The position numbers and the translations under genes were made by a program. A DNA stretch of 64,000 nt from Clostridiaceae bacterium Marseille-Q4143. GTDB lineage: Bacteria > Bacillota > Clostridia > Lachnospirales > Lachnospiraceae. How positions within the stretch are numbered: position 1 is the first letter of the stretch; every line of letters begins with the position of its first letter. The notes beneath the pieces are model-generated. The model saw only the letters and a program-made list of their open reading frames with translations, ran no database searches and had not been told where the DNA came from. The stretch is from contig CP073693.1 in assembly GCA_018228645.1 (NCBI GenBank), positions 1,386,001 to 1,450,000 of the forward strand. Reading direction: 5' to 3'. Of the stretch, positions 1 to 64,000 are shown piece after piece.

Positions 1-956
1 GGATGATCTGAACGGCGGGAATCCTGCCAATCGTAGAGAACGATAGGATGAGTACCTCTGAAAGGACGATTCCGATAGACCCACATATAAGTCTTTTTGC
101 CGTTTTTGATTTTGGCATTGTCAATACGCATGACCTTTACAGGAGTCTCGTCGGCATGGATGACTTTACTGTCATAGATTAGTTCATGCATACGATCATA
201 AATTAGAGAAAGATATATATCAGTACTTCTGATCACCCAGTTTGCCATAGTATTAGTTGCAAGATTGATGCCGTTCATCTTATAGGTTTTTGCCTGCCGT
301 TCCAATGGCAGGGCATTGGTGTATTTGCCATTTATGATGGAGGCGACCAATGCCGGAGTAGCGATACTGTTCCGGAAAAGATCTCTGGGTCTTGGAGCCT
401 TCAGAATGGTTCCGTCATTACTTTTTGAAGCATATACATGGACATGATGTTCATCAACGATGAATGTTTCCGGAATGATATGGAGACGTTTATAGACTTC
501 CATCGGGAGCTCTTTGTAACCGTTTGGAAATTTGGCAGCCAGCTCTTCATCGGAGAGCCTGTGTTCGATAATACGGGCAGGAATCCCATCAAGATCTGCT
601 TCCCGTTTTCCTTTCGCCTTGGAACGACGATAGGAAGAGATGACGATTTCTTCGATCTCCGGTTCTTTCGCAGAATTCTGGTTTAAGTATTCTGCCTCAT
701 TGAAAGAATCAAAAAGAGAAATCTGACCATCGATTTCAGAAAGATTTGCTTCTGATTTGCGGCCGAAATGGCGTTGGTTCATAATGCGGATCTGTTCTGT
801 GAGAAGTTCGATCTGACGATTCGTATCAGAAAGCTGTGCATTGGCATGATCCAGTTGTGACTGCAGTGAATGAAGCTGATCCTGTAAGGAAGAAACAATA
901 ATAATGAGAGCTTCTTTGCCAAGGTTATGTAATTGTTCATCTGATAACTGAATCAT
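1..956 (-). CDS. tnpC: IS66 family transposase TnpC (partial, cut by window edge)
   Basis: This is the DDE transposase of an IS66-type insertion sequence. The reading frame is open from the ATG at 956-954 down to base 1, so about 318 residues are present and the C-terminus is outside the window. It has an N-terminal coiled-coil segment, then an IS66-typical MNQRHFGRKSE stretch. Further on is the motif HADETPVKV, whose Asp is the first catalytic residue of IS66 transposases. The start is set by AGGAGG eight bases upstream; another ATG at 963 is out of frame and soon stops. It follows tnpA and tnpB on the same strand after an unusually wide gap of about 280 bp. No frameshift is visible in the part present. 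Confidence 0.93.
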   Translation of the reverse strand, partial: MIQLSDEQLHNLGKEALIIIVSSLQDQLHSLQSQLDHANAQLSDTNRQIELLTEQIRIMNQRHFGRKSEANLSEIDGQISLFDSFNEAEYLNQNSAKEPEIEEIVISSYRRSKAKGKREADLDGIPARIIEHRLSDEELAAKFPNGYKELPMEVYKRLHIIPETFIVDEHHVHVYASKSNDGTILKAPRPRDLFRNSIATPALVASIINGKYTNALPLERQAKTYKMNGINLATNTMANWVIRSTDIYLSLIYDRMHELIYDSKVIHADETPVKVMRIDNAKIKNGKKTYMWVYRNRPFRGTHPIVLYDWQDSRRSDH

Positions 957-961
957 GATCC

Positions 962-1093
962 ATGCCTCCTAACTGGAACCATTATACCAGAATCCGGGAA
1001 AAAAGAACAATTCAGCAAAAACAGAAACAGGTAAAAATGACCATAGATGAAAAGCTGAGAGATTGGATTCCCAAGGAGAAAAAAGAAAGATGA
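962..1093 (+). CDS. Small lysine-rich ORF inside IS66, opposite strand (doubtful)
   Basis: A 43-codon open frame runs against the IS66 genes in the gap between tnpC and tnpB. A shorter version could start at the ATG at 1037. The product is very basic and has no recognised domain. No good ribosome binding site precedes 962. Its stop overlaps the start of the next small frame in an ATGA arrangement, which is what translational coupling looks like. It may be chance. Confidence 0.2.
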   Translation: MPPNWNHYTRIREKRTIQQKQKQVKMTIDEKLRDWIPKEKKER

Positions 1094-1233
1094 AAATAGA
1101 AAAAGGAAGTGCTGTGCAGAGCTTTGGAGACCTTGTAAACATAGTTAGAAGGTCTCTGGAAGCTGTGCATAGTCCAAAGAGAATTGTCCTGAAAACAGGA
1201 AAAAAGTTCTCTGTATTGCACAAAGAAAAATAG
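1090..1233 (+). CDS. Small hypothetical protein inside IS66, opposite strand
   Basis: A 47-residue open frame lies between tnpB and tnpC but on the opposite strand, ending 3 bp before the tnpB stop. An AAGGAG sequence lies about 11 bases upstream of the ATG. Its composition looks like a folded small protein rather than the low-complexity product of a shadow frame. It starts MKIEKGSAVQSFGD and has mixed charge and a hydrophobic spacing pattern. I do not recognise a family. The gap it fills is wider than usual between IS66 genes, which is the main reason to consider it real. Confidence 0.4.
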   Translation: MKIEKGSAVQSFGDLVNIVRRSLEAVHSPKRIVLKTGKKFSVLHKEK

Positions 1234-1236
1234 CGT

Positions 1237-1596
1237 TTAACTGGAACTTTGTGGTGTGACATCATGAATAACAGGTTCGATTGCAAAGCCCTGCATGAGC
1301 CAGTGAAACTGTTCTGCAGACATGGATTTGAGATCATCAGATGACCGTGGCCATGTGAAATGTCCGGATTCCACACGTTTGTAAAGAAGCAGGAAGCCAT
1401 CGCCTTCCCACAGGAGGCCTTTGATCTTCGAGGCAGACCTTCCGCAGAAAAGGAACAGTGTGTTAGGGACAAACAGGTTCATATGATATCTACGTTCGAT
1501 GATGGCAGCAAGTGAATCAATGCCATATCGGAGATCTGTGTAGCCACAGACAATGTAGGTACCAGCAAAATAGGCAGGGTCAGCATCTTTAAGCAT
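1237..1596 (-). CDS. tnpB: IS66 family accessory protein TnpB (IS66 Orf2)
   Basis: This is the small accessory protein of IS66 elements, about 119 residues. The family pattern is present: a Gly-Thr-Tyr segment near the N-terminus, GYTDLRYGIDSLAAII, then LFLFCGRSASKIKGLLWEGDGF. The last part is the usual IS66 TnpB signature of a Phe-Cys-Gly-Arg turn followed by a Lys-x-Leu-x-Trp-x-x-Asp-Gly core. The start at 1596 (MLKDAD) is chosen over the upstream ATG at 1668 because it matches family length and overlaps the end of tnpA by a few bases, as is normal. It is needed for transposition, but its biochemical role is not established. Confidence 0.92.
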   Translation of the reverse strand: MLKDADPAYFAGTYIVCGYTDLRYGIDSLAAIIERRYHMNLFVPNTLFLFCGRSASKIKGLLWEGDGFLLLYKRVESGHFTWPRSSDDLKSMSAEQFHWLMQGFAIEPVIHDVTPQSSS

Positions 1597-1975
1597 AGTG
1601 CACCGCCTTGAAGAGTTTTGAAAGAAACTCCACGGAGACAGAATCATTGATCTCAATGCTGATTCCATTGATGCTCAGTTTCACAAAGGAGTGATTCGCT
1701 CGAATTGCGCAATTAGAGCGAATTGAGCTAACTTCTGTTGCTTCGAGTGAAGACTGGTACGCAGGAACTGTAGAGACAGGAATTGGAACAATATCAGGAA
1801 GTACCTGATCGACAACTTCTTCTTTGAGAAGATGTTTCCAGTAGTTGTAGGTGTGAAAGGAAAAATGATTAACTTCACACCATTGCCGGACAGTCAGCCC
1901 GCTGACTTTCTGTTCCGCAAAGCGACCAGCCCATTCCTGAAGATGGAGCTGATGAAGTTTTTGTTTTGCATTCAT
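1589..1975 (-). CDS. tnpA: IS66 family accessory protein TnpA (helix-turn-helix)
   Basis: The first gene of the IS66 element encodes 128 residues. The N-terminus (LHLQEWAGRFAEQKVSGLTVRQWC) looks like the helix-turn-helix of IS66 TnpA proteins. The conserved motif F-H-T-Y-N-Y-W-K follows the WCEVNHFS segment. The start at 1975 has AGGAGG nine bases upstream; the open frame continues upstream to 2062 but that part is probably untranslated. It overlaps tnpB, so the two are probably translationally coupled. TnpA, TnpB and TnpC together are the usual transposition set. Confidence 0.9.
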   Translation of the reverse strand: MNAKQKLHQLHLQEWAGRFAEQKVSGLTVRQWCEVNHFSFHTYNYWKHLLKEEVVDQVLPDIVPIPVSTVPAYQSSLEATEVSSIRSNCAIRANHSFVKLSINGISIEINDSVSVEFLSKLFKAVHYA

Positions 1976-2062
1976 AAGATAATCCTCCTGGACAGAGTGA
2001 TACGATTCGTACAAATCGAGCGAATTGTACGAAATCATGTTTAGATATGTTGATTGGAGCAA

Positions 2063-2335
2063 TTATCTCAGAAATGTGATAAGATGAACAGGTACTGGTT
2101 ATTGAGGATGTACGATTATTCGTTTTTAGTAGTAAAAGTAGATTATATCTGCCATTGATTTCGTAGAAGCAATATTGAATTATTGCAACTAATTTGCTAC
2201 TAAAGTTTTTGAAAACGATATGAAAAGAGTAACATTAGATGAAACGGATGTGGTGGAATGCCGCATGAAATTAGCATTTTTGATTTGATGATACTTCCTT
2301 TGGGAAGAGTTTGAATAATTAAAATTCAATATGAA
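2063..2335. other. IS66 outer flank and gene debris
   Basis: This stretch upstream of tnpA should hold the right end of the IS66 element. I cannot fix the inverted-repeat boundary because the left end is outside the window. A 22-residue frame at 2220-2288 (starting MKRVTLDETD) looks like debris of an interrupted gene. From about 2310 the sequence TTTGAATAATTAAAATTCAA begins. The same sequence recurs at 6301, just before the second leader repeat. Confidence 0.4.
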
Positions 2336-2346
2336 TTATTTTTGAT

Positions 2347-2381
2347 GACAGGCAGTCTATGGGATTGCCTGTCGTTTTTTT
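2347..2381 (+). terminator. Intrinsic terminator in leader repeat, copy 1
   Basis: The arms GACAGGCA and TGCCTGTC enclose an 11-base loop and are followed by seven T residues. The same hairpin and loop occur at 6338 and 8170, always about 150-250 bp before a gene start. It probably insulates each downstream gene from upstream transcription. Confidence 0.8.
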
Positions 2382-2597
2382 ATTATGTTGTATTTCAAGA
2401 AAATAGACATTGAAATTCTTTATCACCGTAAAAATTTAATGGTGGGTTATTTAGGAGATGGTGTGTGATACGCTTGTAGCGCAAGAATGGAGTATGTCTG
2501 CAAAAGAGACAATGTAAAAAGCATTGTGCTTTCATAAAAAAATGGATATACTAAAAATAAGAAAACAGTGAAATGTTTATGAAAAGAGGGTGTTTGT
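2382..2597 (+). promoter_or_regulatory. Conserved leader before MNT gene, copy 1
   Basis: This is the untranslated leader between the hairpin and the MNT start. It contains the dyad CTTGTAGCGCAAG near 2475. A related dyad, TTGTAGCACAA, lies at the matching place in the diverged copy upstream of the KilA-N remnant. Conservation of the dyad in an otherwise diverged copy suggests an operator, possibly for autoregulation by the toxin-antitoxin proteins. The distal part has A-rich tracts and a TATACT that could be a -10 box. The promoter is not otherwise proven. Confidence 0.45.
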
Positions 2598-2927
2598 ATG
2601 CCAGAAAGAATTGAGGATTTATTAAAGTTATATCGTGCGGAAGTGGAAAATGTTACGGAATCAAAAGTGAAGAAGGTAATTTTATATGGTTCATATGCGC
2701 GAGGTGATTTCCGACCGGATTCTGATATAGATGTAATGATTCTTGTGGATACAGACAGAGCTGGTGTCAGTCCGCTGGAAAAAAAGATATGTGATGTCAC
2801 ATATGATTTTAATGATGAGCATGGAACAGATATTATGCCAGTAGTTCAGAGCAATACGCATTTTGATTATTGGAAAAAGGCAGATATGTTTTATCGTAAT
2901 GTAGAAAAAGATGGGGTAGTAATATGA
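2598..2927 (+). CDS. MNT-type nucleotidyltransferase, antitoxin of an MNT/HEPN pair
   Basis: The 109-residue protein is a minimal nucleotidyltransferase. It carries LYGSYARGDFRPDSDIDVMI: the Gly-Ser-x-Ala-Arg-Gly loop followed by the Asp-x-Asp metal-binding pair (SDIDV). A third acidic position probably lies in the DIMPVV strand. In characterised MntA/HepT systems this protein neutralises the HEPN RNase by adding AMP groups to a tyrosine. Here it sits directly before a HEPN gene with the TGA and ATG overlapping. The start has GAGGGTG upstream. A near-identical copy is at 8421. The nucleotidyltransferase family is clear; the antitoxin role is inferred from gene order. Confidence 0.92.
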   Translation: MPERIEDLLKLYRAEVENVTESKVKKVILYGSYARGDFRPDSDIDVMILVDTDRAGVSPLEKKICDVTYDFNDEHGTDIMPVVQSNTHFDYWKKADMFYRNVEKDGVVI

Positions 2928-3346
2928 TGCAACCGTATTCAGAAGGAACATTTGATGATGTCGCAAAGTATAAATTTAAACAGGCAGAAGACGATCTTGA
3001 AGCAGCAAAACTGTTATTAGAAGCTGGAAAATATAAAGCAGCAAATAACAGAGCATATTATTCCTGCTTTCATGCGATAGATGCAGTGCTTGCCAAAGAG
3101 CCTGTGGCGTTCAAAAAGCATAAAGATACCCTTAGTTATTTTAATAAGAAATATGTACACACAGAAATTTTTCCACGTGATATCGGACGAAAAATTTCCC
3201 GACTTGAGATAATCAGACATAAGAGTGATTATGACACATTCTATATAGCAAGCAAAGAGGATGCAGTAGAGCAGGTGTCGGTAGCTGAGGAAGTAATAAG
3301 TTTGGTCGAAAAATATTTAGGATTAATGAGTAAAAATGCTCATTAA
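2924..3346 (+). CDS. HEPN domain protein, toxin of an MNT/HEPN pair
   Basis: The 140-residue protein has the four-helix HEPN pattern. The segment KYKFKQAEDDLEAAKLLLE is followed by NNRAYYSCFHAIDAVLA, which contains the Arg-x6-His RNase motif and the Tyr pair typical of this clade. HEPN toxins of this kind cleave RNA, and the partner MNT enzyme modifies the tyrosine next to the active site. The ATG at 2924 overlaps the MNT stop; a second ATG follows at 2927. Both give tight coupling. A truncated copy carrying only its first nine codons is at 8747. Confidence 0.88.
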   Translation: MMQPYSEGTFDDVAKYKFKQAEDDLEAAKLLLEAGKYKAANNRAYYSCFHAIDAVLAKEPVAFKKHKDTLSYFNKKYVHTEIFPRDIGRKISRLEIIRHKSDYDTFYIASKEDAVEQVSVAEEVISLVEKYLGLMSKNAH

Positions 3347-3685
3347 ATAGTTGGAAAATTCTGTAGAGTTTAAAGTTAAAAAAATTCTTGAAGGTAAATA
3401 GAATTTGAGAGAGACTTATATGATATCTTGCGACATTCTTCTGAAAATGATATTTGAAATATTCTTTGACCATTTGAATTGTAAATAAATAACTGTTTAC
3501 CGACTATAGTATGAGCAAGAATGATAGAATAGGCATATGAGCATAAAAAAATTCCATTTAGATATACAGAATAATTATCAAGTATAATGGAACAGCAATT
3601 TTCACTGGGTGAGGTGGAATAAGTATAAAATTTCATAATGTAAGTATGTGTCGTTTGAAAAAAAATATACAGGAGAGGTATAAAG
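3347..3685 (+). promoter_or_regulatory. Intergenic region with promoter for the TIR gene
   Basis: This 339-bp AT-rich region separates the HEPN and TIR genes. A TATAAT at 3583-3588 is a good -10 candidate; the matching -35 is weak (TTAGAT, spacing 19). AGGAGAGG lies just before the TIR start. The region has no hairpin followed by a T run, so read-through from the HEPN gene is possible. I see no convincing small gene in it. Confidence 0.45.
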
Positions 3686-6166
3686 ATGGCAAAAGTTTTT
3701 TTATCACATAGTAGTGCAGATAAAGAGTGGTATGTAAATATTGTATATAAGAAATTAGTAAAAGATTTAGGTTCAGATAGTGTTATAATTGACAGTGCGG
3801 CATTTCAAGAGGGACGAAAAACTATTGAAGAGATATATTACCATCTAGAAATAGCAGACCTATTTGTTATTTTTCTATCTGATAAAGCATTGAGTTCAAC
3901 GTGGGTTCAAGATGAATTGGAAAAGGTTGGACATATAATTGATGAAAAGAAAAAATATCAGATTTGTCCGATTATTATAGATTCGATTGTGAAATACGAT
4001 GATGATAGAATTCCGGAATGGATGCAAAAACAATATAATATTCAGAGCATATGTAGCCAAACAAAGGCATCTAATATTATAAAACAGCGTATGATAGAAA
4101 TTGCATATGAAAAACATCCAAAATTAAAAGAGCGAAATTTATTATTCGTAGGTCGTAATGAATATTTACAGAATTTTGAAGAAAGAATGGATGACTTTGA
4201 TAAAGAAAGTCCAGTGGTTGCGATTGCGTCAGGAATTGAAGGGATAGGAAGAAGAACCTTTCTAAAACATAGTCTATACAAAAGTAATATAGTAAAAGTA
4301 ACATATCCATTTTCGTATATAGTATTAGGATCGGATGAAAGTATTGAAGATTGCATTTTAAAACTGTATGATCTTGGTTTAATTACAACAGACTTCGATA
4401 TAACAATTGAATTAGTTGCAGGCATGGATATGGAAACTAAGATAGAACTTTTAATAAGCATTATATCTGAGTTACAAAATGCAGATGCAATTGTGTATAT
4501 TATTGATAATGGTTGTATCGTAAACCATGAAGGTGAGATGGCAGAATGGTTTGAGGAAGCTATAAAATCGGCTAGTATCAAAAGCAAAATAACTTTTTTG
4601 CTTGTTTGTAAGTTTAGATATTTTATTAGGGAAACAAGATTTGAAAGAGTGTATAATATTGCATTACCAGAATTGGATATTAAAGAACGTAGAGGGTTAT
4701 TAAAAAGAGATATAGAATTAGAAAAAATGGATTTAGATTCTGAAAAGGTTAAAATTGTTAGTGAACTTTTGACAGGCTTTCCAGAACAGGTCTTTTTTGC
4801 GGTTACAATGATTAAGGATCGTGGATGGGAGTATTTTGTGAGCAACACAAATGATGTTGTGACCTTTAGTGATCGGAAAGCTGCTATTATGATGCAGGAT
4901 ATTAGAAGTAATGAAAAACTAATGGAGTTTTTAGCTTTATTGGGATCGTTTGATTATATAAGCATTAGTTATATAATGTCGATAGTATCTGATGCAACTC
5001 AATATATGCAGTATATAGAAGAGTTATATTCTCGCGGAATATGTGAATATGTGGGAACATTGCACGAATATATTCGGGTTAATGACACCATACGGAATTA
5101 TCTTCAACGGAGTGAATATAGAATTTCTCCTTTGCATGAAAGAAAACTTAAAGAAAATGTTCACGAGATAGTGAAAAATATTGATGATAAGGATGTTGAT
5201 ATTCCAGAACTGTTACATAGTCTGAAGACGTCATTGATAGAAGGCATCGATATAGACAACAAATATATTATTCCGTCGATTTATTTAAAAATAATGAACG
5301 ATCTATATAATTCAGGAAGAAATAATGAGGTCGTACAATTTGCAGATAAAGCACTACAAGGCTCTACATTTATGGATAAACGTATTATTTTTGAAATAAG
5401 GTACTTACTATGTTTGGCGTTGGCAAAACTAAGGAAGGAACGCTTCAAAGACGAAGTTATGAAAATAGACGGAGCAGATCATGAATTCTTGTTTGGGTTT
5501 TATTATCGGCAGATAGGACGGTTTGATAAAGCATTAGAACGAATCAATAAGAGTTTGCAAATAAGAAAGAATTTTTCAAAGGCAAAAAGAGAAAAAGTTC
5601 AAATTTTTATTGGAATGCAGGATTATGAATCGGCATTGGAGTTGGCTAGGTTAAATTATCAAAACTATAAAGATAATCCATATCACATACAGGCATATTT
5701 TACATGTGTAATAAAATCGGATAATGTTGAAAATAAGAATAAGATATTGCAAGATTTGATTGAAAATATGGAAAGTATTGGCAGTAAACTGTCGAGGGAA
5801 TTGACTCTTAGATTTAAAGCTCAGTACGAAGCTTTTATAAAAAATGATTATGATATTGCAACATCTTATGTTAATCAGGCGATTGAAATGAATGAAAATA
5901 TTCATTATGCTAGGTTGGTTAAATTCGATATTGCTGAAAAGTTTGGTGACATTGAAACAATGCAAGAGATAGTTACCTTTTTTGAAAGACCGGAATTAAA
6001 ACAAAGATATAATGATAATATTGTATGTATGGAATCTTTGATTAAAGCAAAAAATGGAGATTGCGCAGGAGCTATAGATTATTTTAATACGCGTATAAAA
6101 AATTATACGGATGAAGCAAAGGATCGTTTTGTAATTCGACTTAATAAATATGCAAAGGAAAACTAA
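3686..6166 (+). CDS. TIR-STAND-TPR protein, probable NLR-like anti-phage effector
   Basis: The 826-residue protein has three parts. Residues 1-135 are a TIR domain, with the first box VFLSHSSADKEW and STWVQDELEKV, where Glu77 is the expected NADase catalytic residue. Residues 150-340 look like a STAND NTPase: FVGRNEYL, then a P-loop-like GIEGIGRRTF, a Walker B strand IVYIIDNG and a sensor strand ITFLLVCKF. The P-loop is degenerate, with Arg replacing both the Lys and the following Ser/Thr. From about 590 to the end there are TPR-like helix pairs (FYYRQIGRFDKALERINKSL). TIR domains in such proteins usually destroy NAD when the sensor half detects a phage product. No transmembrane segment is seen. 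It lies between duplicated MNT/HEPN units. Confidence 0.85.
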   Translation: MAKVFLSHSSADKEWYVNIVYKKLVKDLGSDSVIIDSAAFQEGRKTIEEIYYHLEIADLFVIFLSDKALSSTWVQDELEKVGHIIDEKKKYQICPIIIDSIVKYDDDRIPEWMQKQYNIQSICSQTKASNIIKQRMIEIAYEKHPKLKERNLLFVGRNEYLQNFEERMDDFDKESPVVAIASGIEGIGRRTFLKHSLYKSNIVKVTYPFSYIVLGSDESIEDCILKLYDLGLITTDFDITIELVAGMDMETKIELLISIISELQNADAIVYIIDNGCIVNHEGEMAEWFEEAIKSASIKSKITFLLVCKFRYFIRETRFERVYNIALPELDIKERRGLLKRDIELEKMDLDSEKVKIVSELLTGFPEQVFFAVTMIKDRGWEYFVSNTNDVVTFSDRKAAIMMQDIRSNEKLMEFLALLGSFDYISISYIMSIVSDATQYMQYIEELYSRGICEYVGTLHEYIRVNDTIRNYLQRSEYRISPLHERKLKENVHEIVKNIDDKDVDIPELLHSLKTSLIEGIDIDNKYIIPSIYLKIMNDLYNSGRNNEVVQFADKALQGSTFMDKRIIFEIRYLLCLALAKLRKERFKDEVMKIDGADHEFLFGFYYRQIGRFDKALERINKSLQIRKNFSKAKREKVQIFIGMQDYESALELARLNYQNYKDNPYHIQAYFTCVIKSDNVENKNKILQDLIENMESIGSKLSRELTLRFKAQYEAFIKNDYDIATSYVNQAIEMNENIHYARLVKFDIAEKFGDIETMQEIVTFFERPELKQRYNDNIVCMESLIKAKNGDCAGAIDYFNTRIKNYTDEAKDRFVIRLNKYAKEN

Positions 6167-6320
6167 TAGACGAATGACCGCAATTTGACCGCAAAAAGTC
6201 CGGTAAAAGAAAATAATAGTTATAATACTGCTAAATATGGTGTTTGAATTATAATAGAAAATACTATATATAGTAGGAAAAGGAACGACATTATTGAGTT
6301 TGAATAATTAAAATTCAATA
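6167..6320. other. Spacer after TIR gene
   Basis: This short AT-rich spacer contains a repeat of TGACCGCAA followed by TTGACCGCAA, a TATAAT at 6220, and from 6300 the sequence that also precedes the first leader copy. No gene or terminator is evident. Confidence 0.35.
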
Positions 6321-6495
6321 TGGGTTATTTTAGATGACAGGCAGTCTATGGGATTGCCTGTCGTTTTTTTATTATGTTGTATTTCAAGGAAATAGACATT
6401 GAATTTCGTTATCAATGTAAATCAACGTAAAACTTTAAACGTGGATTTATTTATGAGATGGTGTATGATATATTTGTAGCACAAGTGTAGGGTAT
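6321..6495 (+). repeat. Diverged leader repeat, copy 2 (terminator plus leader)
   Basis: This is the second occurrence of the leader that precedes the MNT genes. The terminator hairpin (6338-6372) is unchanged. Similarity then falls off, but blocks such as GAGATGGTGTATGATA and the dyad TTGTAGCACAA remain. Its left edge (TATGGGTTATTTTAGATGAC) matches copy 3 better than copy 1. It sits in front of an unrelated gene, so the leader moves or is shared independently of its cargo. Confidence 0.8.
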
Positions 6496-6530
6496 ATTTG
6501 AAAAACAATATGGGAGGGGTGTAGAGAAAT

Positions 6531-6806
6531 ATGAAGAATATGAAAATAGATGTTAACGGAACAGAAATCAGAGTAATGTGCGATGTTGCTAATGAGGAAG
6601 CATATATTTCTCTTACAGATATTGCCAAGTATAAAAATTCAGATAATGCTTTTATTGTAGTTGCCAATTGGATGCGGAACCATTCTACAATTTCATTCTT
6701 AGGATTGTGGGAACAGATTCACAATCCTAATTTTAAACCTATCGAATTCGATAGATTTAAAATAGAGTCGGGAGATAATGTGTTTACATTGACACAGAAG
6801 TTATGA
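6531..6806 (+). pseudogene. KilA-N domain protein, N-terminal remnant
   Basis: The 91-residue frame starts like KilA-N domain DNA-binding proteins of phages and gut Bacteroidetes/Firmicutes. It has a short beta segment, then ISLTDIAKYKN, then a NWMRNHSTISFLGLWE segment. Intact members run on for well over 200 residues. Here the frame stops soon after VFTLTQ, in the middle of the domain, and a piece of an unrelated gene follows. GGAGGGG lies 11 bases before the ATG, so it could still be translated. I read it as a deletion remnant. Confidence 0.7.
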
Positions 6807-7246
6807 AAGGGCAGCAGACACCATACTATTATGAAGGTGATGGACAACTTATTGCGTTTATGCGTATTGGAAATGAAAGTGTTCCGGCGACACCTGCACA
6901 GTTGCGAGAGTTAGTGCTTCGTGGAAGTGGTGAAAGTTATGATAGTTATGCAACACAGGCAAATGAAAATGTCATAGAAATTTCGGAAGAAAAAATTAAG
7001 ATATTAATGCCAGAATATTCTAAGAAAAAGCTCGCAAAAGCTTGTGAGATTTTGAAAATGATTTCGGGAAATCCGAATATTTCTATAGATGAATTAAGAA
7101 TAGCCTTAGATGTCACAGATAGAACAATTGCTAGACATATATCAAAATTAAAGGATAAAGGTATCATAGAACGAAAAGGTCCGGATAATGGTGGAGAATG
7201 GAAAATTATATGGAAGGTCTTGTTAAAGAGTATGCAAATTTTCTGA
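6803..7246 (+). pseudogene. AlbA_2/Schlafen-like ATP-binding protein, C-terminal remnant
   Basis: The 147-residue frame matches the C-terminal half of AlbA_2 (RecG-like, Schlafen-group) proteins. It begins inside the conserved PYYYEGDGQLIAFMRIGNES segment and ends with a winged helix (ISIDELRIALDVTDRTIARH, then LKDKGIIERKGPDNGG). The N-terminal nucleotide-binding half is missing. Its start overlaps the end of the KilA-N remnant by four bases. A single deletion could have joined the front of one gene to the back of another. The final residues after the winged helix also look altered. Confidence 0.7.
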
Positions 7247-7466
7247 ATGATGATAAAAAGCCTGCATCAGAGAAATTCTGGAACTTGAAAAACGGATAAA
7301 AGAAGATAAGCGTCATCCTGGAGTTATCATGGAGCTGAAAAAATCAGAGGTAATATGGGATATTGTTCGTCTCATTAGACTGAAAGTAATTACATATGAT
7401 GAGTTATCAGACTTTAGTGATGAATTACAGAATGAAGTAAAAAGAATACTTGAGATGAGCAGGTGA
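7210..7466 (+). pseudogene. Small hypothetical gene, probably frameshifted
   Basis: The N-terminal piece MEGLVKEYANFLNDDKK starts at 7210 and ends at a stop near 7299. After a shift of frame the open stretch continues as ACIREILELEKRIKED and on to 7466. Together they would make one protein of about 84 residues, so I read a frameshift near 7265-7280. A shorter intact product could start at the ATG at 7329, which has GGAG six bases upstream; that would be 45 residues. The TGA overlaps the GTG start of the next gene, as in an operon. I do not recognise the function. Confidence 0.5.
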
Positions 7467-8056
7467 TACATATGGAGATTGGTGCAACAAAAGCAGTTCA
7501 AGATCGACTAAAAACAACAAAGATTGAAGAAAGCAAAGGCGCTTCACTTGTGTTCTGCTGGGACACACATTTGACGAAAATAAAAGGAAGAAATGTCTTG
7601 TTTATTGTGAATGCCAGTAATCGTTATACAATAACAATGACAGATATTGAACCAAGAAACTGGAATTACTATACAATGTATATCAGCCGTGTGATTCATG
7701 GCGTGATGCAGGAAATGGGATATTCCGAGGATCAGATAGGGCAGTATTTTAAAATGTCAGGCGATACAACTGTAACCAAAACTCATGGTAGGAAATCGGT
7801 TGGAGGCATTAACAGAATGGTAATGGATGCACAGTATTTTGGTAAAAAGCTGGAGAAAGAAGCAAAGTATCAATGGGAACTTAGTGAGTATCTGAACAGA
7901 GATATTTGCCAGCCTGAGGGATTTGATGCATATGGATATCCGAGTGAACTTTTTAAATTAGACATGGAACGATTAGGGATTGCTGCTAAGAGAAAGCCAG
8001 CAAAGGTAATTGATTTTGTTCAGTACATAGAAAACAATCGTGGTACTAACAATTAG
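7463..8056 (+). CDS. DUF6933-like protein
   Basis: The 197-residue protein begins with a fold recalling DUF6933. It has IGATKAVQDRL, a Trp-containing turn (FCWDTHLTKIKGRN), a strand VLFIVNASNRYTI, and later helices with YFGKKLEKEAKYQWELSEYLN. The biochemical role of this family is not known to me. The start is either GTG at 7463, overlapping the previous stop, or ATG at 7472, which has AGGTG about six bases upstream and is more likely. It is the only full-length gene between the KilA-N/AlbA_2 debris and the second MNT copy. Confidence 0.6.
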   Translation: MIHMEIGATKAVQDRLKTTKIEESKGASLVFCWDTHLTKIKGRNVLFIVNASNRYTITMTDIEPRNWNYYTMYISRVIHGVMQEMGYSEDQIGQYFKMSGDTTVTKTHGRKSVGGINRMVMDAQYFGKKLEKEAKYQWELSEYLNRDICQPEGFDAYGYPSELFKLDMERLGIAAKRKPAKVIDFVQYIENNRGTNN

Positions 8057-8158
8057 TACCACAAAACCTTTTCTTGCAGAAATATGAAAAAATGCAATGG
8101 TACTGGATTGGTACTAAAAATATGTGAAACGAAAAATAATGTGTGGAAAAAGTATGGG
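8057..8158. other. Spacer before leader copy 3
   Basis: The short spacer carries a repeated GGTACTGGATTGGTACTAA-like element near 8098 but no gene or clear terminator before the leader repeat begins. Confidence 0.3.
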
Positions 8159-8772
8159 TTATTTTAGATGACAGGCAGTCTATGGGATTGCCTGTCGTTT
8201 TTTTATTATGTTGTATTTCAAGAAAATAGACATTGAAATTCTTTATCACCGTAAAAATTTAATGGTGGGTTATTTAGGAGATGGTGTGTGATACGCTTGT
8301 AGCGCAAGAATGGAGTATGTCTGCAAAAGAGACAATGTAAAAAGCATTGTGCTCTCATAAAAAAATGGATATACTAAAAATAAGAAAACAGTGAAATGTT
8401 TATGAAAAGAGGGTGTTTGTATGCCAGAAAGAATTGAGGATTTATTAAAGTTATATCGTGCGGAAGTGGAAAATGTTACGGAATCAAAAGTGAAGAAGGT
8501 AATTTTATATGGTTCATATGCGCGAGGTGATTTCCGACCGGATTCTGATATAGATGTAATGATTCTTGTGGATACAGACAGAGCTGGTGTCAGTCCGCTG
8601 GAAAAAAAGATATGTGATGTCACATATGATTTTAATGATGAGCATGGAACAGATATTATGCCAGTAGTTCAGAGCAATACGCATTTTGATTATTGGAAAA
8701 AGGCAGATATGTTTTATCGTAATGTAGAAAAAGATGGGGTAGTAATATGATGCAACCATATTCAGAAGGAAC
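8159..8772. repeat. Long direct repeat, copy B (partner 2336-2949)
   Basis: This is the second copy of the 614-bp repeat. It includes the terminator hairpin at 8170-8204, the leader with dyad CTTGTAGCGCAAG, the complete MNT gene and the first nine codons of HEPN. Similarity to copy A ends abruptly at 8772, after which unrelated sequence begins. Confidence 0.95.
8421..8750 (+). CDS. MNT-type nucleotidyltransferase, second copy without intact toxin
   Basis: The protein is identical over all 109 residues to the one encoded at 2598, including GSYARGDF and the SDIDV metal site. Its HEPN partner is cut after nine codons. This copy is therefore an extra antitoxin dose, or a leftover of recombination, and could protect against the toxin encoded 5 kb upstream. 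It has the same leader and GAGGGTG ribosome binding site, so it is likely expressed. Confidence 0.9.
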   Translation: MPERIEDLLKLYRAEVENVTESKVKKVILYGSYARGDFRPDSDIDVMILVDTDRAGVSPLEKKICDVTYDFNDEHGTDIMPVVQSNTHFDYWKKADMFYRNVEKDGVVI

Positions 8773-8833
8773 TTTATACAGATATTGTAGACCTGGAACG
8801 ATTGAATTTGTGAATAAAATGTTAGCACAGTAA
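8747..8833 (+). pseudogene. Truncated HEPN gene (first nine codons joined to other sequence)
   Basis: The frame starts MMQPYSEGT exactly like the HEPN gene at 2924. It then continues for 19 unrelated residues (LYRYCRPGTIEF...) to a stop at 8831-8833. The Arg-x6-His RNase motif is absent. The appended tail may be the last codons of another lost gene. This marks a recombination junction at the right edge of the island. Confidence 0.85.
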
Positions 8834-8877
8834 GAGACTGGAAACCTTTAAAAAAGGGGTGTTTCCAGTCTCTTTAA
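8833..8877 (+). terminator. Intrinsic terminator at right edge of the defence island
   Basis: A 13-bp stem (AGAGACTGGAAAC pairing with GTTTCCAGTCTCT) with an internal A/G-rich loop is followed by a short T-rich run. It separates the island from the acetyltransferase gene. Confidence 0.85.
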
Positions 8878-8893
8878 ATTTACTCTGAATTGA

Positions 8894-8921
8894 TTGATAT
8901 ACACAATTATCCCTTTATGAT
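8894..8921 (+). promoter_or_regulatory. Promoter of the GNAT/MFS pair
   Basis: TTGATA (8894-8899) and TATGAT (8916-8921) are separated by 16 bases. They lie about 40 bases before the start codon and directly after the terminator. Confidence 0.6.
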
Positions 8922-8959
8922 ATACTGAATCTACTGAATCAAAAGGGGAAAGTGACAGT

Positions 8960-9475
8960 ATGACAAAAGAAGAGTTACAGGAACGGTTTGAGTTCCGCAA
9001 TGTGAAGGCGGAAGAAGCGGATCAGACCATTGAGATCGAAAATATTTGTTTTCCACCTAATGAAGCCTGTTCACCAAAATCTATGACAGAGCGTGTCTCC
9101 CGGGCCCAGGAGACATTTTTAGTGGCAGTTGATAAAGAGACGGGAAAGATCGCAGGATTCTTAAATGGAATCGCCACCGATGAGGAGGCATTCCGGGATG
9201 AATTCTTTACAGATATTACGCTTCATAATAGAAAAGGAAAAAATATAATGCTGCTTGGACTGGATGTACTGCCGGAATACCGCGGGCAGGGACTGGCCAG
9301 GGAGATCATGGAGGGGTATCTGAAACGGGAGCAGGAGGTTGGACGCAAGCGAGTGGTGCTTACTTGTCTGGATGAGAAGGTAAAGATGTATGAAAAGATG
9401 GGCTACAAAGACCTCGGAATCTCTGGTTCTGTATGGGGAGGAGAGAAGTGGCACGATATGGAATATGTGCTGTAG
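8960..9475 (+). CDS. GNAT family N-acetyltransferase
   Basis: The 171-residue protein transfers an acetyl group from acetyl-CoA to an amine. The acetyl-CoA loop is visible as VLPEYRGQGLAREIM (Arg-x-x-Gly-x-Gly/Ala), preceded by the strand NIMLLGLDV. ENICFPPNEA near the N-terminus resembles the arylalkylamine acetyltransferase-like group, which opens with an acidic-Phe-Pro segment. The substrate is unknown. It is followed after 15 bp by an MFS transporter, so the two probably share a transcript. Confidence 0.9.
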   Translation: MTKEELQERFEFRNVKAEEADQTIEIENICFPPNEACSPKSMTERVSRAQETFLVAVDKETGKIAGFLNGIATDEEAFRDEFFTDITLHNRKGKNIMLLGLDVLPEYRGQGLAREIMEGYLKREQEVGRKRVVLTCLDEKVKMYEKMGYKDLGISGSVWGGEKWHDMEYVL

Positions 9476-9490
9476 AAAGGTAATAAACGA

Positions 9491-10723
9491 ATGAAGACTG
9501 GAATGACAAGAGAAGAGAAAAACTGGGTGTTATATGATGTTGGAAATTCTGCGTTTGTGTTGCTTGTCGCGACGATCATGCCGATTTATTTTAACTATCT
9601 GGCCGAAAATGCAGGGCTCTCCGCTGCAGATTATCTCGCATACTGGGGATATGCCACATCAGCAGCAACCTTAATTGTGGCCCTTCTCGGTCCGGTATTT
9701 GGAACTCTGGCGGATACAGAAGGACTGAAAAAACCGATTTTCACAACGACCATGTTGATAGGTGGAATTGGTTGTCTTGCCCTTGGATTTTCCAGACAGT
9801 GGTTTCTGTTTTTGCTGATTTATATCATTGCAAAGATTGGATTTTCCGGAAGCCTGATTTTTTATGATTCGATGCTTGGGGATATCACAACGGAGGATCG
9901 AGTGGATAATGTATCTTCGCAGGGATATGCATGGGGATATATTGGAAGCTGTGTGCCGTTTGTTGTATGTCTTGGAGTTGTTCTCGGAGCGGGAAAGATT
10001 GGTATCAGTACAGAGCTGGCAATGATGATTTCATTTGCAATTGTTGCAGTATGGTGGATCGGTGCGTCGATCCCGCTTTTAAAAAGCTATCAACAGAAAC
10101 ATTATGTAGAAAGACAGCCCAAGGCAGTCCAAAACAGCTTCAAGCGTCTTGGCGCCACCCTGAAAAATATAAGAAATGAAAAGAAGATATTTTTATTCTT
10201 AGTAGCATTTTTCTTTTATATTGATGGAGTGTATACAATCATTGATATGGCTACAGCCTATGGAACCGCCCTTGGATTAGACAGTACAGGACTGTTATTA
10301 GCGCTTCTGGTGACACAACTGGTAGCTTTTCCCTTTGCAATTATATTTGGCAGATTATCAAAATGTTATGATGTAAGAACATTGATCACCATCTGTATTG
10401 CAGCATATTTTGGAATTGCCGTGTTTGCAATATTTCTGAAAGCACAGTGGCAGTTCTGGATCATGGCGATTCTGGTCGGCATGTTTCAGGGAGGAATTCA
10501 GGCGCTTTCCAGATCCTATTTTACCAAGATCATACCAGCGGAAAAATCAGGTGAATATTTTGGACTTATGGACATATGCGGAAAAGGGGCTTCTTTCCTT
10601 GGAACAACCGTGATCAGCCTCATCGCGCAGCTTACCGGAAAGGTAAATATCGGAGTGGGAGCGATTTCTTTGTTTTTTGTATGCGGGATGATTGTTTTTA
10701 AAATGGCAACGGCAGAAGAGTAG
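9491..10723 (+). CDS. UMF1-type MFS transporter (Atg22-like)
   Basis: The 410-residue membrane protein has about twelve hydrophobic segments. The N-terminal motif NWVLYDVGNSAFVLL and the GTLADTEGLKKP loop between helices 2 and 3 are typical of the UMF1/Atg22-like branch of the major facilitator superfamily. FGRLSKCYDVRTLI is the matching loop of the second half. Substrates of bacterial UMF1 proteins are poorly known; yeast Atg22 exports amino acids. It is co-transcribed with the GNAT gene, so export of an acetylated product is possible but unproven. Confidence 0.85.
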   Translation: MKTGMTREEKNWVLYDVGNSAFVLLVATIMPIYFNYLAENAGLSAADYLAYWGYATSAATLIVALLGPVFGTLADTEGLKKPIFTTTMLIGGIGCLALGFSRQWFLFLLIYIIAKIGFSGSLIFYDSMLGDITTEDRVDNVSSQGYAWGYIGSCVPFVVCLGVVLGAGKIGISTELAMMISFAIVAVWWIGASIPLLKSYQQKHYVERQPKAVQNSFKRLGATLKNIRNEKKIFLFLVAFFFYIDGVYTIIDMATAYGTALGLDSTGLLLALLVTQLVAFPFAIIFGRLSKCYDVRTLITICIAAYFGIAVFAIFLKAQWQFWIMAILVGMFQGGIQALSRSYFTKIIPAEKSGEYFGLMDICGKGASFLGTTVISLIAQLTGKVNIGVGAISLFFVCGMIVFKMATAEE

Positions 10724-10852
10724 ACCGATTTGACGAGGCAGGGAAGCAGCCAAAGAGGAAAATGGGTGATATTGACAAAACGAGATTAACACTTTCTTCA
10801 TAAACAGATTGCTTCTGATGACCAATGGAATCAATGGAAATACTATATTTAG

Positions 10853-10963
10853 AAATTCCAACCATTACCATGCTATATCTTGTATGATAATGGTTGGAAT
10901 TTTGTTATTTGCGCCAAATTTCCAACCATTAGTATATACGGGATGATTAGAATCATGTATAAA
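10853..10963 (+). promoter_or_regulatory. Long dyad operator/promoter element, copy 1
   Basis: The core dyad is formed by AATGGTTGGAA (ending 10899) and TTCCAACCATT (from 10920), separated by exactly 20 bases. A TATAAA -10 box starts 38 bases after the TTCC. The -35 position lacks a consensus hexamer (TATACG), which fits activation by a protein bound just upstream. A further arm at 10853-10871 pairs with 10884-10902 (19 bp, one mismatch) and is followed by a T-rich run, so it may also stop transcription from the MFS gene. The same element occurs at 14104 and 21098. Confidence 0.75.
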
Positions 10964-11016
10964 GAAATAAAGCGGAGAATCCAAAAGCACATCAGACGGA
11001 GGTGAAGAAAGAGTAT

Positions 11017-12483
11017 ATGAGAAAATGGATGACATGGATGATAACATGGATACTTTTTGCAGCAGTATTAAGTGCCTGTGGAAAAGAGGCAGATGACAAG
11101 AAATTAATTCCGAAGCCAGAAAAGAAGCAGGAAACAGTTGCGGAAACGGAAACCAAAACGGAAGCGAATGCAGAGGCGGAGGAAGAAACAACAGCAGAAA
11201 CAACAGCGGACGTATCCCAGGATGAGAATTGGGATGATTTTTGCGGAGACTGGACACTGGTTGGTTTTGAGTATAGCGATTCTGTAGACGATATAGAACC
11301 ATCGGTCGATAATCCATACTATGATGCAGAGAATGAGTGGATAGTTTCCGACATCCTTATATACGACGAAGAAAACACTCTGTATGCGGATTACAGCCGC
11401 ATTGGATACGAAAACGAATCGATTAATGGAATGGCTCTCGTAAAACAGGATCCTACTTCGGATGGTCAGCCTGTCGCACGGTTAAAAAACCGGCGTGATG
11501 GAACAGAGACGGTACGAACACTGACCCTGATTGGAGAAAACGAACTTCGCTATTGTGAACAGGAGTCATGGCGGGAAACGGGACTGGAGCATGTAATGAT
11601 CTGTACCTATCTGCGGAAAGACTCAAAGGAAATGGAGCAGAAAAAAGAATATCAGTATGTGGATGAGGTAACGGTATCTACCGTGCAGGAGCTGGTGGAG
11701 GCGATTCAGAGCCGGACGAAGATTATCCTGAAGGAAGGAACCTATAATTTCAGCGAACTTGATTGTGACAGCATAAAAAATCCTAATATTGACTGGATAA
11801 AGAACTATGACGGACTGGCAGAATATACGGTGCGAAATGTGCGGAATCTATGTCTCGAAGCAGAGGAAGGTGCCAGAGTAGAAATCAGTACGGAAAATTC
11901 CTATGCGAGAGCGTTAGGATTTGAAGAATGTCAGGAGATTACCCTTCGCGGACTGATCTGCGGTCATGAAGTGGAGCCCGGATATTGTACCGGAAGTGTA
12001 CTTTACCTTAACCAATGCAGCCATATCGCAATTGATAACTGTGACTTATACGGAAGTGGAACCTACGGAATAGAAGCTTATAATATCTTTGGTTTAACGA
12101 TAGAGGATACCGAGATTTATGAGTGTACCTATGGCCTTGTGTGGCTTTCAGCAGTAGAAGTGGCAACATTTACGAATTGCAGTTTTATGACCAGCGAGCA
12201 ATACAGCATGTTTTCCTTCATAGGCTGTTATAGTATCACTCTGGATGATTGCAAGATCATAGGAAATGAAACAAAGACAGAATATAGTCCATTCATCACC
12301 TGTCAGGACTCTCTTTCTGTCAACTTTGAGAATTGCCAGTTCAGAGGAAATGACTATCAGGTCTTTCTGGAGGAGGGAAATAACCCGCCGACCAATACTA
12401 TCGTATTTACCGACTGTACGGTAGAGGATGGAAAGCAGGATCTGGATTATCCGGAGGGAATTACACAAGTGTCATATCGTTAA
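11017..12483 (+). CDS. Lipoprotein with right-handed beta-helix repeats
   Basis: The product is an exported lipoprotein of 488 residues. The signal peptide ends in the lipobox LSAC, followed by a long Glu/Thr/Ala-rich linker. A first globular part (about 75-205) contains DEEN...YADYSRIGYE and looks like a lipocalin/META-type barrel. From about 220 to the end there are parallel beta-helix rungs with repeated asparagine and cysteine positions (NCDLYGSGTYGIEAYN, DTEIYECTYGLVWLS). Such helices bind or cleave polysaccharides; no catalytic residues are identifiable. The ATG at 11017 is preferred over the GTG at 11002, which touches the GGAGG. It lies downstream of dyad element copy 1. Confidence 0.8.
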   Translation: MRKWMTWMITWILFAAVLSACGKEADDKKLIPKPEKKQETVAETETKTEANAEAEEETTAETTADVSQDENWDDFCGDWTLVGFEYSDSVDDIEPSVDNPYYDAENEWIVSDILIYDEENTLYADYSRIGYENESINGMALVKQDPTSDGQPVARLKNRRDGTETVRTLTLIGENELRYCEQESWRETGLEHVMICTYLRKDSKEMEQKKEYQYVDEVTVSTVQELVEAIQSRTKIILKEGTYNFSELDCDSIKNPNIDWIKNYDGLAEYTVRNVRNLCLEAEEGARVEISTENSYARALGFEECQEITLRGLICGHEVEPGYCTGSVLYLNQCSHIAIDNCDLYGSGTYGIEAYNIFGLTIEDTEIYECTYGLVWLSAVEVATFTNCSFMTSEQYSMFSFIGCYSITLDDCKIIGNETKTEYSPFITCQDSLSVNFENCQFRGNDYQVFLEEGNNPPTNTIVFTDCTVEDGKQDLDYPEGITQVSYR

Positions 12484-12523
12484 AGCCCCGGGGGAACGAA
12501 AGCGGGAAGGAGGGCACTTTCTT

Positions 12524-13990
12524 ATGAAAAATCTGAAAAAACTGACGATTCTTCATTCTAATGATATGCATGGAGATTTTCTGGCAGAGCAGATCGATGA
12601 AAAACTGGTGGGAGGAGTCTCATTCCTTTCCGGTTATGTCAATATGGTCCGGAAGCAGGAAAAAAATGTGCTCTATGCGATTGCGGGAGATATGTTTCGT
12701 GGTTCGGTCATTGATTCGGAATATAAGGGGGTATCAACGATCGGCATTATGAATCTGTTGGGCCCCGATGTGGCAACGATCGGCAATCACGAAGTAGATT
12801 ATGGTTTGTCGCACCTTTTGTTCTTGGAAAAATGTGCAAATTTTCCAATTATCAATGCGAATTTTCATATCCGGGCCAATCGCAGGCGCCTGTTCCAGCC
12901 TTTCTACATTGCAGAGATGGATGGCATGAAGATTCTTTTCATAGGAATTATCACGGAAGATGTTCTGGCACAGACCAAGGCAGATGAACTGATCGGTTCC
13001 TTTGTGGACATCGGAGAGGCTGCCCAGGAAGTGGGAAATATCTGCAATGCTTATAATGCGATTGATATTGATTTTACCGTACTTCTGACGCATATCGGAT
13101 TTGAAGAAGACAAAAAACTGGCGGCTTTACTGGATCCTGCTTGGGGTGTGGATGTGATCATTGGCGGCCACTCTCATTCATTTGTGACAGAGCCGGCTCT
13201 GGTAAACGGAATCTATATTGTGCAGGCCGGAACGGGCACGGACCAGATCGGACGATTTGATATTATGGTGGATACAGACCTGAATGCAATTGATACCTTC
13301 ACCTGGCAGCTCATCCCGATCAATAATGAGACCTGCCAAAAAGACGAGGAAATGGAGCAGTTCATCAATCATTACAGAAAAGAAACGGACAAAAAATATG
13401 ACCGCATCGTAACACGGTTTACGAATTGCCTGACCCACCCTGTCCGAAATCAGGAGACTGCACTGGGAAATCTGATGGCAGATATCCTGTGTGACAGTCT
13501 GGGAATCGACCTGATGCTGATGGGTTCAGGAGCAATCCGGAGTTATGAACTGGGACCGGTGGTCCATTATCAGGATCTTGTGGAATGCCTGCCCTATGAT
13601 GAAGCCGTGTATATGCTTCAGGTGAACGGGACACAGTTGGAACGAATGCTGCGGCGCATCCTGCGGGAAGAAGCACTTGAGGGGGAACATACAGAATTTT
13701 ATCAGTTTTCCCATGGAATGCAGATCATCTGGTCCCGCGGGCAGCAGGAGTTTGAAACCCTGACCCTGAATGGAAAAGCACTGGATCAACAGAAGCTTTA
13801 TACCATTGCGTTATCCAAATTCCATTATATGAATATACAGAATTTCCTGAACATTTCGCTGGAGGAGATAAAGATCAATGCACCGCCCCGGGTATTGGCG
13901 ACCTCTTATCGGGATATAGTTGAGGAATATATGATGATGAACCCCCATCTTTCCAGTGAGGTGGAAGGAAGACTGATTGTGAAGACATGA
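12524..13990 (+). CDS. 5'-nucleotidase/UshA-like metallophosphoesterase
   Basis: The 488-residue protein carries the two-domain layout of the 5'-nucleotidase family. Metal ligands are visible in ILHSNDMHGD, AIAGDMFRGS, TIGNHEVDYG and IIGGHSHSF. The C-terminal substrate-binding domain starts around 300 (NQETALGNLMADILCDSLGIDL, then SGAIR). The substrate would be nucleotides, cyclic nucleotides or UDP-sugars. Unlike UshA it has no signal peptide or lipobox, so it seems cytoplasmic, although its operon partner is a surface lipoprotein. The start at 12524 has GGAGGG ten bases upstream. It lies 40 bp after the lipoprotein gene. Confidence 0.88.
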   Translation: MKNLKKLTILHSNDMHGDFLAEQIDEKLVGGVSFLSGYVNMVRKQEKNVLYAIAGDMFRGSVIDSEYKGVSTIGIMNLLGPDVATIGNHEVDYGLSHLLFLEKCANFPIINANFHIRANRRRLFQPFYIAEMDGMKILFIGIITEDVLAQTKADELIGSFVDIGEAAQEVGNICNAYNAIDIDFTVLLTHIGFEEDKKLAALLDPAWGVDVIIGGHSHSFVTEPALVNGIYIVQAGTGTDQIGRFDIMVDTDLNAIDTFTWQLIPINNETCQKDEEMEQFINHYRKETDKKYDRIVTRFTNCLTHPVRNQETALGNLMADILCDSLGIDLMLMGSGAIRSYELGPVVHYQDLVECLPYDEAVYMLQVNGTQLERMLRRILREEALEGEHTEFYQFSHGMQIIWSRGQQEFETLTLNGKALDQQKLYTIALSKFHYMNIQNFLNISLEEIKINAPPRVLATSYRDIVEEYMMMNPHLSSEVEGRLIVKT

Positions 13991-14103
13991 GAAGGCAATA
14001 TTTCCCTCGCAGCTGATCCATTTGGGGATATAGAATGTTTGTGCCTCTCCACGCTGACTACCAGCTGCTATTTTCTATCCAACCATTCGAATACTATATT
14101 TAG

Positions 14104-14214
14104 AAATTCTAATCATTGATATACTATATATTGTATACCAATGATTGGAATTTTGTTTTTTTGGCCAAATTTCCAACCATTAGCATATACAGGACGATGA
14201 AAATTATGTATAAA
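14104..14214 (+). promoter_or_regulatory. Long dyad operator/promoter element, copy 2
   Basis: The core is AATGATTGGAA (ending 14150), 20 bases, then TTCCAACCATT (from 14171). TATAAA starts exactly 38 bases after the TTCC, at 14209. As in copy 1, an extra upstream arm (14104-14124) can pair with 14133-14153 and is followed by a T run. The sequence AATACTATATTTAGAAATTC before the first arm is also shared with copy 1. The intergenic region 13991-14103 contains one more partial box (ATCCAACCATT at 14077). Confidence 0.75.
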
Positions 14215-14284
14215 GAAATTAACAAAGTTCTGAAGCAGTTGTGCGTTCAGGAAAGCAGGAAAAAATAGAAATGGAGGAAAGAAG

Positions 14285-17200
14285 ATGAGCAGAAAAAGGA
14301 AAAAATGGTTAAGCCGCATGCTTGCACTTTGTCTGATATTGGCGTTATTGCCGATCAATACAGCATATGCAGATGAAGTCGACACTCAAGATGCTGTGTA
14401 TCAGACCGAAGACATTCAGCCGGCAGAAGCGGCAGCGCAGCCGGAAGTGCAGTCGGAAGAAGTGAAGCCGGAAGCACAACCGGAAGAAGAGCAGCCAGAA
14501 GAGGTGAAGCCGGAAGCACAACCGGAAGAAGAGCAGCCAGAAGAAGTGAAGCCGGAAACACAACCGGAAGAAGCGCAGCCGGAAGAAACACAGCCGGAAG
14601 AAGTGAAGCCGGAAGCACAGCCGGAAGAAGTGAAGCCGGAAGAGCAGCCGGAAGTGAAGCCGGAAGAAGTACAGCCGGAAGCGCCCATTGAACCGGATCA
14701 AGGTGCTGCAATGGAGGAAGCGGCAGAACCTGCAGAGATCATGTTAGCTCCAGCGGCAGTCTCTCCAGCGGCTTCGCCTGAAAAAGTTAAAGAGATAGAG
14801 CTGAATTTGAAGCCAGTAACTGAAATTAAAAATATTGACGATTTTAAATCAATTACTTATTCTCCATCAGATAAAATAACTTTGCAAAAAGTTACGGTAT
14901 ATAACGGGTACGATAAAACGGGCGGTTCAATTGCTGGCGTATATTATTCTGATAAGGCCTATACAGTTATGTATGACTTTTGGTACGATAAGAACGCGTA
15001 TAGCCTTGACTCTTCTTATAGTAAAGTAAAAATAAATTCCAAGTATATACAGGACTGGAATTGCAAGTTCCGTTGGGGGTGCGTTCTACAGGTTTATGTG
15101 TCTTATCCAAGTCTGAAAAAGCAAGTTGGAGTAACCTTTAACCCAAGAGATCAATGGAGTGGTAAAATTTCCAGTATGTATGTTGGTCATGATCTGGGTG
15201 AAGACTATTCCGTTTGGCTTAATTATTACAATGGGTTAAATCAAATTGATAAAAGCATTGGTAGTGATGCAGCATATGATCCAACAAAAGATTATAGTGT
15301 ATGTATTACCATTGCTGGGAATCGTCATGCTGCTATCATTTCACCTGATTTGACAAAGGATGATGTCAAAATTAATCAGGGCACTATCTGGAAAGTTGCC
15401 TGGGATGATGATAATAGTTATACAAAAATCTATGTGAACTTCCCAAGGGAAGAAGACAGCGAATATACCGTCAAAGCCAAAAATGCTGAAATAACGAATG
15501 AAGCAGGGGAACCTGTTTCTAAAGCAAAAGCAGGGACTGTCCTTACCGTGAAGCTCAAGGATCTTGAGAAAGGATACGCTTTTGAGAAATGGGCAGTTGA
15601 TGATAATAGTACAGATGTGGAGTTTCAGAATGTGAAGAGTACGACAACAACATTTGTTATGCCAAAAGGAGAAGTTTACATTTCTCCAGCTACTCTTCTG
15701 ATAGCTAAGGTGTATTCTAAAAAGTTGACTTATAACGGAGAAGAACAAACTGGGGTATATTTAAATGATAAGTATGGCGGCGGTTCATCTGTCGGCACAC
15801 TTACCGGACATAAAGCGACAGAAGCAGGTACCTATACTGCCAGGGCTAGTTTAAATAAAGGCTATATTTGGTCTGATGGCACTACAGAAGACAAGGAGAT
15901 TGTATGGACGATCGCTAAAGCGGACCGGGATGGTCCAAGAAAATTAGCTGGTATTATGCCAACAACAGAAGGAGCCAATGATGGCCGTATAGTAAAGACA
16001 ACAACAGAAATGGAATACCGAAAAGTCGGCACAACAACATGGAAAGAGTGCCCAGATGAAGAGGTTACGGGATTGGCCCCAGGAGACTATGAAGTAAGAT
16101 ATAAAGACACCACATCTTATAATAAAAGTATAGCTCTAATCTACACCGTTCCCATATGGGGACCAGAGAAACGGATAGTATACATAGAAAATGGAACACC
16201 AGGATCTATAAATTTACCAAAAAATGCAACGATTACCATTACTGCAAATCCTCCTGAAGAAGGCAAAGAATTTGACAAGTGGGTTCCCAGTGCAATAAGT
16301 CATGTAAAAATCGAGGATGAAAAGAGCGAAGTTACAAAATTGACGGCATTAGGAGGAAACGCAACTGTTACAGCTACCTACAAAGAGAAAGAAATACCAG
16401 GCGCTCCGAAATACGATTTATACGTAATTAACGGTCAGGGTAGTGGACAATATGCATATAATAGAAAGGTAGATATCACAGCGGACCCCGCCCCAGCAGG
16501 CAAAACCTTTGATAAGTGGGTAGTAGTAGATGAGACGGTAACGGTAGAAAACATAAACAACTCCAAAACTACCCTTAGAACAAAAGGGGTTGAAGGGTGG
16601 GTGGTAGCCACATATAAAGATATTGGATCCGTTGATGCAGAGCATACACTAACAGTCGTAAACGGAGGCATCCAGGGCAGCTCTAATCCAAGAAAAGTCA
16701 AGCGAAATGAAGAAGTAACACTCTATGCTAAAATAACCAAAAATTTTGATAAATGGGTGGTGACATCAGGATCAGTTGAGGCGATACTTCCAAACGAAAA
16801 TACGATTAATGTAACGATCATAACATCCGATGAAGATGCGACAATTGAAGCTACCTATAAGCCCCACTCCCATACTTATGGAGGATGGTCAAAGGATTCT
16901 GCAAACCACTGGCATGAATGTACAGACCCTGCTTCCTGTACAGATAGGGCGGGCAGCGTAAAAGACAAAGCAAGTCACGTATATAGTGATGCAGCAGACG
17001 CAACCTGTAACGTATGCGGTTATGTTCGCACAGTGGCACCGCCGACCCCGCCGACACCGTCCACACCAGGATCACCGTCCACCCCGTCGACACCGTCCAC
17101 ACCAGCTGCTCCGAGTAATCCGGCGGCACCATCTACCCCGGCAGCTCCGTCCGCCCCATCAGAACCGGCTGCACCAGTGGAACCGGATACTCTGAATGTA

Positions 17201-17866
17201 ACTGTTTCCAACATTAAGGTCCAGAACTATAAAGGAACAGGAATCACTCCGAAGATTACGGTAAAAGATCCTGCGACAAGGAAGAAGCTGAAACAGGGCA
17301 AGCATTACACCGTATCCTACGAAAATAATGTAAATGTGGGAACAGCAGCGATTGTAATCCGCGGTATTGAAGCCAACGGTTACAGTGGTGTGAAGCATGT
17401 ATATTTCACAATTCAGCCCCAGTCCGTTGCGAAGAAGGTCAAAGCAAAGGTGAACGGGAAGAAATTCCTGTATACAGGAAATGAACTGACACCTGGCGTT
17501 AATCTTACCTATAATAAGAGGAATCTGACAGAAGGGGTAGATTATGTGCTAAGCTACAGCAATAATGTAGGAAAGGGCTCTGCGAAGATTACGATTACCG
17601 GAATTGGCAATTACACCGGAAGCAAAACGGTGAAATTCAAGATCACCGGACCGAAACTGAAGGATGCACAGGTCTCCCTTGTACAGAACGGGACACCGTA
17701 TCCGGACATTACGGTGACCTATGCAGGGAAAACCTGTACAATAGACCAGGACTACATCATAAAATATCCTAAGATTGTGAAACCGGGTAAGAACCGGATC
17801 ATAGTCAGCGGAAGAGGAAGTTTCTCAGGAAGTGTAAAACTGACCTACTACGTAGAGGGATTATAA
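14285..17866 (+). CDS. Large secreted surface protein with Glu/Pro repeats and beta-rich repeats
   Basis: The product has 1193 residues. A signal peptide (MLALCLILALLPINTAYA) is followed by a Gln-Pro-Glu-Glu repeat tract at about 45-135. Next come beta-rich segments and InlB B-repeat-like units (EKWAVDD, FDKWVPS, FDKWVVV and FDKWVVT mark four of them). A His/Cys module HSHTYGGWSKDSANHWHEC, common in Clostridia surface proteins, follows around 860. Then there is a Pro/Ser/Ala linker and three C-terminal Ig-like repeats (KHYTVSYENNVNVGTA, VDYVLSYSNNVGKGSA, QDYIIKYPKIVKPGKN). No LPXTG anchor is present. It likely acts in adhesion or wall binding. It is transcribed alone behind dyad copy 2. Confidence 0.82.
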   Translation: MSRKRKKWLSRMLALCLILALLPINTAYADEVDTQDAVYQTEDIQPAEAAAQPEVQSEEVKPEAQPEEEQPEEVKPEAQPEEEQPEEVKPETQPEEAQPEETQPEEVKPEAQPEEVKPEEQPEVKPEEVQPEAPIEPDQGAAMEEAAEPAEIMLAPAAVSPAASPEKVKEIELNLKPVTEIKNIDDFKSITYSPSDKITLQKVTVYNGYDKTGGSIAGVYYSDKAYTVMYDFWYDKNAYSLDSSYSKVKINSKYIQDWNCKFRWGCVLQVYVSYPSLKKQVGVTFNPRDQWSGKISSMYVGHDLGEDYSVWLNYYNGLNQIDKSIGSDAAYDPTKDYSVCITIAGNRHAAIISPDLTKDDVKINQGTIWKVAWDDDNSYTKIYVNFPREEDSEYTVKAKNAEITNEAGEPVSKAKAGTVLTVKLKDLEKGYAFEKWAVDDNSTDVEFQNVKSTTTTFVMPKGEVYISPATLLIAKVYSKKLTYNGEEQTGVYLNDKYGGGSSVGTLTGHKATEAGTYTARASLNKGYIWSDGTTEDKEIVWTIAKADRDGPRKLAGIMPTTEGANDGRIVKTTTEMEYRKVGTTTWKECPDEEVTGLAPGDYEVRYKDTTSYNKSIALIYTVPIWGPEKRIVYIENGTPGSINLPKNATITITANPPEEGKEFDKWVPSAISHVKIEDEKSEVTKLTALGGNATVTATYKEKEIPGAPKYDLYVINGQGSGQYAYNRKVDITADPAPAGKTFDKWVVVDETVTVENINNSKTTLRTKGVEGWVVATYKDIGSVDAEHTLTVVNGGIQGSSNPRKVKRNEEVTLYAKITKNFDKWVVTSGSVEAILPNENTINVTIITSDEDATIEATYKPHSHTYGGWSKDSANHWHECTDPASCTDRAGSVKDKASHVYSDAADATCNVCGYVRTVAPPTPPTPSTPGSPSTPSTPSTPAAPSNPAAPSTPAAPSAPSEPAAPVEPDTLNVTVSNIKVQNYKGTGITPKITVKDPATRKKLKQGKHYTVSYENNVNVGTAAIVIRGIEANGYSGVKHVYFTIQPQSVAKKVKAKVNGKKFLYTGNELTPGVNLTYNKRNLTEGVDYVLSYSNNVGKGSAKITITGIGNYTGSKTVKFKITGPKLKDAQVSLVQNGTPYPDITVTYAGKTCTIDQDYIIKYPKIVKPGKNRIIVSGRGSFSGSVKLTYYVEGL
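14460..14690 (+). repeat. Tandem coding repeat (Gln-Pro-Glu-Glu tract)
   Basis: Degenerate short repeats of about 27-30 bp encode variants of QPEEVKPEA and QPEEEQPEE. They form an extended, highly acidic wall-spanning stalk behind the signal peptide. The repeat count is likely to vary between strains. Confidence 0.85.
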
Positions 17867-17884
17867 AGCAAAGAACGTGACATG

Positions 17885-17917
17885 AGAAAGGCAGGCAATT
17901 TCGATTGCTGCCTTTCT
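17885..17917 (+). terminator. Hairpin downstream of the surface protein gene
   Basis: AGAAAGGCAG plus CAAT pairs with ATTG plus CTGCCTTTCT with one bulged G and a TTCG loop. No long T run follows, so termination strength is uncertain. A TATAAT at 17973-17978 downstream is a likely -10 box for the next gene. Confidence 0.6.
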
Positions 17918-18020
17918 ACATGAAATTTCAGTAAAATCCCCTTATTGGGTATACGAATTATGAAAAAAAAGGTATAATAAAAATAATTATAGATTTTTTG
18001 GAAGGAGAAAAATATCGAAT

Positions 18021-19418
18021 ATGGGGGAGTATGTGAAAAATAAGAAGAAAATCCATGGTCTGCTAAGATATGGCCTTCTGGGATTTTTTGTTGTTATGGG
18101 AATAACCGGATGTGGCAGGGGAACGATGAAAGAGCCTGTCACCGTTACCATCTGGCATGTATATGGAGGGCAGGCAGAATCACCGCTGAATGATATGATT
18201 GCCCAGTTCAATGAGACCGTGGGAAAGGAAGAGAATATCCAGGTACAGGTAGGCAGTGTCACCAATACCAACACGATTCATGAGAGTGTGCTTTCCTCTG
18301 CCTTCGATGATCCGGGAGCGGAGGAGCTGCCGGATATGTTCGTCTCTTATCCCAAGACGGTGCTGGCCATGCCGGATGATTCGGTGCTGGTTGATTACCG
18401 GGATTATTTTTCAGAGGAAGAATTAGATCGTTTTATTCCGGCATTTCTTACAGAAGGACAGATCAATGATCGACAGCTTATCCTTCCGGTTGCAAAATCC
18501 ACCGAGGTCATGTTTGTGAATAAAACGGCATTTGACCGCTATGCCAAAGACAGCGGCGCTTCTCTTTCCGACCTGGAAACCTGGGAAGGTGTGTTTCGTC
18601 TGGCAGAAGATTATACAAAATGGACAGATGAGCAGACGCCGGATATAGAAGGAGATGGGAAGCCATTTTTCGTTCACGATTATCACTTTAACTATTTTCA
18701 GGTAGGGGTGGAGTCCTTAGGAGAATCTTTCTTTACGAAAGATGGAACAGGACTTGCCTTTGGTCCGGCCTTTGAACGGGTATGGGAACCTTATGCGGAT
18801 GCGGCTCTGCAGGGAGGAATCTGGCTGCAGGGAGGATACGCTACAGAACCACTGCGCACCGGGGATGCGATTGTGTCAGTGGCATCGTCTGCCAGTGTTC
18901 TGTATTATTCCGACACGGTCACGTATGCGGATAATACGACAGAGAAAGTGGACATTATCTCCATGCCATGTCCGGTTTTCGAAGACGGAGAAAAACTGGT
19001 GATGCAGCGGGGTGCTGGAATCTGTACCGTAAAGTCCACTCCGGAAAGAGAACAGGCCTGCATGACATTTTTAAAATGGCTGACAGATGCCCAGTGGAAC
19101 GTGGAATTTGTGACGCAGCTTGGCTATATGCCGGTGACGCAGGAATCCTTTGAAACCTATCTTCCGGATGCCGTGGCCAGGCTGCAGGATCCCATGTATC
19201 AGTCATTGTATCAGGCGTTCCAGCAGACCCAGGAGCAATATACATTCTACACGGCACCACAGTATGATGCTTATCTGGATCTGGAAACGAGATTTGAAGA
19301 ACAGGTTCGCCAGAAGCTTCAAATTGCGCGGCGTTCCTTCCTGAAATCTCCGGAGCAGTCAACGGAGGAACTTATACGGGCAACACTGGAAAGCTTTAAG
19401 CGGGATTATCAGCCATAA
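18021..19418 (+). CDS. Extracellular solute-binding lipoprotein (family 1), without transporter genes
   Basis: The 465-residue lipoprotein resembles carbohydrate-binding proteins of ABC importers. It has a signal peptide with lipobox ITGC, then VTIWHVYGGQAESPLNDMIAQFN, the usual family 1 opening. PDMFVSYPKTV and the ILPVAKSTEVMFVNKTAFDRY segment are further family features. No ABC permease or ATPase gene lies nearby. The next gene, 22 bp downstream, is a membrane-anchored LuxR regulator with a large extracytoplasmic part. The binding protein may therefore deliver a ligand to the sensor rather than to an importer; this is inference from gene order. Confidence 0.85.
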   Translation: MGEYVKNKKKIHGLLRYGLLGFFVVMGITGCGRGTMKEPVTVTIWHVYGGQAESPLNDMIAQFNETVGKEENIQVQVGSVTNTNTIHESVLSSAFDDPGAEELPDMFVSYPKTVLAMPDDSVLVDYRDYFSEEELDRFIPAFLTEGQINDRQLILPVAKSTEVMFVNKTAFDRYAKDSGASLSDLETWEGVFRLAEDYTKWTDEQTPDIEGDGKPFFVHDYHFNYFQVGVESLGESFFTKDGTGLAFGPAFERVWEPYADAALQGGIWLQGGYATEPLRTGDAIVSVASSASVLYYSDTVTYADNTTEKVDIISMPCPVFEDGEKLVMQRGAGICTVKSTPEREQACMTFLKWLTDAQWNVEFVTQLGYMPVTQESFETYLPDAVARLQDPMYQSLYQAFQQTQEQYTFYTAPQYDAYLDLETRFEEQVRQKLQIARRSFLKSPEQSTEELIRATLESFKRDYQP

Positions 19419-19440
19419 GAACAGGAAAGGCGGTGACGTA

Positions 19441-21039
19441 ATGAGTCACTTGTTTCATAAGATCAACTATTTACTGCGTCACTGGAATGAAGTCGGAGTA
19501 TCCATGCAGCGTAAGCTGACGATTTATTTTGCCTGTACGATTCTGGTGGTATATGCAGCCGCAGTGATCCTGATCCAGACGGCAGGTATTATGCCGGGAT
19601 CGGAGCGGAATCTGGGCGAAACGCTGACAGTACAGCATCAGAATACAGTCTCTGCCATGACAAAGCAGATGGATCTCCTGACGGCAAGAAGCATCAGACT
19701 TTCGGAAGAAATCACGTGGACAATGGAGCAGATTCTGATCGAACAGGGAAAGACATTTGCAGATATCAATAATAATCCCCAGCTGATTCTGGATCTTGAG
19801 GATTCTCTCTATGGAACATTGGAGACGGTCTTACGTTCTAATGCATGCAGCGGAGCATTTTTTATCCTGGATGCCACGGTGAATACAGAGGCAGAGTCTG
19901 CAGATACGTCACGAATGGGAGTCTACCTGCGGTTTTCCGATCTGAAAGCCGTCGGAACAGCCAACCAGCATATGGTATATTTCCGGGGTGCGGCAGATAT
20001 CGCCAGAAAAAAACAGATTCAGATGCATAATCGCTGGAATCTGGAGTTTGATACATCATTGATTCCGTGCTATGAAACACTTTTAGAATTTCGTCAGAGC
20101 CGTCTGGCAGAAGGAGCCATGTGGACGGAACGGATCCAGCTGAGCGATACGTGGGAAGATGTGATTCTGCTGTGCGTGCCGGTTCTGGATCAGAACGGAG
20201 TTCCCTGCGGGATCTGCGGAGTGGAACTTAGTCAGCTCTATTTTGTCCTTTCCTATCCGGCTACGGAAAGCCGGTTTGGAAATATGATTACACTCCTTGC
20301 CCCTGCAGAGGGCAGAAAATACGACTTGTCGAAATCCATGATCGGCAATGCGGCAGGAACCTACCTGAAACCGGATGGTCTTTTGAAGGTCAGAAATGGG
20401 AAATACTATCAGACAGCCACCACCGAAACGGATCGTTATTTTGGCTTTTCCAGTCCGCTGGATGCACGATTATGCAGCGGCCGGCAGCCTATGATTTTAA
20501 CTTTGCTGCCGGAGGAGAGTTATCATCAGGCATCTCTTCGGAGCCGCCAGATCTGGTATGCAGGAATCTTCGTGTTTCTGATTCTGATCCTTCTCATGGC
20601 GGGAGGTGCATCGGGACATTTTTCAGCTCCGATTGTGCGAAGCCTGAAGGCTGTGCAGCAGACAAAGACGGGAGAAGATGGCCAGAATGCCAGAATCCGT
20701 TCCGGCATCTCAGAGATTGATGCACTGGTATCTTTTCTGCAGACCAGAAGTCAGGAGCTAAAGACCAGTGAGCTGCCGCCGGAGATTGATGCCATGCTCC
20801 AGGAATTCAAAGTCCGGGTCGGAAGGCTGACACCTGCGGAATTATTGATTTTTCAGTTATTTATTGACGGATGTGATGTACAGACAGCTGCGGAGCGGAG
20901 CTTTGTCAGCGTGGCAACCGTGCGTAAGCATAACACCAGTATCAACCGAAAACTGGAAGTATCCAACCGGGAAGAACTGATGGTGTATGTGGACCTCTTC
21001 CGGCGGTGCGGCCGTCTGGATGAACTAAAAAACAGATAA
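19441..21039 (+). CDS. Membrane-anchored LuxR-type one-component regulator
   Basis: The 532-residue protein has a short cytoplasmic N-terminus and a membrane helix at about 27-48. An extracytoplasmic sensor follows at 50-365, probably Cache-like, with the late segment VPVLDQNGVPCGICGVEL typical of that fold. A second helix lies at 371-389. A short HAMP-like linker (SAPIVRSLKAVQQ) leads to a C-terminal LuxR/GerE helix-turn-helix at about 460-525: LTPAELLIFQLFIDGCDVQTA then VSVATVRKHNTSINRKL. It lacks kinase and receiver domains, so the sensor and DNA-binding part are in one chain. It is a natural candidate to bind the dyad elements at 10.9, 14.1 and 21.1 kb. Confidence 0.85.
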   Translation: MSHLFHKINYLLRHWNEVGVSMQRKLTIYFACTILVVYAAAVILIQTAGIMPGSERNLGETLTVQHQNTVSAMTKQMDLLTARSIRLSEEITWTMEQILIEQGKTFADINNNPQLILDLEDSLYGTLETVLRSNACSGAFFILDATVNTEAESADTSRMGVYLRFSDLKAVGTANQHMVYFRGAADIARKKQIQMHNRWNLEFDTSLIPCYETLLEFRQSRLAEGAMWTERIQLSDTWEDVILLCVPVLDQNGVPCGICGVELSQLYFVLSYPATESRFGNMITLLAPAEGRKYDLSKSMIGNAAGTYLKPDGLLKVRNGKYYQTATTETDRYFGFSSPLDARLCSGRQPMILTLLPEESYHQASLRSRQIWYAGIFVFLILILLMAGGASGHFSAPIVRSLKAVQQTKTGEDGQNARIRSGISEIDALVSFLQTRSQELKTSELPPEIDAMLQEFKVRVGRLTPAELLIFQLFIDGCDVQTAAERSFVSVATVRKHNTSINRKLEVSNREELMVYVDLFRRCGRLDELKNR

Positions 21040-21043
21040 AAAA

Positions 21044-21071
21044 GGGAATCCTGCTCGCAGGATTCCCTTTT
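21044..21071 (+). terminator. Intrinsic terminator after the LuxR gene
   Basis: The stem GGGAATCCTG pairs perfectly with CAGGATTCCC around a CTCG loop and is followed by TTTT. It cleanly separates the regulator gene from the SPFH operon. Confidence 0.95.
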
Positions 21072-21097
21072 ACTATATATAGTATATAATAATAATT

Positions 21098-21194
21098 GGC
21101 ATCAATATATTGTATGCGAATCATTGGAAATTTGTGAAAATCGTCAGATATTCCAATGGTTCGCATATATTTTTTCTGTAAAAACTGCTATGCT
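21098..21194 (+). promoter_or_regulatory. Long dyad operator/promoter element, copy 3
   Basis: TGTATGCGAATCATTGGAA (ending 21129) and TTCCAATGGTTCGCATATA (from 21151) form the core dyad with a 21-base gap. The -10 candidate TATGCT starts at 21189, again exactly 38 bases after the TTCC. Here the extra upstream hairpin of copies 1 and 2 is not formed, and a separate terminator precedes it. That argues the core dyad itself is the conserved, functional part. Confidence 0.75.
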
Positions 21195-21241
21195 GACATC
21201 AGATCAAATCAAAAGGGAAAACAAAGAAAGGAGATCTGTTT

Positions 21242-22690
21242 ATGGGATTGATTAAAGCTGGTATGGGAGCATTAGGCGGCACACTTGCGGATCAATGGAA
21301 AGAGTTTTTCTATTGTGAGTCACTGGGCAAAGACGTATTGGTAACGAAGGGACAGAAACGTATCACAGGACGTTCATCCAATACGAAAGGAAATGACAAC
21401 ATTATTTCCAATGGAAGCGGTATCGCAGTTGCAGACGGACAGTGTATGCTGATCGTAGAGCAGGGAAGGGTCGTTGAGGTCTGTGCGGAGCCGGGAGAAT
21501 TTACGTACGATACTTCTTCGGAACCAAGTATCTTTGCAGGAAACCTGGGCGAGAGCATTCGTGAGACCTTCAAAGTAGTCGGCAAACGTTTTACCTTTGG
21601 CGGAGATACTGGAAAGGATCAGCGTGTTTACTACATTAACACAAAGGAGATGGGAGAGATCCTCTATGGAACAGCGACCCCGATTCCCTTCCGCGTAGTG
21701 GTAAATGAAGAGCTGGGATATAAACTGTCCGTAGATCTTCGCTGCAACGGTAATTTTACATATCGGATCAGTGATCCGCTTCTGTTTTATACCAATGTCT
21801 GCGGAAATGTAGAAAGCGACTATGAAAGCACGGAGATCGCACCTCGCTTAAAGGGAGAACTGATGACGGCTCTGCAGCCGGCACTGGCAACTCTTTCTGC
21901 AAAGAAGATTCAGTACTATGAGATTCCGGCCCACACCCTGGAGCTTTCGGATGCGTTGAATGATGTCCTTTCAAAAACCTGGAAGGAAAAACGTGGTATT
22001 GAGGTATTTTCTTTCAATATCAATTCCTTAAGCATTCCGGATGATCAGCGTCTGAAGCTGACCGAGTGGGAAGAAAATGCAATGACAACCAATCCGAATA
22101 CTGCGGCAGCCCGCCTGGTAGGAGGACAGATCGATGCTATGAAAGCAGCAGCAAACAACAATGCAGGAGCGATGACCGGATTCATGGGCATGGGTATGGC
22201 TATGAATGCAGGTGGAATGGGCGGCATGAATGCACAGAACCTGTTTGCAATGGGGCAGCAGCAGAATCAGGCGGCAGCACCACAGCCGGCACAGCCACAG
22301 GCGGCAGCAGCACCACAGCCTGCAGCAGATGGGTGGAAATGCCAGTGTGGAGCAACCGTTACCGGAAAGTTTTGCCCGGAGTGTGGAGCAAAGAAACCGG
22401 AGCCACAGCCGGCAGCAGGAAGCTGGACGTGTAAATGCGGAGCCACAGCTACCGGAAAATTCTGTCCGGAATGTGGTTCACCGAAGCCGGCAGACAGTGA
22501 CGGATGGACCTGTTCCTGTGGAACGGTGAATAAAGGAAAGTTCTGTCAGAACTGTGGCGCAAAGAAACCAGCCGGAGCACCTTTATACCGTTGTGATAAA
22601 TGTGGTTGGGAACCGGAAGATCCGGCACATCCGCCAAAATTCTGTCCGGAGTGCGGTGATCCGTTCGATGATGGGGATATTACAAACTAA
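21242..22690 (+). CDS. SPFH domain protein with four C-terminal zinc ribbons (YdjI-like)
   Basis: The 482-residue protein starts with an SPFH (stomatin/prohibitin/flotillin) domain at about 20-290, including DQRVYYINTKEMGEILYGT and YYEIPAHTLELSDALNDVL. A Gly/Met/Ala-rich linker follows. Then come four zinc ribbons: WKCQCG...FCPECG, WTCKCG...FCPECG, WTCSCG...FCQNCG and YRCDKCGWEP...FCPECG. It resembles Bacillus YdjI, which with YdjG and YdjH recruits a PspA protein to stressed membranes, but that protein has fewer ribbons. No membrane helix is seen, so it should be peripheral. It opens the operon behind dyad copy 3, with AAAGGAG before the ATG. Confidence 0.88.
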   Translation: MGLIKAGMGALGGTLADQWKEFFYCESLGKDVLVTKGQKRITGRSSNTKGNDNIISNGSGIAVADGQCMLIVEQGRVVEVCAEPGEFTYDTSSEPSIFAGNLGESIRETFKVVGKRFTFGGDTGKDQRVYYINTKEMGEILYGTATPIPFRVVVNEELGYKLSVDLRCNGNFTYRISDPLLFYTNVCGNVESDYESTEIAPRLKGELMTALQPALATLSAKKIQYYEIPAHTLELSDALNDVLSKTWKEKRGIEVFSFNINSLSIPDDQRLKLTEWEENAMTTNPNTAAARLVGGQIDAMKAAANNNAGAMTGFMGMGMAMNAGGMGGMNAQNLFAMGQQQNQAAAPQPAQPQAAAAPQPAADGWKCQCGATVTGKFCPECGAKKPEPQPAAGSWTCKCGATATGKFCPECGSPKPADSDGWTCSCGTVNKGKFCQNCGAKKPAGAPLYRCDKCGWEPEDPAHPPKFCPECGDPFDDGDITN

Positions 22691-22724
22691 AGACTGACTG
22701 ACAAAAAGGAAGGGAGAATTATAG

Positions 22725-23825
22725 ATGGGATTTTTTGATAAAAAGTATTGTGATGTGTGTGGAGAAAAGATCGGTCTTCTTGGCAACCGGAAATTAGAGG
22801 ATGGAAACCTCTGTAAAGATTGTGCGGCAAAGCTTTCCCCATTTTTCTCTGAGAGAAAATCATCTACGGTGGAGGAGATCAAACAGCAGCTGGCTTACCG
22901 TGAAGAAAACCAGCGCCAGATCGCAAGCTTCCGGGCAACCCGTATCATCGGTGATCGGATGAAGGTGATGGTTGATGAGCTGGGAAAACGTTTTGTTGTC
23001 ACCTCTTCCAGTGATATTTTAAAGGCGAATCCGGATATCATTCCTCTTTCCGATGTGATTTCCTGTAATCTGGATCTGCAGGTGGATGACACGGAACTGA
23101 AGAAGGAGGATGCCCAGGGGAAGGAAGTCAGTTATAATCCGCCGAGATTCTGCTATTCCTATAACTTCTATATTGAGATTTCAGTCAGACATCCGTGGTT
23201 CAGCCAGATTCGTTTCCGCCTGAACTCGAGTGATATTGAGATTGTGGATGAGGCTACCGGTATGGGTGCCGGCATGGGAAGAATGATGGGCAGCCGCCGC
23301 CAGAGCATGGTACATCCGGAGTACAATATGGATTACCGTAAGTACCAGCAGATGGCAGATGAAATCGTAGCTGTTCTGACCGGTCAGCCGACAGCGAGAA
23401 GTGTGGCAGCAAATGTGATTAACAATATGGGTGATGGTCAGGGATTTGTCAATTCCGTTGTGAGTGGAATTGGTGCAGGTGCAGGCATGGCTGGCGCCGG
23501 AATGATGCAGAATCCGAACATGATGCAGGGCCAGGCAGGGATGCAGAATCCGAACATGATGCAGGGTCAGGCAGGAATGCAGAATCCGAACATGATGCAG
23601 GGTCAGGCAGGGATGCAGAATCCGAACATGATGCAGGGCCAGACAGGGATGCAGAATGGAAGCTGGGTCTGCTCCTGTGGCATGACAAATACCGGAAGAT
23701 TCTGTCAGAACTGTGGTTCTCCGCAGCCGGCAGCACGGCGTCTCCGCTGCAGCAACTGTGGCTGGGAGCCGACAGATCCGACACATCTGCCGAAATTCTG
23801 CCCGCAGTGCGGAAGTCCATTATAG
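22725..23825 (+). CDS. Zinc-ribbon protein with DUF4428-like N-terminus
   Basis: The 366-residue protein opens with YCDVCGEKIGLLGNRKLEDG and LCKDCAAKL, a treble-clef-like zinc site of the DUF4428 kind. A PH-like middle part contains ISVRHPWFSQIRFRL. The linker has about four copies of the 12-residue unit NMMQGQAGMQNP. The C-terminus has two zinc ribbons (WVCSCG...FCQNCG and RRLRCSNCGWEP...FCPQCG) very like those of the SPFH protein 35 bp upstream. The shared ribbons suggest that both bind the same partner. AAGGGAGAA precedes the start. Confidence 0.82.
   Translation: MGFFDKKYCDVCGEKIGLLGNRKLEDGNLCKDCAAKLSPFFSERKSSTVEEIKQQLAYREENQRQIASFRATRIIGDRMKVMVDELGKRFVVTSSSDILKANPDIIPLSDVISCNLDLQVDDTELKKEDAQGKEVSYNPPRFCYSYNFYIEISVRHPWFSQIRFRLNSSDIEIVDEATGMGAGMGRMMGSRRQSMVHPEYNMDYRKYQQMADEIVAVLTGQPTARSVAANVINNMGDGQGFVNSVVSGIGAGAGMAGAGMMQNPNMMQGQAGMQNPNMMQGQAGMQNPNMMQGQAGMQNPNMMQGQTGMQNGSWVCSCGMTNTGRFCQNCGSPQPAARRLRCSNCGWEPTDPTHLPKFCPQCGSPL
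23505..23656 (+). repeat. 36-bp tandem coding repeat
   Basis: About four near-identical units encode Met/Gln/Asn/Gly-rich peptide (unit NMMQGQAGMQNP) in the linker of the zinc-ribbon protein. Unit sequences differ only at a few silent positions, which indicates recent expansion. Confidence 0.9.
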
Positions 23826-23870
23826 CAGAGAGCTAGCAGAGAAAACAGCAGCAAAAGGAGGTGCTGATTT

Positions 23871-25046
23871 ATGAAGAACAGAAGAATTTTAACAGTTGTA
23901 CTGGCAGTGATTATGGCATTTGGCCTGGTTGCATGCGGCGGAGGTAATAAACCGGCAGAGACCGATGCCGCTGAGCCTGAAACGAAAGAGACAACAGAAG
24001 AAGAAACAAAAGTGGACGAACCAAAAGAGGAAGAAGGGAAAGTGGAAGAGGCTGAGCCGGAAGAGCCTCAGTCCAGAATTCCGGAGAATGCCACAGAGTT
24101 TCTGCTGACAAATCCGAAGCTTCAGGCACAGGCAAGTTTCTATCTTCCAAAGTTTGACTCTGAATGGGAGGTTGAGCTTTTAAGTGGTACGGATCCGGTG
24201 AACGTAGAACAGAGATACCTGTATGAAGCAAAGATTTCGGATGAGATGTCAGCACACGTGGATGCACGCCTTACTGCTACAACAACGGAGAATCTTCCCG
24301 CAATCATGGAGAAGGGAGAGAAAGTGAAAGTGTCCGGTCATGATGCAGTGTATGAAGAGGATACTACTAGCTGGAAATACACCGTTGATATGGGACCTTA
24401 TGCGGATGGAGTGGAAATGTATATGAATTTCAAATTCTATACCGGCGATGAGGATTTCAAGGATGTTAAAGAATTGGCAGAAACAAGAGATATGATGCTG
24501 GAAACTCTGTCTGCAACCACCGATTATGAGGGCAAGGAAGACAGAAGCGGCCGTCTCTATCAGGGCAGTGGCCTTTGTTCTCTTCCGATGACCTTTGACT
24601 ATAACGGTCAGGAAGTTGAAGTGAAGCAGGAACTAAGAAGAGCAAGTGTTTATGCGCTGGCGGCAGAAATACAGGAAGATGGCGATATTCCGCTGTGTAT
24701 CACTGCAGAAATCGACAATACTTGTCAGAATTCTTATATGGAAGTAACGGAAAGCGATGGCTATGTAGACTGCACGATTGCAGGCTATCCTGGCAAGTTA
24801 AAACAGGTGGAGTATCCGTCTTATGTAGAGAATTATGTACGTCTGACGGTAAGTGATGTTAATTATGAGATGTATGCATCTACTTCTGTGGACACGGATA
24901 AAATTACAGATGCAATCGCTTTGGCATCCGCAACGAAGGCTTTTAAGGAGGATATGGCCTCTCAGTACCAGAAGAGCTTAGATTTCCTGGAAGCTATGGT
25001 ATCCGCAGCTGAATTCAGAGATATTAGTGAGGACTGGCTTAAATAA
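23871..25046 (+). CDS. Lipoprotein of the SPFH operon
   Basis: The 391-residue product has a signal peptide ending in the lipobox LVAC, a Glu/Lys/Thr-rich linker to about residue 75, and a globular domain without recognised family. Two halves may be related: each has a strand pattern followed by an ARLT/YVRLTVSD-like segment. The start has AGGAGG nine bases upstream. It is the first of several lipoproteins in this operon, so the system probably acts at the outer face of the membrane. Confidence 0.8.
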   Translation: MKNRRILTVVLAVIMAFGLVACGGGNKPAETDAAEPETKETTEEETKVDEPKEEEGKVEEAEPEEPQSRIPENATEFLLTNPKLQAQASFYLPKFDSEWEVELLSGTDPVNVEQRYLYEAKISDEMSAHVDARLTATTTENLPAIMEKGEKVKVSGHDAVYEEDTTSWKYTVDMGPYADGVEMYMNFKFYTGDEDFKDVKELAETRDMMLETLSATTDYEGKEDRSGRLYQGSGLCSLPMTFDYNGQEVEVKQELRRASVYALAAEIQEDGDIPLCITAEIDNTCQNSYMEVTESDGYVDCTIAGYPGKLKQVEYPSYVENYVRLTVSDVNYEMYASTSVDTDKITDAIALASATKAFKEDMASQYQKSLDFLEAMVSAAEFRDISEDWLK

Positions 25047-25079
25047 GTAACGGCAGAGAGAAGGAAGGGAGGACAGAGT

Positions 25080-26177
25080 ATGGGAAATATTCAGGAATAT
25101 AAATGTCCATGCTGTGGCGGTGCCATTGTTTTTGACAGCGCCATTCAGAAGATGAAGTGCCCCTGCTGTGATACAGAATTTGAGATGGAGGCGCTGCAGG
25201 GATATGATGACGCTTTAAAGCAGCAGGAGCAGGGCGATGATATGACATGGGATACTGCGGCGGGAAGCGAGTGGCAGGACGGAGAGGAAACGGGACTGCG
25301 TACCTATCAGTGTAAATCCTGTGGCGGTGAGATCGTGGGAGATGAAAGTATGGCCGCCTCTTCCTGCCCATACTGTGGCAATCCGATTGTTTTGATGGGG
25401 CAGTTTTCGGGAGATCTCCGCCCGGATTATGTGATTCCGTTTAAGCTGGACAAAAAGGCAGCGAAGGCAGGCCTCATGAAGCATTTGAATGGAAAACGTC
25501 TGCTTCCGAAGATTTTCAAAGATCAGAATCATATTGATGAGATTAAAGGAGTATATGTGCCCTTCTGGCTGTTTGACACCAATGTAGATGCCAATATCAG
25601 TTATCGGGCGACAAAGGTAAGAACCTGGAGTGACAGCAAATATGATTACACGGAGACGCGGTTTTTCATGTTAAGCAGAGGCGGAACCATTGGATTTGAG
25701 CGGGTGCCGGTAGATGGCTCCAGCAAGATGGAAGATGATCTGATGGAATCCATTGAGCCCTTCGATTTTAGCGAGGCGGTTCCATTCCAGACAGCCTATC
25801 TTGCCGGTTATATGGCTGACAAATATGATGTGTCTGCGGAAGAAAGTATTGAACGCGCCAATGTCCGTGTGAAGAAATCAACGGAAGATAATTTCCGATC
25901 CACGGTGCAAGGCTACAGCACCGTCACTGTGGAACAAAGCAGTGTACACTTTCATGATGGAAGTGCGAAATATGCGCTGTATCCGGTATGGATTTTAAAT
26001 ACGACATGGAATGGAAAGCAGTACCGGTTTGCCATGAATGGGCAGAATGGAAAATTTGTCGGAGACCTTCCTGTGGATAAGAAGGCGGCAAACCGCTGGA
26101 TGATTCTTTCAACAGCTGCCATTGCAGCGGCGGCTTATGGTATCAGCTGGCTGTTGTGGCTGGCACGTATTTTATAG
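25080..26177 (+). CDS. Double zinc-ribbon membrane protein (YdjG-like)
   Basis: The 365-residue protein begins with two TFIIB-like zinc ribbons: YKCPCCGGAIVFD...MKCPCCDTEFE and YQCKSCGGEIV...SSCPYCGNPI. A beta-rich domain follows, with VIPFKLDKKAAKAGL and the segment GVYVPFWLFDTN. One membrane helix closes the chain (about 341-363). This layout matches YdjG-type proteins, often misnamed as primosomal or helicase proteins because of the zinc ribbon. In Bacillus the partner of such a protein is the SPFH protein, which here starts the operon. A second, longer version is at 30067. Confidence 0.85.
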   Translation: MGNIQEYKCPCCGGAIVFDSAIQKMKCPCCDTEFEMEALQGYDDALKQQEQGDDMTWDTAAGSEWQDGEETGLRTYQCKSCGGEIVGDESMAASSCPYCGNPIVLMGQFSGDLRPDYVIPFKLDKKAAKAGLMKHLNGKRLLPKIFKDQNHIDEIKGVYVPFWLFDTNVDANISYRATKVRTWSDSKYDYTETRFFMLSRGGTIGFERVPVDGSSKMEDDLMESIEPFDFSEAVPFQTAYLAGYMADKYDVSAEESIERANVRVKKSTEDNFRSTVQGYSTVTVEQSSVHFHDGSAKYALYPVWILNTTWNGKQYRFAMNGQNGKFVGDLPVDKKAANRWMILSTAAIAAAAYGISWLLWLARIL

Positions 26178-26193
26178 AAAGGGGGTAAGACAG

Positions 26194-27015
26194 ATGAAAA
26201 GGATGCTGAAACAACTTGCGTGTATGACAGCTGCCGTGCTTCTGGCTGTATCGTCTTTCCCGGCTGCGGCAATGGCTTCGGAAGGATTTACGGGAGAGTA
26301 TGAACGGCTGATCGACATGGCAGATCTTCTGACCTATGAGGAAGAGTCTGAGTTACTTGAAACCTTAAATGAGATCAGTGAGCGGCAGAAAATGGATATT
26401 GTAGTGATCACGTCGGAAGACATGGATGGTTACACCGATATTCAGGAGTATGCGGACGATCTGTATGATTACTGTGACTACGGTTATGGAGCAAACAGGG
26501 ATGGATTGCTGCTGCTTATCAGCATGGAAGAGCGTGACTGGTATATTTCCACCTGTGGTTATGGAATTACAGCCTTTACAGATGCGGGAATCAGTTATCT
26601 TGGCAGTGCGATGAAAGAAGACCTTTCCTCCGGAAATTATGCTTCTGCATTCGATACCTATGCATCCGAGTGTGATCAGCTGATCACGCAGGCAAGAGAA
26701 GGCCATCCATTTTCAAAAAAGGATCTGCCCCATGCCCCGTTGTCACCGCTGGTACTTCCTATTTGCATTGTGATTGGTCTGGTCGGCGCCCTTCTTATCG
26801 TGGGAAGTATGAAGGCGCAGCTGAAAACGGTGCGTAAACAGACGGCGGCAGCGAATTATGTAAGAAAAGGAAGTATGCAGCTTGCGACCCAGCAGGATTT
26901 GTTCCTGTACAGTAAAGTGGATCGGGTAAAGAAGCCGGAAAAGGACAGCTCCGAAAGCAGCACCCACACTTCTTCGTCAGGAACGACCCATGGTGGAGGC
27001 GGTGGAAGCTTCTAA
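26194..27015 (+). CDS. TPM domain membrane protein (YdjH/YgcG-like)
   Basis: The 273-residue protein has a signal peptide (LLAVSSFPAAAMA) and an extracytoplasmic TPM domain: RLIDMADLLTYEEESELLETL, DIVVITSEDMDG, then NRDGLLLLISMEERDWYIST. One membrane helix follows (LPICIVIGLVGALLIV), then a cytoplasmic tail ending in a Gly/Ser run. This is the standard layout of TPM proteins. The start at 26194 has AGGGGG upstream; the open frame extends further upstream but lacks a site. With the SPFH and zinc-ribbon proteins it completes a YdjGHI-like set. Confidence 0.87.
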   Translation: MKRMLKQLACMTAAVLLAVSSFPAAAMASEGFTGEYERLIDMADLLTYEEESELLETLNEISERQKMDIVVITSEDMDGYTDIQEYADDLYDYCDYGYGANRDGLLLLISMEERDWYISTCGYGITAFTDAGISYLGSAMKEDLSSGNYASAFDTYASECDQLITQAREGHPFSKKDLPHAPLSPLVLPICIVIGLVGALLIVGSMKAQLKTVRKQTAAANYVRKGSMQLATQQDLFLYSKVDRVKKPEKDSSESSTHTSSSGTTHGGGGGSF

Positions 27016-27049
27016 GGGACTCCGGAAAGCCAGTGGAAAAGGAGGTGGT

Positions 27050-28102
27050 ATGTACATGAAAGTCCTGGCAAGTGCTGTGACATTTGTACTCATGTTAGCA
27101 GTGGCAGGCTGTGGTAAGAAAGCGGAAGTGGCGGCTGTGGACCCGGTAGAACCTGTCCGTGAGGAAAGGGAAGAACCGGAAGAATCCGCCAATGCCGATG
27201 TTGAGGAATCGGAAGAACCAGCCGATGCAGACATGGCAGATATGGAAGAGCCGGAAGAACCCGCCGGTGCAGATATGGAAGAATCGGAAGAAGCTGCCGG
27301 ACAGGGATTTGAAAGAGTGGAAAACCAGTCTGCCTGGAATGGTACATATTACCGCGAAGACGGAGAATATATCACGGTGTATGACACGGATGAAGATTAT
27401 CTGTTTCTTTCTTACCCGGAGAGCAACTACGAGCATATGGTAGATATTCTCCAGTTTACGGATGCCGGAAAAACCCAGGCAGTCTCCGCGACACAGGATA
27501 TAACGGCGGTTTATACCTTGTCGGGGGATGTCCTCTCGGTGGATTTTGGTACGGCATATATTCCATTTATGCAGGGAGAGTATTACAGAAAAAAAGATGC
27601 CTCCTGCTGGATGACAGAGATAGACGGAACCGACAGGTATCTGGATGAAACAGGTAATATTCTGCGTAACCATATGACTCCGGATGGCTGGTATACGGAT
27701 GAAAATGGCAGAAAAATGTGGCAGATAGGGATGCCGCTGATTACGCCGGGGCTTTATGAATCCATGCCGGCATATTCGGCAAGAGAAGGCTATGAGACAT
27801 GGAGCTTCAGTATGTATAGTGGAGCAGGGGATTCCGGATTTTTCAACAGTCCGGATGACCGGCTTGAGGTCGGAACGGTGGATTATACCGTGTACGATCA
27901 TGAGATGAATCCCTATTACACAAAGGAAGCAATGTATGTATATAATTCACCCCGTGGTTATGTGATCGAGGATGTGGCAGGACAGGAATTTGCCTGGTTT
28001 TATCCTTCGATTCACTGGAATGACCTGATGATCCAGATGTATGGGACAGAGACCTACCATACGGTGCGTCTGGTAGAGGATTACTCAGATTATGGGGGAT
28101 AA
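27050..28102 (+). CDS. Lipoprotein with acidic linker
   Basis: The product of about 350 residues has the lipobox VAGC and a Glu-rich linker of repeated EEPEE/EESEE units to about residue 85. The domain behind it begins with NGTYYREDGEYITVYDTDE, a lipocalin/META-like strand pattern. The function is unknown. Either ATG at 27050 or ATG at 27056 could start it; AGGAGG ends 4 or 10 bases before them. It belongs to the SPFH operon. Confidence 0.75.
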   Translation: MYMKVLASAVTFVLMLAVAGCGKKAEVAAVDPVEPVREEREEPEESANADVEESEEPADADMADMEEPEEPAGADMEESEEAAGQGFERVENQSAWNGTYYREDGEYITVYDTDEDYLFLSYPESNYEHMVDILQFTDAGKTQAVSATQDITAVYTLSGDVLSVDFGTAYIPFMQGEYYRKKDASCWMTEIDGTDRYLDETGNILRNHMTPDGWYTDENGRKMWQIGMPLITPGLYESMPAYSAREGYETWSFSMYSGAGDSGFFNSPDDRLEVGTVDYTVYDHEMNPYYTKEAMYVYNSPRGYVIEDVAGQEFAWFYPSIHWNDLMIQMYGTETYHTVRLVEDYSDYGG

Positions 28103-28151
28103 TCTGACAGAGGTATCATTTTAAAATCCGGATGTTGAGGAGGGATGGCAG

Positions 28152-29531
28152 ATGGGAAAAAGAGGAAACACGAGAAAGAAGAAAGGGATGCTTCTGGCAG
28201 TAGTCATGTTGCTCTGCGCATTTCTTACCGGCTGTGGCCTCCTCGATATCAGGGACGGCGGATCAGGGATGACCAACCCGGATTATAACCCGGATGATAT
28301 AGAACTGGAAGAAGCTCAGCCGGAAGAATCCCAGCCGGAAGAAGAAGCAACCACGAGTGACCATGCGGAATTTCCGGATTTGGGAGAGCCCCAAAAAGAA
28401 GGTACGGCTTCCTGGCTTACGGAGGCGGGGAAAGCGGCATTGGTGGAAGAACAGGAATGGCTGAGAGATCAGGGGGCAGTATTTGGTGCTTCATTTCTGG
28501 GTTATACGCCAGATTACAGCTTCCCGGGAAAAGAATATCAAAGAGCTGAGACCTATCCGTATTTGGAAGGAATCCCGGAAGACCATATCATAGAATATAC
28601 AGGGGATGAGTGGTATGTGATCGTTCCGGCAGAAGATGGGTGGAAGATGTCCATAGAGTCCTGCAGCTGGAATGATGACTTTACGGAAACCAGTACAGAG
28701 GAACTGCTATGGGAAAGTGATGATGGCCTTCCTCTGATCTTACAGTGTAATCTCAGTGATCTTTATCCCAATGTACAGGTCACGGCCAGAAAAGGAAGCA
28801 GGGAGGTTTCCTGGAAACCTTATTATCTTACCTATGCCGGAGAGATCGAGCCGGCAGACGGAGTGAAGCAGCTTTTATCAGGTTCCTACATGCCGGAGGA
28901 GGGATATCTCTACGGAATGGAAGGAAGCTGGTATTGCGATTCTGCGAAAACAGATGCGGGTGAACCTTATTTTTACAGTGTTACTTTCCTGACGGGCGAG
29001 AGTGGATATCCTTCGGATATGTGGTATTATGGGGGTCTTTTGGATGGAGAGATGGAGGATATCCGTTTTTTCTGGGATGGCTATTATGCTTATGGGGATC
29101 CTCAGGTGGAGTCACTGGAATTCTGGCTGAACACGCCGGATGGAACCCGAAGCGGTACGATCCGGCTGGAGCTGGAAGGAGACTGCCTGACTATTCGTGA
29201 AATGGAAGGAGAAGCCTTTTTCCCATTTACGAGCGGGGCAGTGGAAAAATTCTACCTGCGTCCCGTAGCAGCAGCCGGGGAAAATTATGATTATTCCGGC
29301 AATGAAATCGATGTGCTGCTTGCACAATCTGAAGTACAGGAGAGACTGGAACTTGGTATGGCAATCCGGGATGTGGACGGTATGGAGACTATCCAGGGGG
29401 AAGCCTGTGTGCTCTTTGCCCTTGGAACAGAGCATCCGGACCAGTTCGTAGCAGAATATTATTATGCGGTATCCCCATCCGGACTCGTTTATCGAATGGA
29501 TGATCTGACCGGAGAATGGGAACCGATCTAA
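28152..29531 (+). CDS. Lipoprotein of the SPFH operon
   Basis: This is a 459-residue lipoprotein: a basic N-terminus, a hydrophobic stretch, the lipobox LTGC, then a Gln-Pro-Glu-Glu linker like the one in the large surface protein at 14285. The remaining 400 residues are rich in Trp, Tyr and acidic residues, with WYCDSAKTDAGEPYFYSVTF and EIDVLLAQSEVQERLELGM. I do not recognise a family. The start follows GAGGAGGG. Confidence 0.72.
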   Translation: MGKRGNTRKKKGMLLAVVMLLCAFLTGCGLLDIRDGGSGMTNPDYNPDDIELEEAQPEESQPEEEATTSDHAEFPDLGEPQKEGTASWLTEAGKAALVEEQEWLRDQGAVFGASFLGYTPDYSFPGKEYQRAETYPYLEGIPEDHIIEYTGDEWYVIVPAEDGWKMSIESCSWNDDFTETSTEELLWESDDGLPLILQCNLSDLYPNVQVTARKGSREVSWKPYYLTYAGEIEPADGVKQLLSGSYMPEEGYLYGMEGSWYCDSAKTDAGEPYFYSVTFLTGESGYPSDMWYYGGLLDGEMEDIRFFWDGYYAYGDPQVESLEFWLNTPDGTRSGTIRLELEGDCLTIREMEGEAFFPFTSGAVEKFYLRPVAAAGENYDYSGNEIDVLLAQSEVQERLELGMAIRDVDGMETIQGEACVLFALGTEHPDQFVAEYYYAVSPSGLVYRMDDLTGEWEPI

Positions 29532-29543
29532 AGGAGGGATATG

Positions 29544-30041
29544 ATGAGCGAGATAACATTGAACAGACTTCCAAAAACATTACAGGAATTACAGGCAATG
29601 CCCCAGGCAGGATTGACAAACCCGGAGGAAGTGGCTGCTTTGACGGTGGCAGCCCTTGCTCTTTATCCTGAGAATCCATCTGAAACGGAAAAAATGCTGG
29701 ATTTTCTGCGGGGCCCCAGACCGTTGAATGGAATCGACAAACAGTTTATAAGAGACAGATTCCGTGGAAAAGAGTATCTGATGCGTTCCTATTTTTCCGG
29801 CTCTTCTCCGGAGAATAATTATACTCCGGGACAGCCCTACCGGGTTGCGGTATCAGAAAACGCCTACAGCAGAACCCAGATAGGGGAAGGATATCTGACC
29901 TTATATGTGGCATGCAGCGGCGCAGACAGTCCGAGACCGTTAAAGCTCCGGAAGAAGCCATCTACAGGACAGTGGTTCTTGTGGGAACAGCAGCTCTTAA
30001 CCGGAATCCGGATACCAAAAGAAGCAGATCCCTGGGCATAA
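29544..30041 (+). CDS. Conserved small cytoplasmic protein (possibly DUF6935)
   Basis: This 165-residue soluble protein has no signal peptide or membrane helix. Features are an N-terminal helix pair (SEITLNRLPKTLQELQAM, then TNPEEVAALTVAALALYP) and a beta-rich second half containing YTPGQPYRVAVSENAYS. From memory this resembles DUF6935 proteins, which also occur beside TFIIB-type zinc-ribbon genes; I am not certain. The second ATG (29544) has better spacing to GGAGG than the first (29541). It lies between YdjG-like and lipoprotein genes. Confidence 0.6.
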   Translation: MSEITLNRLPKTLQELQAMPQAGLTNPEEVAALTVAALALYPENPSETEKMLDFLRGPRPLNGIDKQFIRDRFRGKEYLMRSYFSGSSPENNYTPGQPYRVAVSENAYSRTQIGEGYLTLYVACSGADSPRPLKLRKKPSTGQWFLWEQQLLTGIRIPKEADPWA

Positions 30042-30066
30042 GAACAGGGTCAGGGGAGGATAGGGT

Positions 30067-31689
30067 ATGAATCAGGGAAAGATTATGACCATTCACTGTG
30101 CCACCTGTGGCGCACCTGCCCAGTTTGATGTTGTGACACAGAATTACCATTGTCCGAACTGCGGAGGAAATACAGGAACAGAGATTCCCTTAAAAAAGCT
30201 ACGGGAATTTCGAAGTCTTACAAAAACTTTGTTAGAGCAGGAGCTTCCGGACAGTCAGACGATTGCCTGTGAGTGTCCGAATTGCGGAGCACGGGTGATT
30301 GTGAAAGAACATGAAGTGGCAGAGACCTGTATTTTCTGCCAGTCCAAGGTTTTGCGCTCGGATGTCCAGATGGGAGAAGGTTTCCCGGAGGTGCTGATTC
30401 CTTTTAAACTGAATCGGAAACAGGCAGAAAAACGACTGGATGAATGGATTGAGCAGCATCATGATAAAAACGAAGCTCAGATTTTAAAGGAAAATAAGAA
30501 AAAATTAAAAGGAATTTATCTGCCATATGAACTGATCCGCGGGCCTATCCGGTTTGTTGTGACCAGAGACAATTCCAACAGACATTATGAATGCGGAGGA
30601 TTTCTGGAGCATGTGGCAGTCAATGTGACGGATCGCTGCAACAATCTGTTATTAAATGGAATGGAACCATTTTTGTGGGATGAACTGGAGCCATTTCAAT
30701 TTGGATATATTGCAGGCCATGCAGCAGAGGTTCCGACTGCAGATGGCGCGGAGTTAAGACGCCGTGTGTTTGAAGAGGTGGCAGAGGAATATCGCCCGAC
30801 TGTGGAGCGCACGATGCAGACAACCGGACTATCACTGTATCCGGAGTCAGAAGCATTGCTTCGTCTGCCGGCATTTCTTCCGGTCTATTTTATGGATTGC
30901 GGAGAGGTGCAGGCGGCAGTGAACGGGCAGACAGGAAAAGTATCTGTATTGGCGGAAAAAGAAACCAGGACCTATCCCTGGGTGATCGAGCCGCTTCTTG
31001 GAACGCTGGCAGTGATGATTTTTTTCTTTTTTGCATTCCGGAATTATGGCGGAGTGCCGATGGATCTGAAGGAACTGTTTGAACTGGTTGGCATGGCTGG
31101 ACTGCTGGCGGCGCTGATTCTGTTTACGGTGTTCAGTAAGGGAAGAGAGGCCAGAGTTCGAAGAAAGATTCTTAAGAGTATCAGCGAAGAAGATAAGAAG
31201 AAACCGGAAGATACCATAAAACCGGTGTTCTTTGAAAGAATTGGCGGACAGGAACTTCCGGTACAGCTGGGATTCTACTCTTCGGGACGTATCGTAAAGA
31301 TTGTGATGATCCTTCTGCTGGTGAATGCTTCCACCTGCATTCTGGCATGGATCCTTACTGCATTTAAGTGTATGGGTTCCGGTGACTGGACCCTGTTCCA
31401 GCAGCTGGATTATAGTTACAATAACATCTGGCTGTGTCTGTCACTTCCGATTTCTATGGCAGGATTTGCAGTATTTGGGCGAATAGAGGTCTATGATTCG
31501 CCGGTGATCTTTCAGCTTCTGGAAAATGGAAAACGAAAACGCATTCGCCAGAAGAGAGAGAATAGGAAAACCCTACTTATGCGTTGGAAGAATGTCAGGG
31601 AGGCGATGGGAAACTGGGCGTTTCCGTTACTCATTGTATTACCATTATATGCCATGACTGTTTATATGATCATGAATCCCTGGCCATAG
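30067..31689 (+). CDS. TFIIB-type zinc-ribbon membrane protein, long YdjG-like paralogue
   Basis: The 540-residue protein has two N-terminal ribbons (IHCATCGAPAQFD...YHCPNCGGNT and CECPNCGARV...TCIFCQSK). A domain like that of the 25080 protein follows (VLIPFKLNRKQAEKRLDEW, GIYLPYELIRG). The second half has about five membrane helices, against one in the shorter paralogue. The ribbons face the cytoplasm. The paralogues share order and spacing, so this is a duplication with an enlarged membrane part. Confidence 0.8.
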   Translation: MNQGKIMTIHCATCGAPAQFDVVTQNYHCPNCGGNTGTEIPLKKLREFRSLTKTLLEQELPDSQTIACECPNCGARVIVKEHEVAETCIFCQSKVLRSDVQMGEGFPEVLIPFKLNRKQAEKRLDEWIEQHHDKNEAQILKENKKKLKGIYLPYELIRGPIRFVVTRDNSNRHYECGGFLEHVAVNVTDRCNNLLLNGMEPFLWDELEPFQFGYIAGHAAEVPTADGAELRRRVFEEVAEEYRPTVERTMQTTGLSLYPESEALLRLPAFLPVYFMDCGEVQAAVNGQTGKVSVLAEKETRTYPWVIEPLLGTLAVMIFFFFAFRNYGGVPMDLKELFELVGMAGLLAALILFTVFSKGREARVRRKILKSISEEDKKKPEDTIKPVFFERIGGQELPVQLGFYSSGRIVKIVMILLLVNASTCILAWILTAFKCMGSGDWTLFQQLDYSYNNIWLCLSLPISMAGFAVFGRIEVYDSPVIFQLLENGKRKRIRQKRENRKTLLMRWKNVREAMGNWAFPLLIVLPLYAMTVYMIMNPWP

Positions 31690-31740
31690 AGCGCCCGAAA
31701 AGAGCAGTGACGCATGATCTGGAAAGAGAGGGGTGGGAAG

Positions 31741-32583
31741 ATGAAGAAAACCCAGAAACCAAGAAAAAATAAAAAAACAGGTGCGGTTATCGTGATACTG
31801 CTCGGCTTACTTTGTGCTGTCTCTACCGTGAAATCGTGTGGTACAAAGCGTGCGGCTATGCAGGAAAAAGTGGATGATGTGGTATATGTAGGACAGGGCA
31901 GCTATGAACCGGCAAATGATGGAAAGATTGTGATTGTCTGCGGAGAACTGAAGGTTCTGGAACCGGCTTATGATGACGAACTGGGACTCACGATCCATGC
32001 TCCGCGTGCCATGCGAAGCGCACAAAAACTGAAGAAGAAAGAATGGAATGGTTCGATGACAGAGTCGAATAGGGAATGGAATTCCGATCTGGGCGTGGGC
32101 GGAATGGAAATCTTCCAGGGCGCAGCAGATGTGGGAGCTTATCATCTGTCCGAGGAATTTATCGAACAGCTTATGCTGGCAAGACAATACGAATTTGATG
32201 AGGAGACGCTATCTGAGGCAGGACTTGCGATTCTCACAGACCGGAAATACAGCGGTGAAAAATTTATCGGAACCCAGCGAATGGGCAGAGGGGTTTTCAA
32301 GGAAGGTGATCGGCGTTATTATTATTCCGTTCCTTTTCAGAGTGATGGGGATATGGTGACGGTAATTGGTATTCAGGAGCAGGGGACCCTGACCTATGTA
32401 AAAGGGGCGACACCCAATATGTTAAGCGGAGAACTGGATAAAAAAACTGCACTACAAAAAAGCGGCATGTCTTCCGGCGGAGTCAGTATTTTCAGAGTTG
32501 TGCTAACTATTTTACTGCTGTCAACAGGCATCCGGATGCTCTTGAAGAAGCGTGATCAAAAAGAAGACGGAAGTGGCTTATGA
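31741..32583 (+). CDS. TMEM43-like membrane protein
   Basis: The 280-residue protein has a membrane helix near the N-terminus (AVIVILLGLLCAVST). Its extracytoplasmic domain has features of the TMEM43 (DUF1625) family: EPANDGKIVIVCGELKVLEP, then the late strand RRYYYSVPFQSDGDMVTVIG. It closes with another helix (VLTILLLSTGIRMLL). The classical family has several C-terminal helices, so this is a reduced form. The start at 31741 has GGTGGGA upstream. Its TGA overlaps the ATG of the next lipoprotein gene. Confidence 0.65.
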   Translation: MKKTQKPRKNKKTGAVIVILLGLLCAVSTVKSCGTKRAAMQEKVDDVVYVGQGSYEPANDGKIVIVCGELKVLEPAYDDELGLTIHAPRAMRSAQKLKKKEWNGSMTESNREWNSDLGVGGMEIFQGAADVGAYHLSEEFIEQLMLARQYEFDEETLSEAGLAILTDRKYSGEKFIGTQRMGRGVFKEGDRRYYYSVPFQSDGDMVTVIGIQEQGTLTYVKGATPNMLSGELDKKTALQKSGMSSGGVSIFRVVLTILLLSTGIRMLLKKRDQKEDGSGL

Positions 32584-33161
32584 AAAAAGGCAAGAAAGGC
32601 TGGTTCTTGCTGATGGCATTTACTACGTGGGCGGCGTTGATCGCAGGCTGCGGAAAGTGGCCTGGAAATAAGCCGGATAAAGTTCCGGAAGTCACGACGG
32701 CAGGAGCAGAAACAGATCCTGCAGAAAATCCGGAAAATGGTCAGGTTACGCCGCTTCCGGATATTCAGGAGCTGACGTATTATGTGCATGGAACGATGAT
32801 GGAACCGATCTGGAGCGTAAGCCTGCTCCGACAGGGAGAGGAAGCGCTGGTACGGATAGAGCCATGGGATGGGGAAGAAGAGGAGTCTTTTGACTATCCG
32901 GTGGCTGCAGAGACCCTTGAGAAAGCACGCAGGATTCTGGAAACCTATGATGTGGCATCCTGGGCAGGCTTTCGTGGAAGCGATCCCAATGTCTTAGACG
33001 GATCTTCCATGAGCTTTCAGGTGGAATTTGTGGATGGAAGCAGGATAGAAGCCTTCGGTGAGAACAAATTTCCCAAAAACTACCATGATGTTTTCTCGGA
33101 GCTGGATGACCTGACGGCTGATGCGCAGAACGCATTTTACAGGAAACAGGGCATGAGTTAG
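32580..33161 (+). CDS. Lipoprotein, last gene of the SPFH operon
   Basis: This 193-residue lipoprotein has the lipobox IAGC. The domain behind the linker includes IQELTYYVHGTM and a strand pattern ending in QVEFVDGSRIEAFGENKFPKN. That pattern is seen in other small Clostridia lipoproteins of unknown function. It starts within the stop of the TMEM43-like gene (TTATGA), which indicates translational coupling. Confidence 0.75.
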   Translation: MKKGKKGWFLLMAFTTWAALIAGCGKWPGNKPDKVPEVTTAGAETDPAENPENGQVTPLPDIQELTYYVHGTMMEPIWSVSLLRQGEEALVRIEPWDGEEEESFDYPVAAETLEKARRILETYDVASWAGFRGSDPNVLDGSSMSFQVEFVDGSRIEAFGENKFPKNYHDVFSELDDLTADAQNAFYRKQGMS

Positions 33162-33185
33162 AGAACAAATCACTCATTAAGTCTA

Positions 33186-33214
33186 TTGACATAGTAGGAA
33201 TATGGATATATGAT
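33186..33214 (+). promoter_or_regulatory. Consensus promoter for the HD hydrolase gene
   Basis: TTGACA (33186-33191) and TATGAT (33209-33214) are 17 bases apart, a near-perfect housekeeping promoter about 30 bases before the gene. Confidence 0.85.
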
Positions 33215-33246
33215 GAAATACAAATAGAACGAAGGAGATGGACGGC

Positions 33247-33840
33247 ATGAGTGATCTTTCCAGGGAAGAGGCATTTGCCTTACTAAAAAAATATAATCAG
33301 GATCCGTTTCATATTCAACATGCCCTTACGGTAGAGGCAGTGATGAAATGGTATGCGAGAGAATTGGGATATGGTTCCGAAGAGGAACACTGGGGTCTCG
33401 TCGGTTTACTGCATGATATTGATTTTGAACTCTATCCGGAAGAACATTGCCTGAAAGCACCGGAACTTTTAAGAGAGGGCGGTGTGTCAGAAGATATCAT
33501 TCATGGCGTTGTTTCTCATGGATATGGAATTACCGTCGGATGTGGGGTAACGCTGGATGTGGAACCGGTACATGAGATGGAAAAGGTGCTGTTTGCTGCA
33601 GATGAACTTACGGGTCTGATCTGGGCGGCTGCACTTATGAGACCTTCCAAGAGTACCAAAGATATGGAACTGAAATCCCTGAAGAAAAAATATAAGAGCA
33701 AGGGATTTGCAGCAGGGTGTTCCAGAGAAGTCATCGAGCGTGGCGCCGATCAACTTGGCTGGCCCCTTGAAAAACTACTGACAATGACACTTCAGGCAAT
33801 GGCTGACAGTGAAGATGAGATTAATCAGGAAATTCTTTAA
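33247..33840 (+). CDS. HD-domain hydrolase
   Basis: The 197-residue protein is an HD-type metal-dependent phosphohydrolase. The metal motif LLHDIDFELYPEEHC and the following VVSHGYG helix are clear, and HIQHALTVEAVMKWY supplies the first His. Relatives act on nucleotides or nucleic-acid ends; the substrate is unknown. The ATG at 33247 is preferred because AAGGAG directly touches the upstream ATG at 33238. It forms a single-gene unit between its own promoter and terminator. Confidence 0.87.
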   Translation: MSDLSREEAFALLKKYNQDPFHIQHALTVEAVMKWYARELGYGSEEEHWGLVGLLHDIDFELYPEEHCLKAPELLREGGVSEDIIHGVVSHGYGITVGCGVTLDVEPVHEMEKVLFAADELTGLIWAAALMRPSKSTKDMELKSLKKKYKSKGFAAGCSREVIERGADQLGWPLEKLLTMTLQAMADSEDEINQEIL

Positions 33841-33851
33841 AGCCTATCATG

Positions 33852-33881
33852 AGACAGTCGAAAAAATCGGCTGTCTTTTTT
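33852..33881 (+). terminator. Intrinsic terminator after the HD hydrolase
   Basis: AGACAGTCG pairs with CGGCTGTCT (one G-T pair) around AAAAAAT, followed by six T residues. Confidence 0.9.
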
Positions 33882-33950
33882 CGTGAATTTATATGAGATC
33901 AAACAGAGTAGTACTCCGTCTAATAGTTGTAAGGAAGGAGGAAAAAAGTA

Positions 33951-34451
33951 ATGCAGAAAAAAGAACTGCTGCAGCTGATCCGAAAAGCGAAGGCGAAGGA
34001 TCCGGATGCATTTTCCAGTCTGATCTATTTCTATATGAAGGATCTGTACCGGGTGGCAATCTCAATTTTGATGAATGATGAGGACGCTGCCGATGCGATC
34101 CAGGATACAATTCTTGGATGTTGGGAAAAGCTGGATACATTAAAAGAGGAGAAGTATTTTAAAACCTGGATTACCAGAATTCTGATCAACCGTTGTTACG
34201 ATATACGCAAAAAACAGCAGCGGATAACAGCCCTGGAGGAATACGAGGAGCCGTCGGCAGAAGACCAATATAACGTGGAATTGAAAGAAGCTTTAGGACA
34301 GTTGGATGAAAAATACCGGATTGTGCTGGTTCTTTATTACAGTGAAGGATATCAGACGGGAGAGATTGCAGAGCTTTTGGAAATTCCCAGAAGTACGGTT
34401 CAGACAAGGCTTCAGCGGGGACGGGAAAAACTGGAAGCTTATTATCGGTGA
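33951..34451 (+). CDS. ECF sigma factor
   Basis: The 166-residue protein has sigma region 2 at about 18-85 (DLYRVAISILMNDEDAADAI, then QDTILGCWEKL and FKTWITRILINRCYD). Region 4 lies at 105-165, with LDEKYRIVLVLYYSEGYQTG and IPRSTVQTRLQRGREKL as the helix-turn-helix. Region 3 is absent, as in extracytoplasmic-function sigma factors. The neighbouring gene encodes a DUF4179 protein with one membrane helix, the usual anti-sigma partner. GGAGG lies close before the start. The target promoters are not known. Confidence 0.93.
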   Translation: MQKKELLQLIRKAKAKDPDAFSSLIYFYMKDLYRVAISILMNDEDAADAIQDTILGCWEKLDTLKEEKYFKTWITRILINRCYDIRKKQQRITALEEYEEPSAEDQYNVELKEALGQLDEKYRIVLVLYYSEGYQTGEIAELLEIPRSTVQTRLQRGREKLEAYYR

Positions 34452-34471
34452 TATGGAAAGGAGCAGGGACA

Positions 34472-35632
34472 ATGAGAGAAGAAAGAAATGTTTTGAACAG
34501 TGATGTGGAAATCCCGGAAGTGGTTTTGAAAAAAGCGGATGATGCGCTGGCACAGATCAGAGAAAGTACAAAACCGGTAAGAAAAGCAAAGAAAGAAAGT
34601 CGATTCCAGGGTGGTTTCCGCTATGCGCAGGCGGCAGCCATTGCATGTGCAGTACTGGTTGGAGCGGGTGGAATTACCGTTACAGCAGCAGTTGTTCACC
34701 ATTTATGGAGTCGGGGCATGCAGGGCAATATACAGGCAACGGAAGAACAGCAGAAAGACCTGGCAGAACAGGGAATGGTGACAGAAGGTCCAGATTTATC
34801 GAACATGGAAGTGACTTCTGAGGGAATTACGGTAAAACCGACGGAACTGGTTGCGGATGGGCATTTTGTGTATGTGGCTTTTCAGATAGCAGGATATGAT
34901 CTGGCAGATGGGGAAGAACCTTGTTTTGAAGAGGTAAGGGTTTATACCGGAGAGGATGAAAATGCAGAGGATGGCTGGGTCAATATGAGCGGCAGTTTTT
35001 ATGATGGAATTGTTTCCAATAATAACGGAGAGCCGGTCTATGAAGATGGAACTCCGCTTGCAAGCGATGAAACTGGTAATATTGTAGAACATTATAAGGC
35101 GGCGGATGGAACGCTGGAATATGTGATGACGCTGTATAAGACCGATCCAGATGAGAGTCTTCTTGGACAGACGCTTCATGTCTGCTTTGAAAATCTGGGA
35201 ACAGTGGAGAAAACGGAATTTATGGACGGAATCGGCGGAACATGGGAATTTGATATTCCGGTCAGTGGAAAGGACGCCGCAAAATCCTGTGAATTAAACA
35301 CTGCATTGAAAAATGCCAATGTAACTGTACTTTCTGCAGCTATTTCACCGATTTCTATCCGGGTAGATTACGAAGTGACCGGTGAACTGCAGGTCCGGGA
35401 GGATGACAACGGACTTCCTAACGTTGGCGGAGTGGTATTAAAGGATGGAAGCCGTGTATTGTATCTGCTCAACGGAGGTCAGAGCGGCTATCAGAAAGGC
35501 TCTGATACGCAGGCATATCTGCTTGCCACGTTTGACCGGGTCATTGATGTGGATCAGGTACAGTCATTGTTGTTCCGGCTTCATGCGGGAGATCAACCGG
35601 AAGAATATGTGACCGTGGATTTGCAGCAGTAG
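34472..35632 (+). CDS. DUF4179 membrane protein, probable anti-sigma factor
   Basis: The 386-residue protein has a cytoplasmic N-terminus of about 55 residues, one membrane helix (AQAAAIACAVLVGAGGITVTA) and a large outer domain. The DUF4179 part starts with VTSEGITVKPTELVADGHFVYVA. Such proteins hold the cognate sigma factor at the membrane and release it on a signal. The start at 34472 has AAGGAG nine bases upstream; the frame begins further upstream, overlapping the sigma gene. Pairing with the sigma gene is the main functional argument. Confidence 0.85.
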   Translation: MREERNVLNSDVEIPEVVLKKADDALAQIRESTKPVRKAKKESRFQGGFRYAQAAAIACAVLVGAGGITVTAAVVHHLWSRGMQGNIQATEEQQKDLAEQGMVTEGPDLSNMEVTSEGITVKPTELVADGHFVYVAFQIAGYDLADGEEPCFEEVRVYTGEDENAEDGWVNMSGSFYDGIVSNNNGEPVYEDGTPLASDETGNIVEHYKAADGTLEYVMTLYKTDPDESLLGQTLHVCFENLGTVEKTEFMDGIGGTWEFDIPVSGKDAAKSCELNTALKNANVTVLSAAISPISIRVDYEVTGELQVREDDNGLPNVGGVVLKDGSRVLYLLNGGQSGYQKGSDTQAYLLATFDRVIDVDQVQSLLFRLHAGDQPEEYVTVDLQQ

Positions 35633-35651
35633 TATGTGAAATGTCCCACGA

Positions 35652-35680
35652 TTGTATAAACAGAGCTGCTATAGTATAAT
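35652..35680 (+). promoter_or_regulatory. Promoter of the P-loop kinase gene
   Basis: TTGTAT (35652-35657) and TATAAT (35675-35680) are 17 bases apart, 33 bases before the start codon. Confidence 0.75.
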
Positions 35681-35712
35681 CAACAGTAAGAACCTAGAAA
35701 GAGGGGATTTCA

Positions 35713-36276
35713 ATGAAGAGATTACTGATTCTTACTGGGGATGTGGCAGCCGGAAAATCTACGTTTGCGGAGATACTTTCCAAACGGTATCAGACAAATG
35801 TATTTTATAAAGATAAAATCAAAGAAGTGCTTGGCGATGTGATCGGATTTTCCAACAGAGAAGAAAATCTGAAATTGTCCGATGCGGCGGTACAGCTGAT
35901 GATTCGTACCTTTGAGGAGTTTGCAAAGCTGGAGAAATCGTTGATTCTGGAGGCAAATTTCCATAAAAGGGAATTACAGCAGCTTCAGGACATTGCAAAA
36001 ACATATGATTATGAAGTGATGACGCTGGTGCTGGAGGCGGATCTTCATATTTTACATGAGAGATATATGAACCGGATGAAGTATGAAAACCGACATCCGG
36101 TTCATATGAGTGCCAGACAGGATCGTTTCGAGGATTTCAAGGATTATGTGGAATGCGCACGGAAAGAAGGCACAGTTGGAACGGTGATAAAGATCTGTGC
36201 GGATGACTTTTCCTATCGGACGGATGAAGAACTGCTGCAAAAGATTGACTGTTTTATGAAGGAGCCAGCACGGTAA
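35713..36276 (+). CDS. P-loop kinase-like ATP-binding protein (AAA_33 type)
   Basis: The 187-residue protein has a Walker A motif in LILTGDVAAGKSTFAE and an Arg-rich lid (HERYMNRMKYENRHPVH). It resembles the AAA_33 / zeta-toxin-like small kinases that phosphorylate nucleosides, sugars or RNA ends. The length fits a complete one-domain kinase. The substrate is not evident. Its stop is followed at once by the ATG of a broken FGGY sugar kinase gene. Confidence 0.78.
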   Translation: MKRLLILTGDVAAGKSTFAEILSKRYQTNVFYKDKIKEVLGDVIGFSNREENLKLSDAAVQLMIRTFEEFAKLEKSLILEANFHKRELQQLQDIAKTYDYEVMTLVLEADLHILHERYMNRMKYENRHPVHMSARQDRFEDFKDYVECARKEGTVGTVIKICADDFSYRTDEELLQKIDCFMKEPAR

Positions 36277-36536
36277 ATGAAAGCAATGGGGATTGACATT
36301 GGAACGACAACGATCAGCGGTATTGTTCTTGATGTGGAAAAGAAGCATCCGTGATTCTCAAAAAAGCAAGGGCGCTTGTGGATGAACTGCTGGATTGCTG
36401 TCCGGATTGTGCGAGTATCGGTCTGACCGGACAGATTTCGGTATTATCCGATCAGTTATTCGAAGGAAATGGAATCGAAGCCAGGCCATTTACCAGGAAG
36501 AAGCAGCCTGCGGGGCCGCTGTCAGCAGTGCGTTAA
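36277..36536 (+). pseudogene. FGGY carbohydrate kinase, heavily deleted and frameshifted
   Basis: The remnant begins MKAMGIDIGTTTISGIV, the phosphate-1 motif of FGGY kinases, then hits a stop at 36351. A second piece in another frame has ASIGLTGQISV, the usual substrate-site segment of this family. A third, shifted again, reads AIYQEEACGAAVSSAL, the C-terminal segment. Full-length members have about 500 residues, so most of the gene is gone. The products cannot be active. Confidence 0.85.
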
Positions 36537-36554
36537 AATGAATCCGAATACAAA

Positions 36555-36589
36555 GCTGTAAAATTCTACGTTGAATTTTACAGCTTTTT
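36555..36589 (+). terminator. Intrinsic terminator overlapping the toxin-antitoxin promoter
   Basis: GCTGTAAAATTC pairs perfectly with GAATTTTACAGC (12 bp) around TACGTT and is followed by five T residues. The second arm and T run also provide the -35 region of the next promoter. Confidence 0.9.
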
Positions 36590-36600
36590 GCGTATATAAT
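36571..36600 (+). promoter_or_regulatory. Promoter of the YefM/RelE-type pair
   Basis: TTGAAT (36571-36576) and TATAAT (36595-36600) lie 18 bases apart, and the -35 box falls inside the preceding terminator stem. Confidence 0.6.
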
Positions 36601-36644
36601 AAAAGTAACAGAGAAATGTAAAAACGAGAAAGGAGTTGAAAAAT

Positions 36645-36893
36645 ATGCCTAATATTTTACCTGTATCTGATTTAAGAAATTATAATGAAGTTTTGAAAAA
36701 TTGTCACAAAGGGGAACCGGTATATTTAACCAAGAATGGCAGAGGGCGTTTTGTGGTTATGGATATTGAAGATTATGAGCGTGATCGTGCAGAGAAAAAA
36801 CTTTTGATGAAATTGCAGGAAGCAGAAGAAGCAGTGAAAGATGAGGAAGGTTGGCTGGACCTGGAAGAACTGAAAGCACTTATGGGGGAATAA
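36645..36893 (+). CDS. YefM/Phd-type antitoxin
   Basis: The 82-residue protein is a type II antitoxin. Its Phd/YefM fold is evident from NILPVSDLRNYNEVLKN, then PVYLTKNGRGRFVVMDIEDY, with an acidic C-terminal tail that would wrap around the toxin. The N-terminal part should bind the operon's own promoter. The ATG at 36645 is nine bases from AGGAG; the in-frame TTG at 36636 touches it. It is followed after one base by the toxin gene. Confidence 0.92.
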   Translation: MPNILPVSDLRNYNEVLKNCHKGEPVYLTKNGRGRFVVMDIEDYERDRAEKKLLMKLQEAEEAVKDEEGWLDLEELKALMGE

Positions 36894-36894
36894 G

Positions 36895-37194
36895 ATGTTA
36901 AAACTGCGGATCAATCCGATTGTCGCAAAGGATTTGAAAAATATTCGTGATTATATTGCTGAAGACAGTGAAACATACGCTGCAAAGACGATAAAAGCAA
37001 TCTATGGTAAATTTGAAAATCTTCAGATGTTTCCGGAAATAGGTTCGGATCTTTCAAAGAGGGTCAGTTTTCGGACAGACTATAAATATGCAGTATGGAC
37101 AGACTATGTGATTATCTATAAGGTAAACAGCGAGTATGTTGAGATTTACCGTGTAATGAATCGGTATCAGGATATTACAAGAATTTTTGAGTAA
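36895..37194 (+). CDS. RelE/ParE superfamily toxin
   Basis: The 99-residue protein has the RelE/ParE fold. It opens with a helix pair (INPIVAKDLKNIRDYIAEDS and AAKTIKAIYGKFENLQMFP). The strands YAVWTDYVIIYKV and VEIYRVMNRYQDI follow. RelE members cleave mRNA on the ribosome; ParE members poison gyrase. The Arg-x-x-Asp at the C-terminus (NRYQDI) does not settle which. It is paired with the YefM-type antitoxin just upstream. Confidence 0.92.
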   Translation: MLKLRINPIVAKDLKNIRDYIAEDSETYAAKTIKAIYGKFENLQMFPEIGSDLSKRVSFRTDYKYAVWTDYVIIYKVNSEYVEIYRVMNRYQDITRIFE

Positions 37195-37284
37195 CATTGT
37201 GGCTGCGATACGACATTTACAAATTTAACAGAGATCGAGAAATTTAAGTGATTATCAACAAAAACTATGGAAAGAGTGGAAAAT

Positions 37285-38961
37285 ATGAAAGAGATTAAAT
37301 GTCCTAAATGTGGAGAAGTTTTTGCGGTTGATGAGTCTGGATATGCGCAAATTGTTCAACAAGTTCGGGATAAGGAATTTGATAAAGAACTTAAACAGAG
37401 AGAAAAAGATTTAGAAGAAATAAAGAAAAAAGATTTAGAACTTATCAAAACAAAACAAAAAGATGAGTTTAATAAAGTTATTTCAACAAAAGATTTGCAG
37501 CTCGTAGAAAAGAATAAATTAATTGAACAGTTAAAGGCACAAGTTGCGGGGGGTGAGACAGAAAAACAACTTGCTATAAGTGAAGCCATTAATAAAAAAG
37601 AACATGAACGAGAACTTGCGCTTGGAAAGAAAAATGATGAACTGGCAGATAAAGAGAAAAAGATAGCTTCACTTATAGCACAAATAGAAAATGGTAAGAA
37701 TGAAAGAAAACTGGCAATTACAGAAGCAGTTAATGTTAAAGAAAAAGAAATAGCACAGAAGATAGAAGAAATCAATAAATTAAAAGAAGCATTTTCTGCT
37801 AAGGAGCGAGAGAAAGATAGAGAGATTGAACAATTAAAGTCCCAAATTGAGGGAAGTGAAACAGTAAAGAAGTTAGCAATAAGCGAAGCAATTAATAAAA
37901 AAGATATAGAAAAACAAAATATGTTAGAAAGCAAGCAAGAAGAATTGACAGAAAAAAACCGCATAATTGAAGCGTTAAAGGCAAAAATTGCAAATGGTGA
38001 AACTGAAAGAAAATTAGCGGTATCAGAGGCTGTTCAGAAAAAGGAAAAAGAAATTTCGGAAAGAGTAACAGAAATTACGGAGTTAAAGAGTCGATTATCC
38101 AGTAAAGATACGGAAAATCAACTGAAAGAACAATCTTTGCATAAAGAATATGAGGAAAAGTTAAAATTAAAGGACGAACAAATAGAGTATTATAAAGATT
38201 TTAAGGCACGACAGTCTACTAAAATGATTGGAGAGAGTCTGGAACAGCATTGCTTAAATCAATTTAATTCTTTAAGAATGACGGCATTTCCAACAGCATA
38301 TTTTGAAAAAGATAATGATGCGAAAACAGGTAGTAAAGGAGACTTTATTTTTAGAGAAAATGTAGATGGAATGGAATTTATATCCATTATGTTTGAAATG
38401 AAAAATGAAATGGATGAAACAGCGACAAAGCATAAGAATGAAGACTTTTTTAAAGAACTTGATCGTGATAGACGTGAAAAGAAATGTGAGTATGCGGTAT
38501 TAGTATCACTGTTAGAGATAGATAATGAATTATACAATAATGGTATTGTAGATGTCTCTTATAAATATGAGAAAATGTATGTTATCAGACCGCAATTTTT
38601 TATTCCAATGATTACATTACTAAGAAATGCTGCATTAAATTCATTAAAATATCGGCAAGAATTAGAAGTAGCAAGACATCAACAAATAGATATTTCACGT
38701 TTTGAAGAAAATATGAATTTATTTAAAGAAGGATTTGCACGGAATTATAGAATTGCTAGTGATAAATTTAAAACAGCAATAGAGGAAATTGATAAGACGA
38801 TTTCCCATTTACAAAAAACGAAAGAGGCACTTCTTTCATCAGAAAATCAACTTAGATTGGCTAATAATAAAGCGGAAGATCTAAGTATAAAAAAATTGAC
38901 GAAAGATGCACCAACTGTGAAAAAAATGTTTGATGAAGTAAACAGCGGAAGAGGGGAATGA
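37285..38961 (+). CDS. DUF2130 protein: zinc finger, long coiled coil, nuclease-like domain
   Basis: This 558-residue protein starts with a CxxC motif (EIKCPKCGEVFAVDE) and then a long Lys/Glu coiled coil from about 25 to 320. The coil holds four internal repeats, each containing a variant of LAISEAINKKE. The C-terminal part is the DUF2130 core. GSKGDFIFRE followed by FEMKNE fits the Asp...Glu-x-Lys pattern of PD-(D/E)XK nucleases. The function is unproven, though the family often sits in defence regions. The start at 37285 gives MKEIKCP; an upstream ATG at 37267 is also possible. It is distinctly AT-rich compared with genes to its right. Confidence 0.85.
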   Translation: MKEIKCPKCGEVFAVDESGYAQIVQQVRDKEFDKELKQREKDLEEIKKKDLELIKTKQKDEFNKVISTKDLQLVEKNKLIEQLKAQVAGGETEKQLAISEAINKKEHERELALGKKNDELADKEKKIASLIAQIENGKNERKLAITEAVNVKEKEIAQKIEEINKLKEAFSAKEREKDREIEQLKSQIEGSETVKKLAISEAINKKDIEKQNMLESKQEELTEKNRIIEALKAKIANGETERKLAVSEAVQKKEKEISERVTEITELKSRLSSKDTENQLKEQSLHKEYEEKLKLKDEQIEYYKDFKARQSTKMIGESLEQHCLNQFNSLRMTAFPTAYFEKDNDAKTGSKGDFIFRENVDGMEFISIMFEMKNEMDETATKHKNEDFFKELDRDRREKKCEYAVLVSLLEIDNELYNNGIVDVSYKYEKMYVIRPQFFIPMITLLRNAALNSLKYRQELEVARHQQIDISRFEENMNLFKEGFARNYRIASDKFKTAIEEIDKTISHLQKTKEALLSSENQLRLANNKAEDLSIKKLTKDAPTVKKMFDEVNSGRGE

Positions 38962-38967
38962 TGTGTC

Positions 38968-39033
38968 ATGACACATGAACAGTTTGAAAATGCAGCACAA
39001 TACTGGAATAAAAAGGAACAGGTTAAAATATGA
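38968..39033 (+). pseudogene. Fragment resembling the start of a pyridoxamine-phosphate-oxidase-like gene
   Basis: The 21-residue frame MTHEQFENAAQYWNKKEQVK resembles the opening of flavin-binding pyridoxamine 5'-phosphate oxidase family proteins of Clostridia. It stops immediately, overlapping the NUDIX start. It is probably a deletion remnant that now provides an upstream reading frame for the NUDIX gene. Confidence 0.45.
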
Positions 39034-39608
39034 GTGCTAAAAACAGACAGGAATTATTAGATGAAATTGCGGCATATCATCCATTCAATGAGCAGGAAGA
39101 GCGGGACAAAAATCTGATCTTTCAGTGGATTGAGCAGTATGAGGATGCATTTTCAAGGGAAAATACAGTGGCACATGTAACTGCATCGGCCTGGATGGTA
39201 AATAAGGACAGAAGCAAGGTTTTGATGGTGTACCATAACATTTACAATTCCTGGTCCTGGCTGGGCGGCCATGCAGATGGTGAGACAGATCTGTTATCAG
39301 TGGCCATTCGTGAGGTAAAGGAAGAGGCTGGTATAGCACATGTACGGCCGGTATCGGAGAATATTTTTTCTCTGGAATCTTTAACGGTGGATGGACATGT
39401 AAAGAAGGGAAAGTATATATCCAGCCACTTGCATCTGAATATTACCTACCTATTGGAAGCGGATTCAGAGGAAGATGTTCGGATAAAGGCAGATGAAAAC
39501 AGCGGTGTGGCATGGTTTACGCCGGAGGAAGCATTGCAGAAATCCACGGAACCGTGGTTTGTGGAACGGGTCTATGGGAAACTGATTGAGAAAGTGAAAA
39601 GAATCTGA
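39030..39608 (+). CDS. NUDIX hydrolase
   Basis: The 192-residue protein hydrolyses a nucleoside diphosphate linked to another group. The Nudix box is GGHADGETDLLSVAIREVKE followed by EAGI. The catalytic REVKEE core is intact, while the first Glu of the consensus is Thr, a change I have seen in this subgroup. The upstream strand NKDRSKVLMVYHNIYNSW is typical. The substrate is unknown. Its ATG overlaps the TGA of the preceding 21-residue frame. Confidence 0.9.
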   Translation: MSAKNRQELLDEIAAYHPFNEQEERDKNLIFQWIEQYEDAFSRENTVAHVTASAWMVNKDRSKVLMVYHNIYNSWSWLGGHADGETDLLSVAIREVKEEAGIAHVRPVSENIFSLESLTVDGHVKKGKYISSHLHLNITYLLEADSEEDVRIKADENSGVAWFTPEEALQKSTEPWFVERVYGKLIEKVKRI

Positions 39609-39623
39609 GGAGCAGATGCAGGG

Positions 39624-40241
39624 ATGAAAAAGGAGCTGGATTATTTTTCGATTGACGGAGTTCAGGGCGGAAGCCAGGACTGGATGAGTAATTTCCTGAT
39701 GAAATTCGGAGGCTGTGCAGCACTGGCGGCATGTGATACCTGCATTTATCTGGCGGCAAAACAGGGATGGAAGCAGATATATCCTTATAATATAGCACAT
39801 CTGTGCAGGGAGGACTATGACCGGTTTGCCATGAAGATGAAGCCGTATCTGCGTCCGAGAATTGGTGGAGTAGATCGTCTGAGCCTCTATATAGAAGGAT
39901 TTCAGCGGTATCTTGCAGATGCGGGAGTGACGGATCTTTGCATAGAAGGACTGGAAGGACAGACACCTTACGAAAAAGCAGAAGAAGCGGTGGAAGCACA
40001 GATTCAGGTGGGATGGCCCATTCCGTGTCTGACCTTGAAGCACAAGGAACCGGCATATGATGATTATGTGTGGCACTGGTATATGCTGACTGGCTATAAA
40101 AAGGAAGCGGGGCATTTCTCTGTAAAAGCGGTTACCTATGGTGGTGCAAGGTGGCTGGATTTTCATGGACTATGGGATACCGGATATGAGAAAAAAGGCG
40201 GTCTGATTCTCTATCGGGTTGCCGGAGCAAAGATGGCGTAG
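39624..40241 (+). CDS. Hypothetical protein, possible C39-like cysteine peptidase fold
   Basis: The 205-residue soluble protein has the signature pieces of a papain/C39-like fold: GGCAALAACDTC near residue 30 supplies a Cys at a helix start. VWHWYMLTGYKK supplies a His before a strand, and WLDFHGLWDTG an Asp shortly after. IPCLTLKHKEP lies between. No signal peptide is present. I infer a peptidase or transglutaminase-like role only from this Cys-His-Asp order. It lies 15 bp behind the NUDIX gene. Confidence 0.55.
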   Translation: MKKELDYFSIDGVQGGSQDWMSNFLMKFGGCAALAACDTCIYLAAKQGWKQIYPYNIAHLCREDYDRFAMKMKPYLRPRIGGVDRLSLYIEGFQRYLADAGVTDLCIEGLEGQTPYEKAEEAVEAQIQVGWPIPCLTLKHKEPAYDDYVWHWYMLTGYKKEAGHFSVKAVTYGGARWLDFHGLWDTGYEKKGGLILYRVAGAKMA

Positions 40242-40285
40242 TATACTTCATTTTATAAAATGAACAAGTGAATGGGAGAATGACC

Positions 40286-41128
40286 ATGATTAGAAAAAGA
40301 CTTTTGATAGCGTTATCTATGACCGTGTTGTTACTGATGGGCTGCAGCAAAGAGACGGTACCTTCAGAACCTGAATCAACAGAAAACGATGAAACCGTGG
40401 ATGCAGTGACAGAGGTACCTGATGAAACCGAAAATATGGAAATAGCTGAAGTAGAAGAAGCAGAAGTTGCAGAAACGGTCAAACCGAAATATATCACCAT
40501 AGATTTCAACGGAGTAACGGAAACTCATGCAGAGGGGGACTCGGTTACTCCGTTAAAGTGGAATATTTTATCAGAAGAGGATAACGGTATTGATTTTGCA
40601 GATGAATGGTATGCCAGCGAAAACCTGTCTCTTCCCATGATCGGCACAGATTGGAACAGTTTTTCAGATGAAAACTATGAGTACCTGTGGGAAGGGGAAG
40701 ATCTGTATATCTATGAAAATGGAACAGGTAACTGTCTATATGTATTGCATTATCCGACCGATAAATGGTATGTGAACGGAAACAATGCTTATTTAAAAGA
40801 TGGCATTTTTTATGGGGCGAGTGTGGCCAACGGTTATGCACAGCCGAATACCTGCTTTATGTTTGCCTATGATCTGGAAAATGAAAAGCTGCTGTGGAGA
40901 AGCGCAGACCAGTCTTATAATTCCATGAATTTTGTGGTAGAAGGCGATGTTCTGATCTGCGGCTATGGATTTACCGCAGAGCCGGACTATCTCTATCAGA
41001 TTAACCGAAATACAGGAGAAATCATTGACCGATTACTGCTGAAGAAGATGCCGGATCTCATTGTGGAGCAGGATGGAAAGCTGTATGTACATACTTACAG
41101 TTATAATTACGTCATTGAAATCGAGTAG
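40286..41128 (+). CDS. Lipoprotein with beta-propeller-like repeats
   Basis: This 280-residue lipoprotein has a signal peptide with lipobox LMGC and an acidic linker. A mixed domain contains ITIDFNGVTETHAEGDSV. The last 150 residues show strand repeats like PQQ/WD-type blades (CFMFAYDLENEKLLWRSADQ and YLYQINRNTGEIIDRLLLKK), too few for a complete propeller. The start at 40286 has GGGAG seven bases upstream. The function is unknown. Confidence 0.7.
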   Translation: MIRKRLLIALSMTVLLLMGCSKETVPSEPESTENDETVDAVTEVPDETENMEIAEVEEAEVAETVKPKYITIDFNGVTETHAEGDSVTPLKWNILSEEDNGIDFADEWYASENLSLPMIGTDWNSFSDENYEYLWEGEDLYIYENGTGNCLYVLHYPTDKWYVNGNNAYLKDGIFYGASVANGYAQPNTCFMFAYDLENEKLLWRSADQSYNSMNFVVEGDVLICGYGFTAEPDYLYQINRNTGEIIDRLLLKKMPDLIVEQDGKLYVHTYSYNYVIEIE

Positions 41129-41145
41129 ATTCGGGGAGTAGTTTT

Positions 41146-42534
41146 CTACACCATCTGAACCAGCCATACATTACTGTGTACCATAAAATAACCGATGGCC
41201 ACCTTAATCAGTTCCGTAGCCTGTACGAAGAAGTACACACTTATGATACCGAGTCCGGTATAGTGAGCCAGTAAAAAGGCAGTTGGAACAACAACAATCC
41301 AGGTGAAAACAGAATCGAACAGGAATGTCACCATTGTTTTTCCACCGGAGCGCAGTGTGAAATAGGATGCATGGCTAAAGGAACAGAACGGCATGATGAT
41401 TGCGGATACGGCGATAAATCTGGTTGCCAGTGTACGGATTTCTTCAGAGGTATTGTAGATCTGTGGGAAAAATCTGCCGATAAAAAGCATGCATACAGCT
41501 ACAATGACACAGCAAAAAACACTGAACACAATCATTTTATTATCCGCATCCTTGGCTTTTTCCAGTTCGCCGGCACCCAGATACTGTCCCACCACAATGC
41601 TGATGCAGGCACCAAGCTGGATATAAATGATGTTGAACAGATTGGTGATGGTCGTAGCAATGTTAAGTCCGGCAACTACTTCCAGGCCACGGATCGAATA
41701 ACACTGTATTACGGCGGTCATTCCCGCAGCCCACAGAACTTCATTTATCATAAGCGGCAATCCTTTGATGATGATTGCTTTCAATTCATATTTGGGAATA
41801 CCAAATCCGAGATATGCTCCTTCAAGATACCGGTTCTTTTCTCTGTGTCTGTGTGCCCAGATAATAATCATAAGAGCTTCTATATAACGGGCAATGACCG
41901 TTGCCAGAGCGGCACCCTGCACACCCAGTTCCGGGAATGGCCCGATACCGAAAATCAGGAGATAGTCCAATATGGCATTGCTTCCAACAGCCACAAAACT
42001 TGCGATCATGGGAATTAATGTCTGTCCGGTTTCCTTGATATTGGTCGCATAAGACTGATTTACGGCAAAAGGAATCAATCCCGCCATCATAATGACCAGA
42101 TATTGTAATCCATACTGTAATGCGGCACCTGTCGCACCGTTTCCGGAGGTGTCGGTGAGATAAAGAGAAATCAGGCTTTCTCCCTTCGTCACAAACAGCA
42201 GAATGGTAAGTGCGGTAACCGTCAAAGCTGCATACAGCTTAAAACGGAAAGAATACATATGCCCTTTGTGATTTCCATTTCCAAAATATTGCGCACCAAA
42301 AATACTGGCTGCTGATACAGCCCCGAAGATTGCCAGATTATATACAAATATCAGCTGATTGACAATGGCAACTCCGGACATCTGCTCTGTACCAAGCTGT
42401 CCAACCATAATATTGTCAAGAAAACTAACAAGGTTTGTCACTGCATTTTGTATAATCATCGGCAATGCCAGCGCGATGTATCTTCCATAAAAATTTCTGT
42501 CCCCGATATATTTTCTGCGAAACTTTTCTAACAT
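41146..42534 (-). CDS. MATE family efflux transporter
   Basis: The 462-residue membrane protein has twelve predicted helices in two related halves of six. The N-terminal ALPMIIQNAVTNLVSFLDNI and MVGQLGTEQMSGVAIVNQL are standard MATE motifs, and INEVLWAAGMTAVIQCYSIRG matches the start of the second half. MATE proteins export drugs or metabolites by proton or sodium antiport. It is convergent with the lipoprotein gene; its own promoter must lie within 42535-42700. Confidence 0.93.
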   Translation of the reverse strand: MLEKFRRKYIGDRNFYGRYIALALPMIIQNAVTNLVSFLDNIMVGQLGTEQMSGVAIVNQLIFVYNLAIFGAVSAASIFGAQYFGNGNHKGHMYSFRFKLYAALTVTALTILLFVTKGESLISLYLTDTSGNGATGAALQYGLQYLVIMMAGLIPFAVNQSYATNIKETGQTLIPMIASFVAVGSNAILDYLLIFGIGPFPELGVQGAALATVIARYIEALMIIIWAHRHREKNRYLEGAYLGFGIPKYELKAIIIKGLPLMINEVLWAAGMTAVIQCYSIRGLEVVAGLNIATTITNLFNIIYIQLGACISIVVGQYLGAGELEKAKDADNKMIVFSVFCCVIVAVCMLFIGRFFPQIYNTSEEIRTLATRFIAVSAIIMPFCSFSHASYFTLRSGGKTMVTFLFDSVFTWIVVVPTAFLLAHYTGLGIISVYFFVQATELIKVAIGYFMVHSNVWLVQMV

Positions 42535-42969
42535 AAATTCCTTCCTTTACATAAATCCCCTTTTTAATACCTGTTCAGCATAACATATTTCTGCGGAATT
42601 TCACACCTTCTTTGCTTATTTAAAAATATATCCACAATTTTTAGGAAAGAGGAAAATAATCATTGGAAGCAGATATTGTGCCTGCGATGTGGAACTGGAC
42701 AAATTGATCATGAAAGAATAAAAATATACTTGATTTTTGCTGAAATATACACTTAAAAAGAAGAAAACAAAGGGAAAACAGGGTAACATGAAAAGAGATA
42801 GACGCAAATCGGCATCTTTTTTGATGGGTAAAAATCGAAAAGTTCTTCCTACAAATCGTAGGAAAAAGGGCATCATATATGATAGGGAATGCGGCTGGAA
42901 TTTTGTCAGGACTCTGATAAAATATGAATTATAAAGTACAAGAGCGTACAGAGTAGGGGGGCGGATAAG
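42535..42969. promoter_or_regulatory. Divergent regulatory region between MATE gene and corrinoid operon
   Basis: This 435-bp region holds the promoters of the MATE gene (leftward) and the methyltransferase operon (rightward). The most distinct feature is a perfect palindrome TTCCTAC-AAATC-GTAGGAA at 42846-42864, a candidate operator about 105 bases before the methyltransferase start. A short Lys/Arg-rich frame at 42788-42934 crosses it and is probably not a gene. I find no cobalamin riboswitch box here. Confidence 0.5.
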
Positions 42970-43785
42970 ATGATAATTATTGGTGAAAAAATCAATGGTT
43001 CCATTCCGGCAGTGGCAGAGGCAATTGCGAACAGAGACGCAGAGCTGATCAAACAGAGAGCAATTGCACAGACAAATGCAGGCGCAAGTTATATTGACTG
43101 CTGTGCATCAGTTCCGGAGGCGGAAGAAGTAGAAACACTGAAATGGATGATTGACTGTATTCAGGAAGTGACAGATGTCCCGATTTCCGTGGACAGCCCA
43201 AGTGCAGATGTACTGGTGCAGGCCTATAAGTTCTGCAAGAAACCGGGTATTTTCAATTCTGTGTCAGGTGAGGGAGATAAGATTGATAAAATCTTTCCAG
43301 TTATGGCTTTGCCGGAAAATAAGGACTGGCAGGTAATTGCGCTGTTGAGCGACGATACTGGTATTCCGAAATGCGCAGAAGACAGACTGAAAGTATTTGA
43401 AAAGATCATGGCGAAAGCCAAGGAGTATGGAATTTCTCCGGATCGTATTCACATTGATCCTCTGGTAGAGATGCTTTGCACATCAGAAGATGGAATCGCA
43501 ATGAATGTGGAAGTAATTTCGACGGTAAGAAAATTATATCCGTCTATTCATATTACAGCGGCTGTCAGCAACATCTCTTTCAATCTTCCGGTACGTAAGC
43601 TGATCAACTATGGATTTGTAGTATTGGCTATGAATGCTGGACTTGACAGTGCAATTATGGATCCGACGAACAGAGATATGCTTGGCCTGGTATATGCGAC
43701 AGAAGCACTTCTTGGTCTGGATGATTACTGCATGGAATATATCGGTGCCTACAGAGAAGGAATGATTGGCCCGGTAAAGAAATAA
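42970..43785 (+). CDS. Methyltetrahydrofolate:corrinoid methyltransferase (MtgA/AcsE-like)
   Basis: The 271-residue TIM-barrel protein belongs to the pterin-binding methyltransferases. It opens IIGEKINGSIPAVAEAI, as AcsE and MtgA do. The pterin-site segments ASYIDCCASVPEAEEVETL, DVPISVDSP and AVSNISFNLPVR are all present. In a demethylation pathway it moves the methyl group from the corrinoid protein to tetrahydrofolate, feeding the Wood-Ljungdahl pathway. It is cytoplasmic and is followed by its corrinoid partner 38 bp downstream. Confidence 0.92.
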   Translation: MIIIGEKINGSIPAVAEAIANRDAELIKQRAIAQTNAGASYIDCCASVPEAEEVETLKWMIDCIQEVTDVPISVDSPSADVLVQAYKFCKKPGIFNSVSGEGDKIDKIFPVMALPENKDWQVIALLSDDTGIPKCAEDRLKVFEKIMAKAKEYGISPDRIHIDPLVEMLCTSEDGIAMNVEVISTVRKLYPSIHITAAVSNISFNLPVRKLINYGFVVLAMNAGLDSAIMDPTNRDMLGLVYATEALLGLDDYCMEYIGAYREGMIGPVKK

Positions 43786-43822
43786 AACAAAAAAGACAAT
43801 GTTATCAATGGAGGGATACAAA

Positions 43823-44455
43823 ATGTCAAAAATTACAGAAGTAGCAGAATTAGTAGAAAAAGGAAAAGCAAAACTGGTAGGTGCAGCAGTTCAGGGCGCA
43901 CTTGACGAGGGATGCGATGCAACAGAAATCCTCAGCAGCATGATCGACGCCATGGCTGTTGTTGGGGAGAAGTTCAAAAACGGAGAGATCTTTGTTCCGG
44001 AAATGCTGGTAGCAGCACGTGCCATGAAAAAAGGCGTGGAGGTTCTGAAACCGCATCTGGCAACCGGAGCAACCGGAAGTATGGGTAAACTGATCATTGC
44101 TACCGTTGCCGGTGATCTTCATGATATCGGTAAAAACCTGGTAGCCATGATGATTGAGAGTGCCGGATTTGAAGTAATTGACCTTGGTGTTGATGTTCCG
44201 GCTTCTAAGATTATTGAGTGTTATAAAGAAAATCCGGATGTAAAAGTAATTGCATTATCCGCGCTTCTTACTACTACGATGCCGTCTCTGAAAGATACCG
44301 TTGCAGCTATTAATGCAGAAGATTTCAGAGGTAAAGTAAAAGTTATGGTTGGTGGTGCTCCGATCACAGATGCATTTGCAAAAGAGATTGGTGCAGATGG
44401 ATATTCCGAGGATGCAGCAAGTGCAGCCGTTCTCGCAAAAGCTCTGGTAGCATAA
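43823..44455 (+). CDS. Corrinoid protein (MtgC/MtaC-like), first copy
   Basis: The 210-residue protein carries methyl groups on a bound corrinoid. An N-terminal helical cap (AELVEKGKAKLVGAAVQGAL) is followed by the B12-binding Rossmann domain. GDLHDIGKNLVAMMIESAGF contains the Asp-x-His-x-x-Gly motif whose His ligates cobalt. IDLGVDVP and VMVGGAPITDAFAKEIGADGY complete the site. The start at 43823 has GGAGG eight bases upstream. It pairs with the methyl-THF methyltransferase upstream; a second corrinoid protein is encoded at 52016. Confidence 0.94.
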   Translation: MSKITEVAELVEKGKAKLVGAAVQGALDEGCDATEILSSMIDAMAVVGEKFKNGEIFVPEMLVAARAMKKGVEVLKPHLATGATGSMGKLIIATVAGDLHDIGKNLVAMMIESAGFEVIDLGVDVPASKIIECYKENPDVKVIALSALLTTTMPSLKDTVAAINAEDFRGKVKVMVGGAPITDAFAKEIGADGYSEDAASAAVLAKALVA

Positions 44456-44482
44456 TTACAACAGGAATCCCAGAATGTAAAA

Positions 44483-44532
44483 GGGCCGCTCTGCATTGTC
44501 TGTGTATGTCATGGACGGCAGGGCGGTTCTTG
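44483..44532 (+). terminator. Hairpin between corrinoid protein and RACo genes
   Basis: CCGCTCTGC pairs with GCAGGGCGG (one wobble pair) around a 22-base loop, followed by TTCTTGTTCT. It may be a leaky terminator that lowers expression of the activator gene, which is needed only in catalytic amounts. Confidence 0.6.
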
Positions 44533-44561
44533 TTCTATAATAAATACCGGAGGGATAAGAC

Positions 44562-46271
44562 ATGTATCGAATTACATTTATGAGGGAAAAAGTTGATTTG
44601 CAGGTTCCCGCCGGAATGACAGTGCTGGAAGCAGAGAGAAAAGCGGGACTTGTGCCGGATGCTCCCTGCGGAGGACAGGGAAAGTGCGGAAAATGCAAAG
44701 TTAAAATAGATGGGGGCATGGTGCTTGCCTGTCAGACGCAGATAGACAGAGATATGGAAGTGGATACCCTGCAAGGAAATTCAAAATATGAAATTCTTAC
44801 AGAGGGAACGAAACGGCCCGTTGTTCTGCAGCCTGATTTACGACAGAAGAAGGTAACGATTGAAAAACCGAAGGCAGGAGATAATCGTTCAGATTGGGAA
44901 CGGCTGATCACTCAGATTGATGTAAAAGAGACAGTGAAAGCAGATCTTGATATGGCCGCTTCTTTGTATGAATGCCGGAAGAAGGATGCAGACTGGCATG
45001 TAATTTATACGGACGATGAGATCCTGGAGCTTAGTCCGGAAAAGAAAAAATTGTATTTTGCTGCATTTGATATAGGGACGACAACGGTGGTCGGCTACCT
45101 GCTGGATGCAGAAACCGGTCAGGAACTGGCGTTAAAGAGCCGTATGAATCCCCAGACCCAATACGGAGCAGATGTGATTATGCGTGCGAATTATGCACTG
45201 GAAAATACAGTGCAGCCGTTAAAGGACAGCATCCAGAATGCACTGGATGAGATGCTTTCAGAACTTGCACAGGAAGTGGGAATTCACAAAAATGATATTT
45301 ATCAGATAGCCGTTGTGGGAAATACCTGCATGCATCATTTATTTCTTGGAATTTCGCCGGCTTCCCTTGTCCATGCACCTTATACCCCGGCAATTCGTCA
45401 GAGCCTTGTATTGCGGGCTTCGGCGTATGGCCTTCATGTCCATCCGAAAGCACAGCTGCTGCTCCTTCCGGACATTGCGGGATATGTGGGCGCGGATACC
45501 TGCGGATGTATTCTTGCGCTGCGGCAGGACCGTGAGGATCAGGTCAGCCTTATGGTTGACATTGGAACGAATGGAGAAATGGTTCTGGGAAATAAGGAAC
45601 GCCTTGTCTGCTGTTCCACGGCAGCGGGACCGGCATTTGAAGGTGCAAAAATCGAGTGCGGAATGCGGGGAGCTTTAGGTGCGGTAGATCATGTAGAGTA
45701 TAAAGACGGAACCTGGAGTTATACAACCGTAGGAAATGCGGTTCCCACCGGACTCTGCGGTTCGGGACTGATTGATCTGGTGGCACAGCTGAGAAAAGCG
45801 GAACTGATCGATGAGGGCGGTCATCTTGAAAGCGGTCAGGAAATTCCGGGCAGATTTGTCCTTGTTCCACCCGAAAAATCGGCAAATGGAAAAGGTGTGT
45901 ATCTGACCCAGAAGGATATTGGAGAAGTGCAGCTTGCGAAAGCAGCAATTGCAGCAGGTATCTGCCTCCTGATGAAACAGCTGTCCATAACAGAAGAAAA
46001 GATTCAGACCGTTTATATTGCCGGAGCATTTGGAAATTATATGAATCCGAAGAGTGCGGCTATGATTGGAATGCTGCCGGAATCACTTCTGGAACGAATC
46101 GTTCCGGTTGGAAATGCGGCAGGAGAAGGTGCCAAGATTGCATTGCTGAATAAGAAGGAAAGACAGGAAATGAATCAGACAGTCGGACGTATGGAATTTG
46201 TGGAACTGGCGGTTTCGCCGGAATTTCAGGATTGTTTCATAGATGAATTATGTTTTCCTGAACTGTCTTAA
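44562..46271 (+). CDS. RACo: reductive activator of corrinoid proteins
   Basis: The 569-residue protein reduces inactive cob(II)alamin to cob(I)alamin using ATP. The N-terminal 2Fe-2S ferredoxin domain has APCGGQGKCGKCKVK with a fourth Cys in VLACQTQ. A linker is followed by the ASKHA ATPase-like domain from about 165: FAAFDIGTTTVVGYLLD, then MVDIGTNGEMVLG and VYIAGAFGNYMNPKSAAMIG. Activators of this type restore methyltransferase systems after accidental oxidation. It lies just behind the corrinoid gene with GGAGG before the ATG. Confidence 0.94.
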   Translation: MYRITFMREKVDLQVPAGMTVLEAERKAGLVPDAPCGGQGKCGKCKVKIDGGMVLACQTQIDRDMEVDTLQGNSKYEILTEGTKRPVVLQPDLRQKKVTIEKPKAGDNRSDWERLITQIDVKETVKADLDMAASLYECRKKDADWHVIYTDDEILELSPEKKKLYFAAFDIGTTTVVGYLLDAETGQELALKSRMNPQTQYGADVIMRANYALENTVQPLKDSIQNALDEMLSELAQEVGIHKNDIYQIAVVGNTCMHHLFLGISPASLVHAPYTPAIRQSLVLRASAYGLHVHPKAQLLLLPDIAGYVGADTCGCILALRQDREDQVSLMVDIGTNGEMVLGNKERLVCCSTAAGPAFEGAKIECGMRGALGAVDHVEYKDGTWSYTTVGNAVPTGLCGSGLIDLVAQLRKAELIDEGGHLESGQEIPGRFVLVPPEKSANGKGVYLTQKDIGEVQLAKAAIAAGICLLMKQLSITEEKIQTVYIAGAFGNYMNPKSAAMIGMLPESLLERIVPVGNAAGEGAKIALLNKKERQEMNQTVGRMEFVELAVSPEFQDCFIDELCFPELS

Positions 46272-46281
46272 GGAGAAAACC

Positions 46282-46821
46282 ATGATTGATATGAAAGAAC
46301 TGGAAAGGATGGGCCTGGAAGCAGGTTTCACGCATGTGGCACTTCTCAAAAGCAGTACGATAGAACTGATGCCGGAAGTGCGGGAAATGTGCGAGAAAAA
46401 TACCTGCCATATGTACAACAAGCGTTGGAGCTGCCCGCCCGGGTGCGGAGATCTGGAAGCCTGTCAGAAAAAGATCAGCCAGTACGGGGAAGGGATTATC
46501 GTTCAGACGGTTGGCCAGTTGGAAGATCCCATGGACGGAGAGACCATGATGGAGACAGAAGCCATTCATAAAGAGACGTTTTATAAATTTGAAAAAGTGC
46601 TCAGAGAACGCTGGCCGGGAATGCTGGCCATTGGCGCAGGGTGCTGCACCAAATGTAAGGAATGCACGTATCCGGATGCACCATGTCGGTTTCCGGGACA
46701 GGCATTTTCTTCCATGGAAGCTTACGGAATGCTGGTAACGCAGGTCTGCAAGGCCAATGGTCTGGAATATTATTATGGACCATGCACGATTTCCTATACC
46801 AGTTGTTACCTTTTGGAATAA
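46282..46821 (+). CDS. DUF2284 cysteine-rich metal-binding protein
   Basis: The 179-residue protein has many conserved cysteines: CEKNTCHMYNKRWSCPPGCG at the N-terminal half and GAGCCTKCKECTYPDAPCRF in the second. The pattern suggests an iron-sulfur cluster or zinc. DUF2284 proteins are often neighbours of corrinoid methyltransferase genes in acetogens, so a role in electron delivery to the corrinoid protein is plausible but unproven. The start at 46282 has AAGGAG seven bases upstream; the open frame begins within the RACo gene. Confidence 0.85.
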   Translation: MIDMKELERMGLEAGFTHVALLKSSTIELMPEVREMCEKNTCHMYNKRWSCPPGCGDLEACQKKISQYGEGIIVQTVGQLEDPMDGETMMETEAIHKETFYKFEKVLRERWPGMLAIGAGCCTKCKECTYPDAPCRFPGQAFSSMEAYGMLVTQVCKANGLEYYYGPCTISYTSCYLLE

Positions 46822-46839
46822 TAATGAAAGAGATTTTAC

Positions 46840-47613
46840 ATGAATGAGATAGAGCGTGTTACTTATTTGAGACGGATTGGTTATGAAGGAAAAACAGAGG
46901 TGAGTAAAGAATGTCTGGAGGCATTAATGGAACTCCATCTTCGGAATGTTCCATTTGAAAATCTGGAATCCTACAAAGAAGGAAAAGTTCCGTCTCTGGA
47001 AAGCAGTGATGTTTATGAAAAGATTGTCATTCGGAAACGAGGAGGATATTGTTTCGAACTGAACAAACTGTTTTATGAACTTTTAAAGGCAAGTGGGTTT
47101 CAGGCGATTCCGGTGGGAGTGCGGATTTTATGGAAAAAAGAGAAGTTGCCGCCTATGCTTCACCGGGCAACGCTTGTGACGTTAGGAAGTGATATGTATT
47201 ATTGTGATATCGGATATGGAGGTCCGGGACCGAAACATCCGGTAAAACTGGAGGATGGTATTCATGAAGAAAAGGGCGGCGAATTCCGCATTATGATGGA
47301 GCCGGAAGGAACAAATGGAGAGATCCTGATAGAACGCAGAAAAGGAAATACTTATCTTCCTTTACTTCGCTTCCGTATGTCGCCCACGCTGGAAGTAGAC
47401 TTTGAGCTGATGAATTTTTACTGTGCTACATCCCCGGATGTGATGTTTACACAAAAACGGGTTTTGAGTCGTAATACATTGGGGGGAAGTGTGGCACTGA
47501 CAGGAAATGTATTATCGATTCAATATGCAGATGGAAGTCTGGATTGCCAGGAAACCAGTAGCGATGAAACGCTCAGAGAGTGGATTCGCTCTTATTTTGA
47601 AATACAGGTATAG
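46840..47613 (+). CDS. Arylamine N-acetyltransferase
   Basis: The 257-residue protein transfers acetyl groups from acetyl-CoA to arylamines. The catalytic triad is visible: Cys in KRGGYCFELN, His in MLHRATLVTL and Asp in YYCDIGYGGPG. NVPFENLESYKEGKVPSLES is the usual N-terminal motif. It is cytoplasmic. Its place after DUF2284 and before the PucR gene suggests handling of an aromatic product of the same pathway, but it may be independent. Confidence 0.92.
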   Translation: MNEIERVTYLRRIGYEGKTEVSKECLEALMELHLRNVPFENLESYKEGKVPSLESSDVYEKIVIRKRGGYCFELNKLFYELLKASGFQAIPVGVRILWKKEKLPPMLHRATLVTLGSDMYYCDIGYGGPGPKHPVKLEDGIHEEKGGEFRIMMEPEGTNGEILIERRKGNTYLPLLRFRMSPTLEVDFELMNFYCATSPDVMFTQKRVLSRNTLGGSVALTGNVLSIQYADGSLDCQETSSDETLREWIRSYFEIQV

Positions 47614-47616
47614 GGA

Positions 47617-47648
47617 AGAGTCAGCGTCAGTCAGATGCTGGCTCTTTC
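47617..47648. terminator. Bidirectional terminator between convergent genes
   Basis: AGAGTCAGC pairs with GCTGGCTCT around an 11-base loop with T-rich sequence on the plus-strand side. It overlaps the last codons of the minus-strand PucR gene. Confidence 0.65.
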
Positions 47649-49210
47649 TCCTGAATCAGAAGAAAACAAATTTGCAGAAGAAGCCGATTTCTGGGATTGT
47701 CCAGATCAATTTTGGTAATCTTCTGGATCCGTTCTAACCGGTAGACAAGGGAGCTTCTGTGAATGAAAAGTGTTTTTGCTGTCTGCAGGGAGTTACGTTC
47801 ATGTTCTAGATAAACCTGCAGTGTCCGGTAGAGTTCCGTCTTGTTTTCACGGTCATAGTTGATCAGGGCATCGAGTCTGGAAGAAACCAGAAGCTCCGGG
47901 CTGATCTGATGGCTGCTCTGTGAAAGAATATATTCCAGAAGATAGTCATCGAAACGGTAACACCATATCATACTCTGGCTTTTCTTGCCAAGCCGGAGTG
48001 CGGCAACCGCCTGTGTGTAGCCCTGTGGAATATGAAGAAAATCCTGCATCTCGGAGCTTACACCGATTTTAAAAAGACTTTCCCGTATAATGATTGCCAG
48101 AGAGCTGATCACATCAGAAGCAGAGGAATGATTAAATGACAGATTTACAATGACAACAATTCCCTGCTGATACATAAAGGCAAGTCCTTCGGGAATCTGC
48201 GCTTCAATATGGCCAAGAGTCGCAATGGAGGAGTGCATGCGGTCGTCCTGTTGTTGGGTCTCCATGCGGAGAAGCAGATAGCGATCGTGCCGGTTCCAGT
48301 TTAAATATTGAATTTGATCAGTAATTGTCTGAAGTTCGGTAATGCTGCCGGAGAGATAGTCAATAAAAAATTGCCGTGCATCGTTTCCCATGGAAATTTG
48401 GAAAAGATTATGGCGTTTAATACAAAGTTCAATAAAAGAACCAAGGTATTCCAGAGCAAAAAAATGTCCTGGAAGAAGTTCTGTCTGGAGTTCATCCACA
48501 CATAGCCGACCCTGATATTTTCCATTTACCCATAAATTCATATAAAGAATGCGGTAGCCTCGCATTTCGGCAGAGTAAATCTGTGCGCCTTTTGTGGTGA
48601 GCGTCTGCTGATATTCAGAATCCAGTTTAAAGTCCTGGATCAGACTTAAAGGGGCAATCAACCGTTCGGTCCGCTTATCGTGTACCCATTCGGACATGCC
48701 ATCCACATGTCTGGGAGAGGAAAGAATGTAAAAGTTGGTGTCATGTGCAAAAACAGGATTGTGGAAGATGTTGAGACTGGCTTCTAACATCTCATCCAGA
48801 GGATTTACATTTCCAAGAGCGAGCTGCAGCTGACTGCTCCATGTATAATATTTTTCAAATGTCTGCTGCAGTTGATTAAATACTTCCGAAAAAGAAAGAG
48901 TTCCTTTGATAAGAAGAATACGGCATGTGTCGGAAAAGCAGGAAAGGTCTCCAGAACCAAGGACAGCAAAGGCACAGTTTTCATGTTTTGCGAAGTCCTC
49001 AGAGAGTTCTCGGCTGAATACCAGATAAAGAAAATTGTGTTGAAGCGGTTTGTTTGGCTGATATATCCGCAGACCATCCAGGGTCAGCGGGTCTTCTCGA
49101 CAGAAAACAGAAACATCGGATACATTATCCGCAAAATCGTCAGCAAGGATTTGCAAATTCAGATGGAAACCAGTCTGTTGTTCGAAGGAAATATTGTCTG
49201 TGTTGGTCAA
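47627..49210 (-). CDS. PucR/CdaR-type transcriptional regulator, first copy
   Basis: This regulator of about 527 residues has a sensor-like N-terminal half and a C-terminal PucR helix-turn-helix at the very end (LQTAKTLFIHRSSLVYRLERIQKI). The middle region SLAIIIRESLFKIGVSSEMQDFL is GGDEF-like, as in CdaR proteins. I choose the TTG at 49210 because GGAG lies eight bases before it. The open frame runs further upstream to 49330, but that part looks untranslated. It is divergent from the GPH transporter gene and probably controls it. Confidence 0.82.
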   Translation of the reverse strand: MTNTDNISFEQQTGFHLNLQILADDFADNVSDVSVFCREDPLTLDGLRIYQPNKPLQHNFLYLVFSRELSEDFAKHENCAFAVLGSGDLSCFSDTCRILLIKGTLSFSEVFNQLQQTFEKYYTWSSQLQLALGNVNPLDEMLEASLNIFHNPVFAHDTNFYILSSPRHVDGMSEWVHDKRTERLIAPLSLIQDFKLDSEYQQTLTTKGAQIYSAEMRGYRILYMNLWVNGKYQGRLCVDELQTELLPGHFFALEYLGSFIELCIKRHNLFQISMGNDARQFFIDYLSGSITELQTITDQIQYLNWNRHDRYLLLRMETQQQDDRMHSSIATLGHIEAQIPEGLAFMYQQGIVVIVNLSFNHSSASDVISSLAIIIRESLFKIGVSSEMQDFLHIPQGYTQAVAALRLGKKSQSMIWCYRFDDYLLEYILSQSSHQISPELLVSSRLDALINYDRENKTELYRTLQVYLEHERNSLQTAKTLFIHRSSLVYRLERIQKITKIDLDNPRNRLLLQICFLLIQEKEPASD

Positions 49211-49299
49211 AATGAGTTCTCCTGTTCGTGAAAAATACAGTTTTATTTGAAAATTATACCACAGAAGCGAAAAGAAACAAATAAAAGGGAGGAAATTTA

Positions 49300-49331
49300 T
49301 TTGTACATAATCACGAATATAACTGTACAAA
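49300..49331. promoter_or_regulatory. Inverted repeat between PucR gene and transporter gene
   Basis: TTTGTACA and TGTACAAA are perfect complements 16 bases apart, in the divergent promoter region. Their 24-base centre spacing (about two helical turns) fits a dimeric regulator, most likely the adjacent PucR protein. Confidence 0.55.
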
Positions 49332-49474
49332 ATGTATGAAATAAAATAAAAAGAATGAAGAGGTGTGCGGATTTACGGAGAAGAGAAATTCCCCTATACT
49401 GATATTATCAAAAAAGGAACATGAACTTGCGGAAACGGCCGATCCTGCAAAAATCAGAGAAAGGGAGAAATACT

Positions 49475-50869
49475 ATGGGTAATACGGAAACTCCAAAACA
49501 GAAAAAAGGCCTCACAAATGCACTGAAATATTTCTTCGGTGTAGGGGATGCCGGCTTTGTTCTTATGAGTAATATTGAAACCTTTTATTTTATGACATTT
49601 CTTACGGATATTGCCGGATTTGCAGCAGGAGTTGCTGGTGTCATTAACTCGGTGTTTACGATTGTGGATGCCTGTCTTTCCTGGCTTTACGGGGGAATTA
49701 TCAATGGCACAAAAGCAAAAAAGTGGGGACGGTATCGTTCCTGGCTGATCATGGTTCCATGGATGGTACCATTTTTGTATGCATTTATGTTTATTCGTGT
49801 CAGTGAAAATGAATGGCTGTCAGCGATCATTATTATTGCTGCATCCATAGCGTCTCATGTGGCATGGAACTTTAGTTATGTGGCAAATGCGACATTGATC
49901 AGTGTGGTCGGAAAAACACCGGAAGATAAAGCAACACTGGCATCTTCCAGAGCAACTTGGAATAATATCGGAGGTCTTCTATTCTCCTATATGGGCCTTC
50001 CGTTTGCAACAATTCTTGCAGGTTATGTGGGAGAAAAAAACAAATTTGCAGCAGCAGCGTTTTGTCTTGGAATTTTGATGGTAGTTACCTATTTTGCACA
50101 TTTCAAAATGACAGATGGCTACGAGGAGACAGAGACAGAAACACAGGCGGCAAAGGCCGGAAATGATAAAACAAAAATTACCATTGGAGAAATGTTTTCT
50201 TCTCTGTTCCAGAATCCGCCTCTTATGGTGCTGATGCTTGCGGATCTGGCAAAATGGTGTGTGAAATTTGTTACAGCGGCATCTGCAATTTACTATTTCC
50301 GTGATGCAATGGGAAATCCGGGCCTGATGACAACTTATCTTCTCAGTGTGGCAGTAGGTGCTATTATCGGAGCGTTTTCCATGAGATATATTGCGAAAGC
50401 AATTTCTTCACGGACGACTATGATTATTGCGTATGCGGGAATGGCAGTGTCTTTGTTCCTTGTATATATATTCTACGGAAATGCGATGGGCGTAATTGCA
50501 CTTATGACGCTGGCTCAGTTCTTCTATGGAATGGCATTTGCAGCATCTCCTGCACTGTATGCAGATACTGTTGTATATGCTACCTGGAAGAGCGGAAAAG
50601 ATGCATCCGGATGGATTATGGGCTTACAGAATCTGCCGCTGAAAATTGCGGTATTTTTGAGAGGAACGATTTTAAGCGCCTGCCTTGTTGCAGTAGGATG
50701 GCAGTCCGGTGTAGTTTTGGAAGGTACTGCACGTCAGGGAATGACGATTTCATTTGCACTTGTTCCGGCAATCTTCTGTCTGGTGGGCATGCTGCTTCTG
50801 ATATTCGGATTTAAGATTACAAAGGAAAAAGTAATTCAGTATCAGGCTGAAATTGACGCAAGATCATAA
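49475..50869 (+). CDS. GPH-family (glycoside-pentoside-hexuronide) cation symporter
   Basis: The 464-residue transporter has twelve membrane segments. The GPH features include FGVGDAGFVLMSNIETFYFM at the start, the loop NGTKAKKWGRYRSWLI after helix 2, and MGLQNLPLKIAVFLRGT near the end. Members import sugars, glucosides and some aromatic or betaine compounds. Directly behind it is the UroD-type methyltransferase, so it should import the methylated substrate. The start at 49475 has GGGAG eight bases upstream. Confidence 0.85.
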   Translation: MGNTETPKQKKGLTNALKYFFGVGDAGFVLMSNIETFYFMTFLTDIAGFAAGVAGVINSVFTIVDACLSWLYGGIINGTKAKKWGRYRSWLIMVPWMVPFLYAFMFIRVSENEWLSAIIIIAASIASHVAWNFSYVANATLISVVGKTPEDKATLASSRATWNNIGGLLFSYMGLPFATILAGYVGEKNKFAAAAFCLGILMVVTYFAHFKMTDGYEETETETQAAKAGNDKTKITIGEMFSSLFQNPPLMVLMLADLAKWCVKFVTAASAIYYFRDAMGNPGLMTTYLLSVAVGAIIGAFSMRYIAKAISSRTTMIIAYAGMAVSLFLVYIFYGNAMGVIALMTLAQFFYGMAFAASPALYADTVVYATWKSGKDASGWIMGLQNLPLKIAVFLRGTILSACLVAVGWQSGVVLEGTARQGMTISFALVPAIFCLVGMLLLIFGFKITKEKVIQYQAEIDARS

Positions 50870-50884
50870 AGGAGGTTTTTTACT

Positions 50885-51895
50885 ATGCTTACAGCAACAC
50901 AAAATTTACTTGAAACAATCAAAGTGGATGGAAAACCGGACAGATTATTAAAACAGTACGAGGGCGCAACATTTTTTCCACCAAACCCGGCGAACAACTA
51001 TGTACGTGGAAACCGTCACCGTGGAATGGAGCCGATGAAGGATCTGTTTGGAACAGAGATCCTGTGGCCTCAGGAGCAGTTGGCTGCCATGCCCCATGTA
51101 ACAGAGGGTAATAAAGTCATTGATGATATCACCGAGTGGAAGTCCCAGGTGAAGATTCCGGATATTGTAGGACAGTGTTCAGATCCGGCATTGTGGGAGC
51201 CGTTTAAACAGAAAGCACAGGAGATCAAAGATTCCGGAAGTCTGTTTATGGCATTTATGCCGACAGGAGTGTTTGAGAGACTTCATTTCCTGATGGGATT
51301 CGAAGACATGCTGGTGAATTTCCTGCTGGAGCCGGAAGATATGATGGATCTCTGCAATGCAATCGGCGAGTATCGTTTCCAACTGACAAAGTTGATTGTC
51401 GATCATCTTCATCCGGATATTATCCTGTCCCATGACGACTGGGGCTCCAAACAGGCGCTGTTTGTAAGCCCGGACACCTGGAGAGAGTTTATCAAGCCGC
51501 AGTATGAAAAATCTTATAAATATATGAAAGACCATGGTGTGATCATCATGCATCATGCAGATTCTTTCATGGAGCCGATCGTAGAAGATATGGTAGATCT
51601 GGGAATTGATATCTGGCAGGGTACGCTTCCACAGAATGATATTGTGAAGCTTCAGAAACAGCTGGCAGGAAGAATGACTCTGATGGGTGGAATCGATGCA
51701 TCTATTGTTGACCGTGTGGATTCCACGGAAGAGGAAATTCGTAAAGAAGTCAGAAGAGCGTGTGAAGAGTATGCTCCTGGCGGACACTTCATTCCGTGTA
51801 TTACTTACGGTGGACCTGGATGTCTGTTCCCGCATGTAGACCCGATTATTGATGATGAAATAGCAAAATACAATAAAGAGGTATATGGAATCTAG
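50885..51895 (+). CDS. Uroporphyrinogen-decarboxylase-family methyltransferase
   Basis: The 336-residue TIM-barrel protein is in the UroD/MtaA/CmuA superfamily. In acetogens members of this group are the substrate-specific methyltransferases that demethylate a compound and load the corrinoid. LSHDDWGSKQALFVSPDTWR and IIMHHADSFMEPIVEDMVDLG carry the conserved acidic and His residues. YGGPGCLFPHVDP near the end may add a metal ligand. It is not a haem enzyme; no tetrapyrrole genes are nearby. It is transcribed with the GPH symporter and AGGAGG precedes its start. Confidence 0.88.
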   Translation: MLTATQNLLETIKVDGKPDRLLKQYEGATFFPPNPANNYVRGNRHRGMEPMKDLFGTEILWPQEQLAAMPHVTEGNKVIDDITEWKSQVKIPDIVGQCSDPALWEPFKQKAQEIKDSGSLFMAFMPTGVFERLHFLMGFEDMLVNFLLEPEDMMDLCNAIGEYRFQLTKLIVDHLHPDIILSHDDWGSKQALFVSPDTWREFIKPQYEKSYKYMKDHGVIIMHHADSFMEPIVEDMVDLGIDIWQGTLPQNDIVKLQKQLAGRMTLMGGIDASIVDRVDSTEEEIRKEVRRACEEYAPGGHFIPCITYGGPGCLFPHVDPIIDDEIAKYNKEVYGI

Positions 51896-51921
51896 GAAGA
51901 ATTATTAATAGAGCAAAAAAA

Positions 51922-51965
51922 GACCGTTCTTCAATCTTATATGGGATTGTAGAATGGCCTTTTTT
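51922..51965 (+). terminator. Terminator/attenuator between methyltransferase and corrinoid genes
   Basis: GACCGTTCTTCAATC pairs with GATTGTAGAATGGCC with a few mismatches and is followed by TTTTTTG. The next gene starts only 50 bases later on the same strand, so partial read-through or a second promoter must serve it. Confidence 0.75.
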
Positions 51966-52015
51966 GCTATATGATAGATAGTAGTGGAGATAGATCAGAA
52001 AGGTTCGGGACAGGA

Positions 52016-52651
52016 ATGACAGTACTTGAAAAACTGACACTGGCGATAGAGCAGGGACATCCAAATGAAACAGAAGAACTGGTAAGAAAAGCACTGGAAG
52101 AAGGAGTAGATCCGGTTGTGCTTGTGGAAGATGTTATGGTACCGGTTATGCGTGAAGTGGGTGAAAAATATAAAAAACAGCAGGTGGACATACCTGGAAT
52201 ACTCTCGTCTGCAAGAAGTGTTCAGAAAGGGTTTCAAGTTGTCAAGGAACTAAAGGCGGACTATAATCCTACGGAAAGCGGAACGATCATCCTGGGAACG
52301 ATAGAAGGGGATCTTCATGATGTGGGAAAAAATCTGGTAGCCATGATGTTCCGGGGAGCCGGATTCAAAGTAATTGATCTTGGCGTTGATATTTCGGAAA
52401 AACAGTTTTTGAGAGCGGTAAAAGAAAATCCGGATGTGTCTATTGTATGTATTTCTTCCTTGCTCAGCACGACATTGCATGAACTTAAGCAAGTGGTGAA
52501 AGCACTTCGAAAAAATGATCCGAAGCATACATACAAGATTATGATAGGCGGCGGTGCCGTGTCAAAAGAACTTGCTGAACAGATGGGCGCAGATGGCTAT
52601 ACAGATAACTGCGTGGACGCGGCAGAGATGGCAAAAAAATTCGTGCTTTAG
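52016..52651 (+). CDS. Corrinoid protein, second copy
   Basis: The 211-residue protein has the same layout as the one at 43823. A helical cap contains VLVEDVMVPVMREVGEKY. The B12 domain has GDLHDVGKNLVAMMFRGAGF, where the His ligates cobalt, then IDLGVDIS and IMIGGGAVSKELAEQMGADGY. It is the probable methyl acceptor for the UroD-type methyltransferase upstream. The start at 52016 is chosen on family length; GGACAGG is its weak ribosome binding site. The PucR gene follows 19 bp later. Confidence 0.93.
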   Translation: MTVLEKLTLAIEQGHPNETEELVRKALEEGVDPVVLVEDVMVPVMREVGEKYKKQQVDIPGILSSARSVQKGFQVVKELKADYNPTESGTIILGTIEGDLHDVGKNLVAMMFRGAGFKVIDLGVDISEKQFLRAVKENPDVSIVCISSLLSTTLHELKQVVKALRKNDPKHTYKIMIGGGAVSKELAEQMGADGYTDNCVDAAEMAKKFVL

Positions 52652-52670
52652 CAGGGTTGGGGGAAAAGAA

Positions 52671-54206
52671 ATGAAGCTTTCATCCGCATATATCTTGGAA
52701 CAGCTGAAGAAAGAATACAGAGTACAGGATCAAAATAAAATATCAGGGGAGGACGGGTTCTTCCGTCCTCTTTTTTGTCTGGATCATGAAAAGGAGAGTG
52801 CCGGACATATAAAGATTTGTTCCGCAGAAACAGCCGCTTCCGGGGAAGGATGGGGGCAGGATGTTTTGTGGATTCTCTGCGGAAGTGGAAAAAGCAGTAT
52901 TTCTGCACCATATATTCAGATCACCGCTTCAGATACGAAAAATGCAATTTCTTTGGAAGCAAGCGTCCTGAACAGTACCCAGCGTATGTTTGATCGCTGC
53001 GATGAATGGGAAAGAAAACTACAAAAGGAGGTTCTTACTGGAAAAAATCTGCAGACGATTCTGCAGTTTTCAGTGGAGTTCCTGGAAAATCCACTTCTGG
53101 TAATGGGGCTCGATTTTTCGCTTCTGGGAGAGTTCGGAACGAATGCTATGCCGGAAAAGACAAGGCTGTTCCGGTCAGATGGAATTGATGTGGAAGCCAT
53201 GAATGCACTGATGCAAAGCGCGGAATATCAGAAAATGCAGGAATCCAGAGATGTGGTCCTGTTTCCGGAATATATTAATGGTGTTCGGAGCCTGAACCGA
53301 AATCTGTTCCCGGAAGGGAAAAATGTGTGCAGGGTAGTGTTGCATGAATGGAACCGGACATTTACAGAGGGAGATCGCTGCCTTTTTAAGGTACTGGCAG
53401 ATTATCTGGAAATTTTTCTTACTTACAGTTCGGCTCTGACAGGTGAAGATGCACTGGCCAGCATTTTTGAAAAGATTCTAAAAGACAGAACAGCTGACTA
53501 TATGGAAATGAGCAGAAGATTATCTGTATATGGCTGGAACAGTCAGCATACCTATCTGTGCCTGCTTCTGCAGCTTACCTATCTGAACCAGCAAAACCTG
53601 TCTACCAATGCGATCTGTCAGTACATCAAACAAAAATTTCCACAGTCGGTCAGTCTGGTGCTTGAGGGCGAGATTGTAACATTCTTTAATCTGACACTTC
53701 TTGAAAAAGATGAGGAAGAAGTCGGAAGCGTACTGACTTATTTTATCCGGGACAGTTATTTGAAAGCGGGATATTCCAGGTGTGTAAAAGGACACATGTA
53801 TTTTCGCAGGCAGTTTGTCCAGGCGCGCATGGCTCTGGATGTAGGGAGCAGAAACCGTCCCTATGTCTGGATTCACCATTTTGACCAGGTGGTACTGGCC
53901 TATATTATGGAACAGACAACCCGGCGTCTTCCCGCATCCATGATCTGCCATCAGAATCTTTTGAAACTGAAAGCGGCAGATGAAAAAAATAAATCAGAAT
54001 ATATGAAAACCCTGAAAACCTATCTGGATGTAAATTTAAGTGCGACCAGAGCAGCAGAAGAGTTGTTCATTCATAGAAGTACATTCCTTTACAGACTGGA
54101 GAAAATCAAAGAAATTCTGCAGTCCGATTTGGATGATCCGGATGAAATCTTCTATCTGAACTTTTCCTTCCGACTGCTGGAGCAGGAAGAGTCATTGGAA
54201 GAGTAA
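52671..54206 (+). CDS. PucR/CdaR-type transcriptional regulator, second copy
   Basis: The 511-residue regulator is a distant paralogue of the one at 47627. The N-terminal segment KLSSAYILEQLKKEYRVQDQ is typical of PucR proteins near methyltransferase genes. A middle segment contains SYLKAGYSRCVKGHMYFRRQ. The end carries the helix-turn-helix LSATRAAEELFIHRSTFLYRL. It is encoded at the end of the transporter/methyltransferase/corrinoid operon, so it likely controls that operon in response to substrate. GGGGGA precedes the start. Confidence 0.87.
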   Translation: MKLSSAYILEQLKKEYRVQDQNKISGEDGFFRPLFCLDHEKESAGHIKICSAETAASGEGWGQDVLWILCGSGKSSISAPYIQITASDTKNAISLEASVLNSTQRMFDRCDEWERKLQKEVLTGKNLQTILQFSVEFLENPLLVMGLDFSLLGEFGTNAMPEKTRLFRSDGIDVEAMNALMQSAEYQKMQESRDVVLFPEYINGVRSLNRNLFPEGKNVCRVVLHEWNRTFTEGDRCLFKVLADYLEIFLTYSSALTGEDALASIFEKILKDRTADYMEMSRRLSVYGWNSQHTYLCLLLQLTYLNQQNLSTNAICQYIKQKFPQSVSLVLEGEIVTFFNLTLLEKDEEEVGSVLTYFIRDSYLKAGYSRCVKGHMYFRRQFVQARMALDVGSRNRPYVWIHHFDQVVLAYIMEQTTRRLPASMICHQNLLKLKAADEKNKSEYMKTLKTYLDVNLSATRAAEELFIHRSTFLYRLEKIKEILQSDLDDPDEIFYLNFSFRLLEQEESLEE

Positions 54207-54674
54207 GATTCACAAAGCCAAAGCGGAGTGGTGAAATTGCATATGAATTGTTTTGTGAGTGGGCTTCTAACTGGAATGATATCACGTATTTCACATTTAT
54301 CCAGGTTATCAGTGGACAGAAAATGCGTGCAAAAATGAAAAAATAGAAGGTGCCTGGGCAGATAGAAAATAAAAGTTATTTTCTGCCCAATCAGGCAGAG
54401 CAGACACGCGAAAATTCTATAAAAAACAAGTATTGTTGTTTGATTTGGACATATAGAAAATCTGTGCTATCAGATGCCCAGAAAATTAGGGAAATTTGGG
54501 AAAAAGATGCATAAGAATTTCTATATGTCCAATTTGTTTAATTTTTGAAATTATATAGCGCAGAATATTTTTTTCACAGCAAATATTGGGCGTGGAGGGA
54601 CATAAACATTCCATATGTCCAAATGGATCAGCTGTGAGGGAAGTGCTGCCTTCACACAAAATATTCCACAAGGG
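54207..54674. other. Intergenic region with inverted repeats and gene debris
   Basis: The first 140 bases contain an open frame without start (reading GEIAYELFCEWASNWNDI and ending MRAKMKK) that looks like the tail of a lost gene. Then TTGGACATATAGAAA (54445-54459) and TTTCTATATGTCCAA (54518-54532) form a perfect 15-bp inverted repeat 58 bases apart. A third related half-site, TTCCATATGTCCAA, is at 54609-54622. No promoter of the following gene is here; that lies in the next repeat. Confidence 0.55.
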
Positions 54675-54738
54675 GCGAAGGCCATCGTCCAGCCTCCGGT
54701 TGCATGAAACCTTGCAGGAATGGTATGATAAATAAAAA
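54675..54738 (+). repeat. Promoter repeat, copy 1 (partner 55991-56054)
   Basis: This 64-bp segment has only about five differences from its copy 1.3 kb downstream. It contains TTGCAT (54700-54705) and TATGAT (54724-54729), 18 bases apart, a usable promoter for the Spx/ArsC-like gene. Confidence 0.85.
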
Positions 54739-54751
54739 GGAGGCTATACGT

Positions 54752-55099
54752 ATGTTATTTCTTGAATATCCCAAATGCTCCACCTGCCAGAAGGCCAAAA
54801 AATGGTTGGATGAGCATCAGATTTCCTATGAAGACCGCCACATTGTGGAGAACAATCCGACGTTTGAAGAGTTAAAGGACTGGTATGAACGGAGTGGTTT
54901 GCCGTTGAAGAAATTCTTCAATACCAGCGGAATGCTCTACAAAGAAATGAAGCTGAAGGACAAGCTGCCGGAAATGAGCGAGGAGGAGCAGTTAAAACTG
55001 CTGGCGACCAATGGCATGCTGGTAAAGCGTCCTCTGATCGTGGACGGTGACCGGGTGCTGACCGGATTTAAGATGGCAGAGTGGGAAACTCTCTTATGA
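54752..55099 (+). CDS. ArsC/Spx family protein
   Basis: The 115-residue thioredoxin-fold protein has the redox motif in YPKCSTCQKAKKWLDE (Cys-x-x-Cys) and the family pattern LPLKKFFNTSGMLYKE. The end has VKRPLIVDGDRVLTGF, with the Arg-Pro turn before the last strands. It resembles YffB/Spx-like members rather than true arsenate reductases, which use a lone Cys. A redox-sensing or reductase role is likely. AGGAGG is eight bases before the ATG at 54752. Its TGA overlaps the ATG of the J-domain gene. Confidence 0.88.
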   Translation: MLFLEYPKCSTCQKAKKWLDEHQISYEDRHIVENNPTFEELKDWYERSGLPLKKFFNTSGMLYKEMKLKDKLPEMSEEEQLKLLATNGMLVKRPLIVDGDRVLTGFKMAEWETLL

Positions 55100-55974
55100 A
55101 TATAGCGCAGGCGAGGCGTCTTCTTTCCGTCACGGAGGAAGACGATCTTCATTCCCTGAAAAAGAAATACCGGCAGCTTATGAATACCTGTCATCCGGAT
55201 GCGCTGGGGTCAGAAGAGCCGGAGCATATCCGGCGTGCGCAGGAGATTAATGAAGCTTATCAGCTGCTGAAAAATCATCCCCATGCATTTGATTCGATGT
55301 GGAAGCCACAGGAAAAGACCCGTCCAGAGCGGAAGCGGCCCACATGGGCAGGAGTGGTCAATGAACGAGCCTTTTGTGAGCGAAATGTGTATCTTTATTA
55401 CACCATGGAGACAGAGGAAGGACATCCCTATTACTGTGCCGCCAGAGGAAAATACCTGTGGGAGCCGAAGGAAGAGGATTTTCAGTTGTTTCTCATCAGC
55501 ATCCATGAAGTGGTGAAAGAACTCATGGAACATACGGATAAAACGATGGCGGTGAGAAGTCGTCTGTTCCAGTATCTGGCGGAGCAGTTTATTGAGCCGG
55601 TGAAGGTGTTGCGAAAGATAGCGAAGCCGGTACGGCTTGACCAGGAAGGACGGGAAATCTACCGGTTCCGGGCGTATCTGAAAGAAGACCGGCAACATCC
55701 GCTGCGAGAGAAAATGCTTCTGTATCCGAAAGCATTTCAGGGAAGCAGGATTTTGGTACAGGATAAAAACGGAATGGAGTATGGACATCTCTCCTTCGAG
55801 GATGACCGTATTTATTTCTGCATCATTCCCTTATTAAAAGAAAAACTGGCGAGGGTGAAGATGGAAGTCCGCGACAGAAAAGTGATCTTTTATTTTCGAT
55901 TGGAAAAAGAGGCGGAACAGTACCGGATTCCAGACAGAAATCTGGAGATTGCAAAACTGCTTACAAAAGGTTAA
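55096..55974 (+). CDS. J-domain protein
   Basis: The 292-residue protein has an N-terminal J-domain of about 60 residues with the HPD motif in LMNTCHPDALGSEE and the helix EEDDLHSLKKKYRQ before it. J-domains stimulate the ATPase of DnaK/Hsp70. The rest is not the usual DnaJ zinc-finger part. It is a basic beta-rich region with KIAKPVRLDQEGREIYRFR and MLLYPKAFQGSRILVQDKNG, which may bind a client. The start overlaps the stop of the Spx-like gene (ATGA), so the two are coupled. Confidence 0.8.
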   Translation: MNIAQARRLLSVTEEDDLHSLKKKYRQLMNTCHPDALGSEEPEHIRRAQEINEAYQLLKNHPHAFDSMWKPQEKTRPERKRPTWAGVVNERAFCERNVYLYYTMETEEGHPYYCAARGKYLWEPKEEDFQLFLISIHEVVKELMEHTDKTMAVRSRLFQYLAEQFIEPVKVLRKIAKPVRLDQEGREIYRFRAYLKEDRQHPLREKMLLYPKAFQGSRILVQDKNGMEYGHLSFEDDRIYFCIIPLLKEKLARVKMEVRDRKVIFYFRLEKEAEQYRIPDRNLEIAKLLTKG

Positions 55975-55990
55975 GGCCGTGAAGCAGTGA

Positions 55991-56054
55991 GCGAAGGCCA
56001 TTGTCCGGCCTCCGGTTGCATGAAAACCTGCAGGAATGGTATGATAAATAAAAA
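55991..56054 (+). repeat. Promoter repeat, copy 2 (partner 54675-54738)
   Basis: This is the second copy of the 64-bp promoter segment. TTGCAT (56016-56021) and TATGAT (56040-56045) are again 18 bases apart. It lies just before the membrane protein gene. Confidence 0.85.
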
Positions 56055-56076
56055 TGATGTGGCACGGAGGTGAACC

Positions 56077-56985
56077 ATGAATTTTACATTGGATAAGAAG
56101 AAATGTATCTACATAGTGATCTGGCTTTTGATAGGACTTCTTTCCTTTACGGTGCTGGGGAAATATGCATCTGCACCGGAGTCCCATCAGGCGACCATTG
56201 CATCCCTCGATGAGAAGAAGGCGACGGTGTTGGAACTGACGGCGGCCACGACGGCCACATCTGCACTGATTACGTTACTGCCGGGAGACATTGGAACGCC
56301 TATTGCAGAGAAGGTAGCGGATTTGAGTGGCTATCTTTTGATCGTGTTGTGTGCGGTATTTCTGGAAAAGTATCTGGTGACGATTACCGGGTACGCGGCG
56401 TTTAAAATCTTTATTCCGGCGGCGTGTGTGCTGTTTGCGGCAAATATGATGGCGCGGAATCGGAGTGTTGACAAGCTGGCGCGGAGACTTTTGATCTTCG
56501 GTATCTGTATTTTTCTGGTAGTTCCGGCAAGTGTGAAGGTATCAGATCTTATCGAGACCACTTATCAGTCCCAGATCGATGCGACACTGGAGGATGCGAA
56601 GAGTACCCAGGAAATGCTGGAAAACAGCAGCGCCGCGCAGCAGGAGATGGAACAGGCGCAGCAGAGCACAGATCAGAATACAGCGCAGCAGGAAACAGGA
56701 ATCTCCGGCATCTTTGACAAAGCCAAGGATGCCCTTTCCAGTGCGAAGGATTCGGTGACAACAGCGGTGGAAAATGTGACCATTTCTTCGGAAGAACTGG
56801 TACAGAAGGTACAGAATTCCCTGAATCATTTTGTGGAAGCAGTGGCCGTGATGCTGATTACATCCTGTGTGATTCCTATTCTGGTACTTCTGGTATTTTT
56901 CTGGCTGATTAAAGTGTTGCTGGATGTGGATATTTCCGGTGAAAATCCCAAGTCCGGTGTACAACATTTAAATTCTAATACTTGA
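56077..56985 (+). CDS. Hypothetical membrane protein with central coiled coil
   Basis: The 302-residue protein has an N-terminal membrane helix, two or three more helices around 85-150 (LSGYLLIVLCAVFLEKYLVT, IFIPAACVLFAANMM, LLIFGICIFLVVPASVKVS), a Gln/Ser/Ala-rich helical stretch at 165-250, and a last helix (VMLITSCVIPILVLLVFFWL). I do not recognise a family. Its promoter copy matches that of the Spx-like/J-domain pair, so common regulation is likely. CGGAGG precedes the ATG. Confidence 0.7.
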   Translation: MNFTLDKKKCIYIVIWLLIGLLSFTVLGKYASAPESHQATIASLDEKKATVLELTAATTATSALITLLPGDIGTPIAEKVADLSGYLLIVLCAVFLEKYLVTITGYAAFKIFIPAACVLFAANMMARNRSVDKLARRLLIFGICIFLVVPASVKVSDLIETTYQSQIDATLEDAKSTQEMLENSSAAQQEMEQAQQSTDQNTAQQETGISGIFDKAKDALSSAKDSVTTAVENVTISSEELVQKVQNSLNHFVEAVAVMLITSCVIPILVLLVFFWLIKVLLDVDISGENPKSGVQHLNSNT

Positions 56986-57073
56986 TATGCAAATGGATAT
57001 CTGTGAAGCTTGTAATCCGAGTATCAGCGGCTGGAAAATGAGCCAGGTGTAATGAAAGTTTTCGGTGGGAAGT

Positions 57074-58207
57074 TTACACCGACTGTATAAACTGCTCAAT
57101 ATAGTAAAGTGCCGCGCCAATTGCTGGGGTATACTGCCCATGAGTTCCCACAAGAATCTGCGTCGGATCCACTGTAAAAGGCGTGGAACTGTTGATCCGC
57201 TCGGCCAGTTTTGCAATGTCCTCTTCTGTAAAATACGGAGCCAGATAGCCACTGATAATGATGGGCGCATCAATGATCAGGTTCAGATTTTTCATGGCAA
57301 AGGCCAGATGATTCAGGTAATCTTCCCAGATCTGCATTGCCTGAGGAGAAGACTCTTCTCTCAAAAGAGGGAAAAACTCTTTGATGGGAAGTCCGGCAGC
57401 CTGTTCCAGTGCATTGGCGGAGCAATAGGTTTCCAGACAGCCACGGTTTCCACAGTAACATAAGGGACCATCCGGATTGATACACATGTGCTCAATGGTT
57501 CCGCTGTGCATGGAACTTCCCTGATGAATCTGATGGTTGGCAATAACCGCACCGCCTAAGTTCCGGTTGAGCAGAAAAACCACTGCGCTGTCCAGTTCCG
57601 GGTGATTCCACAATTCCAGAGAAGCGGCGGATTTAGAATCGTGTTCCAGATGGCAGGGCCATGGAAGCCGGCTGGAAAAATCGGCCACATTCATACCGGT
57701 ATTTCCCATAATGGTTCCATAAGTAACTGTGCTGTGGTCAGGAGAAGTGATTCCCTGAGTGGCAATGGAGATGCCCAGTATTTTGTCAGCATCATACTGC
57801 TGATTGGAAATAAAATTCTTGATTTCAGAAGCAACCTGTTCATAGTAAGCATCTGTATTTTCATAAGGAAGTGGAATGGTATCCATGCAAAGCGCATTTC
57901 CGTATAAATCCACAATTGTAATATGAAACATCTTTTTCAAAATACCGATTCCGATAGAAATCTTAAAGTCGGGAACAATCCGGATGGCATGTGCTTTTCT
58001 TCCGCCGGTGGATTCAAAATAACCGTTTCGTTCGATCAAACCCTCTTCTTCCAGCAGATTCAGATTCTGGCTGACAGTTGACAATCCCATCTGCAGATCC
58101 TGCACGATTTTCAATTTGGCAGATGCCTTTGCCTTATAAATATATTGATAGACCTTGGAACGGTTGATTTTCTTCAGACTAATCGTCGTTAATCCCTTTT
58201 CACTCAT
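57074..58207 (-). CDS. ROK family transcriptional regulator
   Basis: The 377-residue protein has an N-terminal winged helix (KIVQDLQMGLSTVSQNLNLL, then GLIERNG) and a ROK sugar-kinase-like domain. The zinc site is visible as CYCGNRGCLET with the preceding GTIEHMCINPDGP. Such regulators repress sugar operons and are released by a sugar or sugar acid. It is divergent from the fructuronate-reductase/GntP/PfkB operon, its probable target. Confidence 0.9.
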   Translation of the reverse strand: MSEKGLTTISLKKINRSKVYQYIYKAKASAKLKIVQDLQMGLSTVSQNLNLLEEEGLIERNGYFESTGGRKAHAIRIVPDFKISIGIGILKKMFHITIVDLYGNALCMDTIPLPYENTDAYYEQVASEIKNFISNQQYDADKILGISIATQGITSPDHSTVTYGTIMGNTGMNVADFSSRLPWPCHLEHDSKSAASLELWNHPELDSAVVFLLNRNLGGAVIANHQIHQGSSMHSGTIEHMCINPDGPLCYCGNRGCLETYCSANALEQAAGLPIKEFFPLLREESSPQAMQIWEDYLNHLAFAMKNLNLIIDAPIIISGYLAPYFTEEDIAKLAERINSSTPFTVDPTQILVGTHGQYTPAIGAALYYIEQFIQSV

Positions 58208-58425
58208 AGAATTAAATCCCCCCTGATAACTTTATAAGTTAATGGTAAGTATTACGCTTTATTTCAGTATAGAACAGGAAGATGGTAAAAGTCCACAAAA
58301 ATAGAAAATAAACATTGGTGTAATTGCCAGTAGACGAGCGATTTGCTAACATATATACTAGACTTACAGTTAAGATATAAACATAAGTATTGAATGTAAG
58401 TAAAATAATGAAGGAGGAACAAACT
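58208..58425. promoter_or_regulatory. Divergent promoter region of ROK gene and sugar-acid operon
   Basis: The region has an imperfect dyad AACTTTATAAGTT near 58229 close to the ROK start. On the other side lie AT-rich sequences around ACATATATACTAG, 58350. Either could be the ROK operator. AAGGAGG lies nine bases before the operon's first start codon. Confidence 0.4.
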
Positions 58426-60045
58426 ATGAAGTTGACAATGGCGGGAATCAAAGATCGTGAGGCATGGGAAAAAGCGGGAATTCAGCTGCCGGGATATGAT
58501 GTGGAAGAGGTTTCCGAAAAGGCGAGAAAAGCACCGCGCTGGGTACATTTCGGAATCGGCAATATTTTCCGTGTCTTTATCGGAGGAATTGCAGATGGTC
58601 TTCTGGAAGAAGGTGCTCTGGACAGGGGACTTACTTGTGTGGAGACCTTTGACTATGATGTGGCAGATAAAATTTATGCTCCATATGATAATCTGGGATT
58701 GAGTGTGATTCTGCACGGAGATGGCACCAGAGATTACAAAGTGTTAGGCGCTCTGGCAGAGGCGGTAAAAGCCCAGTCTTCCAATGAAAAGCAGTGGAAC
58801 AGACTGAAAGAAATTTTTGCCGCTCCCTCTCTTCAGCTGGTTTCCTTTACCATTACTGAGAAGGGATATGCGCTGCAGAAAGCAGACGGAACCTGGTTCC
58901 CGTTTGTGGAAGCGGATATTAAGAACGGTCCAGCAAAAGCCACGGGAGCTATGGCAGTTCTGACGGCTATGCTCTATGAACGGTATCAGGCAGGAAAATA
59001 TCCGCTGGCACTGGTTTCCATGGACAACTGCTCCCAGAATGGAGCAAGGCTTCGTCAGTCTGTGCTGACCATGGCGGAAGAATGGAAAAAGGCAGGCTAT
59101 GTGGATGATGGGTTCCTTGCTTATGTGAGTGATGAGAAAATAATCGCATTTCCGTGGACCATGATTGATAAAATCACTCCTCGTCCAAGCGAGCAGATTG
59201 CAGCAGATCTGGAAGCACTGGGAGTGGAAGATATGCAGCCGGTAATCACTGCGAAGAAGACTTACATTGCACCGTTTGTAAATGCGGAAAAACCGCAGTA
59301 TCTGGTGATTGAGGACAGTTTCCCCAATGGACGTCCGGCATTGGAAAAAGGCTTTGGTGTTTACATGGCAGACCGTAAGACGGTCAATCTGGCAGAACGT
59401 ATGAAGGTAACCGTCTGTCTGAATCCGGTTCATTCTGCCACCGGACCGCTGGGAGTTGCCCTTGGATATGAGTTATTTGCTCACATGCTCAATACAGATG
59501 CGGATATGATGAAGATGGCCCGGATGGTTGCTTATGATGAAGGACTTCCGGTGGTACAGGATCCAGGGATTCTCTCACCGCAGGCATTTGTAGATGAACT
59601 TTTTAATGACCGGTTCCCAAATGAATATCTGGGAGATACCAACCTCCGTCTGGCAGTCGATGTATCCCAGATGGTAGGAATTCGCTTCGGAGAGACGATC
59701 AAAGCATATGTGGAAAAATATGGAGATGCATCCAGACTGACAGCACTTCCGCTGGGAATTGCAGGATGGCTTCGTTATATGCTGGCAGTGGATGATGCCG
59801 GTAAGAAATACGAACTTGCACCTGACCCGATGAATGAAGAGATTCAGGAACAGTTAAAGGATATCGTGGTCGGTCAGCCGGAGACTTTTACAGATCAGCT
59901 GAGACCGATTCTTTCCAACGAGCGTCTGTTCTTTATCGATCTTTACAAAGCAGGAGTTGGTGAGAAGGTTGAAAATATGTTCCGTGAGATGATCGCGGGA
60001 CCGGGAGCAATTAAGGCAACCATTCATAAATATGTGAACGCATAG
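58426..60045 (+). CDS. Mannitol dehydrogenase family protein, probable fructuronate reductase
   Basis: The 539-residue enzyme belongs to the long-chain polyol dehydrogenase group (UxuB, UxaB, MtlD). The NAD site is in WVHFGIGNIFRVFIGGIADG, and the catalytic Lys is in VTVCLNPVHSATGPLG or nearby. SMDNCSQNGARLRQSVLTMA is the family signature. It would interconvert D-fructuronate and D-mannonate, or a polyol and ketose. The GntP permease downstream favours a sugar acid. AGGAGG supports 58426 as start. Confidence 0.85.
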   Translation: MKLTMAGIKDREAWEKAGIQLPGYDVEEVSEKARKAPRWVHFGIGNIFRVFIGGIADGLLEEGALDRGLTCVETFDYDVADKIYAPYDNLGLSVILHGDGTRDYKVLGALAEAVKAQSSNEKQWNRLKEIFAAPSLQLVSFTITEKGYALQKADGTWFPFVEADIKNGPAKATGAMAVLTAMLYERYQAGKYPLALVSMDNCSQNGARLRQSVLTMAEEWKKAGYVDDGFLAYVSDEKIIAFPWTMIDKITPRPSEQIAADLEALGVEDMQPVITAKKTYIAPFVNAEKPQYLVIEDSFPNGRPALEKGFGVYMADRKTVNLAERMKVTVCLNPVHSATGPLGVALGYELFAHMLNTDADMMKMARMVAYDEGLPVVQDPGILSPQAFVDELFNDRFPNEYLGDTNLRLAVDVSQMVGIRFGETIKAYVEKYGDASRLTALPLGIAGWLRYMLAVDDAGKKYELAPDPMNEEIQEQLKDIVVGQPETFTDQLRPILSNERLFFIDLYKAGVGEKVENMFREMIAGPGAIKATIHKYVNA

Positions 60046-60063
60046 ATAACAGGGGGAAAGAAA

Positions 60064-61422
60064 ATGACAGAACCGGTATTTGCAGCTGATCCGACGAGAC
60101 TGCTGATTGCCGCGGCAGTGGGAATCATACTTTTATTACTGTTAATCATCAAATTTAAAATTCATCCGGTATTATCGCTGGTAATTTCCGCTCTGTTTAT
60201 CGGACTTGGAGCAGGCATGCCGGTTCCGACGCTGGTGAGCACCGTGGAAAAAGGCGCAGGTGATACGCTGCAGGGAATTGTATTGCTGATCGGGCTTGGT
60301 TCTTTATTTGGAGGGATACTGGAGGTATCCGGAGGTGCGCAGTGCGTTGCTCAGACCTTAATTAACAAATTTGGCGAAAGTAAGGCGGGGATTGCTCTTG
60401 GAATTACCGGACTGGTAGTGGGTACGACGGTTTTCTTTGAGGCAGGTGTTGTGATCCTGATTCCGCTGGCATTTGGCCTGGCAAAGAAAACGAAGAAATC
60501 AACCTTGTATTATGTGATTCCGCTGCTTGCCGGTCTGGCAACCGGATTTGCATTTATCCCGCCGTCGGCCGGTTCCGTGCTGGTTGCGAATATGCTGCAT
60601 GTAGATCTTGGCATTATGATTGCAGTAGGTGTCCCGGTTGGAATCCTTTCCCTGCTTTTTGCCGGAATTTTATGGTCAAAATTTATTGGCTGCCGGATTA
60701 ATCCAGGACTTCCTTCCAATATTCAGGAAGTAAGAGAGGAAGAGGAGGCAAATCTTCCATCCTTTGCCACAGTATTATGCATTATTCTGGTACCATTGAT
60801 TTTGATTTTATGCAGTACGGTTTCTGTGTACATTCCGGGAATTGATGCGGTTCGTCCGGTCCTGGAATTTCTGGGAACACCTTTTGTGGCACTGATTATC
60901 GCGGTACTTCTGGCAATGTATTTTCTGGGTACCAGACAGGGATATGACGGAGAACAGTTAAAGAAGATTCTGGACCGGTCATTGCGTCCTACAGGACAGA
61001 TCCTGCTGGTTATCACAGGGGGCGGAATTATCCGCTGGGTATTGCAGGACTGTGGAATGGGAAATATCATCGGACCGGCGCTGGAGAAAAGCGGACTCCC
61101 GCTGGTGCTGGTAGCATTTCTCATTGCAGCACTGATTCGCGCATCCGTCGGGGCAGCAGTGGTAGCAATGACCATGGCGGCCGGTATTATGGCGGCAATG
61201 CCGGGAGTTGCAGAATTGTCACCCATGTATCTGGCGGCAATGGTCTGTGCAATCAACGGTGGTGCAACGGCATTCAGCCATGTCAATGATTCCGGATTCT
61301 GGCTGGTAGGCTCCCTGTTGGAGATGGATGAAAAGATGACATTGAAGTCCTGGACCATGATGGAGACGATTGTTGGAATTACGGGACTGGTCTGTGGAGT
61401 TGTGATCAGCCTGTTTGCATAG
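60064..61422 (+). CDS. GntP family permease (gluconate/sugar acid:H+ symporter)
   Basis: The 452-residue protein has 12-14 membrane segments. GVGAGMP-like and ALSPMYLAAMVCAINGGATA segments, the internal SHVNDSGFWLV motif near the end, and LIGLGSLFGGILEVSGGAQ are typical of gluconate permeases. It imports gluconate, fructuronate or a related sugar acid. It lies between the dehydrogenase and the kinase gene with GGGGGAAA before its ATG. Confidence 0.9.
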   Translation: MTEPVFAADPTRLLIAAAVGIILLLLLIIKFKIHPVLSLVISALFIGLGAGMPVPTLVSTVEKGAGDTLQGIVLLIGLGSLFGGILEVSGGAQCVAQTLINKFGESKAGIALGITGLVVGTTVFFEAGVVILIPLAFGLAKKTKKSTLYYVIPLLAGLATGFAFIPPSAGSVLVANMLHVDLGIMIAVGVPVGILSLLFAGILWSKFIGCRINPGLPSNIQEVREEEEANLPSFATVLCIILVPLILILCSTVSVYIPGIDAVRPVLEFLGTPFVALIIAVLLAMYFLGTRQGYDGEQLKKILDRSLRPTGQILLVITGGGIIRWVLQDCGMGNIIGPALEKSGLPLVLVAFLIAALIRASVGAAVVAMTMAAGIMAAMPGVAELSPMYLAAMVCAINGGATAFSHVNDSGFWLVGSLLEMDEKMTLKSWTMMETIVGITGLVCGVVISLFA

Positions 61423-61436
61423 TAGGAGGTTAGTCG

Positions 61437-62651
61437 ATGATCGCAAAAGTAGTACTGGGAACAATGCAGAATGCGAGAAAGCTGGTAAGCATTGCAGAGT
61501 CTATTCCCTATGATGTGGAATTGAGCAGTGGGCGCTATGTGGTCGATGCCAAATCCATGCTGGGCGTATTGAGCATGCCAGATTTTGGTGGCGGTGAGCT
61601 GCATGTACATACAGACAACGAAGAAGAATGTGACAGGATTTTATTTCAGCTTCTGGAGGCAGGACTGCTTGTGGATACCAGTGATTCTGTCAGCAGATCT
61701 ATTTATGATATTACTGTATTTGGAGAAATTCTCATTGATTTTACTTCCCAGGGGTTCAATGAAGACGGGCAGATGCTCTATGCCAGAAATCCTGGCGGTG
61801 CTCCGGCAAATGTAGCCGTGGCAGCGGGAAGACTGGGAGCGCATACTGCATTCCTGGGAAAAGCCGGAAATGATATGCATGGAAAATTTTTAAAATCCGT
61901 ATTGGAAGAGGAAAAGGTCGACACATCCGGACTGATTCTGGATGATCAGTATTTTACAACACTGGCTTTTGTGGAAGTGAATGAAAATGGAGAGCGTACC
62001 TTTTCTTTTGCCCGAAAACCGGGAGCCGATACACAGATCCAGAAAGAAGAAATCGAGATTGATGTCCTTGATAAGACCAGTATTTTTCACATCGGTTCTC
62101 TTTCTCTGACTGCACAGCCGGCACGGGATACGACACTTTACGCAGTAAAGAGGGCACGAAAAAAAGGAAGTATCATTTCCTATGATCCCAACTACCGGGC
62201 ATCCTTGTGGCCGGATGAAAAAATGGCAAGACAGCAGATGAGAAGTCTGATCCCCTATGTGGATCTTATGAAAATCTCTGATGAGGAAACAGAACTTCTG
62301 ACGGATGAAAAAGAAGTAGAAAAAGCAGCAGAGACGCTGTATCGACAGGGAGTAAAGATCGTTGCCGTGACCCTTGGCAGAAAAGGTGCATACATTTATA
62401 GCAAAGACGGCGGATGTGTGGTTCCTGGATTTGAAGCGACACAGATCGGAGATACAAATGGAGCAGGAGATTCTTTCTGGGGAGGATTTCTGTATCAGAT
62501 TATTGTTTCCGGGAAACGTCTGGAAGAACTGACGAAAGATGACCTTGTGAAATTCGCCCGGTTCGGAAATGCGGTGGCCAGCTTCTGCGTGGAAAAGAAA
62601 GGCGCCATTCCGGCAATGCCGACATTGGAACAAGTTAAGAAAAGGCTGTAG
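61437..62651 (+). CDS. PfkB sugar kinase with an N-terminal Crh-like HPr domain
   Basis: The 404-residue protein is a fusion. Residues 1-80 match HPr over its whole length: VDAKSMLGVLSM equals the HPr regulatory site, with Ser40 in place of Ser46. The His15 position is Thr9 (GTMQNARKLV), so it cannot take phosphate from the PTS; Bacillus Crh has the same pattern. From 85 the PfkB kinase follows, with NPGGAPANVAVAAGRLGAHT at the substrate site and GDTNGAGDSFWGGF as the catalytic Asp loop. It would phosphorylate fructose or 2-keto-3-deoxygluconate. The fusion suggests kinase control by HPr kinase. Confidence 0.85.
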   Translation: MIAKVVLGTMQNARKLVSIAESIPYDVELSSGRYVVDAKSMLGVLSMPDFGGGELHVHTDNEEECDRILFQLLEAGLLVDTSDSVSRSIYDITVFGEILIDFTSQGFNEDGQMLYARNPGGAPANVAVAAGRLGAHTAFLGKAGNDMHGKFLKSVLEEEKVDTSGLILDDQYFTTLAFVEVNENGERTFSFARKPGADTQIQKEEIEIDVLDKTSIFHIGSLSLTAQPARDTTLYAVKRARKKGSIISYDPNYRASLWPDEKMARQQMRSLIPYVDLMKISDEETELLTDEKEVEKAAETLYRQGVKIVAVTLGRKGAYIYSKDGGCVVPGFEATQIGDTNGAGDSFWGGFLYQIIVSGKRLEELTKDDLVKFARFGNAVASFCVEKKGAIPAMPTLEQVKKRL

Positions 62652-62655
62652 GTAA

Positions 62656-62695
62656 AAAGCTGTAAAACTTCATTGATTGAGGTTTTGCAGCTTTT
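62656..62695 (+). terminator. Intrinsic terminator after the PfkB gene
   Basis: AAAGCTGTAAAAC pairs with GTTTTGCAGCTTT (one wobble pair) around a 13-base loop with a T-rich tail. TATAAT at 62700-62705 follows directly and is a -10 box for the next gene. Confidence 0.8.
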
Positions 62696-62712
62696 ATTGT
62701 ATAATCAGGTAC

Positions 62713-63675
62713 ATGATGAATGAAACCATAGGAATGCTTCAGGAATTACTGGAGCAGAATCAGTTTGAATTGCTGATACCAGAAGAGCCGGATGCGAAAG
62801 ATATCCGTCTCGTTTACCTGATGAATGATGCAGTAGAAAGTTTTCTCATTTTCAGAAATTCATGCATGACAGGAACCTACAAAAGTGAATATGAAGGTGA
62901 GCTGGAATTTTCCTTAAGCCATGATGAGAAGCGGGAGGAGTACATTCTCTCTGTCTGGCAGGGAGACAGTGTAGTGACGATCCTGTTTCAGAGACTGGAA
63001 CTGGAAGTCCATCTGTACAATTATGGCGGGATCGCGCATTTCTGGGTGCCGGGATATGAATATTTACGGCAGCTGGAATACCGGATCGCCATCCTGCGGG
63101 ATAAACTGGATTATCTGGGAGAAGAATACTGTACGCCTGGGGAGCAAAAGCTTGCCATGCTGACAGATTTCCCACCGCTTAATTACTGCTGTTACCCGGC
63201 GGTCCCGGCGAAATACATTGTGCCCATCGACGATCCGTGGTCACCGTCTCTGGAAGCGCTGGAAGTGATGGAGGAGCTGGCGGAAGAGGCAGGAGATCAG
63301 AGTTTTCAAAAGATCTTGAAAGCATACAGGCACTTTCCGGTGCGGCCATTCAGCCGCTGGATTGGAAGACAGCTGAGAAGAAAGAAGCATGCACCCCTTG
63401 TAGATCTTCTGACCGACCGTATCTGTGAAGAAACGAAGAAATATCCGTGTCGGTCATATGGCGGGACAGCAGACCGGGAGATTGGAGAACTTCTTAAAAA
63501 AGCAGAATCCAGAAAAACAGAGCTGCTGGAGAAAAGAAAAGCCAGAAGGATTGAAGTGATGAGGGAAGAACCTTTTACCACGGCGAAAGACAGTCTGGGA
63601 TTTCAGGTATGGGTGATGATCTATCAGGATGGAGTCTTGAACCGCAGAGTCACCATGGAAAAGATAGAAGGATAA
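62713..63675 (+). CDS. Conserved hypothetical protein
   Basis: This 320-residue soluble protein is not recognised. The first half is beta-rich (SVVTILFQRLELEVHLYNYG, then IAHFWVPGYEYLRQLEYRI). The second is helical and basic, with KILKAYRHFPVRPFSRWIGR. KLAMLTDFPPLNYCCYPAVP is a distinctive central segment. The ATG at 62713 is chosen; a TTG at 62677 falls inside the terminator. The -10 box TATAAT ends eight bases before the ATG, so the mRNA may be almost leaderless. Confidence 0.65.
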   Translation: MMNETIGMLQELLEQNQFELLIPEEPDAKDIRLVYLMNDAVESFLIFRNSCMTGTYKSEYEGELEFSLSHDEKREEYILSVWQGDSVVTILFQRLELEVHLYNYGGIAHFWVPGYEYLRQLEYRIAILRDKLDYLGEEYCTPGEQKLAMLTDFPPLNYCCYPAVPAKYIVPIDDPWSPSLEALEVMEELAEEAGDQSFQKILKAYRHFPVRPFSRWIGRQLRRKKHAPLVDLLTDRICEETKKYPCRSYGGTADREIGELLKKAESRKTELLEKRKARRIEVMREEPFTTAKDSLGFQVWVMIYQDGVLNRRVTMEKIEG

Positions 63676-63696
63676 GAGAAAGGAGGCATACTATTT

Positions 63697-64000
63697 ATGC
63701 CTTGTACTACGATTTTAGTTGGAAAAAATGCATCTTATGATGGTTCTACCATGATTGCGAGAAATGATGATTCCGCTTCCGGACATTTCACGCCGAAGAA
63801 ATTTGTGGTGGTTCATCCGGAGGAACAGCCGCGGACTTATCGCTCGGAATTATCCCATGTGGAGATTGGACTTCCGGACAACCCTATGCGCTACACGTCA
63901 ATGCCGAATGCCCTTAAAGGAGAAGGGGTCTGGGCAGCCAGCGGTGTCAATGAGGCTCATGTGGCCATGACAGCGACAGAGACCATCACATCCAATCCGC
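63697..64000 (+). CDS. C69 family dipeptidase (partial, cut by window edge)
   Basis: The N-terminal 101 residues of a peptidase C69 (PepD) protein are present. The family begins with a catalytic Cys after a short leader: here [20 protein letters not shown], with Cys3 as nucleophile after processing. [19 protein letters not shown] follows in the normal order. These enzymes release dipeptides or C-terminal residues. AGGAGG lies about ten bases upstream. The rest lies beyond the window. Confidence 0.9.

What the first reader, a model, noticed from the sequence alone, without database searches (positions are those of the whole stretch)
21242..33161. Eleven-gene extension of the YdjGHI-type SPFH system
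The operon joins an SPFH protein with four zinc ribbons, a second ribbon protein, two YdjG-like ribbon/membrane proteins, a TPM protein, a TMEM43-like protein and four lipoproteins plus a small soluble protein. Bacillus YdjGHI is much smaller and partners with PspA; no PspA gene is visible here. The repeated ribbons suggest a multivalent membrane scaffold, with lipoproteins reporting from outside. This is the best candidate in the window for an undescribed system.
Basis: partly seen in the sequence, partly recalled or inferred. Interest (0 to 1): 0.82.

Follow-up and report, generated by a model that had tools for sequence, protein, structure and literature searches.

The report
PspA-free SPFH envelope gene cluster
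A gut bacterium carries an eleven-gene cluster built on a membrane-scaffold trio related to a known Bacillus stress system, but from a separate branch that lacks the usual partner gene pspA beside it and gathers different surface lipoproteins and regulators in different species.

Summary
The eleven genes at 21242-33161 are real, head to tail on one strand. Their core (SPFH, YdjG-like, TPM) is kin to Bacillus pspA-ydjGHI but is not that operon enlarged. Among the 150 listed YdjG matches in 299 genomes of one family, PspA lies within 3 kb of 0 of 62 at 44% identity or more and of 16 of 72 at 30-38%. The tree separates this SPFH-first branch from the PspA-linked one and from the operon's second YdjG (gene 9). 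SPFH tails carry 2-5 ribbons here, 1 in 11 of 11 PspA-linked copies. The full set was found in no fetched locus: 18 of 90 core loci carry other, shuffled accessories; 72 carry none of those probed (DUF6935 aside). Two things were missed: regulators (a LuxR-type membrane sensor upstream; elsewhere a 7TM sensor within 13 kb of the core in 9 of 36 genomes) and inverted repeats in three window promoters. One lipoprotein may be a tandem Mog1/PsbP-fold protein with two ectodomain classes. Best reading: a PspA-independent, signal-regulated SPFH scaffold spanning the envelope; its biochemical role is untested. New variant of a known kind.

The parts
18021..19418 (+). up2: SBP_bac_8 solute-binding protein, orthologue upstream of SPFH in L001 and L010
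19441..21039 (+). up1: two hydrophobic segments and a C-terminal LuxR (GerE) HTH; candidate regulator
21113..21167 (.). inverted repeat, 17-nt arms (one mismatch), upstream of SPFH; related pairs upstream of 11002 and 14285
21242..22690 (+). gene 1: SPFH (Band_7_1) protein, 482 aa, no TM, four C-terminal zinc ribbons (about 22340-22654)
22725..23825 (+). gene 2: DUF4428 protein, 366 aa; its two C-terminal ribbons are 64% identical over 53 residues to the last two of gene 1; 36-base tandem repeat at 23504-23657
23871..25046 (+). gene 3: lipoprotein, 391 aa, two Mog1/PsbP-like domains in the model (residues 72-217 and 229-383)
25080..26177 (+). gene 4: YdjG-like (YdjGa), two ribbons, C-terminal hydrophobic segment; SPFH-first clade
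26194..27015 (+). gene 5: TPM-domain protein, two hydrophobic segments (YdjH-like)
27050..28102 (+). gene 6: lipoprotein, 350 aa, no Pfam family above its cut-off
28152..29531 (+). gene 7: lipoprotein, 459 aa; family found in 8 of 90 core loci, directly upstream of SPFH in L003, L005, L006, L157 and L159
29541..30041 (+). gene 8: DUF6935 soluble protein, 166 aa
30067..31689 (+). gene 9: long YdjG-like (YdjGb), 540 aa, two ribbons, about five hydrophobic segments; separate clade
31744..32583 (+). gene 10: TMEM43-like, two hydrophobic segments
32580..33161 (+). gene 11: lipoprotein, 193 aa, no Pfam match

Best explanation
The cluster encodes a PspA-independent, signal-regulated SPFH scaffold that spans the cell envelope. 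Shown by comparison: a conserved SPFH-YdjG-TPM core in its own clade, ribbon multiplication, shuffled accessory genes, and linked regulators. Inferred: the SPFH protein oligomerises under the membrane and is anchored by YdjGa, YdjGb, TPM and TMEM43-like proteins; its ribbons and those of gene 2 act as a multivalent docking tail; the lipoproteins and TPM domain on the outer face sense or bind damaged envelope material; up1 (or, elsewhere, the 7TM-sensor triad) switches the operon on. The job is most likely assembly, repair or quality control of membrane complexes under envelope stress.
Against: No experiment ties any of these genes to stress or shows any interaction. 72 of 90 core loci lack the accessories probed (DUF6935 aside), so genes 2, 3 and 6-11 may be bystanders. 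DUF6935 is usually elsewhere in the genome: 3 of 34 fetched neighbourhoods hold the core. 32 of 100 group YdjG ORFs had no SPFH detected within 3 kb, partly from cut loci. The gene 3 model is weak (mean pLDDT 63.7) and Foldseek alone gave nothing at E 0.001. The window's whole genome is not held, so a distant PspA there cannot be excluded.
Confidence: 0.45

Rival explanations
1. Only the SPFH-YdjG-TPM trio is a functional unit; the other eight genes are unrelated surface and cytosolic genes that share a promoter by accident of a variable locus.
For: 72 of 90 core loci carry none of the seven accessory probes other than DUF6935 (derived; many loci are cut short); genes 3, 6 and 11 had no hit in 80 loci; TMEM43-like in 2 of 397 genomes.
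Against: DUF6935 is in 13 of the 80 loci fetched by gene 4 alone, although only 38 of 299 family genomes have it anywhere; by my estimate a 20-kb neighbourhood would hold it in about 0.1% of genomes (the two samples differ). Accessories go with extra SPFH ribbons (9 of 15 against 6 of 51). TMEM43-like sits beside a ribbon-membrane protein in L157, L158 and the window (by eye).
Confidence: 0.3
2. A membrane-protein assembly or repair chaperone, parallel to photosystem II upkeep, where TPM (Psb32) and PsbP-fold proteins act on the outer face.
Confidence: 0.15
3. An anti-phage or inter-bacterial defence locus with diversifying surface lipoproteins.
For: Gene 3 exists in two ectodomain classes behind near-identical signal and linker segments; accessory content is variable.
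Against: No convincing PADLOC match in the 10 of 11 proteins scanned (best PDC-S64 at 5e-4 over residues 47-95 of gene 9). Gene 4, the only one tried, has no relative in viral contigs and only 12 plasmid hits, all below 32% identity.
Confidence: 0.07

Closest known systems
Bacillus subtilis pspA-ydjGHI
   Same: SPFH protein with C-terminal ribbon, YdjG with two ribbons and a TM, TPM protein YdjH; the SPFH protein has no TM of its own (features of the Bacillus system from passages)
   Different: No pspA; SPFH first, not last; 482 aa with four ribbons; separate clade from PspA-linked YdjGs of the same family; second YdjG, DUF4428, DUF6935, TMEM43-like and four lipoproteins added
Band-7/flotillin operons with YqiJ/YuaF-like partners described around PspA (PMC11237479, passages)
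   Same: Band-7 scaffold with membrane partners
   Different: No flotillin domain, YqiJ/YuaF-like partner or PspA among the eleven genes
Mog1/PsbP-fold envelope proteins such as LpqN
   Same: Predicted fold of both gene 3 domains and an envelope location
   Different: No Pfam match above cut-off; tandem pair; linked to an SPFH operon

Membership tests
pspA-ydjGHI stress system | pspA adjacent | tested here: not met
   No PspA match in window ORFs; 0 of 62 listed close relatives have it within 3 kb
pspA-ydjGHI stress system | order pspA-ydjG-ydjH-ydjI | tested here: not met
   SPFH precedes YdjG here and in 67 of 68 cases of this group with SPFH detected; it follows in 11 of 11 PspA-linked loci
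pspA-ydjGHI stress system | YdjG, TPM and SPFH homologues close together | tested here: met
   here genes 2 and 3 lie between SPFH and YdjG
pspA-ydjGHI stress system | same clade as PspA-linked YdjG | tested here: not met
   tree; bootstrap not fully settled (0.988); B. subtilis YdjG itself was not in the tree
pspA-ydjGHI stress system | alkali or envelope-stress induction and focus formation | not testable with these tools
   needs experiment
Band_7_1 (PF13421) | score above curated cut-off | tested here: met
   67.6 bits, cut-off 24
TPM (PF04536) | score above curated cut-off | tested here: met
   105.4 bits, cut-off 22.1
DUF6935 (PF22043) | score above curated cut-off | tested here: met
   208.2 bits, cut-off 27
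TMEM43 (PF07787) | score above curated cut-off | tested here: not met
   20.3 bits, cut-off 23.3; called TMEM43-like only
Mog1/PsbP/DcrB fold (gene 3) | structural match over each domain | tested here: inconclusive
Known anti-phage systems (PADLOC) | match to a system protein | tested here: not met
   10 of 11 proteins scanned (gene 11 was not); only partial weak matches

The most novel reading that the evidence does not exclude
A PspA-independent branch of SPFH systems in gut Clostridia forms a modular trans-envelope machine: extra ribbons on the SPFH tail are docking sites added as accessory modules are gained, outer lipoproteins with swappable PsbP/Mog1-fold ectodomains act as sensors or chaperones, and different sensor-regulator systems are plugged in to control the same core.
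Probability: 0.25. Interest if true: 0.8.

Novelty: new variant of a known kind. Interest (0 to 1): 0.52.

Why it matters
In the passages that I read, SPFH-YdjG-TPM proteins appear as partners or membrane anchors of PspA, and the neighbourhood survey of PMC11237479 starts from PspA homologues, so a PspA-free branch would be invisible to it. This branch lets one ask directly what the trio does on its own, whether ribbon number tracks the number of partners, and which signals drive it through the linked sensors.

Tried and rejected
Rejected: the block as one conserved eleven-gene unit across relatives. Rejected: gene 9 as a recent duplicate of gene 4. Not supported: mobile or phage origin (gene 4 only) and a known defence system.

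Limits: the whole block in Hominiventricola or Eubacterium ramulus could not be checked, since only protein hits were available. Gene calls in fetched loci are mechanical longest-ORF calls, and partial genes at contig ends were kept. The 11 PspA-linked loci were picked for PspA adjacency (11 of the 16 found), so only their gene order, SPFH length and ribbon number are independent of that choice. For DUF6935, 34 of 42 matches were fetched; the 8 dropped had E 8e-17 or weaker. Protein searches listed 120 of 522, 149 and 568 hits, and one search scored only the best 7995 candidates.

Full report
Anatomy. Eleven + strand genes run from 21242 to 33161 with gaps of -4 to 54 bases. Inside: SPFH protein (gene 1), DUF4428 protein (gene 2) and DUF6935 protein (gene 8), none with a hydrophobic segment by a simple scan. 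Membrane: YdjGa (gene 4, one C-terminal segment), TPM protein (gene 5, two), YdjGb (gene 9, about five), TMEM43-like (gene 10, two). Outside: four lipoproteins (genes 3, 6, 7, 11; lipobox judged by eye). Pfam support is; gene 10 falls below the TMEM43 cut-off. The two C-terminal ribbons of genes 1 and 2 are 64% identical over 53 residues.

Origin. The window seems to lie on a contig of about 3.32 Mb (entry P0241, taken to be the window's own protein). Close proteins are named for Hominiventricola filiformis (gene 3, 94%; Lachnospiraceae), Clostridiaceae bacterium Marseille-Q4145 and Eubacterium ramulus (gene 10, 94% and 92%). No whole genome is held for it.

Conservation. Gene 4 found 80 loci in genome contigs (144 related stretches, best 80 kept), best 77% identity. 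With 10 further loci (two of them, L128 and L138, fetched for DUF6935, and L157 for gene 10), 90 core loci were read. The TPM cluster is in the operon run of 82 and the SPFH/DUF4428 cluster in 65. Probes found DUF6935 in 15, DUF4428 in 12, gene-7-type lipoprotein in 8, a ribbon-TM-ribbon protein absent from the window in 8, a DUF3592-like protein in 7, a 7TM sensor in 13 and its response regulator in 16. A TMEM43-like gene was in one, L157. So the core is the conserved unit and the rest is shuffled. DUF6935 occurs in 38 of 299 genomes; of 34 fetched neighbourhoods 3 hold the core or most of it (L128, L132, L138), and a fourth, L122, holds a divergent YdjG-like gene.

PspA. PF04012 passes its cut-off in 89 of 299 genomes, and the YdjGa search hits 212 of 299. 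Among the 150 YdjG matches listed (more were not), PspA lies within 3 kb in 0 of 15, 0 of 25, 0 of 22, 0 of 16 and 16 of 72 for identity bands 60 and over, 50-59, 44-49, 39-43 and 30-38. In 11 PspA-linked loci the SPFH gene follows YdjG, is 321-353 aa and has one ribbon. In the other group it precedes YdjG in 67 of 68 cases, and 70 SPFH proteins matched by gene 1 have 2, 3, 4 or 5 ribbons in 16, 39, 14 and 1. The 70 include some genomes twice and one divergent paralogue (L082). The tree of 77 rows puts the three kinds on three supported branches; two further paralogues, L081 and L082, sit on long branches beside the PspA-linked and SPFH-first groups.

Gene 9. It has 71-93% relatives, presumably in the same lineage, then a wide family of about 540 aa at roughly 32-39% identity, with names such as Selenomonadaceae, Phascolarctobacterium and Erysipelotrichaceae. 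Its model is good (pLDDT 86.3) but has no PDB match of note.

Gene 3. Homologues split into two ectodomain classes. Against P0175 the signal and linker are 100% and 89% identical; residues 69-95 and 206-240 are 85% and 83%, the rest of the ectodomain 39-48%. Against P0150 the pattern is reversed: 46% and 42%, then 78% and 94-97%. This fits exchange of ectodomains, though only protein data were seen. Two metagenome contig lengths, 20,890 and 26,063, occur both for gene 3 relatives at 54% and gene 10 relatives at 95%. That suggests, but does not show, the same contigs. The model supports two Mog1/PsbP-like domains at moderate strength.

Regulation. Upstream lie a solute-binding protein and a sensor with LuxR HTH; both have orthologues upstream of SPFH in L001 and L010. 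Elsewhere a 7TM sensor (HisKA_7TM), a PAS-containing kinase-like protein and a response regulator flank the core. In 36 genomes with the core there are 19 matches to the 7TM protein in 16 genomes, 9 within 13 kb of the core (9 genomes, one the query's own); dropping the query's own, 8 of 18 against about 0.16 expected. Matches on other contigs count as not linked, and the 13-kb limit was set after seeing the distances. The same triad sits beside DUF6935 in L124, and in mixed orientation in L122. The window has an inverted repeat at 21113-21167, and related pairs lie upstream of the genes at 11002 and 14285: 7 loose pairs against a mean of 0.35 (largest 2) in 20 Markov sequences, all 7 in these three intergenic regions, and 4 strict pairs against a mean of 0.01 in 200. 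The motif was defined on the window itself, so these figures are generous; a different looser pattern was not convincing.

Mechanism. Shown by comparison: conserved core, separate clade, ribbon gain, linked regulators. Inferred: membrane anchoring by YdjG and TPM, from B. subtilis results (passages of PMC8581546); multivalent docking by ribbons; outer sensing by lipoproteins; control by up1. PMC11237479 (passages) proposes chaperone-like assembly roles for band-7 and TPM.

Literature. Searches. Papers seen in passages only: PMC8581546, PMC11237479, PMC9239133, PMC10936438, PMC12419801. None of those passages describes a PspA-free SPFH-YdjG-TPM branch; subscription papers were not searchable.

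Noticed in passing
window 10829-10936, 14081-14181, 21091-21167: Pairs of the half-site AATNATTGGAA and its inverse in three intergenic regions, upstream of a lipoprotein-like beta-helix protein (11002), an InlB-repeat surface protein (14285) and the SPFH operon; possible shared operator.
   Followed up: partly
L158 9370-11599; L157 1011-2911: TMEM43-like gene directly beside a ribbon-TM-ribbon protein in both other genomes that have it; in the window its neighbour is YdjGb (by eye).
   Followed up: partly
L122, L124: 7TM sensor, PAS protein and response regulator beside DUF6935 away from the usual SPFH core.
   Followed up: partly
L133: Weak relative of gene 11 (24 bits) next to DUF6935.
   Followed up: no
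G164 contig 119: Three DUF6935-like matches in frames reported as 1140 aa open, probably one protein.
   Followed up: no
protein P0162: A gene 3 relative whose N-terminus matches the start of the window's 14285 surface protein; recombination or misassembly.
   Followed up: no
window 3686-6166: 826-aa protein with an N-terminal TIR domain.
   Followed up: no
window 35713-36276: Small AAA_33/zeta-toxin-like protein.
   Followed up: no
window 42970-46821: Corrinoid-type gene group: pterin-binding, B12-binding, RACo, DUF2284.
   Followed up: no
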